Source: Lineus longissimus
Taxonomy: Eukaryota > Nemertea > Pilidiophora > Heteronemertea > Lineidae
Length of the DNA stretch: 64,000 nucleotides
Direction: 5' to 3'
NCBI RefSeq assembly: GCF_910592395.1
Contig: NC_088310.1
Location: forward strand, 12,469,501 to 12,533,500
Part shown: positions 1 through 64,000 of the stretch, one piece after another
How positions within the stretch are numbered: the stretch's first letter is position 1
Layout of the letters: each line of letters starts with the position of its first letter
The notes under the pieces: model-generated
Databases searched by the model: none
Told to the model about the DNA's origin: nothing
What the model saw: the letters and a program-made list of their open reading frames with translations, nothing else
Made by a program: the position numbers and the translations under genes

Positions 1-312
1 AAATCTTATGGCCTCAAAAAAGTCATTTTTTGCCAGGTTGGAGCCTTATCTAGCAGAATTGCAGGTTCACTTGAACTTATTAGCATATTTTCCTGTGAAA
101 ATCAAACATTTACCGTCTGCCGATCCGGAATGAAACAAACTGTAGTAGTCATTCATTTAGGTTAAATATCATTAAAAAGAAAATGTCGGCCATATCTCAC
201 CTCAAAGCTTCCATTGCTCCAGATCGTCGCTTGTTATAAACGAGGAGACGAGTTTCTGCTAATGCTGCTCCTTTTCTGAAGTTCTCAATAGAGATATCAG
301 GTGTCAAACTGG

Positions 313-1332
313 CTCAGTTTATCCCGGATGTACTTCTGAATTTTAACCAAGTCATCTGGGTGGGGATAGCTTTTCTCCCTATTGTAAGCTCTATAGGTTA
401 ATATGTTTCTGGCTAATCTTGTGACCTTTGATCTCCACTCGACAGTTGACGTCATCATTTTCATCGTGCGTTTGCAATCTTTTTCACATTCATCATCACT
501 ACATCTGATTGCCTGGCCCCATTTAAGGCTGATTAGCCTCTTGATGTCATATTCCAGGTGAATAGCCGTTTAAGGGGACTTCAGATCATCATCATCATCA
601 AAGTTGGGGGATGCTGTAGTTAAGGCAGCTGCAACAAGTTTGTCGAAAAAAGATGGATGCAGAAAGTCTGACATGGATAAATAATTTCCCGTCTTTTCTC
701 ACAAATTCAGAAGAAGTCTGGCAGAGCACCTCAGGACGATGTATAATACTTTCTTTTCAGTACATTTCCTGAGCAGTTTGCAAGCCAGTCATTGCCCAAC
801 ATTATGATAAGCAGATCACTCATGGCGACTCTGGAAATTCTGTCATTTGTCATTATTGGGAATGCTTCTGACTTCAACAATTTGCAAGCCTCTTTCTTAA
901 TTCTATCTTTCAAGACCAAACTTTGGATACGCAATTCACCCCTGGAGCACTTGGAATATGGAGATGCATCATGAACCAGTTTGGCTGGGCACACAAATTG
1001 GTGTTTATACATCGTGACATCCAGTCACAACCACTCCCTACACAGTGGACAGGGCCCATATTCTGAAACATCAAACACGCTGCCACATTTTCTGCGTCCT
1101 AGAATTATTTCCCCCTTTCTCTGATGCAATACAGCTATGTTATGCAGATTATCTCCATGACTTCGCTACAGATCCCATCTTGCCTGAACTTCTTTGTTTT
1201 TCTTTGGTGGCCCTTGCAAATACTTCATGGTAGTGATTCTCTTTACTTCATCATTTCTGCCATGAACTTGTTTTATATGCTTAGCAATGTTTGTGACAAC
1301 TTTGCCACAAAACCTGCAAAATGCATACAAAT
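313..1332 (-). pseudogene. Decayed Cys/His-rich protein gene of an unnamed invertebrate family
   Basis: Reading the minus strand from about 1332, the frame begins with a zinc-binding-like CxxC/HxxxxH block (CRFCGKVV...HIKQVH). It continues through ILGRRK, a second Cys pair (GPCPLC) and a His/Cys pair (KHQFVCP), into a stretch ending MLGNDWL. It is broken by a TAG after the residues ARWDL, a TGA after REWL and frame changes near 730 and 575. A further open piece at 313-575 (LISLKWGQAIRC...) has the look of the same protein's C-terminal half. The order of blocks resembles a large, unnamed family of invertebrate proteins that I recognise only by pattern. I cannot give a function. Stops and frame changes argue for a pseudogene, although some breaks could be introns. 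Confidence 0.5.
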
Positions 1333-1660
1333 GGCACATGTTTGGTGTGAAACATGTGTTTTACTGCATACTACTTTTTGACTTGTCAGTCTGTTTTTCA
1401 GATGAATTTGCCCAAGTCTACACAAAAAAAGATGAAATGATGAGAATACCATACCTTTCAGTTTCACTTCATGCACTTGAAATGGCAGCCTTGAAATGAG
1501 TTCCAAAATTCCAAAAGACATGAACGATGGCCTCCAACCTTGTCCCAATGCTGTTGTTATGTGCACAGCATTCACGAAAAGGCATTTGTTGGTTACTTCA
1601 TGTGTCTGAAAGGTACTTCTTGGGTACTTCTCAAACCTCGTCACCTCAATAGTTCACATT

Positions 1661-2413
1661 TCTTCCACACATGAAATGAGGGCGCCTGGTGCCAGGTAAC
1701 CAACCATGAGGTGGACACTTTAATGGAATGACCTAGACTTGTTGGGTACTATTTTTTCTCATGTCAATATAGCCAACAAGGTTGACTGAGCATGTCGATA
1801 AAGTTTGCTTGTTGGGTATACCCTATGAGCAAAAAGTACCAAAGTATATGTCAGATTCATGAAGTATCCAACATGTGCTCTCAGGGGCGGACCAACGGAC
1901 GGACGGACGGCCGGACCCTTGTCTGCATTGAAGTCAGTTTGAGGACTGTGTCTTTATCAGCCACAACGAGGACGTACCTTTCTAGCAGTTTTTTGAAGAT
2001 TTCCAGGCTACTTTGTGTGTCTCTTTATTATAACTTTTGCAGATGTCACTTTATATTTGCTGTATTTTAGTATTTAATGTTTGGCTTTTTCCTTAACACA
2101 GCGAGGACTTCAGGGAAAAACCAGATCATCTACATAGCGATAACTTGACTGTCATCTCTCGTACTGAGGACACTGATTTTGCCTGCGAAGTGAGGACTTG
2201 ACAGTCATCATCCAAATAGGGGACGATGATTATTAGCTTCAAATTTAGGCCCCAGAGGCATAACCAAGGGAGGGGGTGGGCTGACAACAAACTACTGGGG
2301 CTCAGGACTCAAGACGAACAAAAACTTTTTAACAAGAATGTTCTTCTTTCAGGACAATCTCCCACAATCAATGAGACTACTAAGAATTCCACTTCCAACT
2401 GTTGATGACTCAG
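1661..2413. other. Non-coding stretch with a short ACGG microsatellite
   Basis: No supportable gene. It contains an imperfect (ACGG)n tract at about 1890-1913 and short repeated wording around 1700-1870 (TTGTTGGGTA at about 1740 and 1810). The Ngaro-like element begins at its right edge. Confidence 0.5.
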
Positions 2414-2476
2414 CACCCTAAGTGCAATCCCCTCCTCTCATTCCGGGAAGTATTGGGGAACATCATACATATTCTC
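2414..2476 (-). repeat. Ngaro-like element repeat B2 (3' end)
   Basis: A 63-bp sequence starting CACCCTAAGTGCAATCC is repeated exactly at 2681-2743. It forms the extreme 3' end of the element on the minus strand. Confidence 0.85.
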
Positions 2477-2620
2477 GTATGATATGATAGAACAAGAGAA
2501 GGGATCTATCCAAATGGGTGGGTGGGTGGGGAAAGCACGTCCTTCGCCCCATATGTTCGTCCCACCATCCAGTTTCCATTTATCTGCCATTTGCTCACTT
2601 CAGCGCTTCCACGCCCCTTT

Positions 2621-2674
2621 AACAAGCAAATCTATGGTTGACGTCATTCGTCACGTGGATTGTCACTTAGGGTG
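2621..2674 (-). repeat. Ngaro-like element repeat A2
   Basis: A 54-bp sequence identical to A1 at 15344-15397. It contains the palindrome TGACGTCA (2639-2646) and the E-box-like CACGTG. It abuts B1 with a six-base spacer TTCCAG, and the junction forms a hairpin, CACTTAGGGTG facing CACCCTAAGTG. About 144 bp (2477-2620) separate it from B2. Confidence 0.85.
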
Positions 2675-2680
2675 TTCCAG

Positions 2681-2743
2681 CACCCTAAGTGCAATCCCCT
2701 CCTCTCATTCCGGGAAGTATTGGGGAACATCATACATATTCTC
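2681..2743 (-). repeat. Ngaro-like element repeat B1
   Basis: Exact copy of B2 (2414-2476). Internal element sequence follows on its right, up to the piggyBac insertion at 3045. Confidence 0.85.
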
Positions 2744-3089
2744 ATACATTCTGTACAACCGAATATGCCCTATTCATTTCTTGTCCCATCTTCCCCCAAT
2801 ACTACCCAAAACTCCCAATTCTCAATCATAAAACAAGGAGAATATCTGTGAAGCAAATGACCTTTATTATTCATCTTCAGCTAACCGACAAGCTAATACA
2901 ACGTAGTCACGAGTACAACATAGGACATGAGAATGTGAACATTTATTTAGTACAATCGAAGTGGGCATTTCATAATAGAAACATTTAGAAATGCACTCTT
3001 ATCATACCGCAGACTAGGATTGTTAGTCTACAATTCCATCGCTTTTAACCCTCTCATGCACCATTATTATTCAGAGCATTTTGCACAGA

Positions 3090-4090
3090 ATCACATCAAT
3101 TTCTTTCAAAGAGCCAGTGCATCAACCCTGTAAACTTTACAGGGGTACTGTAATGGAATATTGTTTAGGTCTTTGATTGACCTTTCAGAATCCATCAGCA
3201 AATATTGGAAAAACATTACCTGGTTACCATGGCAACCGTTATAATATGTATCAAAACAGTGAAAATTATGAAATAAGGTTGTTTATTTTAGAAAAAGTGG
3301 CTTTTTACCACATTTACTTCCTAGCTACACCAAATCTAACCCCAGTATTCGATTTACTGGGCAATTTTCACTCTAGAGACAAAACATGATGCTTATTTCT
3401 GGAAGAATGACATTGTTTTTGCTTTTCGTTTTACCCAACGGCTTTATCATTTCACAGAGTGGACAACAGAATGAATTATTATTGAAATGCAAAACAACAC
3501 CAATACTTTTCAAAGAGCCAATGTAACAAAGCTGAAAAAGATAGAGGGATAACTGTAATGACATTTTGTTAGGTCTATATGTGGGTTACCAGGGTAACCG
3601 GTAGAGCGAAAATAAATCATGCACCGTTGCCATGGTAACAATCAAACTATGGATATGTTTGATTTTTGAGAGATTATTCGAGAAAAAGTAGATTTTTACC
3701 ATATTGTTGGTCTAGATACACCAGATCTGACCAAGGAATTGAGTTAACTGGGCACTTTTCACCCTAGGGACAGAACATGATGCATATCTCTGGAAGAATG
3801 AAGTTGTTTATGCTATTTTTTTACATAACGGCATAATCTATCACTGTGTGGACTTAGAGTGAATTTTCATGGAAGTGCAAAACAACACCAATCTTTTTCA
3901 AGGAGCCAGTGTAGCAAAGCTGCAAAAGATAGAGGGGTAACTGCAATGATATTTTGTTAGGCCTATATATGGGCAACCAGGGTATCTGATAGAACGAAAA
4001 TAAATCATGCACCGTTGCCATGGTAACGATCAAACTCTGCAAATATTTGATTTTTGACTGAATATTTGAGAAAAAGTTGATTTTTCCCTA
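3090..4090. repeat. About 390-bp tandem repeat inside piggyBac, 2.5 copies
   Basis: Blocks around GTTGCCATGGTAAC, AAATAAATCATGCACCG and AAAACAACACCAAT recur at intervals of about 388-400 bp. The last of these phrases starts near 3490 and 3880. The copies have diverged by many substitutions. They fill the space between the left terminus and the transposase 3' end. Confidence 0.7.
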
Positions 4091-4112
4091 TTTTCTGCCT
4101 TGCTACACCTAA

Positions 4113-4216
4113 TCTGCATAATGGACGGATCAACAATACTGACTTCTGCAACAGAGCGCAGAATGGCCGGATCAACAATACTGATTACTGCAACAGTCCG
4201 CATAATGGACGGATCA
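4113..4216. repeat. 42-bp tandem repeat, about 2.5 copies
   Basis: The phrase ATGGMCGGATCAA starts at 4121, 4163 and 4205, a 42-bp period, so the same minus-strand reading phase is kept in each copy. It lies just downstream of the piggyBac coding region. Confidence 0.7.
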
Positions 4217-4417
4217 AATTTGATATTGTCGAATACGCTTATGGAATAGGAAAATGTACGGAACAATCACAAATACATTTTGAAAATGTGCATAAAATGC
4301 ATATTTTCACGAAACCAGCCCCGTAATGTGCCTAGCAGTCTAAGAAGATACACTCATGAATGCACCACAGATGCACTGATGGATGAGCCATTTCAGAGGC
4401 CACTTTCACTGCAGTGT

Positions 4418-7400
4418 TTAGAGCAAAGGGTCTCTAGAGTGCCACCGATTCCAACAGTCTTTCCTATGAATATATCGCTCACATGTCAAACGGTAATTGT
4501 TCGTTTTCCTTTGAGATTTTCTCCCATTTTCATCCTTTTCATAGCCACACACTCTACACGTTCTCCTAATTCCACCATCTTTTTGGGTTGTCATGGGGTG
4601 GACACCAGTTGTTCTTGCTGCAACTGCAGGAATAGGACCGCGAATCGGGATGTTCTCAACTGGAGCCAGACGAGGCCGACCACGACCAGGTAGATCTCTG
4701 TTGGCACGTCGCTCTCGCTGTGGTTCCGTCAGTTCCGCTACCAACATTTCACGAAAAGCCTTTTGCTCAATGTTCTTTCCTGTCACTTTTTTGTACCCTA
4801 TGTATGAGTTAACTATGCAAAGCTCCACAAGCCTCCAAAATACATGCTTCCACCACTTCAGGTTGCGACGACTGACGGTATAGTAACACAAGTGTTGATC
4901 AAGTAGATCTACTCCTCCCATATGATCATTGTAGTTGGCTATCAACGTTGGCTTTCTACGTTCGTCCTGCCCTTCTCGACGTGGTGGTATGACTGTCACT
5001 TGGTTTCCATGCATTGTGGATAAGGCTGTTACATCCCTCTTGTCTTTCCAACGTACTGCAGTCATCAATCCACCATGGCATTTTCTGAACTCCATTCCAC
5101 CTCTCTGAAAATGGTCACCTTTGACAGGCCTTAGCTCCATTGGGAAGCCTCGTCTATTCAGACGAACTGTTCCACAGCATAAGATACCACGGTTGAGAAG
5201 TTCAAGACACAAGGTTGGCGATGTGTAGAAATTGTCAGTATAAAGACGGTATCCAGAATCACTAAAGTCTGCAGTTAGATCATGGACAACACGTGATGGC
5301 AAGCCAACTTCAACGCGATCAGCAACCTTCCCAGTATAGATTTGGAAGCGACTGCAATAGCCAGAATCACTCTCAGCGAGGACCCAAAGTTTTATACCAA
5401 ATCGCTTTGGCTTCTTCGGCATATACTGGAGGAAAGAAACCCGGCACTTTCTTCCAATCATCTGTTCATCAACTGAAATATGGTGTCCAGGTGTGTACAT
5501 CAGCCGAAAGTTTTCACTCAATCTATTTACAAGAAACCTGACTTTGAAAAGTTTGTCTCTGTTCGGATCATTTGGATCATATTGTACATTGTCACAACAG
5601 TGTAAATATCGATGGATTTGAAAAAAATCCTTCCCAGTGAAGACCTCTCCATACCAAGGTGTCCGGGACCATGGCTTTTTGGACCAGTAGTCCCTCAGAT
5701 GGGCACGACGATCAATGCCTTGGGCAATGTTTACTCCTAAGAAAGCATCAAGTGATATCCTGTCAATTTGAATCCACCGCATGTTTGATGGATTTGCTGC
5801 CCTACACTGATCTGCATACAAATTGGTCTCCCTGCAAATGTCACGGGATATGTTGTCATCCCAAAAGAGTTTGAAAAAGTCGGAGGCTAGAACAGGCTCT
5901 CTGGCTAAAACCCAATCGCACACACCACTCCTAGCAGTAAAAGGAATAGCATGATTAGGGTTCACTTCATCGCCATCAAACGCCTCCCACACTAAGTCTT
6001 GACCAGCCACAATAATATCATTGTCAACACCTGAATCATCTGTATCGTCGGTCTCTGGTTGAAGTTGAACAACGTGTTCTCCATCCCTGGCCACTGTGTT
6101 GGCCACCTTACCGCGACCACGACCGCGACCACGACCACGACCTCGTCCACGATTTGCAGCAGGCAATGCATTAGCACCAATGCCACGGCGACCTTCACGA
6201 TTTTGACTGGTACGAGAGCCAGGTAACCATTCCTCATCAGTGCTAGTGTCAGCTTGGCTTTCTACACCAGTGTTGTCATTGTCACCTCGATGAAATTCAG
6301 TGCCTTCGTTCTGGCTCTGAAAACAAAAACAAATGTTCAACTGATGATGATTGTTTTGTAGGAAGATAGAAATGGAGATGATAAATATTCATCATGCCTG
6401 GTACAAGAAAATATCCCCAGGAAATATTGGTGACCTACTTACTAGTATGTCACAGTGTTCATTCAAAACTGACATCATCGAGTTTTCCTCGACTAATACC
6501 TTTTTTTCTAACTTTGGAATTCAGAAAGTGCTCACACATGAGTATACCAGCCAAAGTAAAACTATGTTACTGAGTTTAGAAACACATGAGATGAACAGAA
6601 AACGCACCTGTGAATAAACATCCAGGGTACTTGAAACTCTGCACACTTTCCTACTGCCACAGCCTCGAACACGGACGCGACCTCTTCTGCGACCACACTG
6701 GTAAACTCCCTGGCTAGTAGGTGGAAGGGCAGGCAATGCCTCTTGGGTCTGGAAATAATGATTGCTTGGTTATTTGATCAATCACCATAAATTAATAAAT
6801 TATATTTGGCCTTGACCAGCTATGGAAATGAAAAACGGCTCCTGTGGAAAGCAAGCAATATTTTTCAAATAGTAACTAGGCCTGTAGGTCCTTGTCCACA
6901 GCCCATCAACAATGGACATCTCACACACCAGCTAAAAGAGGTATAAATGTGCCACTCAATCAGCAAGCCCTACAACTATAAATCACCTAAAATCAAGAAG
7001 ATAATATAAACTAACCTGTTGAGCATCATGTAGTGGAACTTCATGTGAATGACAGGCCCTGCTGACATTCCTGCTACTTGAACTTGAAGCTCGACCAGAA
7101 CCTCCTCGTACTCTGACACGACCTCGATATTTGCTGGTAGCAGCCGTTTGAACACTAGAAGGAAACCACTCCTCGTCACCGTTACTGTCATCAGACTGGC
7201 TGTCACTGCTGTTTCGATTCTTGCTCAGAGCCTAAAAAAGAATTTTGACCGATTGTTACATGTGATCAAGGTGTTTGTGATAAATAGTTCAAATGTGCCA
7301 CTTCCCTAAGTGATAGTGAAACATACTTACCTGTGCTGGAGCATGTGAAGAAGGAGCATTACTGGCAGGCCTATGGTGACTATAAAAAGACTTGCACGAC

Positions 7401-8311
7401 GCAACAGTATCCGGAGAACCTCTTGGATTGCAACGACTAATACGAGGGTTCCTGTCTACTTGAACAATGAGATCATGTTGACCGGGACCCTAATAATAAA
7501 AATAAGATTTATCAATTATGCAGCAATGTTAGGCATAGTAATTGGAGGAGGCATGTATCAACTATGCCATGATGCAGGCCAATGGGAATGGGCTGGGATA
7601 GGCCATGGCCTGGGAAATGTGGGATGAAAGGGCGACTAGCCTTCACAATAGTAACACAAGTACAGACACTGCTTGTCTTAGTGCTAAATGCATGCTAGGC
7701 CCAAGGTAAGCTTATCATCACCAGCGCCAAAGCACAGCTCTCAACACTGACAGCACAGTATCATGCAGCACAGGCATGTCATAGATAGAGCCCTAAGCTT
7801 ACACCAGGGCCTCCCACACCTACACTTATGTTCAATAGAGGTAGACCAAGATGCGCCGTAGATGCATAGCCCTAGCACTATCTGCCCAAAACAATTTTCT
7901 GGTCATAAAACAGCTGGTTGCTTACTTTCACATGTTTGATTCATGGGCGCCGCCATCTTTGATTTAGGCCGAGCTCACTCAACCATTGTCAACAAACATG
8001 TTGCCGGCACACAAGTGCATCAAATCGTCATTTGTCCAGATTGTAAACAACCCAGAGTCGCGACATATTCAGATTGTTATCTGTAAGTGTAAACTAACCT
8101 GGTTTTGGGTCAGTAAATCATCTGCAGTGTACAGAACGGAGTCACGGAATGCAGCTTCCTCATTGTGTTTTTCGTTGACATTAGTCTCGCGCAACCAGGC
8201 AAGGTCATCCTCTTCAAGATCACTCCCGTCTTCAAATTCGGTGTCGGAAAAATCTTCAGGGAGATCATCTAACAGATCTAAAGCCTCATTTACACCAAAT
8301 CGACCACTCAT
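4418..8311 (-). CDS. piggyBac transposase, five exons, about 875 aa
   Basis: The enzyme cuts and pastes the element at TTAA sites in the nucleus. Exons read on the minus strand are 8311-8099, 7489-7331, 7231-7016, 6748-6608 and 6316-4418. All have GT-AG borders, and every join falls between codons. The first exon is acidic. Exons 3-5 carry serine/acidic runs (DEEWFPSS, DEEWLPGS) followed by RGR-type basic tracts that could act as AT-hooks. Exon 5 holds the DDE_Tnp_1_7 core. The three catalytic aspartates are visible in SVDEQM (near residue 525), YTDNFYTS (near 603) and the VDLLDQ block (near 713). A C-terminal Cys/His-rich module begins CRVCG (near 830). The length exceeds the usual 550-650 residues because of the extended N-terminus. 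The reading frame is intact. Confidence 0.85.
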
Positions 8312-8573
8312 TTAGACATTTTAGGTGTTGAACCATAAAATACTAAGTGAAACTTGTCCTCATGAGGTCAGCCACTGTCAACGTCCGCCATTGTTGTTGT
8401 GCGATTATTTTTTTATTTTTCAATCAAAGATTCCAACCTTACCGTAAATAGTGACACCTATCAGAAATACAATAAATCAGTAGGTTATAGTATCTAAAGT
8501 TGGTTCTGAGCACGGCAGCACCAGCCAGTAAGGATTACAGGGTTAATTATTGATTTTTTAATTCATGCCACAA

Positions 8574-8593
8574 GGCGGTCGCTAGCGACCGCC
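8574..8593. repeat. 20-bp perfect palindrome next to the piggyBac right end
   Basis: GGCGGTCGCTAGCGACCGCC is its own reverse complement. It lies immediately inside the right terminal repeat. No equivalent is present at the left end. Confidence 0.85.
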
Positions 8594-8628
8594 TGGCGCA
8601 CGAGTGGGTTAACAAACATCTGAAGGAT

Positions 8629-9839
8629 CTAAGCATCAAATGCCGGGGGCAAATTTGTAGGTACGAACTTATTAAACATTTTCTCATAATTGCCGCCATC
8701 CAACACGGACTTGGACAACCTTCCCGCCACCACCGCCGCATCCCTCACAGATTCTACCCTACTGTAATAAGGAGCTGATTTGTCAGAAAACCAACCCATA
8801 TGGTTATTCATTTGATCTTGATCGTCCACAGCACCCGAAAAGCCTAATAATACTGCACAACCTGCTCTAAAGCTGTGTAATGTTTCACCCTCATAAACAC
8901 CCAAAGTGACCAAATACTCACGAAGACGATCATACATGGAACTAAAGGAAATGTTCTGATCCAAAACCCTGCCAGACTGATCGACTATCCTGAAAAGGTA
9001 ACCTGCAGATATATCCACCCCATGATCATTGCACCATCGAAAATAATGATCGAGTGCCTCCACAGGGCAAATCACCTTGTCATCACATCGCTTTACCACA
9101 AACCTATTGGCCTTTCCCCTGCCACCCCTGATGGTTTTTGTCAAAGTATGACAAAAGAGGAGGCCAGAGCCGGAACTTCTTGTGCCGGAATAATACACAA
9201 ATCGGAAGCTCTATCACCCGCAAAAAACTGCAACTTGAAAAATACCTGATCTCTGATCAATAGGTATCTTTGTCTTAAGGAAATATCCGGCCTCGAAAGC
9301 TGATTATGAATATACTTCGACATGTGACGGATCTTATCTATAAATATAGGTTTTGCCTGCTTCGGCATTACATGTGATTTCGCTTGTTCAAGTGCAATTT
9401 GCTGAGAGTAATTAATAACCTGAGGTGCATGACTTGGGTTACCTGACGAGGTAGAGTGATTCCACAGCTTTCCCCTACCCACCTGTTGAAATATGTCAGA
9501 CAGGCTCTGAATCATGTTTTTGACAGAGGTTGACGCAAAACGGGTAGGGCAAGAACATTTAGTGCCATCATGTGTGGCTAGTAACGGACACGTAAAATCA
9601 TGCACCTTAGTTTTACCTTTGGTATCTTTCTATACTAAAAATTCACACACTTCTTGAGGGCCACATGTCACAATCGACGGTTTCGAGGGGAGCGAAGACA
9701 GAAATAACTCAAACGTATTCTTGATGGAATCCAATCGTTTCTTCCCGGCACTGTTCCCAAAATGATTCTCTAGGTAATCTAATCTTTTCAAAATAGCATC
9801 CCTATTAACCGCGACCATAGCATGTTGGGGAACGGCCAC
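8629..9839 (-). pseudogene. Ngaro-type tyrosine recombinase, broken by one stop and one frameshift
   Basis: This enzyme would integrate the circular cDNA of the retrotransposon. The N-terminal part (9839-9633) looks like a helical core-binding region. The catalytic half shows Arg in the HSFRAG motif, His in NNHMGW and the nucleophile region APYYSR, the R..H..Y order of tyrosine recombinases. The block QVFFKLQFFAGDRASDL is characteristic of Ngaro elements. A TAG codon at 9630-9632 interrupts the frame, which continues in phase afterwards. A one-base frameshift near 9165 separates the middle from the C-terminal segment. It follows RNase H, and its stop codon lies about 17 bases from the piggyBac TTAA. 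Confidence 0.8.
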
Positions 9840-9879
9840 CTAGAATCACGAGGCAAACGACAAGCGATGAGCAACTATT

Positions 9880-10698
9880 TTACACGGCACAACTACATCT
9901 GGAACAAAGCCGTGCTTTGAAGGAGTGAGAATGTCTGTACATGATTAACAATGGTGCCCATACTGGTGTCGTACCCTCATCAGGCAAGAGCATAGTACAA
10001 TATTTCACCTTATTGTCAATTAACAGCTGAAACACAGGTACAGTGAGCTGCTTTGGAGGGTATACATAATAATTCTCATCATTACTAAACGTCTGGGCGA
10101 ATACATTGACACCCGATGATTGCGGCAGAGGAAATGGAGTAAAGTGTTTCAAAGGAAGCCCAGCCGATGATTTCATCGCATTGCTGTCCAGCGCCATCAA
10201 ATCAATGGAGTGTGGCCCATAACGCCTTTCTATTTTCTCCCATGCTTTCGATGATAACGTAGTGTGGGAGAGATCAACCGATCTTGATGGCGTATCCGCC
10301 GGATTATCTTTAGACCTTATGAAAGACAATTTTAATTCTACATTGTTTGTGAATATCAGCTGGAATATGTCCTTCATTATATTTACCAACTTGATATCTC
10401 TGCCACCCTGACTATGCCAGGCTTTTACCAATATCATACTATCTGTATACACATCAACTCGGTGATTAGCAATTGATGATTCTAAAGATTGGAGGGCTTT
10501 TCTCAACGCATCCGCCTCTTTTAAATGGATTGGGCGATGATCGCCAGATAACCAAAAATCCGAGATGCAGCACTGCTTTACATCCCCGGACAGAACTACC
10601 GCTCCATATTTGTACAAAGAAGCATCTGTTGCTAATAACACCTGTTTGTGGTATTCTGGTCGCCACTTAAAGAGGTTGAATAGCGCCTCCAGAAGCAA
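9880..10698 (-). CDS. RNase H domain of the Ngaro-like element
   Basis: The open frame carries RNase H landmarks. They are the first acidic site in LLATDASLYKYGAVV, a Glu in KEADALRKAL, an Asp in DVYTDSM and the closing DNPADTPSR. It would degrade the RNA strand during reverse transcription. In related elements it is fused directly behind RT. Here about 0.7 kb of unexplained sequence separates the two, so this is probably the displaced 3' half of a split RT-RNase H gene rather than an independent gene. Confidence 0.7.
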   Translation of the reverse strand: MLLEALFNLFKWRPEYHKQVLLATDASLYKYGAVVLSGDVKQCCISDFWLSGDHRPIHLKEADALRKALQSLESSIANHRVDVYTDSMILVKAWHSQGGRDIKLVNIMKDIFQLIFTNNVELKLSFIRSKDNPADTPSRSVDLSHTTLSSKAWEKIERRYGPHSIDLMALDSNAMKSSAGLPLKHFTPFPLPQSSGVNVFAQTFSNDENYYVYPPKQLTVPVFQLLIDNKVKYCTMLLPDEGTTPVWAPLLIMYRHSHSFKARLCSRCSCAV

Positions 10699-11380
10699 GC
10701 AACAGCGTCACCCGTAGCAGAAATAAGAACTGCTTAGTGACGTCATGGTTTCCATATACGGCATCTCATTTGCATATTTTTACAACCTTATTTACTACGA
10801 GTTATAAATATGCCAGTAGCACGTGGATCATGCCGGGCGGCGCTGTCAGGTGTTTCCACTATGGGTTACATAATCGGCTACAAAGAGGCCAGTGTTCTAG
10901 TAAATGAAGTTAGCAATGATAGCGAAAGAATGTTAGTGTATGTTACGCAGTCAATAGCGATAGTAGTGAGTTGGAGAGAGGAGAAAATGGAAAATGGAGA
11001 GAATAGTAGTATGGATTTCGAGTCCCAAGAAGAAACTTTGCAAAGTTTTCATCAAACTGATAATCATATTCCTTCCTTCTCTGTCTCCAACAATTAAAAG
11101 TTGCTGCAGTCAACCTGATGGGTTTATCTGTGAGCGAATCGACGAGACGAAGCATTTTTCAAGCATCCGAATGGTACCTTACAGATCCGCAAGGGGCGCG
11201 TTACCGAAAATGTTGCAAAAATCAATAACGTGATCGTAAATATTGTCATATTTTTCAAAATGAGAGTATGTAAATGATATGCAGACGGTAAACCAATGAA
11301 AGGCCAGTATCTATTGAACCTTACAAGTGATTTGGGGGCCTTGAAACTCCTTATATTTATCAATGAAACCTTATTCCCGC
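10699..11380. other. Unexplained 0.7-kb segment splitting RT from RNase H
   Basis: The RT frame stops at 11381 and the RNase H frame begins at 10698, although the two are normally continuous. The segment contains TGACGTCA (10738-10745), a TATA-like GTTATAAATAT near 10800 and a plus-strand frame from 10810. I recognise no family. An insertion is likely, but I could not find its target duplication. Confidence 0.4.
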
Positions 11381-12850
11381 CTAAGGTTTTGACCGGGCCG
11401 TCCAAAACTCCCCATTTTTTGGCGGGCCATTCCCTTTAACATACCCATCCCAATCATCAACAAAACGCCAATTTTCGACTTCCTCCCTCAACTGTAGCGA
11501 TAAAGGAAAGAGGTTTTTTGTATTTTTTATGGCACTCGAAATGGCATTATTCATCTCATTAGTGTAGAGCCGAGCAGCAGGGACTACAAGCGACATGGAA
11601 ATGCATTTACCTACAAGCCGCTGCATAGTCCTGATATCTATCATTTTAGAAGCTAATATGTCTTCTCTTAGCTGCATAAATGATATTTTCTTGTCTACGG
11701 GCAAAATATATGCTTGTTTCTCTGAATCCACAATAAAACCTAAATGTCTCAATGCTAAATGGTCTCCTAGGTTACTTTTATGCAACGCAAATGTATAACC
11801 AAGACGAGTGAGCAACTCGAGAACTGAATACCTTATAATCTCAATTGACAATGTATGTTCAGATACTAGCGTACTCAATGATTCAGCGGAAAATCTATCA
11901 TCGATATATTGAGTTGTACGAATACCAAAACTCCTCATGTATGAAGTAGCAAGCATACCAATAGATTGGTACACAAAGGGCGAGGCCTTCCAACCAAATG
12001 GTAACGTATTATACACCATAACCCACCCACCGAATTGGAGTCCGAAGCAAGTTTTACTATCTTGAGACAACAAAATATGGTCGTATCCGGACTTATCATC
12101 ACAACTTATCATTCTCGTGTTATGCTGAACCAACCTATGAATATCACGCAGAGTTTCCAATTGAAAATGATTATCTTTGACCCATAGGTTAAGATAACGT
12201 TCATCGTGGCATAGGCGTGGCTTGGAGGGTTCCACTGTGAGAGGCATAACAATGCGTGGCATCTGGCAGTTATCGAGTTTACCTACAAGGCTAATCGATC
12301 CCATAGCTATTCTCTTTTCAAGCTCACACGCAATAAATGACGCGTGATCCCGACAATTAATAGCATTAGGAAAATAGGCAGACGGCGGTGTTTCGGAGTC
12401 GTAAGCTTTCCCCTTAAACTTTCCTTTAAACGGCCGAAACATATCCTGAACCGAGACACCATTAACAAGCCATGCTCTTAGAGTATCGTTAGGTGGATTA
12501 TCATCTAAACGAGATTGCATTAACTTCTCCCACTCATCAATTTGATTATGTAGGCCTCCAGCTACGAATGTATCAGGGTCCCGCAGTGGCAATGTCTGAA
12601 CGTTGAAACTAGAACCACCTTTTATTACACTTTCAAATCTGATAGCTGAGATTGGGGTTGAGGGTTGGATGTCCTTCCCATTCAATAATCTCCAACGTGG
12701 GGTCTTTTTCATACTATTTGCCGCCCGCAATGGGTTGAACTCAACTGATTTTTCCCACTCGGGCACATGCATACTTCCTCGCTGAAAAAGGGGAAATAAT
12801 CGCGTATGGGAAGGACTTCCAACCCTCAACCCACAGGAAATAAATTCCAT
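11381..12850 (-). CDS. Reverse transcriptase of the Ngaro-like element
   Basis: The open frame of 489 residues contains the RT fingers and palm. Visible are PRIVMPLTVEPSKPRLCHDE, the first catalytic site in ISCDDKSGYDHILL, the NTLPFGWKASPFVYQ loop, the YIDD active site in TQYIDDRFS and RHLGFIVD of the thumb-side motif. The RT copies element RNA. The frame begins 85 bp after the gag stop. Its last 30 residues look non-native (GPPKNGEFWTARSKP) and mark the break before RNase H. The RT type is that of YR retrotransposons rather than LTR or LINE elements. Confidence 0.8.
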   Translation of the reverse strand: MEFISCGLRVGSPSHTRLFPLFQRGSMHVPEWEKSVEFNPLRAANSMKKTPRWRLLNGKDIQPSTPISAIRFESVIKGGSSFNVQTLPLRDPDTFVAGGLHNQIDEWEKLMQSRLDDNPPNDTLRAWLVNGVSVQDMFRPFKGKFKGKAYDSETPPSAYFPNAINCRDHASFIACELEKRIAMGSISLVGKLDNCQMPRIVMPLTVEPSKPRLCHDERYLNLWVKDNHFQLETLRDIHRLVQHNTRMISCDDKSGYDHILLSQDSKTCFGLQFGGWVMVYNTLPFGWKASPFVYQSIGMLATSYMRSFGIRTTQYIDDRFSAESLSTLVSEHTLSIEIIRYSVLELLTRLGYTFALHKSNLGDHLALRHLGFIVDSEKQAYILPVDKKISFMQLREDILASKMIDIRTMQRLVGKCISMSLVVPAARLYTNEMNNAISSAIKNTKNLFPLSLQLREEVENWRFVDDWDGYVKGNGPPKNGEFWTARSKP

Positions 12851-12935
12851 AGGGCGAAGACTCCCCGGGATGAGGGTTAAAAGATCCTAAGTAACCTATT
12901 TATATATGACACTGAAGTGAATGTGGTATTAACAT

Positions 12936-14270
12936 TTACTTTGGTTGTGCTTCTTTCATTTTCTGGCAGTCTTTAACGAGGTGATCCAATGACCCGCAAA
13001 AATAGCATGGCATAGGCCTTCCCCTACCTCTACCACCTCTTGAATATGGATACCGACCATAAGGTCTATAATTGCCGTAATTATAACCACTATTATAACC
13101 TCTTCCATATGAAGGATACCCCGAGGAATACTGATCGTGGAGCTGAGGGAAAAGACCTTGCAGTGGCGACTGTGGCCTCACCGGCGACTTCTTTTTACGT
13201 TTGCGGTTCACCTCATCACTATCGGAATCGCTGTCCGATTTCGCCCTCGAGGAGCGCTTACATTTCGCTAATGCCTTGGCTATGGCATCCGAGGCTCCTC
13301 CTCCTAAAACTTGCAAAACAAATGTGGATAACTTCATTTTCCCCTGATGATTACGAGCTTGTCTGGCAAGCTCGTCGTAAACAGGCAACCTCGCATCTTC
13401 GGCTATTCTTGCGAGGTTTACCAAGTCATCCAATAATAACAATTTCAAGGATTCGTTAGGTTTATTCTGTGACGCCACGCTTCGTACCTTTTCCTTGATG
13501 ACTCTAACGGCCTCGCTCTTTGCCGACTGGGTATTGACATCCTGGTCCGTTGTAACCGGAGTAGGAGGGGTCAGAGCATCATTCAGAATAGTCGTACTAG
13601 CTGCACTTGGTCCAGCCATCGGCTCCAGCTGAAATACAACATGTTGTATTATTTGATACGTATTATTGTAAGTGATAAGGCACGTTGACAAACATGCTCT
13701 AAGGTGTTACTTGCACAGGGTGCCGATCTAGTTCCACTATTATTGCCCAATTCTCAGATGGGAATAACGACAGGGCTCGGGGTGAGCTACTCTAATGCCT
13801 ACACTAACATTGGTTAATTAGGATCGCAAAAAATGCTCACTTACCAAATCCTGGCCCTTAGGTTGACCAATCTCATTCGCCAGAAGAATTGCCGAGTGCA
13901 CCAAGATCCTTAAATTTACGATGTTCATCTCTCTATCCGTTAATTCTAGAAAGTCTTCGGACTCTTTCGCTGTGATGTCTGTGAAGGCTTGGGCTAGGGC
14001 GTCCTGCGTTAGGTCCTCCAACCCTTTGTCTGGCTGTAACCTCGCCCACTCCTTGGGTACCTCTGTACTGGCCTTCACTTTTTTGACGAGTTGAATGACT
14101 ATGTCCCGATCCTTCAAGGAGTGACGTCTTTTTAGTACTGGTGGCAATACCATTCTACTGCAATAAATACCGGAGTATAAGAACTTTTCTCGTACGGTGC
14201 CGCGAGACCCGCCCAGAAATCGAGCTCCAACCTGGAAAGTAGAACTTACCTGAATATTCGCATGAACCAT
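12936..14270 (-). CDS. Gag-like protein of the Ngaro-like element, spliced, about 372 aa
   Basis: There are two exons on the minus strand, 14270-13845 and 13628-12936. They are joined across a 216-bp intron with a GTAAG donor and a TTTCAG acceptor, and the join falls between codons. The first exon is charged and helical. The second holds a long helical segment, an acidic SDSDSDSDE run, basic RKRKKK, a Tyr/Gly-rich stretch and a C-terminal CCHC zinc knuckle (CYFCGSLDHLVKDC, near residue 353). It probably packages element RNA. The start is uncertain: ATG at 14270, or an internal MVLPPV near 14159. An additional 5' exon cannot be excluded. Confidence 0.7.
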
Positions 14271-14390
14271 GTGAGTTTCGACGTATGAGTGACTCTCTCT
14301 GTCTACCCGTCACCTTATATAGCCAAGCTTCACAATGGTGTTTTAGAAAGTTATGTGTAACTCTTACGCAATCGTCTGAAGGCCGTGGCA

Positions 14391-15343
14391 ACCAAGTTGT
14401 TTTCTCAATAGCAGATTTCTGATGTGCCCAAAAATGTGCCCGGCCCGATAACAGCTTCCCTGACCATGTTGTAATACCGACATCTACACAATGGATTTAA
14501 TCCCGTGCCGTTCTGTACATTACGATTTCCTCTGTGGCACAGGTGTCAGATTACTCTAACCAGCCTTATATACTATGATTTATACTATATGTCAACAACC
14601 GTGTTGTCCTCCTTCCTTCACAACACTCCAACTATGCTGAGATATTATAACCTTTCTCTAGGAAAATGAACAAATCCAAGATATCGTAACTATTTGCCAA
14701 CAAAGCAACCGCGATACCTAGCTAGTGTTAAAGTTTTTGAATACCGAGGCCAGCCTCTCTCCCTGCTGTAGAAATTATAAGGATACGACACACTCTCAAA
14801 TGCCGACGCCAATCATCCTACTAGCCATTCCCGGGAGCTATGATCCAACATCATGTACCATAACTACCGATACCAACCCAGACACTAAATATAAGCACCC
14901 CTGGTGCTACACTATTATTCACATCAAAGCAATCCCACATGCTGTTGCCAACAATCCTACATGTTGGACCTAAATCACACAGATACCAGCAATCCTACAT
15001 GCTGTACTCAAATCAGAAAGATACTAGCAATCCTACATGCTGTACTAAATCATAAAAATACTGCAGCAATCCTACATGCTGTACCCCAATCACAAAGTAA
15101 TCCCACGTGCCTGCCACCCTCAAGCAGGTGAACTCAAGCCCCGGCCTGGCTATTCCAATATTCGCATAGTGTACACCGTAGTCCAATCGAGCTAACATCA
15201 AAACTAAGCAATAAAATACAAACTGGCTTTACAAAATAGATTCACTCAGAAAACGTCGAGAAATAAACCATTATAAATCGGCAGTATTACTTACATTCTA
15301 AAAAACGCACGAGCGACATGAAAACGCGTCCTGTCGGCCATGC
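14391..15343 (-). other. 5' leader of the Ngaro-like element with about 45-bp repeats
   Basis: No gene is supported between gag and A1. At 14928-15115 the phrase CAATCCTACATGCTGTA and close variants recur four to five times at intervals near 45-55 bp, separated by short A-rich phrases. Confidence 0.6.
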
Positions 15344-15397
15344 AACAAGCAAATCTATGGTTGACGTCATTCGTCACGTGGATTGTCACTTAGGGTG
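15344..15397 (-). repeat. Ngaro-like element repeat A1 (5' end)
   Basis: A 54-bp exact copy of A2 (2621-2674) that ends the element on the right, followed by ACTCAG. It contains TGACGTCA at 15362-15369, a possible CRE-type promoter site. Confidence 0.85.
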
Positions 15398-15441
15398 ACT
15401 CAGGTTCACCACCAGATTCTATGCATCACAGGAACAGTCCT

Positions 15442-15705
15442 GATCATATTAATATCAACCCCTACTTCATTCCATATTTCGCAAACTAATGAACCAAATT
15501 CAATGCGGTTTTCACGGTATTGTCAGAAATTTCGTTTTCTTAACATACTTCTTGGCAGAAATGTGATTGCATAAGTTTTTCATTATGTAATCGGCCATTT
15601 AAAAAACCCTTACAAAATGTCTGACAATATGGTGAAAACCGCATTGATTTTGGTCCATTAGTTTGCGAAATATAATATGAAGTAGGTGTTGATATCAATA
15701 TGATC
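15442..15705. mobile_element. Fold-back MITE, 264 bp
   Basis: The arms at 15442-15526 and 15621-15705 are inverted copies of about 85 bp with a few mismatches. The outer sequence is GATCATATTRATATCAAC. The 94-bp centre codes for nothing. I see no clear target duplication and cannot name the superfamily. Confidence 0.75.
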
Positions 15706-15784
15706 GAGACTGCACACTCAATTTGGCTTCACCACTGTTGAAGACATCCTCCACAAATACTGCCCGACTCACGCTTAAGTGCAT

Positions 15785-16640
15785 GCATGGCACACCACAC
15801 CAAAGAAAAAGTGGTTTGCAGATGTCACTTGTCAATAAGACCAGTATAAAAAATATCAGGCACAATACAACGTGTAAATAAAATCGTGTACAAGGAAGAC
15901 AGGTGCTCTAACAGAATGTCGCAGCTACCAAAGAGCAAGTGCTCCGCTGTTATATTATCATAACCCGGGGAGGAATTACGTTTTAACTTCTTAATCCCCA
16001 GCCCGACTTGGTCAACGGAGATGGAACAGTCATTAGGCCCGAGCAGATGGCGCTCCATCTGCTCAGAAAAGTGCCCCTCCACTGACGGTGTCACCCCATG
16101 CTGAAATTCTGTTAGAGGAAATAAAAAATTGTCATTCATTACATTCGAGTAAAAAAGGCCAAAATCATCTGCTTTTAGCGAGGATTCCAGTTTCTTCCTC
16201 TTACTCTTTCTGATGGCATTCCAAAACCTACCCGTTCTACCACGAACAAGAAACCCATCATCCTTATTATACTTGTCCTGGAGCTCATTGTTAAAATGCT
16301 TACGAAGGAGTTTCCGATAGAGTTTCTTGACCCCTTTGAAGCACTTATAAACCTCCCCGCTACGTGGCCTATCGCATGCAACCCAAAGTGACCACCAACA
16401 TTTCTTCTGGTCACGAATCTGATTAAGCTCTGGATTTCAGAACGCTTTAGGCTTAAAACCGGGCCGTTTAGAATATCCAGCCTCTTTTGCTGAAGAAAGC
16501 AAAGTGTCACAAATCTTGGAGACATACTCATTTATCATGAACTCTTCACTTACTCGGTCTCGACACCGGGGAGCTGAGAGTACAGGAATGGATTTGAGAC
16601 GGGTCTCAAGGAATTTACGATAACGGTCAGTGTTAATGTA
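15785..16640 (-). pseudogene. Non-LTR retrotransposon (LINE) fragment
   Basis: Minus-strand coding resembles the stretch between endonuclease and RT of a LINE, followed by the start of RT. It reads TDRYRKFLETRL, then a TGA in place of the expected Trp of AFWNPEL (16436-16438), then CWWSLWVACDR, DKYNKDDGFLVRGR and the RT entry motif KKLKRNSSPGYDNI. It ends shortly after LIDK. The endonuclease, the RT active site and both element ends are missing. There is at least one stop and a frame change near 16140-16175. Confidence 0.75.
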
Positions 16641-16984
16641 GGATAATTACTGAACACTAGTATATAGAAATGCACGTTGTACATAATGTATCCGTAATGT
16701 AATTATGGCGTCTAGCCTGATTAGAGTTGACATGACATTTAGGGCCGTATTCAATATGCTGTTTTAGCGACTCTTTAGTTAAACGGTGATTACCTCTTAA
16801 GCGCCGTTTAAATAGATGTTGTACGCGGGCGTATAAACGGAGGCCTAAACGGCCTTTCAAAAGTCGCGATCATCGGACATTTAGCTGTACGCGGTCAAAT
16901 CCCCGATCATCGCGTAACTTTCATTGTCGACACCAGACCAAGTTTAATGAACTGACGTAATTCGAGACGGGTAGGGATATTTAA

Positions 16985-18240
16985 ATGGGCTCGATCAGGC
17001 CTTGCACACTTTGTATGGTAGTTGCAACTATGGGACCGAAAAGAGCGGAAAATTTTACGCACGAGCAAAGGATGGGCCTCATCCAGCTCATTAGACTGCA
17101 GGTGAAGGTGATAGAAGACAAACGATCGGATACCTCCTCCAACAGAAAGAAACAGAAGGCGTGGGACGAAATCGAGAAACAAATGGCGGCGAATTTTCCC
17201 GAGAGGGCGAGGGCCTCTGCAAAGGACCTCAAGGAATTATGGAGAAGGATGAAAGGGAAGACCAAAACGGTCGCACGGGATAAGAAAATAGATATGGCCA
17301 AGACTGGCGGTGGAGCACCGGAAGTTGACGACCTCGACGAAGAAACAGTCGCAATTTTGTCCATTATAGCAAAAGATTTGGAGCAGATTAAGAACACTTA
17401 CGACGATGATTGCACTGGAGCGGTCACCGACACTCGCGATGAGGATGTTACTGCAGGCACCAGTTCAAGCGGAAATACAAATAAGAGGCAAGTATGCCTT
17501 CTGATGATTATTATGAAAAATACACATTTCTGAGTTGCAGGAAGTGCGTGTATTTTACTGTCATTACAAGATACAGAGTGGCATCAGTATAAAACAAAAA
17601 TATCTGGGATGGTTCTCGTGATGTAATGAACTGCAAAGCAAGTTACGAAAATTTACAAGCACTTGATTAACCAATGTTCTTTTACAGTGCATATCATTTG
17701 CCCACTGAATACGATGATGACACCGAACCAGATGTCGAGTTAGAAGAAGTGAGAAGCAACGAGGATCAATTGTCAGTTTGGTAAGAGAATCGTTGAAAAT
17801 GGTGGATGAAAATTGTTGCCCTAATTTTCCTTTCAACAGTCATTAAAATGAAAAATTTCATTTCATCTTTTGAACACGATAGTCCTGTACTTTCTGATTT
17901 GTTAAAATGCCACTCCTTTTTCAGCGGGAATAACAAGTCCTCAACTCGTGGAAGGCTGTCGCCGTCCTCGACAGTCTGCCGTGAGTAGACAACCCACACC
18001 AGTTCACGTCAGCAGACACTCGTTGCCACACATCAGCAGAGAGCCGTCGCTCCGAGACAGCCGACAAGTTCAGCATTACAGAAGACGACCGAAGCCTTGT
18101 CTTATCTGAAAGAGGAACACGACATGAAGATGGAATTATTGGAACTTCAGAAACAGGCAGCTATATGTAAACGAAAGGCCTATGAAGCAAAAACTGAATA
18201 TTACAAAGAAAAACTTAAACAGAAGCGAATCGACCTTTGA
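16985..18240 (+). pseudogene. Harbinger Myb/SANT-like DNA-binding partner, one nonsense codon
   Basis: In Harbinger elements this protein binds the ends and helps carry the transposase into the nucleus. Exons are 16985-17487, 17688-17780 and 17925-18240. The first intron uses a GC donor (AG|GCAAGT). It is accepted here because the frame is kept and the next exon is a coherent acidic stretch. Exon 1 holds a trihelix/Myb-SANT-like domain (FTHEQRMGLIQLI...WDEIEKQM...LKELWRRMKGK). Exon 3 ends in a basic coiled coil (LKEEHDMKMELLELQKQA...KLKQKRIDL). A TAG at 17986-17988 interrupts exon 3, and the same frame resumes after it, so the coiled coil is probably lost. The real start may be the ATG near 17030. 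Confidence 0.75.
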
Positions 18241-18288
18241 ATTCTGAAGGGACAAATCCACTTATTAATTCATCCATTTATGTTGCTC

Positions 18289-19550
18289 TTACTGATTAAA
18301 ATGCTGCATGATGAATCGTTGTCGGAATAAGTTTCCTCTGAAATTTACTTCAGCCGGGTTGATGGGTCGTTCTGGTTCACCGATTTCACGTCGAGGAAGG
18401 TCAGCTTCTGGCTCCGGTACAGGATCATTCATTCGTGTGGCGAGATTATGTAAGCAGGTGGTCGCAACTATTATTGCCATATTGTGATCCAACTGAAAAA
18501 TGAAATTTAATATCAGAGTCAGTTTATCTGTGTTAACGTGTTTTTTTGGCAAAGCGTACAACACAAGGGGGAGTAAACCGTTTCCATCACCAGTGAACCG
18601 TTTATGATACTCACTGAACACCTCAGATGCATTCCCTTGGAGACGCAGGGAAATCTCTTTTTCCAAATCCCGAATGCTCGTTCAACCACTCCCCGGGTAC
18701 GTCGTTGGGCATTGTTGTAACGGTTCTCCTCTGGTGTTGTTGGGTTGCGAACCGGGGTAAGCATGAACGTGCTGCAAGTGTAGGCCGGATCCCCTAGCAA
18801 AATGCCTCTGTATTCCCCTGCTTGAAATTTACGGAATAGTTGTGATTCTTGAAATATCCGCGAGTCATGTGCCGAACCGTACCATCTGGCAACAATGTTA
18901 GTGAAAAGAAGTTGATGGTCCACAACACCCTGGCAGTTGATACTATACCAACCTTTACGATTGATAAAATGGGCCGCACGCTCCCCACCAGGATTAACTA
19001 TAGCAACATGGGAACCGTCTATAGCACCAACGACCCCAGGGAATTGGGCAATCTCATAGAAGCCTTCGGCAATAGTTCTCCTTTCTTCCGGTGTGGTTGG
19101 AAAGTGAATGAATTGCTGACGTCTGGCACAAATAGCAGAGGAAACGCGATGAACCACCCTGCAGACAGTTGCCTGGGATACGCCACACATATCACCAATG
19201 TCCATTTGGAATGATGCCCTGGCATAAAAGCGCATGGCAACCAGCACCTGCTGCTCCGGGTTCAGAGCATGATTACTCTCCTTTAGTGGCATCAAATCCG
19301 GGGCTAAGAAATCTACTAGCCAACGAAATGTGTCCTTGGAAACCCGGAATCTGCGGATAAATTTACTGTCGCTATACTTTCGGAGCGCATCCACTCGGAC
19401 CTCAAATACTCTTTCGACACGAGGACGACCCAACAGTACCTCCTCCTCCTCCTCCTCTTGTGCAAACTCAAGAATTTGTAAAACCGCCTCCATGATGTCT
19501 AAACCTGTGCTGCATGTACTTGCGTTCCACCTAAACGCGGACATAAACAT
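18289..19550 (-). CDS. HARBI1-like Harbinger transposase, two exons, 379 aa
   Basis: This DDE nuclease moves the element. Exon 1 is 19550-18615 and exon 2 is 18492-18289. The intron has GTGAGT and TTTTTCAG borders, and the two exons make a clean 379-residue frame. The N-terminus contains a poly-Glu tract and a helix-turn-helix (MDIGDMCGVSQATVCRVV). The DDE_Tnp_4 catalytic residues are visible in VVGAIDGSHV, WYGSAHDSRIF and RGVVERAFGIWKKRF. The C-terminal exon carries the helical block ending TTCLHNLA. No stop or frameshift is present. The likely start may be the internal MEAVLQ, 19 codons in. Confidence 0.88.
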
Positions 19551-20009
19551 GCCCAGCCCGGCGATTAAATTTTCTTTTGTTGCTTAGACGTCGGCTAACC
19601 GCATGTTGGATAATAGCTTATTCTGAATTGGCGTATAACTTTAGACAGGCGATGATCGGGCGATCAAGAAATTTGTACGCGCGTAACCCTTAAACAGTCG
19701 CTAAAACACCATATTGAATACGGCCCTTAGAGTTTACATGACATTTAAACGCGCCTATAAATATAAAAGGGCATGATCATATAGTGGATTATAGTACAAG
19801 TTATATTACGTTGTGTTCGTTGCGTTAGAGAGTCACGTGCATTTGATGAGCAAACTTCAACGGCAAAATGTATAAGCGATATAATGCTCAGACGCAATAC
19901 CAATATCATCAATTGTCACAAGTGATCCGCTTGATCTGGCTATCCTTGCCATGATCAGGCCTATTCTTGACAGTGGTAATCGTCGGTTGTTTGATTTGAC
20001 TATCCTTGT

Positions 20010-21285
20010 CATGATCAGAACAATCAGTGTTCAAGTTTGGAGATTCATTACATCCAGATGATACCTCGATCAGATATAATTTCGCGATTGGTCGATTTGT
20101 GTGTCCAGATTTTGTTTTGATGTTGGCAGCACGTGCCAAGCCATCATTGCCGTAGATGAGAGATTCCATCACTGCCATATCCCAGTTCGCCCGTTTCTTT
20201 TGATCAGAATGTACGAGTACAACATCACCAGGTTTGACACAATTATAAATATCGCCAAGTTTTGTCTGCAGTTCATGACGTTCTCTTAATGCAGTGAGGT
20301 ATTCACTGCTCCATCGATTCCAGAATCATTCTAGAATGGATGCTAGGTTGTCACATCGTTTGATGAGATCATCTCTGTTGTATGTCGGATCTGAGAGTTC
20401 ATCTGCGTCATAACTGGCATGTGGTAGATGGGTTAACAATCTTCCATATAGTAAATGCGCTGGAGTTAACGGTGTTGGCTCGTTTTCACTGTAGACGTAC
20501 GTTATGGGACGATTATTGAGCACTAATTCAATTTCGCAAAGCATGGTGGTCATTTCGTCGCGAGTGACGTAAGCGCGCCTAAGCACTTTCTTTAACGAGA
20601 GTTTGGTAAGTCCGATAATGCGTTCATAGAATCCTCCCCACCAAGGGGCGCGCTTGGGAATGAATGTCGAATCGACGTGTTTGTTTGCCATTTCGATTTT
20701 GACCTCTTTGGCGGCGGATAGGAAAGTTGTTGCATTGTCACTAATTACGCGTTTTGGGAGTGATCGCCTGGCTGAAAAGCGGCAGAACGCACGTAAGAAC
20801 GTTTGTGAAGATAAATCTCCGACGAGTTCTAGGTGGACTGCGCGTGTGTTTGCACATGTAAACAAGCATACATAGCATTTATGTTCACCGAAATGAGATT
20901 TGTCGTAAAGTTCTCCTGTGTAGTCAACTCCTGTTATTGTAAACGGTGGGGCTTGGTGTACGCGGAATTCCGGTAATGGAGCTCTGAGTGGTTTCACGTA
21001 AGGTAATCCAGCTACCTTCTTACAAATGACGCATGACCAAAGGACGGACTTAACCATTACACGTATTTTTGTAATCCAGTAGACCTGACGTAGGAATGTT
21101 ACAGCGGCTTGAACACCTGAATGTAGGGTTCGTTCATGCACATCAACGATGAGAAGCTTAGTGAACGGATGATGCGTATTGGGAATTTCGCGTCCTCAGT
21201 GATTGGGGCATTATGTAAGCGGCCTCCACAACGTAGGATCTGCTGGTCGTCCAGGAACAATTGAGAAATTAAAGGAGACTCACCT
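20010..21285 (-). pseudogene. BEL/Pao retrotransposon relic: integrase and C-terminal DUF5641 region
   Basis: The zinc-binding HERTLHSGV...CVICKK motif precedes an integrase core with all three acidic residues visible (TGVDYTGEL, VISDNATTF, WWGGFYERI). The WWGGFYER wording is typical of BEL/Pao. After SILE a single in-frame TGA (20326-20328) interrupts the frame, which then continues as FWNRWSSEYL...VKPGDVVLV...RPIAKLYLIEV, the DUF5641-type C-terminal region. A frameshift near 21175 separates the upstream part of the integrase. Gag, protease, RT and LTRs are absent, so this is a truncated remnant. Confidence 0.82.
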
Positions 21286-21570
21286 TGGGTAAGGGGAACT
21301 TTGGTGACAATTTCACGAAACGAACAAAATACGGAGGAATTACATGAGATGACGTCACTGATTCCCGCCAGCAGTTATTTAGAGATTATTATAAAATTGA
21401 TGACATGGAAAACACAAATTTCCAAAGACCACAAAACGAACCATCTCCATTTTGGGAGGGTTTCACCTAGGGAGGGCATGTAATTCCTCCGTATTTTGTT
21501 CGTTTCGTGAAATTGTCATCAAAGTTCGCCTTACCCAAGGTAAGTCTCCTTTAATTTTAATTTCTCAATT
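21261..21570. mobile_element. Fold-back element with DIRS-like inner signature
   Basis: The arms 21261-21346 and 21477-21570 are inverted near-copies, about 80 bp matching with few mismatches and one short insertion. Just inside the left arm is ACATGAGATGACGTCA, and just before the right arm is GGGCATGT. The same layout occurs in the fold-back element at 24002-24270 and at the 5' end of the DIRS-like element (37111 leftward). No coding. Confidence 0.7.
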
Positions 21571-21770
21571 TCACTTCACTCACTAAAATAACTATGGAAT
21601 TCCATGAGAGGTTTAGAGCCCATGGAATCCACACAATAAAATACACACAATAAAATAGACGACTATTTCAAATTGAAACTTCAATTACTTTTAGTATAAA
21701 AACCTAAAAGTCAGTTTTCCTGATTCTCTCATCAAACTGATCTAACAAAACAAAACCTAGATATCTACTA

Positions 21771-21968
21771 GGAGATGAATAAGTTATCAGTACTCATCAT
21801 GATGGGCTTACTGAACCTTTGTAAATGGGTCATGCTAACTCGAGTGGAAAGGCCAGCATGGCATGGGAAGGAGATGAATAAGTTATCAGTACTTATCATG
21901 ATGGGCTCACTGAGCCTTTTGTAAATGGGTCATGCTAACCCGAGTGGAAAAGCCAGCATGGGTGCAGC
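21771..21968. repeat. 100-bp tandem duplication
   Basis: Two copies start with GAGATGAATAAGTTATCAGT at 21771 and 21871 and differ by a few bases. They continue into sequence rich in short AACCCAT / ATGGGTT inverted phrases up to about 22160. Confidence 0.75.
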
Positions 21969-22199
21969 ATACTTATTCCCTGGGCAACATACTGATATCA
22001 GTGAGCATGTTGCATAAACCCATTAAGTTTGATGAATGGGTTCAAGGTACCGATACTCCATGGTACATCAAAACCATTCAACAAAACCCATATGGGTACG
22101 CCAAACCCATGCATTACTCTATGGGCACATCTAACCCATTCGCTGTACCCAATGGGTACATGGAAGTGATTGTTGTCACTGCATAGCCAGTAGCTGTAA

Positions 22200-22893
22200 A
22201 GAGTCATGCATGTACAACAATGACCTAAGAAATTACTATAAAGAATAACCTTTATTAACTACGAACATAACTAATAACTAATTACAGTCACAGCTTGGAC
22301 AATACATTGTACAAGGAAGAACCATGATGCATACTTAGTCTTGACAACAAGACATGGTATAAAGTCCGGCGAAAGAAATTGCCGCTACTTCATGTACATG
22401 ATAGTATAAGGCCTGCTATTAGTAGAGGCAATCCCTCTATCGGGACCCTACATTACAGCCTATTTCACACTACAATCGAAGGGAAGATCCATGAAGGATA
22501 GATCACTAGCCATTTCACAAGGAAATGGCACTCCTATTTTTGGACATTTCACACAGAATACACAACACGGATTCTGCATGCGCATGAACCTTCAAAGACT
22601 GGCATATCTAAAAACACTCACTTTGCCAAAAATGGGACAATTACGCATGACAAAGAACGAGTGATTTGAGGCAGCGCTGGGAAAAGTCATTTTTAGTTTT
22701 TTAGTCAACCACTCATCAAATGGACTATAGTGGCATTGCACTTACATGTAGTGTGCAATCAGGGACTTATTACAACTCCCTGGTGCAATGCTTCCCTGGT
22801 CAAACAATTGAACTGCCTGCGCGCCACGCCCACTAACAAAAAAGGTTACTGTCTTAGCTTGGACATGAAAGTAGGCCTAACAGTGTACATGTA
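22200..22893. other. Non-coding stretch
   Basis: I see no supportable gene, only short unrelated frames, between the AACCCAT-rich region and the mariner-like MITE. Confidence 0.4.
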
Positions 22894-23221
22894 CAGTCTC
22901 GGTCAAAAGCAAATGAACTCCAGTAAATCCTTTGCTACTCTTAAAGTATGCACTGATTAGAAAATTTAGAATAATTTTTCCGCTAAAAATTTTATAGCTA
23001 ATCATTGATAAATATGAAAGCCATTCAAAAGAAAAAATACAAGATCTATTTTTATTCATTTTCATATTTTCAAATTGTGATTTGTGATATCAACAATTTT
23101 CTTGTTGCCTGGACAGTTCAGTAATATGTTGGTACATAACATATTTAGATTTCAGCTATAATCAATGCATATTTGAATAGTGAAAGATTTACAGGTGTTC
23201 ATTTCCTTTTGACCGAGAGTG
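22894..23221. mobile_element. Tc1/mariner-type MITE, 328 bp
   Basis: The left end CAGTCTCGGTCAAAAGCAAA is matched by the reversed right end CACTCTCGGTCAAAAGGAAA. Similarity extends about 45 bp with mismatches, and TA flanks both ends (22892-22893 and 23222-23223). The interior is AT-rich and has no coding capacity. Confidence 0.78.
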
Positions 23222-23223
23222 TA

Positions 23224-23980
23224 CATTGCACTACACCAAAATCATGAATAACATCTAAATGAAAACAATAAAATTGAACATAACAATTTACCAGCAGCTG
23301 GGGCACTCCCTGCTTTTTTCTACAACCATGCTGACAGCCAGACCAGTACATTTTAAATCAGTACTGCTTCAAACATTTCAATTCCAGAATATTACAACCT
23401 TCAAAAAATTAAGACAGGCTAGAGACGACCAGCTTATGGCATACACAGACAGAGCCCAGGAGTTAGATGAAAGCCATGGAGGCCATTGGCCACTGTGCCT
23501 TCCTCATTTGCCTTGGTGCCTCCCCAGGCCAGTATAGTTTCTTTCATGTTATTCATTCATCAAGGCCACTCTACTCATAGTCAAACTAATTACATGTAGG
23601 TTTTATGTCATCAAGAAATGAAACCAGGTGCATTTATCTAGGGACTTTATAAATTACACTTGTGTCTCAGGTTGGAAAGTAGAACATTTAAAAAATGGCC
23701 AGGTTTTGGGCAGCATTAAAATTGAGCGAAACACAACCCCATCCATAAACATGATAACACTACAGTCTCAGCATATAGTGTGAGAAACAAAACACACTTG
23801 AATACTGTACCAAAATCGTTATAAAGTATGAAATAACAATTTCATAACATAACAAATTACAGTTACTGCTTGATTTGAACACAGTTTATTGACAGCGATG
23901 CCAATACACTCAGTACTGCTTTAAACATTTCTAAAATACATGTATAACTGTAAAAATTAGAACAGACAAATAATAAAGAA
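23224..23980. other. Non-coding stretch
   Basis: AT-rich sequence with no supportable gene. It ends in two copies of TTAGAACAGAC (23957 and 23981) that precede the nested DIRS complex. Confidence 0.4.
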
Positions 23981-24001
23981 TTAGAACAGACGGACAAGAA
24001 A

Positions 24002-24270
24002 ATTGGAAAGTTAGACGAGCTTACCTGTAAGTGAAGTCTGACTTGAATCTTATGAATTTCCCAATTCCTTTCCTAGAGCGCTAACATGAGATACTGACGT
24101 CATACTGCTGAACTCATCCTTGAAAGCTCCTTTTTTGTTGCCATGAACAAAGCCTCAATAAGAACAGGGGAGGGAGGGAACGGGCATGTTAGCGCTCTTG
24201 GAAAGGAATTGGGAAATTCATAAGATTCAAGTCAGACTTCACTTACAGGTAAACTCGTCTAACTTTCCAA
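24002..24270. mobile_element. Fold-back element related to DIRS termini
   Basis: The inverted arms 24002-24087 and 24184-24270 carry AATCTTATGAATTTCCCAA and AGAGCGCTAACATGAGA. These resemble the terminal repeat of the adjacent DIRS-like element (AATCTTATTTCATTTCCCAA, AGAGCGCTCCCATGAGA). TGACGTCA lies at 24095-24102. The element looks like a DIRS copy from which nearly all internal sequence has been deleted. Its right arm touches the DIRS-like left terminus. Confidence 0.68.
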
Positions 24271-24504
24271 TCTTATTTCATTTCCCAATTCCCCAAGAGC
24301 ACTCCCATGAGACTTCAGAGCCCATGGCTCAACAAAAAAGGAAAAACACAATTATATCAAACCAAATCAACTTTATTCAGTTTTATTCCAACTAATTCTC
24401 AATGTGCAACACCGTCTCCTGAAATGTGCCTTTACCATTTTGATTCTTTATAGGCTTGTTATAGTATTTAGTAAAAGTGCTAACTCTGGACCAGCCACCA
24501 GCTG

Positions 24505-24930
24505 CTAGTATATCTTGCAACTTGGCCCCCCCCCTCTTTTTGCCTTGCTGGAGGAGGCTGCACGGATGCTGCCTGGTTTAAATTCTGCTATGTCAACACC
24601 AGCTTCTTGTAATACTACTTTCACCCATCTTGAACAAGTGTCTGTTGTTGCTGCTTTAAATGGTTTCTTAAGAGTTAATAGTAACTGCTTAACGGTCCCT
24701 CTCCTAGGGAGAGTACATTGCAAATACTCTGTAAGGTACTTATGAACACAAAGCCGCCTATTCGCTGGGAAGGCTTTAAGAGTCAGAATATCTGGCTTAT
24801 AGTTGGATCTGCCCTGCTTCAAGTCAGTGAGAGAAACAGTGAATTTATAGGCGTTAGCGGACACCTCCATCCGATCTGTGTGCAATGCTTTCAGTATTTG
24901 TGGCCTCTGGCCAGTTTCAAGCAATATCAA
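24505..24930 (-). pseudogene. C-terminal half of a DIRS1-type tyrosine recombinase
   Basis: The frame begins within the motif LLETGQRPQILKAL, so the N-terminal half is missing. It contains PANRRLCVHKYLTEYL, SRWVKVVLQEAGVDI and FKPGSIRAASSSKAK. The last is the DIRS catalytic block, usually FKPHSTRAASTSKA, with the expected His replaced by Gly and Thr by Ile. The recombinase would therefore be inactive. It is the natural continuation of the N-terminal half at 33023-33469. Confidence 0.72.
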
Positions 24931-26670
24931 ACAATATCGGGGCAGGTTTAGACGCTATTACTGTCGCAACCGCATTCTGTTGCGCGATGGTTGTCAGTAC
25001 GCGTGACAAAAGCCGAAATGGCGGATTTACGAAGTTGTTGTGGAGTACCCAATCGGTCTGTGCTAACACGTCGATCCCCGCGGTCCATGGATCTGTGTAC
25101 AGGCTGTTGTAAGGTAACAACTGGTGGTTTAGAAACGACGCGAAACGGTCGATTGTGTGCCGGCCCCACACCTGATCGAGGTAACGGAACAACGCGGGAT
25201 GTAGTTTCCACTCGTACTGTGGTGCCAGTCTTGACAACCAATCTGCCTCGATATTGAGCCGTCCGGCTAAATACTTCGCTGAAATGTAGTCTCGTTGTCT
25301 ATTGCAAATCGCCATATAGCTATAGCTATGTTGGTCAACTCCGCGCTTGGACCACCCTGTAGATTGATGTACGCTGCCGCGGACACATTGTCCGTCAGGA
25401 CCTGCAGCGTCTTTCGGTTCAGTAGTCGCGCAAAGCTTTTCAGTCCCAGGTAAATTGCCATCAATTCCCTGTAGTTCGATGATTTCTGGCTTCTCTCTGC
25501 ATCCCATAGGCCCTGAGCGCGCTGTCCCTGACACGTGGCACCCCAACCTATTGAAGACGCATCGGTAGTCATTTGCGTATCTATGGCGCGGTTGTGCACA
25601 GCCCGGCCATTCCAAGTATCTAGCGCCGCGTGCCACCACTCCAAATCTCGGCGTGTCCCGACGTCCAAAAGTAATCTGTCCTGCCATGACATCCGGGTTT
25701 TCAGTAACCGGTAGATATTTCGCAACAGTAATTTGGCGGGAATAATGGCTTTCGCCATAGACACACATTTACCGGCGATCCGCGCGAGCGCTCTTGCTGT
25801 CACTACGCCCTGTGCGAGGGCCCTAGTAATATCACGCCTAACGCTGGTTATACGTGCTCTAGGAATTTTAACCCACACTTTACCGTCCGAATTGAGGGTG
25901 GATATCACATACCCTAGAAAATCTCTAGAGGGGTCTGGTTCTAAGAACGACTTCTCAACATTTATACACCAACCTAAATCATACAACAACTGTACCAAAA
26001 TATATCTGTGTTCACAAATGACACGTGGGGTTGCACTCAAAATATAGTCATCAACATAAACCACAAGCTTGCACCCTAAACTCCTGAGGAAGGTGACAAC
26101 TGGCCTTAGAATCTTGTTAAAAACATATGGGCTCGCACTAAGCCCGAAAGGTAGCACACAACACGTGTAAAAATGACCTTTCCACTCAATACCTAAAAAA
26201 CTCTGACTGCTCTCTGCAATAGGCACGTGGTGAAAACCAGATTTGATATCAATAGTGACCAGGTGATCTCCTGGCTCGACCTGTTTTAACACTGCATTAA
26301 TGTCCTCATGAACAAAGGAGGGCGCTTCTACGCGTCCATTCAAGTCTCTCAGATCAACAATAAGTCTAAATTTACCCCCTTTCTTGGGTACCACATTCAA
26401 TGGAGACACACCAAGAGGCTTACTCTCACAATGTTTAAGAGCCCCTGATTTCAACAGTTCGCTGATCTCTTTATCAATAAACAGGGCCTCTCGAGCTGAG
26501 AAATGTTTATTTCGAAAATGAAACGGCTCCGGTTCGGACCGAAAAGGAATGCGCACACCGTAAGTAATCCAGTCAAGTGCAGTCTCAGGTGCACCAATAT
26601 CTCTCCAAGCGGAGAGACCTTCACGAATACTGCCAGCTGCAAACCGTCGAAACTTGTGCTGACACTTCAC
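24931..26670 (-). pseudogene. RT-RNase H of a second DIRS-type element, frameshifted and 3'-truncated
   Basis: RT landmarks are PKKGGKFRLIVDLRDLNG, VTIDIKSGFHHVPI, LPFGLSASPYVFNK and the YVDD active site in VVYVDDYIL. RNase H follows with MTTDASSIGWGA, SSNYRELMAIY and VLTDNVSAAAYIN. A one-base frameshift near 25290 moves the frame into SAKYLAGRLNIEADWLSR and the C-terminal region (HTIDRFASFLN...NNFVNPPF). Coding stops at 24931, where recombinase sequence of another type begins, so the recombinase of this element is missing. It differs in RT and RNase H wording from the element at 33-37 kb. Confidence 0.78.
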
Positions 26671-26687
26671 ACCACACAGGGTCAGAA

Positions 26688-27562
26688 CTACTGTGGCTCA
26701 TTGCGTCGGTTCGTAGGAAACGACTGGTTACCACCAAAGGAGTTGTAGCCACTTCTGTTGCCACCAAAGGAATTGTAGCCACTGTCCTGCGAATAGCTAT
26801 GGTAGTATTGTCCGCCTCTACCTCCTCTGAAGCCACCACGACCTCTTCCACTATATTGATGACCTGCCCACGAGCCACATTGGGCGTAGCTGCCTTGTTG
26901 CGATCTGGTTTGAATAGCTGCTATTTCAGCTGCATTACGAAGGTTAGTCAACGATGTGCCTGAAAACGTAGTAGTGTTTTTCTCCAGTGTCTTGAAAAAT
27001 TTCGAGGTATTATCGTCAAAGGTGCTCTTCACAACAAGACCGGCGTACTCGCCTTGTAGGAAATTTATCTGGGCCGACAAGATCAGAAATAACTGTTGTA
27101 AGTCCTCTTCAGACAACTTCACATGGTCGCTTACAGCGCCATCTTGCGTATGCGTACTGAACCACTTCAATGCAGTTTCTGTGCATCGAGCGCTCTTGCT
27201 CAAAATATTGATCGCCGTCTGTGCCTCGGCTTTGATGCCTTGCTTTGAATCGAACACTTTAAGCTCGTTCGGCAACTTAACTTTCACCAAAGAGTCCTTA
27301 AGCATCTCAAAGTCCCTCTGCAGGTCGGCTGCACTGCCGGCGTTATTCGTGCCAGTCGCAGTGGGACCAACACTGTGTGCATGCACTGTATGTGTATTAT
27401 TGCTCGGCCGTCGCGGATCTAGGCCGTGGCCGCCGACAAACTCATCAAAATACTTGGGCTCCGAACGTCGGGCCTCTATACCATCGAGTCTCGTAGATAA
27501 CTCTGAATGTCCTCTACTCAAACCTGATACTGTTGCCAGTACTCTGTCCGGCTTTTCGAATA
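26688..27562 (-). pseudogene. Gag-like protein of the second DIRS-type element, 5'-truncated
   Basis: The open frame starts inside the TTTTTAGCTCAGCTGA repeat that cuts it at about 27563, so the native N-terminus is lost. It has a predicted helical, moderately charged body and a C-terminal Gly/Arg/Tyr-rich tail with repeated GYNSFGGN units, typical of DIRS Gag proteins. It ends 17 bases before the RT frame. Confidence 0.65.
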
Positions 27563-28073
27563 TTTTTAGCTCAGCTGACAAAGTCAGCGGAGCTAGTCAA
27601 ATAGCTATTCAATTGGTGTCCGTCCTTCCATCCATCCAGCCATCTGTAGACAAAGTTGGGCATTTTGTAATCATACAACCGAGGCACTTCAAATCTAGTC
27701 TTGCTTATAAACACCGCAGAAAATGTTGCTTACGGAAAAAATTTTGGGCGATTCGACTCAAATTCAGCTCCCCAGGGGGCAAAATGCGTAAATGAAAAAA
27801 CAATTTTTGGACGCTCTATTCCAGCAGATAAAAGCTTGAAATAAACTTGAAAAGGTCTTCATGATACAGAAGTTTTGATATAAAATAGATTAGTGTCGAT
27901 TTATGTCACCAGTTGGCGGTAGTGAGCAAAACTGTTGTTTGACCCCGGATGACCCCGCTTTAAATTTCCCGCCGAGATTACCTGGAGAACTATCATCAAG
28001 AAAATGGCGGCGACCTTTTTAGCTCAGCTGACAAGCTGAGCTATTCATATGAGTAAATGGTAGAATGAATGTC

Positions 28074-28074
28074 C

Positions 28075-28110
<36 letters not shown>
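28074..28110. repeat. (TCTG)n microsatellite
   Basis: About nine uninterrupted TCTG units, then TCCG. Confidence 0.9.
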
Positions 28111-28113
<3 letters not shown>

Positions 28114-29456
28114 CGTTAAACAGGCACGTTTCAAAACTATGGTGGATAGGCGATAGATTTTCCCTCTGAGGCATTGAGACCCTTCAGGACTCCTGAATAG
28201 ACCAAATGTGGGTCCGGCAGGATGAGCGGTTTGGCCACTAGGTGGCACCGAGCGAAATTTTCCAAAAACTTTGCCAGCAGCTGATTTCTCCTAATTCTTC
28301 AAGTTGGGGATCATGAATCAAATCTAATCTTATAGAGCAAAGCTTTCTCTTTCATTATCAATAGGCGTGGTTCATGAATTTCTCACCAGGTGGTGTTACT
28401 GGCGCAATTTAGTGAGCACCCCCCAAGAAGAGCATTTTAAATTTCGCGCGAGTTATCCCATGCGCAGCGAACGTCACGTCTCGGAGTCTGCGCAGTTCAG
28501 ACGTAAGGAGACCATGCTATGGAATAGATCGCGTTCTGTCAATTCGGAGGTAAGTTCTCATTAAATCCACAATTTCACAGGCGATAATATTTGGCTGCTT
28601 GTGTTATTGCATGTTGATGACATTAGGGAAGGCTTGGATTGTTTAATTGGATGTGATTAATTTGAAATAGTTCGTCGACGATCGTTGAAAAACGATCTGC
28701 GAAATGCAGCTTGGTCTGAGAAACGATGTCAAAGTCCGGCTATAAATCATTGATTACTCAACAAATAACTCTTGTCACATAGCAGAACTAATGTGAATAA
28801 ACAAGACAATAATAAACATCGTTCTGATATCATCGGGTAAGGTTGCCAATGTACATAAACAGTGTAATTGAGGATCCACTCCGGCGATTTGAAATGTCAA
28901 CAAACAGTAAATGCGATAGCTGATACACACTGACACATGCACACTGTACATAGCGCAATGCTTCAAACGGGGCCGATTCATCACTCTTATCACAATGTAT
29001 TCTCAATGAACTTCCTTGATCATTCGGCCCTAGCGCCTTATCAGTTGTTGTTGGCCTTGTATTTGATATAACACTTGGCTAGCTTAGCTATCTATCAAAA
29101 TTAAAATGTTATCTCCTCATCATGTTTTGCAGGAATGATCTGCACTACTGCAGCTGCATTTGAACATATTTGGTGACCACATCACAGATGACCCAAGAGA
29201 GAGGATCAAGCTATGACTTTGCACATCCCATCGACTTCGGTGTTCACCAGTGCAATCATCAGAAGAGCCATTCAATTTTAGTATTCAAGTATTTCATTCT
29301 GTAATACTTACCTCAAAATTGACTAAATAAAGAAAACCGCATGTGGCAGTTGGTTAAAAAAATCAAGTCTATCTGTTTAAAGTTTTTACTTGCTATCAAC
29401 ATTTCAATGGTGGCATTCTGCTAAGGTTTGTAAGAGTTTCACTTGACTTAAGCAGG

Positions 29457-30195
29457 GTGTACACTAGTAAAATATTAGCAACATTTTTACAACAATTTTG
29501 CAACAAGCCCTTCAAGGCCCTGTGTACACTAGCAACAAAATTGCAACAAATTAGCAACATTTTTACAACATGTTGGTAAATTGTTGCAAACTTTTTAGTG
29601 GGAACAAAGGGAAATAGGTATTTTGGAGGGAAAATGGATGATTCCAAGGAGAGAAGATGTGTTTTGAGTGCTTCTGCAGCAATTTTAGCTGTCATTGTTG
29701 AGAGACGGAAGAGGCGGCGAAATAACCAAAGAGAATATGGACCAGGCCCTGGATCAAAATGAGGGTGGATCATGGGGCATACCACTGCCTGTTAAAGGAG
29801 TTGCGGCTGACTGACAAGCCGTCATACAAAAACTTCCTGCGAATGGATAAAACTTCTAGAAAAGGTTTCATCACCCTACGAAGCAAGACACTCACTTGAG
29901 AGTTGCTATACCTGCTTCTTGTTCAAGTCACATGACTTCAGGTAGATCACATGACGCAAATCCTATTTCTGATTGGCTGAAGAGTTTGCAACATTTTTAC
30001 AACATGCAACAAAGAATTGCATTGCATTTAATTTGCAACAATTTTACAACAATTTTACAACAATTTTACAACAATTTACAACATGTTGTAAATGTAAGAC
30101 GCGTTTTGCTCTGTACACACTACGCAACATTTTTGCAACATTTGTTGCAACTGGAAATGTTGTAGAAATGTTGCTAATATTTTACTAGTGTACAC
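29457..30195 (+). mobile_element. Internally deleted PIF/Harbinger-like element, 739 bp
   Basis: Inverted ends GTGTACACTAGTAAAATATT match for 38 bp with one mismatch, and AGG flanks both sides. Inside, plus-strand coding from about 29635 gives a basic start (RRKRRRNNQR). After a frameshift it continues as VDHGAYHCLLKELRLTD and KNFLRMDKT, the usual N-terminus of a Harbinger transposase. The catalytic part is gone. The interior is packed with CAACATTTTTACAACA-type short repeats. Confidence 0.75.
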
Positions 30196-30811
30196 AGGCC
30201 TTTAGGCAATAATAGAGTTGGGTAGGGCATTTTGTTAATGTTACCCTTTTAGTTAGGGAAACTGGTGCCTTCTGCATTAGGTGGACCCTACTTGCTCATC
30301 TGTCAGACCGGCCTCACACGTCGGCAGTAGAGTTTAAGGTCCAGTCTGCGAGATTTACCCATTTCTACCCAGCCAAAAGCGGGTGATTGGGCTAGTCTCT
30401 CCATGTGATTCAATTCGCATGGATTCTTGTGTCCTGTGCTGAAAGGCTCCCTCCACAAGGGCAGACTACATCCGGTGGCACTAAAGTATGGAAGAAAGAC
30501 AGAAGACGACCAATTTGCGAAAAGGATCATCATCATCATCATCATGGTAACAGCTGAGGATGAATCATGTTGCTGTGTGTAGAATTGATGGTCCAATATA
30601 GGTTAGGTTATCTGTTTGCGCACACATTGCAAGGGTGGAGCTTGCTTGAAGTAGATTGCGCCAGTCTACCGTAATTCACTGTTACACATCCAGTAGCTAA
30701 TATCCTCAGGCTTTGAGTCCTTAGTTTAGTAGAGTTTGACGAGTAATGTAATATATACGAACAACGCGGCAACAACTCAGCTGAGCGCCAGGCCCTTGGG
30801 CCTCTTGTTAT

Positions 30812-32966
30812 TTCTACCGGAGCGATGATTTGTAAGTGACAAATTTTCTTATTTAAGCCTTTACGGAAATGTATTTTGGTACGAAACTTCACACGTTTAT
30901 AGAAAAGATCAACGAGAATGCGTTCAAATGCCCTCATAACGATGAGTTCAACGGAATTTGGTCAAAACAACCTACGAATGGAGTCAACTTTCTTTGCGAA
31001 ATTGAAGCGACGACCTCATTATTTATCGTAATTTATGCAGATCTGAGTCCAGCTGATTGGTGATGTTCTGATTTGTGTTCAAACTATTGGAAACTTCGGA
31101 AATTAGTTCTATTAATTCTACTATTCTGCAGGAGTATATTATAGCCATTGATGTTGACAGCTAAAAGCACGAAAACTTTGTTGTTGATCGTCGGGGCGGA
31201 TTGATATGTGGTTGTGCGTCCAAGGAGATTAGGTCATTCAGTTAGTTTGAGAAAGATCATGATCATAAAGATGCGTGTTGTGTTATCATATCCGGAAAAT
31301 AAGTTGAAGTTATTATTAGTACTACGATTCTTACATGAGTAAAAAGTAGACGTTTTAAGCAACACAATAATGTTACTCCCGTAAAAAAACTGTCAATTCT
31401 CCTTACCACAGAAGCCAAGCCATTGCTGTTATAGTGTTAAGTTATGCAGGGGCTTAATCAATTACCTGCACTCCCTGTGGGGTGAATAACATTACCTTTT
31501 GAAAGCTGGCTGTAGGGGGATGATTGGAACAGCCGGTATACCTGCTGACCTGCTGAACCCAGGTTAATGTTATTTTCAATCCACGATTGCAGGTCACCTG
31601 ATTTTCTAGATTTCGCGGGAAATGAAATTGTAAACAAACGCATGTGTGCCTTGCATGTGTGCTGTTCAAATGTAAACAAAAATGTATTTTTGGCACTTTT
31701 GGTTGCTGGACTTGGGTTTTCCCGCAGTTAGGAGCTGGGGTCAAATTGGTGGTCAATTGTTTATGGGTGCTGTTTTAGTCAGAGGTAGCCCTTGATTATG
31801 AAATGAAGGGATTTTCAAATTAAGGTGACCATGGTCTTTTTATGTGCTCACCACAGCTTTCATTTTCAATACTTGATGGATATGAAGAGGCGTGCGGAAC
31901 CTGACATGGCCTTACCAAGGAGCTCCTCATTGTGCTGAACTTCTAGCTTGCCTGTCGACTAAGTCCCTTTTTGACCGAGACATTGCTACATGTAGGAGGA
32001 GCACGCATTTAAAATTTATAGTAGTGATAGTACAGTTGGTTCGAGCCATTTGGAAGCCGACATGTGAAGGCCTATCTGGGTTCTCCTTCTTCTCCATATA
32101 AAAAGGGGCATATTGCTGACTAAGGAACAAGGCATATTGACATTGCCTCATCATCTCTATCGGACCAATTGATATACTTTTATATGCACGCATACATCAC
32201 GCCATTTCAGGGTCTGAGTCTGTGGACAATTGGTTTGATTAATTTGTCTCTTCGATATTCCTCCTTTATTGCATTAGATTTTCATCGCAATTCAATCTAT
32301 TCAAGATGTAGCCAATTTGAACCTGTCTGCGCCAAGGATAGATCGACTCACTAGGGATACGCAGTAGAGCACAATGTCATGACCCTTTGTATTGTAAATG
32401 CCAACCACCTGCAGGACAGGTCAATTTCTCTCAATAAAATTAATTTTGTTGACTCCTGTAACCTTACCTTATTAAAAAAAAGACAGTGGTGTTAGTCCCA
32501 AACTGGTCATTTCTATTTATTTTGACCTCTGTTAAATCAGGATACCTCTCAATTACAGACAGCATTTTGTATCCTTGTGCTGTACAACCCAGCCTGGACA
32601 TACCACAGTTGTCCATGGAGAAGTCTCATCCTCTCTGACACTTCTTTTCTGTAAAGCTACCGATACAACATACTGCACTAGGGATATCTTCCGTTGCCTC
32701 CTGTAATATTTACATACCATGGCTGATTAGTTCAATCATATTTCATCCAGCTGGCAGCTCTGCATTGGAAATTTTAGTGGTATAACGTGTTCTCTTGACC
32801 TTCAAACAGTAGTATAAAGCCGATATTTACTACTTTACACCCTCAGTCCTATGTTATTAGGTCATCCAGCTGAGCGCCAGGCCCTTGGGCCTCTTGTTTC
32901 AATTTCATCGCCCATCGTGCGAATGACCTTTGTCCGTGAATGTGCACATGGCAAAGACGCATCACA
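30812..32966. other. Non-coding stretch, remainder of the outer repeat
   Basis: No supportable gene. A polyadenylation-like AATAAA occurs near 32435. The end wording CAGCTGAGCGCCAGGCCC recurs at about 32868. Confidence 0.4.
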
Positions 32967-32996
32967 CGCGTATGGATATACTAATATCCATACGCG
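32967..32996. repeat. 13-bp-stem hairpin
   Basis: CGCGTATGGATAT and its perfect inverse are separated by four bases. It lies between the outer repeat and the broken recombinase, close to the inferred insertion border. Confidence 0.8.
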
Positions 32997-33022
32997 GCCC
33001 TAGGGGGCACCACCTTATGGAA

Positions 33023-33469
33023 TCATTTCGTGTGACTGCAAACGTCTGGGTCCCAGATGCTAACGTAGCGTGGCTGTGGTGGGTTCTCATTAAACACCCC
33101 TTTCATGAAAGCTTTCACATCAGGGTGGGAACCAAACTGGATCCCAGAGTCCAAGACTATACAAGTACTCAAGGCACTACGGGCTGTATTAACAACACTG
33201 TAACCTTTGCCAGAGTCCTTAAGATTCTGCAGAAACTCTATGCCGTCATATACATTTGCCAGATGGGGACTTTTGTCCCTCTCGAAACAACGTTTTTCCC
33301 ATAGTTTGAAGTATGTACTATACAGTTTTCTTGTGGACATTCTTTTGGAACTGGCCATCGTCTCTGCAACTCTCTGAGAAAATCCTCTGTTTTTGAAGGT
33401 GCGGATGAGATAGCAACCGCCATCAGGCGTAGTTGCCCCCTCAGGGGATGTTTGTTCTGTGGTCTGCAA
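33023..33469 (-). pseudogene. N-terminal half of the DIRS1-like tyrosine recombinase
   Basis: The frame overlaps the end of the RT-RNase H frame in another phase, as is common in DIRS elements. It contains the helical core-binding domain (YSTYFKLWEKRCFERDKSP...ALSTCI...FMKGVFNENPPQPRY) and reaches SIWDPDV, where the DIRS core-binding domain meets the catalytic domain. It then runs into foreign sequence (CSHTK, stop). The catalytic domain is absent here. A matching C-terminal half lies at 24505-24930. Confidence 0.75.
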
Positions 33470-35574
33470 GGCAAGAACAGTTCCTGGTTAGTTACATTGA
33501 TAATCAGTGGCACTTGGACTATCATGTTAGTCAATTGGGAAAACCAGGGCTTGGTCGGCCAGAAGGGGGCAACAATAATCCCTTCTGTCTGATCAGTGAT
33601 AATTTTCTGTAATACCTGCCCCACGAGTGCGAATGGTGGGAAAGCATAAATAACCCTTTTTTCCCACGAAATTGTGAAGGCATCCAGGAATGATGCTTCC
33701 GGATCTGGTCTCCAAGAGCAGAAAGGCTGAATTTTATAATTCAATCTAGTAGCAAATAAATCAATATCTGGGGAACCCCATACATGACACAAGTGTCGAA
33801 AGAGGGGGTCTGCCAGGCTCCACTCAGTGTCGTCCCGGAATTTCCTGGAAGCAGTGTCTGCTTCCACATTCTCCACCCCTGGGAGATGGACAGCTGACAA
33901 CCAAACGTTTTTCTCGATTGCCCATTCCCATATGAGTCTAGACATCCCATTGCAGTCTGGGGAGTGGGTAGAACCCTGATGATTTATGCCGGCCATGGCT
34001 GTCATATTATCCGTCAGAATTCTGATATGTTCATTCCCTGCTTTTGCACATAAGGATTTTAGACCCAATAAAATTGCATGAAGCTCCAGGATGTTGATGT
34101 GATGGGCCGCTTCTTCGACAGTCCATCTTGACCCTGCTGAAAGTCCTGTAACCTTTTCATATGCCCCCCAACCTATAGTACTGGCATCTGTTCTGATTTC
34201 TCTAGCCGGGTTTGACTGTTTAATAGGCCTGTCCACAGTTGGTAAGTTTTCATACCACCAGTGCAAATCTGCTCTCGACTTTTCTGACCAAGTCATCTTT
34301 GCTTTAAAGTTGTATGCATTTCTGACCAAAGCTTTACTTTTATCAAGTTCTAAGGTCTTACTGAAGAGCGGGGCAAACTTGTTGCCCTGTGTTGTAGCCA
34401 CCAGCGCCCCCGTTACTTGGGCCGCCTCTCTAATGGTCATTGACTGGCGCCTTAGAGTTTTGGATATCATATCTCTTAGGCCTACCACCTTTTTGGCTGG
34501 TAAGCTTACTCGCATTTAATGACTGTTGACAATGAACCCTAAGTGGTCAATTTCCCAAGTGCCATCTGGCACACACTTGGGTACATTTATCATGAACCCT
34601 AGGTCTTGGAGCAGTTCTGCTGAGATGGCAATGGCCTCCCCTGAGAACCACAATGTGTCCTCAACAGAAAGTGTGTCATCAAGATACCCTGATATGGTGA
34701 TGCCATACTGTTCCCTCAGATGGGACAGTGGCACTTTCATTATCTTAGTGAAAACCTGAGGCCCACAAGCCAATCCATTTGGTAGCACCTGAAACTCATA
34801 AGTTTGGCCCTCAAATTGGAAACGGAGGTATTTCCTATGCTCCGGGTGTATAGCCAGGCTATAGTAAGCATCAGAAAAATCCAAGCTAGCTAGCCAACTA
34901 TCCTTTTTTATGAGCCGAAGGGCTGTCTCCAAGGAATCCATTTTGAAATGATGGTATTCTACACATTGGTTTAATTCCTTCAAGTTGAGGATCATCCTAT
35001 ATTTTCCTTTATCTTTTTTCTCGCAGATAAAAATATTTGAGATGAATTCGCCAGGTGTGTGATCCACCTCTTTGATCACCTCTTTTTCTAAAAGGGTCTC
35101 TATCTCTGCCCTAACCACTTGTTTCTCCTTGTCTGAAAACCGAATGGGGTGTGGTGGCCTGTCTTGTACAGGCATGTATACAAATGGGATTTTAAGACCT
35201 ACAATATCCGCAAGGATGTAGCGGTCCGATGTCAGTTTGGCCCAGCGATGCACACTAGCACTCACCCTACCAGCTTTAAATTTCTGCCATTTATGCAAAT
35301 TCAAACGCAAATTTGGACTTATTGGCTCTATTTTGGCCATATTCGACCCTGAAGTCAACTTGCCTACCGATTTGTTTTCCCGGACGGTGCCGCCATTGGC
35401 ATTGTTGTTATTTACATCTGTTGAGTTGTCGGCTTGGGCTTCTTGCCGCCGCGTCCACGTCCTGCAGGGAGAAGAGGGTGAAACCGCATCATTAATATGT
35501 ACGGCAGGAGGCATATTATATTGTTGACGATCTTTAGTGCTCGAGATGTTAGAAGAAGAGCTGAACTCATCCAA
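33238..35574 (-). pseudogene. RT-RNase H of the DIRS1-like element, one in-frame stop
   Basis: The upstream part (35574-34519) has RT motifs KKDKGKYRMILNLKELN, ASLDFSDAYYSLAI, VLPNGLACGPQVFTKIM and GYLDDTLS. A TAA at 34516-34518 follows VNSH, and the same frame continues as MRVSLPAKKV. The downstream part holds RNase H motifs typical of DIRS1: IRTDASTIGWGAY, HHINILELHAILLGLKSL, ILTDNMTAMAGINHQG, LPGVENVEADTASR. It ends with the ID(L)FAT and IVAPFWPTKPW blocks. Only the single stop separates it from a full-length frame. Its last part overlaps the recombinase frame. Confidence 0.82.
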
Positions 35575-36731
35575 AAAAGGACTCGTTTGTCCAAACTGCC
35601 GTCCATGTCCACCATAACTACGACCTTGGCCCCAGGCCGAGTATGGGTTGTATCTGTACCCGTAAGGATATTAAGAGTTGTGCGGACGTTGGTTCCACTG
35701 TGAGTACCTTTGCTGCCCGCCGAACCCGCCTCGGGAGGAGGTCGTCAGGCGCCCGGCTTGGTTTACTGCCTTAATTCTGTCAGACAAGTCGTCCCCAAAC
35801 AGCAATTTAGATGATGTTGCGACCTTGGTTTTGCAAAGGGTGGCGTATTTCCCCATTAGGCTCGGCTTCACGGCGTCTCTCCGAAGCTGGTTCATCGTAG
35901 AGTTTGCCCCTGCGAGGAGCTTTACCCCATCAAGTGCAGCATCCACTAACTTCTGCTTTTCTACAACCATGGGCAAAGGCTGAGAAACCAAATCATTGGC
36001 AATTTGTACTAGCGGCACCGCAGCTCTGGACAGAAGTCCCTGTACTGATCGGAGTTTAAAGTCCCTTACTTTGGCGAATTTGGGGATTGCGTCAACCACC
36101 CCTTCATTCATTGTTACTTTGTGAGTGTTCAAGTTACCAGGTTTAGGATACTTGGTTAGCAAAGGCTTCATGGTATCTTTAAGTTCCTTTGCTTCCCAGA
36201 GGCCGTTCACAACAGTAGCCAAGTGCTCAGGTACCGGAGGTCCTTCTTCGTCCGGGTGCTCCTGGGCCCCAGAATATGTAGCCAAGAAATCATGCTCAGA
36301 GGGTTGCGGGGCCGTGCCAGGTGGCGAGGTCTCGTCAGAAGCCGGTTCGGGATCTTCCTCGGATGGGGACATGTCACCCGCCATGTCGTCTTGCATGTCC
36401 TTTGGAAAGTAGCCCCACCCAGGTGGGGGTTGATGGCAAGGCATGAATGGATCTGGGCCATATTCTGGCCACGCGTCCCAGGCTCAAATTCTTCAAATTC
36501 CTGGTGCATCTGTGTCGCCATTCTACTAGAGCCTGGGCATGCTGCAGGTGTGGCCTTGGCCGTGGATGTACATGGCTTCTTAGGAATAGTGAAGTTTGGC
36601 AATTTCGGCAAGATCGGCAACTTACTTGCCCCCGAATCTTTCTCGGGTACCTCCTTAGCTTTATTTTTAGCTTTTTCTTTGGCTTTTTCAGCCTCTTTTG
36701 GCGACTTTGCGCTTCTTTTATCTCCTGCCAT
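35575..36731 (-). pseudogene. Gag-like protein of the DIRS1-like element, frameshifted
   Basis: It starts at 36731 with a Lys/Glu-rich segment (KEAEKAKEKAKNKAKE). The frame changes near 36480, so that EFEEFE passes into YGPDPFMPCHQPPPGWGYF. It continues through an acidic Pro/Ser-rich region and a helical body (LLSRAAVPLVQIANDL, ANSTMNQLRRDAVKPSLMG, SSKLLFGDDL). It ends in a Gly/Arg/Gln-rich tail that passes toward the RT frame near 35650. It probably binds element RNA. The frameshift makes this copy non-functional. Confidence 0.68.
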
Positions 36732-37099
36732 GCATCGTTGTTCGATCCAAGTGCAACAGATCAGAAAAACATGCTGACGCGAGCAGAACTGCGCATGCGG
36801 CAGGCGTCCTGGCCAATCAGGATCCAGGAACGTTTTAACTGGCGGGAAACCGGCCAGTGGTCCCCACTCGGTGGGAAAAAGATATTTTATTTCAATAAAA
36901 TCGCAAGAGACCTGCGACGAGAGGAATAATTTCCTCGAACCAATTACACCCCCACAATCTATGGGGTCTTATCCACCAGATATGCTGTAAGATTCCTTCT
37001 GAATCCAGCTGTTTATGCTCCTTCTGAGCACAAAATCGGAGAATACTTACGCGTGATGCGAGTTCAATGCAAGCGAACATCAGAATGAGTTCAGCAGTA

Positions 37100-37107
37100 T
37101 GACGTCA
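37100..37107. promoter_or_regulatory. CRE-type palindrome at the DIRS-like 5' end
   Basis: TGACGTCA lies just inside the 5' terminal repeat. The same octamer occupies the equivalent place in both fold-back elements (21350, 24095) and lies inside the A repeats of the Ngaro-like element (2639, 15362). A promoter role is inferred from position only. Confidence 0.4.
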
Positions 37108-37301
37108 GTATCTCATGGGAGCGCTCTTGGGGAATTGGGAAATGAAATAAGATTAGAACAGACAGACAGGAATATCATAAAATACTAGTTTAACAGTAGA
37201 CCAGAACTATGAAGTGTTGTACTTCTTAGGTAATTCTTTCACATTTCGTGCACTAGTAAATTACCATGTGATACAGATATTTTCTGAACAGTCAACAATG
37301 G

Positions 37302-38771
37302 TCAAGCAGAAAATGCAGCACAAGTACTATCCCTCAGAGAGACAAACTGCCGATTACTTACACTGACCGTGTATTGGGGGTTAGGGTACACAAGTGATAA
37401 AACATCAATGACTGCAGAATTGTGTAGAGCTGGATGAACTAAATATGCATGGAACTGAGAAGAATAGGTTGCTGTGGTCAACTCCGAGATGAAAAAGAAT
37501 ACAACCTCATTATGAATGATAATGTCAACTACCTTCCCAAATCTTGGCAATTCTTCAAGTCTCAACACCGTGGCATTTTGTGCCGATTTCTTGAGTGGAG
37601 AAGTTACACCTACTTTGTACGTGTACCCAGCAATCTTAGCAAGTTTGGTTCTGCTTAACTGTAATATGTCAGCATCATCATCATGCATCAGATACTCAGC
37701 AACTTTCTGATATCCTTGATCTGTCTTAGGAACACGGGTTGTCCCATGGTACTCATCACCAGCATAAAGGTATTTTTGAATCAGTCTTGCCAAGACATTC
37801 AACAAGCTGCAAACACAAAGCTTCTTGATGTGATGTAGCTAGAGTCATTGGTACATTCTTAAAACACTTACTACGGCCAATCAGTTGCTTGAAATAACTG
37901 TGCTTTCCTTCAAAACGCATGCACCAAACATCCCGTGGTGGACCAAAGTCAACAATTTGCTGAGGCAGATGAACTGAGAAGTGGTGTTTGGGTACAAGCA
38001 TCTGTGGGTGGAGTAAAACAAAACCCCGGAGATATTCTCCTATCATGTACCTAAGGTAGGAGATATCTTCTCTCAAGAATGTGAAACTCATACACATGGA
38101 TGTCACCTGAAGAAGTTTCAGGTAGTTCTGGTAGTGTTCATCCTCAACATCAAGATGCAGTTCAATTAAAAAAGGCAATGCACAAGCTAGGTTCCTCATC
38201 AGTGCCGATGATTGACTCAACTTCCTGTCCCCAACCACTCGAGCCCTTTCTATCGGAGCAGGTCTGTCTGATTCTGCTTGTTCAAAGTCAAAAGCATCCA
38301 GAAATTGATTTATCCTGTCAACAGTTATATCAGTCACCTGCAGTACATGTTGAAGTAGCAGCATTGTCTGCATGTTTAGGATTCCTTCAAAAAGTACATG
38401 CATAATATCTTGAGTGAAACATTTGGTCACATCAAAATGATCAACTTTATCCAGGACACTGAGGTAATTGATTCCAAAATCTCTTGACAATGCCTGACGC
38501 TGTTGTTGGTTTACATCATCTAGACGTGCACAACACACTCTGTGAGATGCAAGGTCACGAGTCTGAAACTGTTCTGCATAAAACCTCTGTGAGATGTCAT
38601 TCTCATTACACATACAAGGCCTGCACTTGCAGAATGCAAACCCAACACCTTCTTTGAATCCAGCAATGAAATTAGAGCCAAATTTGGATAAAACCTATGA
38701 ATCCGTGTGACATGAGAAATGAATATAGAAATATTCAGGGTCTGAAATTCACACAAGTTACAGTTTAACAT
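37302..38771 (-). pseudogene. EnSpm/CACTA-like transposase-related gene, decayed
   Basis: A C2H2-like start (NCNLCEF...HVTRIH) at 38771-38690 leads, after a frame change near 38613, to the block FDVTKCFTQDIMHVLFEGIL, then PKHHFSVHLPQQI and CMRFEGKHSYFKQLIGRS. These resemble animal EnSpm/CACTA-type proteins. The usual several hundred residues between the zinc finger and this block are missing. A further frameshift near 37800 precedes the C-terminal segment (LPRFGKVVDIII...FHAYLVHP), which ends at 37302. The large deletion and frameshifts indicate a dead copy. Some of the breaks might be introns. Confidence 0.65.
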
Positions 38772-38885
38772 TTTAAGGCCTTTTTGAGTTTAGCAGCAAC
38801 AGAAAAGGGATTCAGGCAATAAAATTAACACAAGTTCAGGCCTTTCTCTTAGTTGAACAGCATCAAGCATTGCAATTCACACAAA

Positions 38886-39170
38886 TTACTTACTGAGTTC
38901 AGTGGTGTCATCAAAAGGGTCTGCAGAGTCAGACTCGAAAAGCTTTTCAACTGACACTTCCCTCTGAGGACCCAACTCCTCATCAAGTTGCTCTTGTGAG
39001 ATCTCTTCAATCGTTATTTCTTTCAGTTGCTTTTGCTCTAGCTTTCTGATGAAACATCGATACCGCTCAGACCTCTTTGGCCCAGCAAAGTCAACATCGG
39101 CCAATTTAAAAACCCTGTCCTGAAAATAGTACAGGATGCCCTGGTGCGGCTTTGGATAGTTGAGCCAGAA
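38886..39170 (-). CDS. Putative exon of unknown gene
   Basis: The minus-strand open stretch FWLNYPKPHQGILYYFQDRVFKLADVDFAG... is followed by an acidic tail rich in Glu. A CTCA|GTAAGT donor near 38896 supports an exon end. It may be an N-terminal exon of the EnSpm-like gene downstream or part of a separate gene. I do not recognise the domain. Confidence 0.4.
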   Translation of the reverse strand, partial: FWLNYPKPHQGILYYFQDRVFKLADVDFAGPKRSERYRCFIRKLEQKQLKEITIEEISQEQLDEELGPQREVSVEKLFESDSADPFDDTTELSK

Positions 39171-39189
39171 TGCGTATTAGCATGCAGAG

Positions 39190-39346
39190 AGAGTCGAAAT
39201 GAGAAGAACAAAGAATAGTTAGGTACTGGACTACACCTTCGATGACAACCATGAACTGCAAGGCAGCTTTCCCATCAAAGACTACAATGATAGTTGGTGC
39301 TGCGACTGCTTGCTTCTCGATAATGTTGGTTATAAGATCGCCACCC
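39190..39346 (-). CDS. Putative exon of unknown gene
   Basis: After a TTTACAG acceptor the minus strand reads GGDLITNIIEKQAVAAPTII, then a GK-rich segment ending MVVIEGVVQYL. The 3' limit is uncertain. The order and orientation suggest it is spliced to the exon at 39670-39858. No function recognised. Confidence 0.35.
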
Positions 39347-39669
39347 TGTAAAGTGAGTAGTCATGTAGTGTAAGTAGACACCACGAAGTAAACATGACAT
39401 ATCATCATAACAAGAGTACAATGTTTTAACTTGATAAACATCATTTAATACTTCTTTTGAAATCCAAGCTACTACTATGGACAGGTTCTATAATCTGTCA
39501 ACGGCACATTTTTTTCTTCTTAAAAATGTGATTTTGAGGTTTCTTGCTCCGACCCCTTCGATTATGCAATCATGGGCGCGCATGCATTCACTATTCAGGC
39601 TCAATTGATGTTACAGACACCATGGGCTGGCATTGGTCATGACTTCATGTCGAGACCATCATTTCTCAC

Positions 39670-39858
39670 CTTTACTGTTGTGATGATGTGAGCCACATTT
39701 TTGCGAGAACTCAAAGCATTCATTTGCACCATCCTGTCGGGCACCTCAGCAACATTTCCCTGCATTTCCTCAATTACCACACTAAGATCTTTTGCCCAGT
39801 TGAGGGTAGCGGCATGGAACTGCTCATCCCCAATAGCCAGCTTGAATTCATCAAGAAC
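39670..39858 (-). CDS. Putative exon of unknown gene, 63 codons
   Basis: The exon is bounded by a TTATAG acceptor and a GTGAGA donor, keeps whole codons at both ends and reads VLDEFKLAIGDEQFHAATLN and onward to AHIITTVK. This looks like a genuine helical protein segment. It is upstream of, and in the same direction as, the exons at 39.2 and 39.0 kb. Confidence 0.45.
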
Positions 39859-40128
39859 CTATAACAAGAAAAATGTGCCCGAGTCCCCCAGCACAACACA
39901 CATAACATGTTATAAGAAAAAAGGAACAATGTTTGCTTGAATATACCAGTGAGATAGGTTTGTAGTTTACAACGCAGGACCTTGAGGAGAGCAAAAAGTT
40001 ACACCCCTGTTATTTTCCCTGTGATGCCCTGCAACTTCAAGAGGATTGACACTTCAACTCACCCAGAAGTATTAAGGTAGCAGGAAGGGTTGGGTGTTTG
40101 TGGTTTCTGAGTCTGAGGGGGTTGGTGT

Positions 40129-40192
40129 CTGTTGACTGTGCTTTAAGAGAGACTAGGCATGGCGCCAGTCTCTCTTAAAGCACAGTCAACAG
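40129..40192. repeat. 26-bp-arm perfect inverted repeat
   Basis: CTGTTGACTGTGCTTTAAGA... at 40129-40154 is the exact inverse of 40167-40192, with a 12-base spacer. The right arm is also the start of the first copy of the 889-bp tandem duplication. It is a candidate terminal structure of the Helitron-like element. Confidence 0.85.
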
Positions 40193-41936
40193 GCATTTGG
40201 TCTAAGTATTTGGGTTTTGATTGTCATGGCTGTACCCCTGTAAAAGTCAGAGGAGGAAAAGTTTGGAATGATGAAAGCATTGAAGAAGAAGAAATGTTAT
40301 TATTGAGGAAAGGAAAATTTATTATGAGACTAGAAGGCAGTGTCCTCACTTGATTATTTTGAAAATGGCGGTCTGAACACATTAAAAGGTGGAACATGGC
40401 ATTTTATGGACTTTGAAGTGTTCCGCAGTTAAAGGGAGACTATAGGCAGCAGCTAGGTAGGCAAGATAAAGTGATACAAATTTGCCAATAGGGGTCAGTC
40501 ATATCTCACAGTACGTGGAAATGTTCACACTTGTACATGGAATGTATTAAGAGCCGCATCAAACATGACCAAATGCCCTTATTGGGCATATCAGTCATCA
40601 AAAGATAGTCAACCTCACCCCCCTGTCGCTGCCTATAGTCCCCCTTTAAAAAGTCAATTGAGGTGTATGACTCGAGCGTGTGAGCGATATTGACATGTTT
40701 AAAATTTGAACAACGTATAACATATTTACAATGAGGAGATAACAATATCACTATTATCAGCAGTATTATGCATTCACTGTGGGAACATGTTGGCAAATGA
40801 CTAGTCATGTGGATGAGTGGCGTACAGTAGTGTTCAGGAACTTGTGCATGGACAATGGAAGTGGATAATATGACTGACTTGGGAAGAGCAGGATGTTTTG
40901 AGCATTACCAAAAGGCTGCATAGAGGCGAGGAGAAGGCAAGAGGGAAATGACTTTAAATGTAGAAAATGTCCAAAAAAATGCTGAGCACTACTGTATATG
41001 ATGAGTTTATGTTACCAACATGAGCAGTGAACAATATCAGCAGTGTTATGGCGCCAGTCTCTCTTAAAGCACAGTCAACAGGCATTTGGTGTCAGTATTT
41101 GGGTTTTGATTGTCATGACTGTACCCCTGTAAAAGTCAGAGGAGGAGAAGTTTGGAATGATGAAAGCATTGAAGAAGAAGAAATGTTATTATTGAGGAAA
41201 GCAAAATGTATTATGAGACTAGAAGGCAGTGTCCTCACTTGATTATTTTGAAAATGGCGGTCTGAACACATTAAAAGGTGGAACATGGCATTTTATGGAC
41301 TTTGAAGTGTTCCGCAGTTAAAGGGAGACTATAGGCAGCAGCTAGGTAGGCAAGATAAAGTGATACAAATTTGCCAATAGGGGTCAGTCATATCTCACAG
41401 TACGTGGAAATGTTCACACTTGTACATGGAATGTATTAAGAGCTGCATCAAACATGACCAAGTGCCCTTATTGGGCATATCAGTCATCAAAAGATAGTCA
41501 ACCTCACCCCCCTGTCGCTGCCTATAGTCCCCCTTTAAAAAGTCAATTGAGGTGTATGACTCGAGCGTGTGAGCGATATTGACATGTTTAAAATTTGAAC
41601 AACGTATAACATATTTACAATGAGGAGATAACAATATCACTATTATCAGCAGTATTATGCATTCACTGTGGGAACATGTTGGCAAATGACTAGTCATGTG
41701 GATGAGTGGCGTACAGTAGTGTTCAGGAACTTGTGCATGGACAATGGAAGTGGATAATATGACTGACTTGGGAAGAGCAGGATGTTTTGAGCATAACCAA
41801 AAGGCTGCATAGAGGCGAGGAGAAGGCAAGAGGGAAATGACTTTAAATGTAGAAAATGTCCAAAAAAATGCTGAGCACTACTGTATATGATGAGTTTATG
41901 TTACCAACATGAGCAGTGAACAATATCAGCAGTGTT
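40159..41936. repeat. 889-bp tandem duplication, about 99% identical
   Basis: Two copies start with ATGGCGCCAGTCTCTCTTAA at 40159 and 41048 and differ at only about a dozen bases. Each holds a plus-strand frame of 64-71 codons that starts in the unit (MAPVSLKAQSTGIW...) but resembles nothing I know. The duplication is recent. Confidence 0.9.
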
Positions 41937-42211
41937 ATGTTTTCCGTGTGGTAGGTTACCAGAAGTTGCCACAAACGGAGCAGCACTTTGAGGTAATTAG
42001 TCACATGGACGGTATGTAAATAGTGTATAATTTGAGCATTATGATTTGGTTGTACAGTACAGACTGTCTCCGGTGAGGCAAGAATGAGACATGATATCTG
42101 AAGAAAGGAATGTCTGATGTGGATTAAGTAAGAGCTGCGTAGTTTGAGATTCGATCGTTATGAAAGTCTATTCCCTGAACTGTGGTACATGATGGCCATG
42201 GTAGGAGTAAG

Positions 42212-43896
42212 TTAGTTGTCATCGGACACGTCCGAAGTTGGTGGTGTGCTTTGCTGCCTGGTTGATGTGCTTGAGCGCTGAATGACGAGGCTGGGTGCAG
42301 GGCGTTTTGGTCTCCTTGTTGTGGAACGTATGTCGGGCAGGTCTGGTGATTTTTGCCGGGATGTCGAAGGCGCCGGATTGTTCGCCAGGTCTGGTTGCGG
42401 TCGTCGTGCTGCTGTTGGCCTTTGGTTGTGGCCGATGCGCAATTGGCAGGGACGTTCGACTGCTATTTCAACTTGGAGGCGTGGATTGGCAATGTGTGGT
42501 AGGTGGTACAGTGGGGCGTCCTCGAGGATTGCAGCTGGTCGGACAGACGTGATGTGGAATGTGGGCGGCTGCACTTCTTCGTCGGTGGCTTTAATACCAG
42601 GCTTGTACCAGCCGCAGATTTCCCAAGAGATGTTGTTGGTAGCATAGTGCTGCAGCACATTAGTGATTGCTGCCCTGAATTCTAGCATGGGGATAGGTGT
42701 ACTGGTTGTCTGCAAGAACAATGGTGATGTTGTTTAAAACATGGTGTTAATAGTTTCATTTCTGCATTCAGTGGGAGTTGGATGCTACATCTGGAGGTCA
42801 GGTTGTAAGACGTGAAGGTATGGCCAGTAACAGTTCCTGAATAAACATTATCATGGGTTTCGGTACTGTAAGAAAGAAAGGGTGGTTGAGGAAGGGTGCT
42901 GATGGTCTGCACTGATACGGTTGTGACAGTTGTTTTGGGGATGGACTATATGTGGTAGGCTGTCTTACCTTCATGGCAGCTGAGGTCAGGAACAACTTCG
43001 TGAAGTTAGTCGACTTGAACGCCACTCGTGATATGTTAGCTGTTGCTGAGGTGATGCGGCAGGATAGGAGGCGTGTGTTGATGTCCTCTGTAACTAATGC
43101 TGGGCATGGTGACAGCTCGTCATGCTGTCCATCACAAAGTTGTGCCCCGCAGCCAGTGATAATGTTGGCTTTTGTAATGCGGATATCAGCATTTGTGACG
43201 AAGATGGCCTTCGGTACCATTGTGTCCACATATTCCATGACATATGGTCGTGTTTGGCGGATCGTCATGGTGGGTTTCAGTGGGAGTAGTGGCTGTTCCA
43301 CAGTCAGGGTCGGTACATTTTTGATGGATGATTTGCGCTCTGGTTCAAACAGACCAACAGTGGCTCCAACCCATGGCACATTCTGCACTTTGAAGAGGAG
43401 TTTGCTCTGTAGAGAAGTTTCTGTCATAATGTAGAAGAGGGATCCTTCTCTGATGTCTCTGAAAGGAGATGAATAGGTGAGTATAGGAAGAATGGTGACT
43501 GCCTGTCATAGTGGTGGTTGTTACAAGGACATTAATTGTTTATGTCGACTAATATGTTCATGGAAATGTGATGAGGAATGTCATGTTTATGGGAATGTGA
43601 TGACAATAGTTTGGGCCAATTTAGCTTGGTGCAGAGTGTTGATGTTGTCTACTAACCTCAGGAGGATTAGCCTGTCATACGGCTTGTCCAGTTTGCTTGC
43701 TTTTCCAGGCTGTGTGGGCTTGCGTGATTTGTTTTTCTTTATTTTCAGGATTTCTGCTGTCATGCGTGATTCATCGGAGAGATCCGGGTCGGTAACGAGT
43801 TCACTGATGGTGATGTCTTGTATGTCTTGGTTGTTGAAAATGTCAATGGCTCCTTGTACGTCCCCGTGTTCAATGTATTGGGCCAGCATGGTTGTA
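42212..43896 (-). CDS. Second gene of the Helitron-like element, three exons, 406 aa, unknown function
   Basis: Exons are 43896-43657 (start codon at 43889), 43458-42969 and 42709-42212. All have canonical borders (TTTCAG/GTTAGT, TTTCAG/GTAAGA, TTGCAG), and the frame is kept throughout. The N-terminal part is acidic, then basic (KIKKNKSRKPTQPGKASK). The middle is beta-rich with a Cys pair (CGAQLCDG). The C-terminal third is Pro/Arg/Ser-rich (RRPKRPAPSLVIQR). No stop interrupts it. It lies 217 bp behind the Rep-helicase stop codon on the same strand, so the two probably share a transcription unit. An OB-fold DNA-binding role, by analogy to RPA-like genes in other Helitrons, is possible, but I cannot show it. 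Confidence 0.7.
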
Positions 43897-44112
43897 CTGA
43901 AATGAGAATGTAAGAGAAATATTGGAACATTTAAAAGACGCCATAAGGTGGATATTTTACAATGCAAAGGATATTGTATGTGAGGAGCCTTTTGCTGGTT
44001 CATATGGAGATATAAATGCCTGGATTATGATCTGGAAAGGAATGGATTTTGTTAATAACAATACATGGAGAGGGAATGTTTGTACCTGTTAGTTATTTTA
44101 GTGCTGCAGGTT

Positions 44113-47100
44113 CTACAAGATGTTTCCCAGTTGTTCCCATATGAGTTGTGGGTGTCTTGCACGGAACGTGTTGAAGACGATGCGGCCATTTGTTAGGATG
44201 CTTCGTGTGTTAGGGGCAGCATCCCTTCCATTGAAGCGGTGCCACATGGATTCGAACCGTTTTCGTTGAGTAATGTTCTCTGCATCCAGAGCCGTGCCAG
44301 GGAAGCGATATATGACAACAAAGCATCGCCAAGGACACAAGTTAGGATTGTTTGTGAGAGCCGCTCCGTAGCCTGTGTTATGTTGTCTGAGGCGTCTGTT
44401 GATATTGCTGGTTTCGCCGACATAAGCATATTCTCTATTTTGTGTGCTTACTAACATGTACACTACACCAACGTCTGCTTGCGGCAAGTGGAATGGTGGT
44501 GGTGGAATTGGGTTGTTGCTATGGTTTAGTTCTGGTGCAACTGCCTGTGACTGTATTGCGTGCAGTACATGGTCAATATGATTTGTCCATGGGGGAGTCT
44601 GCTCCAACAATTTCCTTTGTGCCAGCATAGTGTCATCATGATCTTGGGAAACAAAGATGATGTTGTCCAATGTACGCACTCGGCTAATAAGAACCAGGAG
44701 TTGTTGCCTGTCCCACAGTCTGTAGCGATGATTTTGTAGTGAGATTTGGGTAGCAATCTTGGAACATGTTTCGCCAAGAGCTCGATGAACAGTTATGCTT
44801 GCATAGTAGGTCACACGGTATTGTGTGCGGCGTGCCTTTGCCTTCCCATTACCAACGAGGATTAGAGGACATGGAGTTGGTTTGAGGCTGAATCTTTCCC
44901 AGCCAGGCATGTCTGGGATGTCGTGTGCATTGACATTGCGTTCTCCAGGTGGGACAAGTTTAAGCCACAACTTGTGGTTTTCGCCATGCGGCAGTTCTTG
45001 TACTATACAAAGTTGTCCTTGTGAGAAGCGGGGCAAGGTGCGTGTGGAATTGGGGTTGTTGTATGTTAAACGAAGGATTTGATTAATGAAGAGGACTAAT
45101 TTGGCTTTTTCTGCGCAATGCTTTGATAGTTGGTTTTGTACTGTTGCATTGGCCTTCGACCAGATTCCAGTTGAACTTTCGGCCTCATCATAGGCTGCAT
45201 ATGTGGCAGAAGTGACTGTTGGGTCGCTAACATTTTTCTCTAAGTAGTTCTGTTCTATTTCCTGACATGCAGCTTTTGTGCCAACAATTTTCAGAGCATC
45301 ATCTGGGACATCTGACCACGAGGGGACGCTGTGAGGCAGGCACCTGCGTTGCAGGATGTGGAGAATATCTTCGACTTGGTCGTCAGGTATTGTAGTAGTG
45401 CGCATACAGTCAATGATGAATTGCAGGTCAGCGTCGCGTGCAGATCGTACGAACTTGGACATTGGTATCAGTTTGAAGGAGCATATCATGTGGTGACTAG
45501 TCCAGATGGGTGTTCCCTTCACTGGTGGTAGCTGATGTGGATCGCCGGATGCTATAATTGTAACACCACCAAATGGAGCTTGGCACTGACGAATGATTCT
45601 GAGTAAGGTGTCGATGACGGCTAGCATGTCTGCTGAAAGAAGACCTATTTCTTCGAAGAAGAGGAGTTGCAGCTTCTGTAGAAAGGCAAGCCTTACTGGG
45701 TATCTCTGGAGTTGACTGAGAGCTTTTTGAACAATGTACTGAACAGTGTAGAAGTTGTTCTGAAGGACTGGTATACCGAAGACCATGTGTATATGCGTTC
45801 CGCCTAATTGCCTGGCTCGTTCGGAAGTGACAGCTACAAGTAATGTGGGTATGTTAAGTGATAGTGCATATGTGTTGGCGATGAGGAGGATGTGTGTTTT
45901 TCCGCAGCCTGGTGGTCCAAGTAAAATGTAGGATAATTGGTTGTTGTGCCGCTGTGACGAGCTGTCAATGGCAGTCGCACACACTTGAAGTGCATGGGTT
46001 TGTTCAATGAAACTTTCTTCACTCTGTCCTTGGGCCTGAAGTACACGTGGTTGGAAGGCAATCGCACCAAGCTTGAAGTCGTCAATGGGTGGGAAGTCGG
46101 GAATGAGCTGCTCGCTCAAAATGTCTATAGCACTATTTCTGATGAACTGCTGGTATTGTTGAAGAGCGGCTTTTGCAGCATCCTCAATTTCCGCATCTGT
46201 TGCCTTGGGCAGTGGGGAGTCTGCGACTGTGCCGAGGAGAATAGTTTGTAACGCTTGGAGTGCATCTGCCAGAATTTTGGAGAATGTTCGTGACCCAACT
46301 GGTTGCCAAATGAGTTGTTCTAATACATAGCGGCGTGCATGGCTTTTCACATCATTTTCGGTTGGCACCTGCTGTTGTAGTAACTGAGCATTGTGAAAGG
46401 ATGCCACCATATTAGGAGCACTGTATAAGTCCAGTTCCGTAACAAACTCGCCCATTGTAAGCAGGATGTGCACAAAGAATGCTGGTATGTTGGATGGACT
46501 AGGACTGTGCAGCACGACAACATTGCGCTTGGTTTTGGTTGTGTCAACGAAACGTAGGTAGTGGTCAGTGTGGAGTAGGTTCTGACGGTCGGCTGTGAGT
46601 GGTAAGAAGATATGAGCATATAGTTGCTGGGCTATAGTTGCGTGGTCATCATTTGGAGATGTTGTGATCTCATAGATATAATTTGCTGCCTCGAGTACAT
46701 GCGCATGCCTGAGTTTGACAGTACGGCCAGTGCCATCTAGCCAGTAGGAAAGACTGAGAACTGGATCAGTTGTCGCCTTTTGGTTCCTTTCCCATGTGAA
46801 CCACCTGAGGTACAATTCCAAGTTGCAGAAAATAGTGAGTTCAGGAGGGCGTATAGAAAACGAACTGGTGGTGTCTAAGTAGAAGTTGCCTTCCTGATAT
46901 GACTGAATAGCTGTTTCCTGTGAGGGTGTGAAGTGGCGCCAATTCGGATAGTTCATTCGTTGTTCCACAGTGTCTGGGACTCCTCCTCCCCCTTCTTGTC
47001 GTTCTCTTTTCTTTGGTGCACATTTCTTGACAATGGCGTAGCGGTATTCTGGAGCTTTGGTGGAGGCGTTTGTGTAATCACAGCTGGCAAGTACATATGG

Positions 47101-50100
47101 GAACTGTAAGGAGTACCAGATCATCTCTGTGAGTGGTAATTCTCGCCCTAAGGTCCCCGATCGTTGATTGGCATTGTGTAGTCGTTGGCCTGTTATCTTT
47201 GAGTTCACGAGGTGGTGAGCTTCCACATGGACTGCATTACCAGAAGTTGACGGATGGACACTAACATGCCTTTTTTCATCACTGCCAGCTGCGTACTTTG
47301 CGAGGTAGGATACCTGAAACTTTCGATCGCAGACCTGTACATTGGTTGAAGCTTTCATCGCAACGAAGAGCCTGGGTACAGTTGGTACAAAGTGTTCATC
47401 TGGTTGTGCTGGATAATGCCACATGCCAGCAGAGAATTCTGGTCCTGTGTACCAGTGGTGTTTACATGGACATAGTGTTGCTAAGTCGAGATATGCTAGG
47501 CGATCGTAAGTGGCATCATCATATAGGTTTGTGGCGCTGTTGAAAGAGTAATGGAAGCTAGGCGAATGTCGTGGCACACGACAGATTAGGGTATCATCGT
47601 TCCCCTTTCGTTTCATGCAACGACTGTTAGCCATTAAGCAGCTGTGCTGTTGAAGTGTTGACGCTGCTTGTTGCAGGTGAGTATAGTCCGCATCATTCTG
47701 AACCAGGCCGTCTTGGAGGAGAGTTTGGAAATCTGTTCCTGCATCCGTTGACCACATGGTAGCATTAGAGCAACGTACACGGGACAAAGTTTTGCTGGTG
47801 GGCTCATCTGCAACAGTAATGCCTGCATGAACGTGTGGGCGATTGCCCAAAGCTCCAGCGCTTTGGAACTCGAATCGCATCCAAGAAGATTTAACTGGTC
47901 CCAGGATTTGTTCATGGCTGCTTGTGATGTAATGCCAAATGTAGTGAACTGTTCGTTCCCATGCCCTGGTAAGGAGAACGGAGTAGTTTTGCAGAAGGTG
48001 TGCAAGGCTGATAGCCTCATTTCTGGTTGCCTCTTTGGTAATTGCTGCTCGAAGTGGTGCGACACCTGGAGTGCCACTGTCGTTACAGGTGAAGGTGAGG
48101 AAGTAGGTCCAAGCACCCTCAGTACGCAGTGTTGCTACTAAACGATTCACCTGCTTTTTGGCATCTAGTTCATCGAATTTGAGCAAGCTCTCCTGGGCGT
48201 CAGGACAAATTTTCTGGGTGTTTCTCACAATAGCCTCTAAGCCTCGATGACAGGCGACAGCTGCTGTGTTGCGGTTTAGATCACTGTTGAGAAGTGTGTC
48301 AAAGGCGAATTGCAAGTAGCTGTAATCATGAGAGGTCAGGATGCTGTTGTCCAAAATTCGAACTGTCATGTGATCTTTAAGGGATGGCAAGACTTTCAGG
48401 TGATTGTGGTGAGTGACATTGGTGAAGAGTGCTGAAGGCAACGCTCCTACAACGGAGTTGTTATGCGTAGTCCAGAAAATACGTGGGAACATCATACCCT
48501 CTGGATATATGAGTGGTACACTCCAGTCAGGCGACGAGCTGCAAACATTCTGCAACATTTGTAATGTCGCCAAAGGAGGCTTTTGAGATGTTGCAGTTCG
48601 TGTCATGACACGGAGATGATGGTTCAGGTAGAAATGGCCAGAAGTAGCAGAACTGGAGTCGGCAGCAAAGAGTGGTGTTACGCTGGTGTCAGTGATTACT
48701 GGACAGTAGTCATCATCTTCATTTGTTGCGCCGAGTGGATAAAGTGTGGACGGGTCAGTGAGGTGACTTGTTTCGCCTGGTGTGTCCATCTCATCCACGA
48801 ACTGTACTCTGTAGTCATTAGGTGCATCATCGACGTCAGATGGGGTGTTCAAGTGGTGTTGGTGGTTCACAGCAGATGCTGCATGCCCGTCATTTGAGGT
48901 CTGGACGAACGGGCCATAATGGCCCACTGTAAATGTGTGGGAGTCAGTGTTGCTGAATGCCGCTTTGAAATGCTTGCTGCAGACGCCAATGGTGCACTGT
49001 TGGTCTGGAAAACCATGTGGGCAACACCAGTGAATTGGACTGGTACAGGTTGGAACTGAACATTGAATATGCTGGTGGTGACGCTTTCTGATGAGAAGTT
49101 GGTCGTGACTGATGCAGTATCCTTGGACTTGTCCACAGCATCGTTCAATCATTGCTCTCTGAGCTGGCTTGATTCTGTACTTAGCACGTACATAAACAAG
49201 TAAGAGGTGCTGTCCTGGGTTCATGTCATGCTGCATTGTCCCACATGATTGCCAAGTAGAGACGTCCTCAAACCATCTTGAACTGAAGAAGCAATGTGCA
49301 TTTACTGTCATCCCAAGCATGAGGCGCCATGTGCCGTGGTGAAGTTCAGTTGGCGCATGTGCAGGTGGATCAGGTGGGAGGTGGTCACGCCTGGTGACGA
49401 GTATTATATTGTCATTGTCATTAGACCTTGGAAGTGTTTGTAGGTCATTGACTGTGTTAATTGTAATAGCCTGTACTCCGGTACAGAAGTCCTGCAGCGA
49501 TGTAGCTAACTGTTCATGGATACTGTTGGAATTGGATGTTGGTTGCAGGGAATCTAGAGCCTGTCGTTCCTTTTGCGTTAGGTCTTTGCTGCAGTTGGAA
49601 TGAATGAAACGCTGGATGGCAGTGGTGAGGTGACGTTGTGGTGCGACGTTGACTGTAGATTTCCATATAGCTGTAAGTAAGGCCTCATATAAGTGGGTGC
49701 TGTTCATGAATGCCGTGATCAGTGCATATTTGAATTTGCCCAGTGGCCTGGCAATGCGGTGGCCAAGAAATTGTGCTGGTGAAATAAGAAATGGGGAGTG
49801 CCCACTTGCTGTGGCTGGATGTACAATAATCGCACAGTCCTTGGGTTCAGCAGAAACTGTTGAAGGATCACCTTCAGCTCGGTTGAGGCCAGTGCTACGT
49901 GTTTTAGCATTATTATATGCCTGTGAAAGCAGGAATGCATCTTCGACATGGACATATGTCCCTGAATCTTTATGTTCTTGGACAAGGTGTGGTGGGGGTT
50001 TGCGGTCATGGGCGGAGTAGTGTTCGAGGAGTGGTGATACAGTTGTCGCCAAATGTGAACTTTGCTGAGTGAAATGTTTTATTTCTGGACGATTTGCCAG

Positions 50101-51087
50101 CACGAGACCTTTAGCCAGGGCTATATCCTCACTCGTGTGGTATGTGTCGACCTTTGGTACGATTTTGAATGTTGATAAACCGGCGGTGCTGCCTGTTTGC
50201 TGGTAAACGGGAAAGGATGTATTGCAGGAGTTGGACTGACCAATACGAATGTTGTTGCCAGTTATGACTGCAGGTGCCATAACATCTGGAGCCAAGGGAG
50301 CCACATTTCTCAGAATGGGGTTGGAAGGCACATGTAACCAGGCCATGTCTGAGTGAGCATGTACTGATGGAGCACACATCAATATACAGAGAGTGTTGTC
50401 CTTGTCTACCAAAAGAGTGGGAGCTGCTGTCCACTGTAAGTCATGGTGGGGTTTTAACCAATCGGAACGAGCACCACTGAAGAAATATGGATCAGCATCA
50501 AATGATTTAAAGTGTTCCGCAATCCTACTGAAGAATTGGACTGCTGGGACAGCTCGCAGTTTACCACGATGCAGATCATCCGGGAACATGAAGCAACCCA
50601 TAGGACACCTAACAATTGGGTAACAGAATTCGTTCAGGGCTGAAGTTAACTGACCCAGTTGACCACTTTGTATGCATTCATGAAAAGTGCCGAGTTGTTT
50701 AGTAACATCCTGAAAATGTGGCTGCAGGTGTTGGGATCGTTGCATTTCAGCTGTCCAAATGTCCAGCACTGGTAGCCACGAGTCTCTGAGGGGGTGAGGA
50801 AGGAAGTGCATAAGTCTTTCACTATTTGCATACCCAGGTTTACTGAGGCATGTCCATACCACAGCAGGCCAACAATCCGCCCATATAGCAGTGCGGAGTT
50901 TCTGTGTTGGAGGGCAGACAGAGGAGCAGCATTGATGACAAACCAGCTGACCAGGTACCATACCACATTTGTCACCATATTGGCGCTTGATGATATGTTT
51001 GTTGTACGAATTGTCTGCATTTAATTCCTTTAGAGTGATGGGGTAGTGAAGAGTTGATGTGCGATGGCAGATAGCACAGTTGTTCAT
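44113..51087 (-). CDS. Helitron-like Rep-PIF1 helicase with C-terminal GIY-YIG nuclease, about 2,324 aa
   Basis: One uninterrupted frame. The start at 51087 (MNNCAICH) is preferred because a TTTTCAG acceptor lies 10 bp upstream. Domains in order: zinc-binding CAIC...CHQCC near residues 4-55; Rep motif FLTFTCND near 995; the FEFQSAG...PHVHAG block with the HUH pair at about 1085 and 1087; the two-tyrosine motif SYLAKYAAG near 1263; PIF1-type Walker A GPPGCGKTH near 1729, Walker B LLFFEEIG near 1810 and GDPHQLPPV near 1853; and a GIY-YIG domain with VYMLV near 2209, YVGETSNINRRLRQH near 2224 and the catalytic Glu in RFESMWHRF near 2279. Rep nicks and joins DNA and the helicase unwinds it for rolling-circle transposition. 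The nuclease role is unknown. Confidence 0.85.
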   Translation of the reverse strand: MNNCAICHRTSTLHYPITLKELNADNSYNKHIIKRQYGDKCGMVPGQLVCHQCCSSVCPPTQKLRTAIWADCWPAVVWTCLSKPGYANSERLMHFLPHPLRDSWLPVLDIWTAEMQRSQHLQPHFQDVTKQLGTFHECIQSGQLGQLTSALNEFCYPIVRCPMGCFMFPDDLHRGKLRAVPAVQFFSRIAEHFKSFDADPYFFSGARSDWLKPHHDLQWTAAPTLLVDKDNTLCILMCAPSVHAHSDMAWLHVPSNPILRNVAPLAPDVMAPAVITGNNIRIGQSNSCNTSFPVYQQTGSTAGLSTFKIVPKVDTYHTSEDIALAKGLVLANRPEIKHFTQQSSHLATTVSPLLEHYSAHDRKPPPHLVQEHKDSGTYVHVEDAFLLSQAYNNAKTRSTGLNRAEGDPSTVSAEPKDCAIIVHPATASGHSPFLISPAQFLGHRIARPLGKFKYALITAFMNSTHLYEALLTAIWKSTVNVAPQRHLTTAIQRFIHSNCSKDLTQKERQALDSLQPTSNSNSIHEQLATSLQDFCTGVQAITINTVNDLQTLPRSNDNDNIILVTRRDHLPPDPPAHAPTELHHGTWRLMLGMTVNAHCFFSSRWFEDVSTWQSCGTMQHDMNPGQHLLLVYVRAKYRIKPAQRAMIERCCGQVQGYCISHDQLLIRKRHHQHIQCSVPTCTSPIHWCCPHGFPDQQCTIGVCSKHFKAAFSNTDSHTFTVGHYGPFVQTSNDGHAASAVNHQHHLNTPSDVDDAPNDYRVQFVDEMDTPGETSHLTDPSTLYPLGATNEDDDYCPVITDTSVTPLFAADSSSATSGHFYLNHHLRVMTRTATSQKPPLATLQMLQNVCSSSPDWSVPLIYPEGMMFPRIFWTTHNNSVVGALPSALFTNVTHHNHLKVLPSLKDHMTVRILDNSILTSHDYSYLQFAFDTLLNSDLNRNTAAVACHRGLEAIVRNTQKICPDAQESLLKFDELDAKKQVNRLVATLRTEGAWTYFLTFTCNDSGTPGVAPLRAAITKEATRNEAISLAHLLQNYSVLLTRAWERTVHYIWHYITSSHEQILGPVKSSWMRFEFQSAGALGNRPHVHAGITVADEPTSKTLSRVRCSNATMWSTDAGTDFQTLLQDGLVQNDADYTHLQQAASTLQQHSCLMANSRCMKRKGNDDTLICRVPRHSPSFHYSFNSATNLYDDATYDRLAYLDLATLCPCKHHWYTGPEFSAGMWHYPAQPDEHFVPTVPRLFVAMKASTNVQVCDRKFQVSYLAKYAAGSDEKRHVSVHPSTSGNAVHVEAHHLVNSKITGQRLHNANQRSGTLGRELPLTEMIWYSLQFPYVLASCDYTNASTKAPEYRYAIVKKCAPKKRERQEGGGGVPDTVEQRMNYPNWRHFTPSQETAIQSYQEGNFYLDTTSSFSIRPPELTIFCNLELYLRWFTWERNQKATTDPVLSLSYWLDGTGRTVKLRHAHVLEAANYIYEITTSPNDDHATIAQQLYAHIFLPLTADRQNLLHTDHYLRFVDTTKTKRNVVVLHSPSPSNIPAFFVHILLTMGEFVTELDLYSAPNMVASFHNAQLLQQQVPTENDVKSHARRYVLEQLIWQPVGSRTFSKILADALQALQTILLGTVADSPLPKATDAEIEDAAKAALQQYQQFIRNSAIDILSEQLIPDFPPIDDFKLGAIAFQPRVLQAQGQSEESFIEQTHALQVCATAIDSSSQRHNNQLSYILLGPPGCGKTHILLIANTYALSLNIPTLLVAVTSERARQLGGTHIHMVFGIPVLQNNFYTVQYIVQKALSQLQRYPVRLAFLQKLQLLFFEEIGLLSADMLAVIDTLLRIIRQCQAPFGGVTIIASGDPHQLPPVKGTPIWTSHHMICSFKLIPMSKFVRSARDADLQFIIDCMRTTTIPDDQVEDILHILQRRCLPHSVPSWSDVPDDALKIVGTKAACQEIEQNYLEKNVSDPTVTSATYAAYDEAESSTGIWSKANATVQNQLSKHCAEKAKLVLFINQILRLTYNNPNSTRTLPRFSQGQLCIVQELPHGENHKLWLKLVPPGERNVNAHDIPDMPGWERFSLKPTPCPLILVGNGKAKARRTQYRVTYYASITVHRALGETCSKIATQISLQNHRYRLWDRQQLLVLISRVRTLDNIIFVSQDHDDTMLAQRKLLEQTPPWTNHIDHVLHAIQSQAVAPELNHSNNPIPPPPFHLPQADVGVVYMLVSTQNREYAYVGETSNINRRLRQHNTGYGAALTNNPNLCPWRCFVVIYRFPGTALDAENITQRKRFESMWHRFNGRDAAPNTRSILTNGRIVFNTFRARHPQLIWEQLGNIL

Positions 51088-51230
51088 TGCATGACAGCTG
51101 AAAATGAATGTGATATCATAGAACTGAGGCGTTTGCAATGAGACTATAGGTGAAGTAGACGCAAGGAGTGAAATGAGCCATCTTCCAGTGACTAATATAC
51201 AGAGTAAGGGCACTGGGTGTTCTTAGATTC

Positions 51231-52675
51231 AGCATTGAATGCATTCCTTGTACAAGCGTGAATAGTGTGGACATACAGTGAGAGGTGAGAGACCCCTATT
51301 GACTACTTCTTGTAACTTTATGTTGGATATTATATTAGTATTGAACGTCTAGTCATGGAATATGAAGAAATTGAAGTTGTAGGCATGGAATATGAAAAAT
51401 TATTCAACGGTGAAAGACATTATTCCATGAGGCTTTGCCGTGATCGCAAAGGACGCAACGCGATTGGTTCACATGCTAATGAGGTATGATAATGATAATT
51501 ACCTCTATAATGCTACTTGGATAGCAACAGTGCAACAGTGGTCTATGTCAATGTGTGCCTGTAATGTCAATGAAAGTATGATGAGGTGATGACGATAGTG
51601 CAATTATTTAATATTGGCAAGAGATCATACTACAACATAGGTCTTGTTTTTGACAGATGACTGTGCGACATTCCCATTGGGTCTTGTTAGAGTCAGCGCT
51701 GCATGTATTCCTTGTACAAGCTTGAATAGTTGTGACGGACTTTGAGGGGTGAGAGACCCCTATCGGCTACTTCGTCTAACTTTATCTTGCCTACCTAGCT
51801 GCTAGCAATATTGGCCCTTTATCAAGACTGAAACCCACTGTGCGGGGCTAAGAAATTACCTTTATAATCCTTTATAATGTTTATAATCCTATAACCTTTA
51901 TAATCCTAGTTGGATAACTAGTTGGATAACTGTGGATATCTGTGGATGTGTGCCTGTAATGATAATGAAAGTATCATGAGGTGATGACGATAGTGGAATG
52001 ACGAAATATTGGAAAGAGATCTATTCCTAGAAGAACATATGTCCTGTTTTCCATGAGGCTTTGCCGTGATCGCAAAGGACGCAACGCGATTGGTTCACAT
52101 GCTAATGAGGTATGATAATGATAATTACCTCTATAATGCTACTTGGATAGCAACAGTGCAACAGTGGTCTATGTCAATGTGTGCCTGTAATGTCAATGAA
52201 AGTATGATGAGGTGATGACGATAGTGCAATTATTTAATATTGGCAAGAGATCATACTACAACATAGGTGTTGTTTTGACAGATGACTGTGCGACATTCCC
52301 ATTGGGTCTTGTTAGAGTCAGCGCTGCATGTATTCCTTGTACAAGCTTGAATAGTTGTGACGGACTTTGAGGGGTGAGAGACCCCTATCGGCTACTTCAT
52401 CTAACTTTATCTTGCCTACCTAGCTGCTAGCAATAGTGGCCCTTTATCAAGACTGAAACCCACTGTGCGGGGCTAAGAAATTACCTTTATAATCCTTTAT
52501 AATGTTTATAATCCTATAACCTTTATAATCCTAGTTGGATAACTAGTTGCATAACTGTGGATATCTGTGGATGTGTGCCTGTAATGATAATGAAAGTATC
52601 ATGAGGTGATGACGATAGTGGAATTACGAAATATTGGAAAGAGATCTATTCCTAGAAGAACATATGTCCTGTTTT
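51231..52675. repeat. 626-bp tandem duplication plus a partial copy
   Basis: Two near-identical units start CCATGAGGCTTTGCCGTGAT at 51425 and 52051. A more divergent partial copy of the inner segment (CCTTGTACAAGC...GAGAGACCCCTA) precedes them near 51240. The units lie directly upstream of the Rep-helicase gene. Confidence 0.85.
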
Positions 52676-52676
52676 G

Positions 52677-53240
52677 ACTACGTGGCGCATTTTAGAATCA
52701 GCAGTGAGCACTGTGTGTAACATGGTGGAGGCAGCGAAGATAATATCTGTGTCGAAAGTATTGTTATAGGGCCTTCCCTAGGCCCATGGGGTTAAATTTA
52801 CAATCCACGATTGAAAAGACGTAAACTGTGTCGAAAATATTGTTATAGGGCCTTCCCTAGGCCCATGGGGTTAAATTTACAATCCACGATTGAAAAGACG
52901 TAGTTTGATCGCATTCAACTATAAATCCATTGACGAAATTTTGGAAAGAGATCTATTCCTAGAAGAACATATGTCCTGTTTTGACTACGTGGCGCATTTT
53001 AGAATCAGCAGTGAGCACTGTGTGTAACATGGTGGAGGCAGCGGAGATAATATCTGTGTCGAAAGTATTGTTATAGGGCCTTCCCTAGGCCCATGGGGTT
53101 AAATTTACAATCCACGATTGAAAAGACGTAAACTGTGTCGAAAGTATTGTTATAGGGCCTTCCCTAGGCCCATGGGGTTAAATTTACAATCCACGATTGA
53201 AAAGACGTAGTTTGATCGCATTCAACTATAAATCCATTGA
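52677..53240. repeat. 307-bp tandem duplication containing 79-bp repeats
   Basis: The units start ACTACGTGGCGCATTTTAGA at 52677 and 52984. Within each, a 79-bp segment (CTGTGTCGAAARTATTGTTA...) is itself doubled, with starts at 52747 and 52826 in the first unit. No coding. Confidence 0.88.
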
Positions 53241-53697
53241 ACAGTTGTGTTCCTTTAGTCAACCGATGACCTTTTGTTGGGCCATGATCGGGGATTGTAA
53301 ACTGTAAATGTATTATGGACTGGGAGACGAGGGAAACACAAGTGAAATAGACCAAAACAAGTGATTTTGGGGCTTTGGTTTAGACGCATGCCCCACATGC
53401 GCCATGCGGGATTATACGGTTCATGTGAACTTGTTGACATCTATCTACATGATCTAGTGCTGTTATTGGTCATGGACATGGTAGGCCTAATCATCATGGC
53501 TATATGTTTCAGGAAAAGCTCGGAGTAAAATGAACTGCCGATGAATAATGATGTTGTTCATGTTTACCATGTTTACTAGTACATAGTCATAGGGTATGCA
53601 CTGGCCAGTGCACTTTCTGCACGTCGTCATGGTCATGTACGTGATACCTTGCATATTTTGTTTTTTGAATGCGCATGCTTTTTGGGCAAAATCACTT

Positions 53698-54152
53698 GTA
53701 CCAACACTAATGAATAATGTGTTCTTATCCCTATGACTCCATACACAGTGAGGGCATTGTCCCATTCCCATCAAATGCTAACTTATTGTACCGTATTAGG
53801 GTGGAAGTTGGGGAGCAGATACCTACCGTTGCACGCCTGTCATCATAAGCAGTGATGAGCTTAGCGCGATATGGAACATTCTTCAGAAACTCAAGCGAGG
53901 GAAGTCTGCTCATTAGCATATCTCGTACCAACACTAATGAATAATGTGTTCTTATCCCTATGACTCCATACACAGTGAGGGCATTGTCCCATTCCCATCA
54001 AATGCTAACTTATTGTACCGTATTAGGGTGGAAGTGGGGGAGCAGATACCTACCGTTGCACGCCTGTCAGATAATCAGCAGTGATGAGCTTAGCGCGATA
54101 TGGAACATTCTTCAGAAACTCAAGCGAGGGAAGTCTGCTCATTAGCATATCT
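53698..54152. repeat. 227-bp tandem duplication
   Basis: Two copies start GTACCAACACTAATGAATAA at 53698 and 53925 and differ by a few small changes. No supportable gene. Confidence 0.88.
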
Positions 54153-54200
54153 CGCGCACTGCTAATTCTTGTCAAACATCGTAGGGAAATCGTAATGGAA

Positions 54201-54225
54201 AACGTCTGGCTTTGCGCCAGACGTT
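54201..54225 (+). repeat. 10-bp-stem hairpin followed by CTAA
   Basis: AACGTCTGGC and its perfect inverse surround a five-base loop. CTAA follows at 54230-54233, and the next base is T. Canonical Helitron 3' ends have a short hairpin a few bases before CTRR, with T in the target. It is on the strand opposite to the Rep gene, so its relation to that element is uncertain. Confidence 0.6.
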
Positions 54226-54530
54226 GAGACTAATAAGTGAAGAACTAGTAGGTAAACAATTTCTACTTGCGCGAGACTGCTCTGATAAAATTATCATTGC
54301 AGAGACTACGGTGACGTAGACATATATTTTTTACAATCAAAAATGCCCTCAAAAGACGACATGGAATGATTATTTTATTGATATTTCCTACTATATACCT
54401 TCCAATTATCACTTTATACGAATAGATCGGCGTTAGGTCGCATACTTTTCTTTCCTGGAGACACTATAAAGCAAAATAGTTGCAACCCCGTAAATGCGCT
54501 ATAAGTCCAATAATAAGTGACGGTGACCCG

Positions 54531-54765
54531 TTATAAATGTTTCGCCAGCTTCGCTTTTTTGCCGCTACGCGGCGTGTTGGGCCCTTGCGTCCAGTCTACC
54601 TCGTTGAAGCAAGGATATACATTAATTTTCTTCACAGACATTGCTGGCTCTGTGCCGTTTATCCATGCTTTCCGTTGTGTGTACGTACTTCGTAGAATTT
54701 CAAGAATGTTTTTCCTGTCTTTGTTAACCTTTTTGATCTCTTCTTTAAGTTCACACACCTGTCTG
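54531..54765 (-). CDS. Putative terminal exon of a small coiled-coil gene
   Basis: The minus strand after a TTTCAG acceptor reads VCELKEEIKKVNKDRKNILE and onward to FNEVDWTQGPNTPRSGKKAK, then a stop. The first half is strongly helical and charged. It is probably spliced to the exon at 55198-55378, although the simplest GT donor leaves a phase mismatch. Function unknown. Confidence 0.45.
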
Positions 54766-55002
54766 AAATGAAGAGCACAGAACCTTTGGTCTACACATCT
54801 TGCCCTAAATTGAAATCACATTGTATCCTATCTTTCGATTTTGGGTGAACAATGTACATCAGTGTACAACATGTCAATGTGTGGTCGAACTCAAACCACT
54901 ATCATTAAACTATCACTCAGCTGTTCGCTTGATTGAACGTTTCGCACCAAAAATTCTGTATTTCATGTCAGCAATTCTTTTGTTCTTTCAACATCAAAAC
55001 CA

Positions 55003-55114
55003 GTCTGATTCCATTAGAGCAGTTTCCTAACAAGGTGGTGTGTCGTTGCGGCGAAAAAAATTATTATGCAAAAATAACAAACTCAGGCGGCAAACTGCTC
55101 TAGTGGAATCAGAC
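55003..55114. mobile_element. Hairpin MITE, 112 bp
   Basis: GTCTGATTCCATTAGAGCAG at 55003 and the inverse of 55092-55114 form 23-bp arms with one mismatch. No coding. Confidence 0.65.
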
Positions 55115-55197
55115 CTTAAAAAACTGACCTGATCTGCATGCATAAAATATCAAAGCATGCAGAGTGATCGTGACCTGTTTTTACATCCTGCACATAC

Positions 55198-55378
55198 CTT
55201 CATAAGTCTGACTATCACGTGATTTCCCAGGATCAACACTGATGGCGATGCCCTTGTATTTAGCCTTCTTCAACTGGAAGTTGGACGAATTATCATCATG
55301 CTGATTCAGCTGAAGGACTCGCTTCTCCCTCTTCCTTGCTGCCCTTACCGCCTCGGAAAATTTGTTCTTGAAAGAGAC
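55198..55378 (-). CDS. Putative internal exon of a small coiled-coil gene
   Basis: Bounded by TTTCCAG and GAAG|GTATGT, the minus strand reads VSFKNKFSEAVRAARKREKR, then NFQLKKAKYKGIAISVDPGK to SQTYE. It is basic and helical, and upstream of the exon at 54531-54765. No domain recognised. It could be host or transposon derived. Confidence 0.45.
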
Positions 55379-55379
55379 C

Positions 55380-57105
55380 TGGAAATGAAAGATTTAATTG
55401 TTACAGGAAGGCATTTCACGAACAAGAGGGCCTATACATGTCAGTGGAGGATAGGCTTACAAATGATGCTCTTCTTTAATTATTCACAATGTGATCTTAT
55501 TTCTGTTCCTGAAAAGTTGTTTTCAGTGTATTTTCTCCTTGAAATCGATCACTTCAGGTACTATTACTGTGCATACCTAGCTAAATTAGTGTCTAGTTTC
55601 GTCTCTGATGACATTTATTTCGTAAAAATCGCTGTTTTTTTCTAAAAAGGTGTTTTTGTGGTCATTTTGGCTGTTTATTTCGAGGGTACGGTAGGAGGTC
55701 ATCGTTCACTCGATAACTCTTTTTAAAATGAAATAAAAGCGTTTTAAGATACATGATATGAATTGATATTAATATTCGTTAAGTGGGATTGTCGGTGGAC
55801 GTTCATTGTTGAACAGTTGTGCTGGAATTACGAAAATATATCGATATCGTTGAGAGTTCATTCATTAGGGGCCTGTTCTCAATTTTCCTTACAACGCCTC
55901 TAGCACTGGGCAATTGCCACCATCTTGAAAAGCAGTGCCGCGGATGGCTATCGCATCGCCACTACGCATGAGAACACGATGGCTGCCCTGCGCTGCATTG
56001 ATAGTTCGTAATAAATTCACATAAAAACACACCAGAAGATCTCCGATTTTATTTACAAAGATCATATTTTGTTATTTATTGATAAAACAAGCCATTTTAC
56101 CACAGCAGGTGACACATATTAGGCCTGAATAAGACTTTAGAATTTGAAGTGGTGGTGACGATGCCGATATCCAAGATGGCGGAATTATACCAGTGGTCAA
56201 ATCTCATCTATTTTGGGTAATTGCATCATTATTTCTTTTTGTGATTGGTGATTTGTAAAATTGAGAATGATTGAAAAATCAGTATTTTTTCACCCAAAGG
56301 CATGAGTGAACATTTGATAAGTTTATTGTGATTTAATTGGTAATTTGGTCGACATTTTGACAATTATATTTAGCAATATTTCGATAAATGCGGACCTGCT
56401 TCTTCCTCTTTTCGTAGTGGCGGTGTTTCGATAACTCAGGTCAGTTTCACGGCAAAAATAAGTGGTAGTTTTGAAATTCGAATGTGCATTTATTGATGTA
56501 ACGATAAAGTACATTTCCGAGAATAATTAGTGAAAGTTTCAGTAGGTGTCGATTTTTGTAAAGTAGTGTATAGGCGATGGATTGGCTCAGCCATGTGCTC
56601 GTCGTGTCAGCGGGGCGCAAGCCGTCATGGGGGATGTAGGCTACACTACAATGCACGTGATTGATGGTTGAACATTCACTCTCGTTGACAGTGTATTATT
56701 GAAATATTTGATTGTGATGATGGTGTATTGTACTAGGCCTTGCATGCTCCCAACGTGTGGCATATTTCACATTGATACTACCAGTATCAATTACAAAAAA
56801 ATAGATTGTGAGTAACAATAGGCCTACAATACAATCAATGCTACATGTCATGAGGGTGGGAACGGGGAAGGGGGCGGGGTAACTGTCTCGACGTCCCGTT
56901 AGGAAAAAAGGCTTATCCCGTTTCCCAATATGCAATTTTAGCCGAATCGTGACGCAAAACACGGCTTGTCTCGAATCCCGCTAAAATAAGGGTGTCTATC
57001 CCGAATCCCGACAGTTATTTTCGGCCCATCCCAGTGTCCCGAAAATACCCGTTCTCCCCCTCATAAATAGTAGACCATATTGTCACATTGATGTTTTCTT
57101 TCATT
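55380..57105. other. Mostly non-coding stretch
   Basis: A short plus-strand frame MPISKMAELYQWSNLIYFG at about 56161-56216 ends at a GG|GTAATT donor and could be a first exon. Around 56880-57060 a degenerate TCCCGAATCCCG-type low-complexity repeat occurs. I see no other feature. Confidence 0.4.
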
Positions 57106-57109
57106 ACAG

Positions 57110-57880
57110 TTAGACTTCGAGATCTACATTTTCGACAAAGGCCTGGTGTATAAATATTACGTACTTGATGAAGGTAATATTAATTTCTTCAAATTTGAAG
57201 CATGACGTTAATGGGGTACCAGCACAACTTCATTGACTGCTACGTGGCGCTGGTGGTATTTAAGGTATTGCATCGCTCATATCACTTGAAAAAAACATTT
57301 ACCCTAGTTACGACCAAAGCTGTTTAGCAGAGGGCGATACCTCATCAGGAGCGCCACAATCATATCATTGGTGTGAAAGCATTTGTATGAAGTTTTTCAG
57401 TTCTCAATGTGTTCAAAACCTTAATTGTGAAATTGTGCACTGCGAATTCAAATTTACGTCACTACGTTAGTTTGACATCCATTGATGTCACGGTAATTTC
57501 ACTGTTATGCTGTGCTGCTTTCAGGTTTAATGACACGAATGAGTACAAGTACATTACATATTTTCGACGAAGGCCTTCTGTAATTTCATACGCTTCTTAC
57601 GGTTAGTATTGATTCATAATTTCTAGTAAAAAAGTTAATTTTGAAAGTGAAAAATATGTTACAATACAATAGACCTGCAAATACCATATACGCAAGTTTT
57701 TAACAAATATCACACATATTCCCCAGTTGACTTGTGATGATATTGATAATGGTGGTGGTGGTGTTATCATGTACATGGCTTCTAACGTAGTAAATGTTTT
57801 CTTTTCAGCAACATTCAATAGATTTATTTACTGTATTATCATTTCGACCAAGGCGAATTCGACACTTCAATTACACAAGG
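57110..57880 (+). repeat. Three exon-like tandem units sharing TTTCGACNAAGGC
   Basis: Units at about 57110-57173, 57523-57601 and 57809-57880 each begin after a pyrimidine-rich AG acceptor-like site and carry the core TTTCGACNAAGGC. Each ends near a GGTAAT or GGTTAGT donor-like site. In the first, the frame reads FEIYIFDKGLVYKYYVLDE. The phases do not link simply, so I list it as a repeat rather than a gene. Confidence 0.45.
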
Positions 57881-57926
57881 TTAGTAACTTTTGTTCACAA
57901 AATCCAAATGGAGGCAAATACAGAAC

Positions 57927-58340
57927 AATCAAACTTAGTCATTCAAGTCAGTTACTGAAGCACAGTGAAAACTGTCGGGAGCAGTGCAACTGATGGCATG
58001 TCAAACTTCCAGTGACTGTCCCTGTCCATATATTTCAAGACAGTACAAATCTTGTAATCATTTTGTTTATGCAATGTACGTTATTATGTATCATTTCAGC
58101 ACAATCAAACTTAGTCATTCCAGTCAGTTACTGAAGCACAGCGAAAACTGTCTGAATTAGTGCTGCTGATGGCATGTAATTACTCTACTACCACTACCAG
58201 TGACAGTCAATGTCCATATATTTTCAAGTGTGCGAAATTAGTACTCGTCTACTTCTTAGTGTTATTTGAATGCAATGTATGTTATAAAAATATTTTTTCA
58301 ACACTATATCAACATTCTCATTCCTGTCAGTTTCTGAAAA
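57927..58340 (+). repeat. Direct repeats, about 173-bp period
   Basis: ACAATCAAACTTAGTCATTC with GTCAGTTACTGAAGCACAG occurs near 57927 and 58100. A more diverged copy (TCATTCCTGTCAGTTTCTGA) lies near 58318. The copies continue the tandem organisation of the units at 57.1-57.9 kb. Confidence 0.7.
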
Positions 58341-58662
58341 TCAGCTAAAGCAATCGCTACCAATGCAGCTGATAACAGCAATTCTTTTTGTTCCCAATGC
58401 CCATCCATGACAATATATTTCACCCATGTGACAATCATGTAATCATCCTGTTTTTTGTGTTCTATTCATGCAATAAATAAATTCAGTATTTTCAAATCAT
58501 TGGTGCTACAAAACTATTCTCATTATAGATTATTCATATTTTATAAAATGCTGTCATGTCAAATTTTGTGTCCTATAAATCATTATGAAGTCGGCATTTT
58601 ATATACAACTTTTGTACTCCTCCTAAATAAACATACAAATCTTGTTTTATGTAAACTTTGTA

Positions 58663-58856
58663 TATGTGACCCGTCACAGCAAAACCAGACGCATGTCGCT
58701 CTGAGCTTGGCAGGTTGAGACGGACTGTTTGTTCATTTATCTATTGTCTGCCTTTTGTAAAATATGAGCACATCAATTTCTTCCATTATCTCCTGGTGTC
58801 ATTTAGGCTCATCTTCTGTGCGACATGTACCTGGTTTTGCTGTGACGGGTCACATA
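58663..58856. mobile_element. Hairpin MITE, 194 bp
   Basis: TATGTGACCCGTCACAGCAA at the left is matched exactly, in inverse, at the right, for about 26 bp. Short further inverse matches (GCATGTCGC / GCGACATG) follow inward. The interior is non-coding. Confidence 0.82.
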
Positions 58857-58859
58857 TTC

Positions 58860-59520
58860 TATAGATATACAACACTCTAATGTCACAATGCCTCTCTCAC
58901 TCGCTTTTATATAGCAAGATGTATGAATAAACATGACACACCAACTATGTACAAAATTGCTAACAAACTGCACCATTTGTCAGTACACCACATGAAATAC
59001 AGAGATATGTCTTAATTCTAATCTTTCATTAGCGACACCATTTCTTACCCGAGTGCCTCCTTCATTCATACATCTTGTACTTTAACTCAAGATACCCATC
59101 TTTGAATATTTTTAGTATACCAAGTACTACAATGTCAATGTATTGAAGTCATGTTCTTGTAGTGTTATTGGCTTTCTATTATCTTGTCAAAATACCACTT
59201 GGTTCTCGCAAAATCTCAATAAAAACAAAAGCTATTGCATGTATTGCATATTCTAACAGCTATCCACTGTATCGATTTATCCATCATCTGTACTATTTGT
59301 CACAAAAATGTTATATTATGTAAATCATATTTCATTACATAATGCACACTGCCAATTACTGCTGAACCATTCATATGTCATTTAAATAAATAATTTTCAA
59401 CTTTTTAAAACCGTCTTATAGTACTGTTCTTGTCACTTAGCTGAACCAATTGCTCTATAGCATGAAATTTCCAGAAATGCGCCAGGGACTGAAAAGTGCT
59501 GTTTTAACAGAGAGGTGTCC
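58860..59520. other. Non-coding stretch
   Basis: AT-rich sequence with no supportable gene or repeat. Confidence 0.4.
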
Positions 59521-59526
59521 TAAACT

Positions 59527-60125
59527 GAGAAGTCGAGTTGAATGGAAACAACCAATTTGGAACCAAAAACTACTGTCCGTATTAAAGAGGTTGTCCTCAA
59601 TAGAAAGGTGTCCACAAAAAGTAGGCCCACTGTATATGAAAGTACAAACCCTGGTACATGTAGTGACATCATCTACTCCTCGATGTGGACACCTGCAAAT
59701 GCAGCGACAATGTCACATCAGTTATTTAATTCATCGTCCTTTGTGCAGATGGCACCACCCATCAAGCATGTTGGTGACGAATAGTGTCGCAGCATTTCGT
59801 CACCGAGCTTACACGAAAATGCACTGTCATTCATTCAGCCATAAGTGTAAGACTGTAGGGTTGTTTCCAACCAAAACATGTTCGAAATGTGTCAAGCATT
59901 CGGAACACCCAAAGACTGATTAGAGAAGTCAAAATTGAATGGAAACAACCAATTTGGGACCAAAACCAGTGTCCTTATTGGAAAGGTTGTCTTTAATAGA
60001 GAGGTGTCTACTAACGGAGGTTCCACTGTACATAATGTAGGAACCCTGGTTGTGACATTGTCCACTCCTCCAGCTGCACACCACCAAATCCACAACAATG
60101 TCACACCAGTTATTTAGTTCATCAT
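59527..60125. repeat. Diverged direct duplication, about 398-bp period
   Basis: Segments 59527-59740 and 59925-60125 share TTGAATGGAAACAACCAATT, the GAGAGGTGTC phrases and CAGTTATTTAATTCATC-type endings, with many differences. The spacer between them has a short unrelated open frame. No function recognised. Confidence 0.65.
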
Positions 60126-60555
60126 GCTTATGGTCATTGTACTTTCATCTTATGTAAAATGTAACTTTTTACACGGTTTCAATAAACGAAATTTGTAATT
60201 TGTAAATTATAAATTTCACTAATAATTTGACGCCGCCAATTCCACTGGTCTTCGAAATACGTAAGCTACACTGTTGACGACTATGACACTCCTCACAAAC
60301 CACATTGTGAATCAGACGCCGATAGGCTTGTTTTCTTTTTTTTCCATTTCATTGACAATGGGTGACTTCAAAGTTGGTGTTAGGATTCAGGATTTGACCA
60401 CGGAGAGGTGCCATCACTCTGGAATGAGAATTCAAACTGTATTTTTTATTTTCTAAGTGATCTTGTCATTTTTTTGGGGGGGGGGAGCAATTTGCAGCTC
60501 CACACAATGGAAAGGCCAGGCCGGGAATAACTGTTGAGCGTGACCATAGCTTTAA
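60126..60555. other. Non-coding stretch
   Basis: Contains a run of 13 G near 60474-60486. No supportable gene. Confidence 0.4.
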
Positions 60556-60648
60556 CACTACAGTTACCAAACGAGCCCTGCTAACGAACAACGACGACAG
60601 ACGCCACGTTAATGCAAAAGCTCACTTCTTCCGAGAGGTGAGCTAAAA
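60556..60648 (-). repeat. Fragment of a TTTTAGCTCACCT-type dispersed repeat
   Basis: On the minus strand it begins TTTTAGCTCACCTCTCGGAA and passes through AGTGAGCTTTTGCATTAACG into a GTCGTCGTTGTTCGTTAGCA tail. This layout resembles the 5' end of the repeats at 27563 and 28015. Only the start is recognisable. Confidence 0.55.
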
Positions 60649-60649
60649 A

Positions 60650-61150
60650 CCACAGCTTGGGAAAAGAGTTTAATCAAGAATGCATGTCACTGCATGTGGA
60701 TGCAAAAACTGAGGCAGTTCAATTGTCAACTTTTGCACTTTAAATTTTAAAGTGTAAGTTTACTTTAGTAGGACGCAGAAACATGCACATGATTGCACTG
60801 CGTTGTTGTGGACCCGGGGTTGTGGATGTGGATTTCTTCTATTTTTCTAGCCAGCATATCCTTTTGATTGACACTACAAATGAAATCTGGGGGTACGACA
60901 GGCTTACATCGGACATCCTCTTGTTTCAATTTTGTTTTTAGCCTAGCCTATATATGTACTTACTGAGTTGATTTCCAACCGGAGTAATTTCTGGATTTTT
61001 TTTGAAGCCCAAGTTGAGAGATGAGGTCTTTAACCTCAGTTCCCGATAGTGTGGCTAAGAACTTTCAAAACTTTTGGCTGATTTATTTGACCCTAAATAA
61101 GCAAAAACCAAACATTTTAGTGTTTGCATGCACCAATGCACAGGAGGCTA
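60650..61150. other. Non-coding stretch
   Basis: No gene or clear repeat found. Confidence 0.4.
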
Positions 61151-61299
61151 ATTATGCCCCCGCTAAAGTGGGGGCATTATGTACTTGGGTGGTTTCCGGC
61201 CGCCGCCGCCGCGTCCGCGTCCGCCGGACTGAATTCCAGACTATAACTCAAGAACCCCTTGCTCGGCTGACTTGAAATTTTTAGGGGGTGTAGGCCTAG

Positions 61300-62115
61300 T
61301 GTAGGCCTAGTGTGTCAAAGTCCCTATTGTTTTTTGGCGCGTTCCAAAATCCAATATGGCCGCCAGCCGCCATCTTAGATTTTCGCATTCCGCTCGTTTA
61401 CTAGAGAACCAGAGGTCCAACAGTCTTCAAACTTTTGTGGTGTGATGGTCTATGGTAGGGGAGGTTCCCTATAGATTTTGGGCCCGACCCGAAATCAAAG
61501 ATGGCCGCCAGCCACCATCTTAGATTTTGGCATTCCGCTCGTTAACTGGAGAACCAGAGGTCCAACAGTCTTCAAACTTTTGTGGTGTAATGGTCTATGG
61601 TAGGGGAGGTTCCCTATCGATTTTGGGCCAGACCCGAAATCAAAGATGGCCACCAGGTCCCCGACTTGGTGATTTGTATTCCGCCCCGTAAATTAAGAAC
61701 CGAGTGAGTGACAGACCTGAAACTTATGTGGTGTTATAACCTAGTGTAGGGGAGGTTCCCTATCTATTTTGGGCCCGATCTGAAATGCAAGATGGCTGCC
61801 AGGCCTGACTTGGTTTTTCGCATTCCGACCTGTAACTCAAGAACCAAGTGAGTGACAGACCTGAAACTTATGTGGTGTGATGAGGTTGTGTAGGGGAGGT
61901 TCCCTGTCGATTTTGGGCCTGACCCAAAATTCAATATGGCTGCCAGCAGCCAACTTAGATTTTGGTATTCGATTGTTAACTGAAGAACTAGAGGTTTGAC
62001 ACACTTCAAACTTTTGTGGTGCAATGGTCATTCAGGGGATGCTCTCTATCAATTTTGGGCGTGTTCCAAAATCCAATATGGCTGCCAGCAGCCAACTTAG
62101 ATTTTGGTATTCCGA
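61300..62115. repeat. 145-bp satellite-like array, about five copies
   Basis: GGGGAGGTTCCCT occurs at 61458, 61603, 61749 and 61893, spacings of 144-146 bp. Between these, AAATCMAAGATGGCCGCCAG-like and AACTYAAGAACC-like phrases recur. The copies are diverged. A GC-rich leader with CCGCCGCCGCCGCGTCCGCG precedes the array. Confidence 0.85.
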
Positions 62116-62216
62116 TTCCAAACAATAGGCAGCTAGAGAGACCACGACTTTTCAATAGGGGGATACACAGAAAAACTTGTCAATCTATTTTTGAGCGTTC
62201 CCAAACAATGAGGGGA

Positions 62217-62296
62217 AACACTCAAAAACAGAAACACTCAAAAACAGAAACACTCAAAAACAGAAACACTCAAAAACAGAAACACTCAAAAACATT
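62217..62296. repeat. 16-bp minisatellite, five copies
   Basis: ACTCAAAAACAGAAAC is repeated almost perfectly five times. Confidence 0.9.
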
Positions 62297-62299
62297 ACA

Positions 62300-63375
62300 C
62301 CGGGTTTCATCAATTTTATTACTCTGGCTAGACCAGCAACAGGCCTACATACAAAAGCTCGTACTTACTCTCTAAATAGGCCTAAAACCGAAGAGAAAGC
62401 ACGAACATGACAAACATCAAAATGGAGACCTTTTGATGTACATCTCATGATCTTGTACATGTAGGCCAGCATCCCAATCAAACACGTGTAACGTTACACA
62501 CTGACTCACAGTACATGCCTGGGAGTTGGGCGCACGCGGGCGGGGCATGGATGAATTCGCGCCACTTCAGCAAGGGCCAACCTCGTTCTCCATCAAACCT
62601 GGTATCTAAAGACTCATCAATACAGTGAAATGCATGGAACACACAGTACTAGGCGCTGTCAACAACTTGATGTGTCGAGATCAGTCGATGCATTACCAGA
62701 ACCCAAACGCACTCGGGGTCGGAGGTACGGTATTTACCCATGGGCCGAAGGATGAAGGACCAATATACCAATGGGCGGAAGGATGAAGGTCCAATGACCA
62801 ACGGGGAGCTAGAAGCACCTAAATAACCTAGAAATTGTGTTAACCCCTTATTTTTATAACCCCTGGCCTATGGAAAATGCTCATAGGACTCTCATCTCAT
62901 GCAGTCTAATGAAATTGTTGTATGTAGTCAATAAGGTGCTCTTACGTGTGGGTTTGCTCGACCTTAAACCTACAATATAGGCCTGATTCCTTTGTCGGCA
63001 AAATGGTATATGTGGTACCAATCAAGGGCAAGAACGACTCGTTATTTGTAGGCGTAGACGGCCTACCCACGAGTTATACGGGCCAACGTGACTGCCAAGA
63101 GCAGCTGCTAGTGTGCCCGGTTATTTTCATGGAAAATGGTAGGTCTGTATTGGCTTGTTTATGGGTACCATGTGCCCGCAAGTGGGTATTGAGACCATTC
63201 TTCGGGAACATTAACCTATTGGGTCCAATGTGCCACCAGCGTTTAACCCATGGGACAAGAGGATTTCAGAAGGTCCAGCAAACCCACATGTAGAAGCAGC
63301 TTATTGTTGACTCCCAAGGCCAGCAAGTCTGACCCATTATTTTTATCACCCACGGAAAATGGGACCCATGAGCTT
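62300..63375. other. Non-coding stretch
   Basis: No supportable gene. Around 62740-62800 the phrase GGGCSGAAGGATGAAGGWCC occurs twice. Confidence 0.4.
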
Positions 63376-63379
63376 GTTG

Positions 63380-63990
63380 TTACCCACAGAATGGTAAGCC
63401 CACGATGCTTGAGCCCATGGCTGCTTACCATGGGCTGTCCTATTCAAGCTCGTCGGACAGAAGTAGGTCCCTTTAATCTATTTTACACTTTTAGGTGAGA
63501 ATGGCGAGTCAACTGAACCCATAGGGAAATTAATCGCCATGCTAATGGGTCTGGCTCCCAAAGGTCGAACCAACGCATGGGTAAGGGCAACCCATTTTAA
63601 AAACAACAAGTCACCATGGCCCATTACGTTTGCTACCCATGGGATTGTAGAACCCAAGCTGCTTTTGCCCAGGGCTCCCGGCCACCATGGGCTGCCCCAT
63701 CCAAGCTCACTGATGAAGGTTCAGTGATCTACAAGGGGCAACTGAACCCATGGGAAAATACTAATCAACGTAACCATTGACTGGTTTCCATAGGTCTATT
63801 AACTTACACGTGGGTAAGAACAACCCATTTTGACCACAACAGTAAGTCACTCTTACCCATCAACGATTGCTATCCATGGGATTGTAGAACCCACAAGGTG
63901 CTTGTGCCCACCCTGGGTTGTCCCATCCAAGCCCGCTGAACCCAACCAGTCCATTTTACCCATTGATAGGTGTGATGTGATCACCTGAGT
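63380..63990. repeat. Degenerate tandem repeat, about 235-256-bp period, rich in CCCATGGG
   Basis: ACCATGGGCTG and close variants followed by TCCAAGCYC recur near 63427, 63683 and 63909. GCTAYCCATGGGATTGTAGA recurs at 63632 and 63869. The array runs to the window edge. Palindromic CCCATGGG cores give many short inverted repeats. Confidence 0.7.
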
Positions 63991-64000
63991 GGGTCACCTG

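Follow-up and report, generated by a model that had tools for sequence, protein, structure and literature searches.

The 64,000-nucleotide stretch of DNA that was analysed (the window) carries, at 44113..51087 on its minus strand, a gene for a Rep-helicase-GIY-YIG protein of 2,324 codons, counted from the ATG. The frame is open stop-to-stop up to 51222, and the ATG at 51087 is residue 43 of the listed open reading frame. The unbroken frame of about 2,324 codons described in the first-pass annotation therefore exists, on the minus strand; the plus-strand reading of 44113..51087 contains 93 stops and no frame. Approximately 2,300 open codons, three domains above their cut-offs in the order typical of Helitrons, and a second copy that differs by 8 amino acids place this frame far beyond chance.

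Domains of the protein

All three domains that the first-pass annotation had read in this frame were detected with Pfam models on the translated sequence: Helitron_like_N at residues 1019-1129 (the core of the Rep domain, 47827..48159; 34.8 bits versus the cut-off of 28.9), PIF1 at residues 1746-1900 (45514..45978; 52.1 versus 25.9 bits), and GIY-YIG at residues 2249-2300 (34.9 versus 22.6 bits), each on the minus strand. A scan with NCBIfam models yielded nothing above the cut-off. The previously noticed HUH pair and two-tyrosine motif were located by alignment, the former as PHVHAG (H1127 and H1129; 47827..47835, minus strand), the latter as YLAKY (Y1303 and Y1307; 47293..47307, minus strand), and the Rep has a fold match to the canonical Helitron Rep. 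The helicase motifs, including the Walker A sequence GPPGCGKT, extend to approximately residue 2195, beyond the PIF1 match; this assignment is based on the motifs and on comparison with PIF1 helicases from the PDB and with Helraiser. About 900 residues with conserved Cys/His lie N-terminal of the Rep.

The GIY-YIG domain (44116..44478, minus strand; approximately residues 2246-2366) is of the SLX1 type. It includes the helices that follow the core, and its signature is YVGETxNxxRRLxQHN...PW. The Tyr, Gly, Arg and Glu positions that had been claimed for it are Y2252, Y2264, G2266, R2274 and E2321, which we take to be the catalytic positions of the fold; all are present, and they are invariant in 7 aligned close members of the family described below. 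SLX1 also has a zinc-finger part, for which a general Pfam scan of the window protein gave no match. The element and SLX1 thus share the fold, with its post-core helices, and the signature letters, the element's copy being fused to a transposase. In each of the intact copies, as well as in the relatives, the nuclease domain shares one frame with the Rep-helicase, and its identity to the window protein tracks the identity of the helicase across members.

Ends, copies and target of the element

The gene lies in an element of 14,529 bp (40063..54591, minus strand); copies on other contigs end at the same two points. On the coding strand the element runs from 5' GACGCAAGGGCCC... to ...AATACTTCTGG 3', the 5' end being ambiguous by one G. 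On the plus strand G exceeds C from about 40,000 to 53,500, i.e., over nearly the whole element.

The host genome, which comprises 391 Mb in 30 contigs, was searched for further copies. The second intact copy, on contig C14, is separated from the window copy by 6 synonymous and 8 nonsynonymous codon changes, and there is no sign of purifying selection in the codon changes between the two. A diverged, broken relative on C15 retains the GIY-YIG letters, and the other scored protein matches in this genome are pieces. The 5' end gave 1,116 first-look candidates, a number that should be read as a lower bound, and 40 of 40 scored candidates had 98-100% identity. Among 30 loci read over 1.8 kb behind the 5' end, most of them not as far as the 3' end, 28 (all but the window and C14) had blocks missing or rearranged compared to the intact copies within these 1.8 kb; many related copies, shorter or rearranged, appear to have the same ends. 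The smallest copy, of 843 bp on C14, retains approximately 540 bp from the 5' end, 154 bp of internal sequence and 153 bp from the 3' end. Head-to-tail junctions, in which the 3' end abuts the 5' end (...TACTTCTGG|ACGC...), were found in 5 of the 30 loci; such direct junctions are what circles, or rolling beyond the element end, would produce. It should be noted that 5' ends on C1 (G000) at 9737604/9740765 and at 9782303/9785464 form two pairs, both exactly 3,161 bp apart, which probably represent a non-autonomous copy arrayed head to tail.

A hairpin with 29-nt arms and a 12-nt loop (40126..40195, minus strand) is located 63 nt before the 3' end, and the surrounding 201-nt stretch has a folding z-score of -9.1. 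The 5' end folded no better than shuffled sequences (z = -0.12); a palindrome visible there by eye, GCCGC-GTA-GCGGC, was not singled out by folding and was set aside. The 3' part of the element contains a tandem duplication with an 889-bp unit (40159..41939, 99% identity), and the 5' part (51423..54154) contains three more: 51423-52050/52049-52675, 52626-52933/52933-53240 and 53695-53925/53922-54154. A short repeat occurs inside the element on both sides, at 40429-40649 and 41318-41538 and, inverted, at 51189-51325, 51675-51789 and 52300-52414; its left copies have 22-nt inverted arms ending in TTAA, and it looks like a MITE. The inverted similarity of the flanks, at one point a candidate for long terminal inverted repeats, is this short repeat, and the true ends of the element lie outside it.

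A second gene region occupies 42215..44024 on the minus strand, in open blocks at 43590-44024, 42801-43505 and 42215-42733, which are conserved in the same order behind the C15 copy (43, 53 and 45% identity over 89, 77 and 99 residues, respectively). The block borders look like introns and the gene is probably spliced; the splice pattern was inconsistent at one junction, and we claim no protein model. An RPA-like identity, suspected by look, was dropped, as a Pfam scan of the blocks gave no match.

In all 33 distinct 5' flanks outside tandem junctions, GACGC is preceded by CTN (CTG in the window copy; 54592..54594, minus strand), with N being G in 25, T in 4, A in 2 and C in 2; the excess of G is biased because most loci were picked with a query that starts with CTG. 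Copies taken from stretches around protein matches (C8, C11, the small copy on C14, C16 and C20) also have CT, with T, C or A as the third base. In distinct 3' flanks, the second base was T in 12 of 12 and the first base was a purine in 11 of 12. The target, as read from these flanks, is CTNG^RT, and no clear target-site duplication was found in the junctions compared. One four-letter word is thus shared by the bases leading into the 5' end, by the 3' terminus of the element and by the target, suggesting that all three have a single reader, the Rep.

Family, known relatives and the role of the nuclease

We consider it likely that the locus holds an autonomous Helitron-like transposon that is complete and was recently active, and that it belongs to a RepHel lineage that carries a C-terminal SLX1-type GIY-YIG domain. 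The element encodes a two-tyrosine HUH Rep joined to an SF1 helicase of the PIF1 type, the parts by which Helitron-like elements are defined, and has the head-to-tail junctions, the 3' hairpin and the lack of a clear target duplication that are signs of rolling-circle transposition. All these features, as well as the Rep fold and a 3' end of the CTRR form, are shared with canonical Helitrons (Helitron1, Helraiser). According to PMC5148889, Helitron1 has 5' TC, 3' CTRR and a hairpin that lies 10-12 nt before the 3' end, and inserts at A^T, whereas Helitron2 has an asymmetric terminal inverted repeat as well as a hairpin at each end and inserts at TTTT^T/C. The same source gives TT as the insertion site of Helentrons and TNAT^T as that of two Fusarium groups. 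Although its 3' CTGG fits CTRR, the element differs from Helitron1 in the position of the hairpin (63 nt rather than 10-12 nt from the 3' end), in its 5' end (GACGC/ACGC instead of TC) and in its target (CTNG^RT instead of A^T), and it adds the GIY-YIG domain and the long pre-Rep region. Compared to Helitron2, the 5' end lacks a fold signal, the target is not TTTT^T/C, and no exact inverted match of at least 7 bases was found between the first 70 and the last 200 bases. With Helentrons the element shares a C-terminal nuclease on RepHel and numerous same-ended copies, and an OTU domain is present in one Styela member of the family. In contrast to Helentrons, it has the SLX1-type domain in place of an AP endonuclease (Pfam detected no EEP in the window protein, GIY-YIG following the helicase instead), the target is not TT, the 3' end is CTGG, and the asymmetric terminal inverted repeat of these Helitron2-type elements was not found. 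The element is, thus, Helitron-like by its defining parts and, judged by the features tested, it falls into none of Helitron1, Helitron2 and Helentron. IS91-type rolling-circle transposons likewise insert next to a short motif similar to their own end; these are prokaryotic and have neither a PIF1 helicase nor a GIY-YIG domain.

Three protein searches yielded 23 proteins. Set aside were P0012, which covers an N-terminal piece, and two fish proteins of the Helentron type that served as outgroups, P0009 with EEP and P0013 with OTU and no EEP listed; 21 members, including the window protein, remained. The domain order recurs throughout this deep family, which supports the fusion proposed in the first-pass annotation: the signature GIY-YIG letters look intact behind the Rep-helicase in 18 of the 21 members. 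P0007 stops short of the domain, whereas P0005 and P0008 keep it in outline with the active-site letters lost and the remaining frames open. The GIY-YIG scores of some members lie near or under the Pfam cut-off of 22.6 (P0014, 24.5; P0020, 21.6; P0008, 18.5). Those of P0021-P0023, which are Styela clava proteins labelled "uncharacterized", are above it, and no organism but Styela clava is named as a carrier among the matches. Counting against the Helitron-like reading is the low Helitron_like_N score of the Rep in the window protein; this model was matched at E up to 1 in only 6 of 8 members scanned, and the three Styela proteins, from a separate scan, did not match it.

The fusion recurs in distant relatives and, therefore, looks like an old, overlooked branch of Helitron-like transposons. 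Somewhat short of an even chance, and so only tentatively, we propose that it is an ancient major rolling-circle lineage beside Helitron1 and Helitron2/Helentron, with an SLX1-like tail, a CTNG-reading Rep, CTNG^RT insertion and its own branched-DNA nuclease that would finish single-strand insertion. The family could also be a sub-branch of Helentrons that exchanged the AP endonuclease tail for GIY-YIG, with no separate lineage. This would fit the OTU domain of P0023 (26.6 versus the cut-off of 23.3 bits; below the cut-off in P0022, absent in P0021 and in the window protein), OTU proteases being reported from Helentrons (PMC4067079). However, a Rep and helicase tree placed all 21 members on one side of a 100/100 branch, with P0009 and P0013 on the other (no Helitron2 or full canonical RepHel was included, and the root is open), a 14-row tree again separated the family from the outgroups at 100/100, and the Rep of four members has 14-20% identity to P0009 and P0013; we regard a Helentron sub-branch as rather unlikely.

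In the tree the two degenerate members, P0005 and P0008, fall on separate branches, and we read the distribution as one apparent gain and two losses of the intact GIY-YIG. The tree alone is no proof of a single origin because these 3 changes were matched by 92 of 500 label shuffles; false joining of the long branches of P0008 and P0020 is possible, according to a warning of the tree program. Two scans of viral contigs with the family alignments gave 83 and 43 pattern-matching stretches, none encoding a relative. As to the suggested novelty of the arrangement, no description of a Helitron with GIY-YIG was found in the open-licence literature among the matches listed; subscription journals and Repbase lie outside this scope, and the family may have been named before. 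Among the papers that mention both terms, PMC3627910, PMC6431247, PMC5718144, PMC5753468, PMC12910113 and PMC13269885 refer to GIY-YIG in the context of Penelope elements, rotifer Terminons, homing enzymes or a Mariner-linked nuclease, one of the mentions being a figure legend with a list of domain names.

Under the proposed mechanism, the HUH/Y2 Rep would nick on the 3' side of CTNG (5' junction) and on the 3' side of CTGG (3' end of the element, flagged by the hairpin), and the PIF1-type helicase would peel off the nicked strand. The two ends would then be joined as CTGG|ACGC in a circle, and the Rep would nick a fresh CTNG^RT site and insert one strand. By analogy to SLX1, the GIY-YIG domain would most likely cut branched or flap DNA arising from strand displacement or one-strand insertion, or else the opposite target strand; this step is the least certain part of the proposal. 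The first-pass annotation had offered site choice or second-strand cutting as the role of the nuclease. Site choice is less likely, given a fold that matches the branched-DNA nuclease SLX1; second-strand cutting corresponds to the alternative named above.

Catalysis may even be dispensable, given that P0005 and P0008 have lost the active-site letters and retain long open frames. The domain would then be a structural or DNA-binding tail, with Rep and helicase sufficient for transposition as in canonical Helitrons, and the reconstructed canonical Helraiser is reported to move by its Rep-helicase transposase (PMC4778049). We find this unlikely: the signature letters have been kept in most members, including P0006, which has only 26-29% identity to the window protein in Rep and helicase, and the two losses on separate branches can be taken to mean that the letters were lost repeatedly, not that the domain has no use. 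Still less probable is a domain that chooses or opens the target, like homing enzymes, or that nicks the opposite target strand, as the Penelope domain is thought to do. The element does have a sequence target, CTNG^RT, and Penelope-like elements encode GIY-YIG and are grouped with elements whose insertion is primed by a nuclease-cut end (PMC5753468).

Cutting of branched DNA remains our preferred role for the domain. Penelope-like elements, which are reverse transcriptase elements without Rep or helicase, share with the window protein the presence of GIY-YIG and a transposition enzyme in one polypeptide. The family also shows that nucleases of two or more unrelated folds have become fused to RepHel, and it gives annotators a profile for proteins that are now called "uncharacterized". 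To our knowledge, neither the handling of the second strand after one-strand Helitron insertion nor the function of the Helentron endonuclease has been settled. Both questions are testable here, with a recently active element, two intact copies, exact ends, a defined target, tandem junctions and nuclease relatives of known biochemistry.

A nested copy and other mobile elements

One copy of the element (locus L048) is nested inside another copy of the family, so that uninterrupted copies reveal the sequence of the empty site. The filled site is ACTG-GACGC...TACTTCTGG-GTGTTG; the empty site reads ACTGGGTGTTG at 18 further places, both intact copies have ACTGGGTGTTC, and a few additional copies differ there. 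CTGG is present once in the empty site and on both sides in the filled one, as would be seen if insertion duplicated 4 bp of target (CTGG/CTNG) and the element proper were ACGC...TACTT. Nevertheless, such a duplication is very unlikely: in 3 of 3 copies that were read at both ends and have a 5' flank other than CTG (the small C14 copy, CTT; C11, CTT; C20, CTA), the 3' end is still CTGG, indicating that CTGG is part of the element and that no duplication is needed. A chance or assembly fusion of a Helitron with a neighbouring GIY-YIG gene, e.g., that of a Penelope element, has nothing in its favour beyond the novelty of the arrangement and is refuted, for practical purposes completely, by the fact that two copies, located on different contigs, share the frame and by the letters kept in the diverged C15 copy and in relatives from separate sources.

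The remainder of the window contains other frames on the minus strand. An open frame of 312 amino acids at 37756-38694 had no Pfam match at E up to 0.001. The frame at 4418-6388 (656 amino acids, open; DDE_Tnp_1_7, 276.7 bits) is presumably a transposase of the piggyBac type, and the frame at 18519-19583 (DDE_Tnp_4, 100.3 bits) is one that we take to be Harbinger-like. Three separate reverse transcriptase frames (RVT_1; 11381-12886, 25267-26697 and 34516-35670) are, by look, presumably DIRS/Ngaro-like, and a retroelement integrase fragment (Integrase_H2C2) is found at 20326-21195.

Other Helitron_like_N matches of the host genome score as high as 220 bits, compared to 34.8 bits for the window protein. 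One match of 209.9 bits has the motifs EFQKRGLPHCH and YLLKY, which we assume to be those of canonical Helitrons. The 151 matches fall into several score classes, with open frames of up to approximately 3,030 codons, and the host genome contains many other Helitron families, some of them intact-looking.
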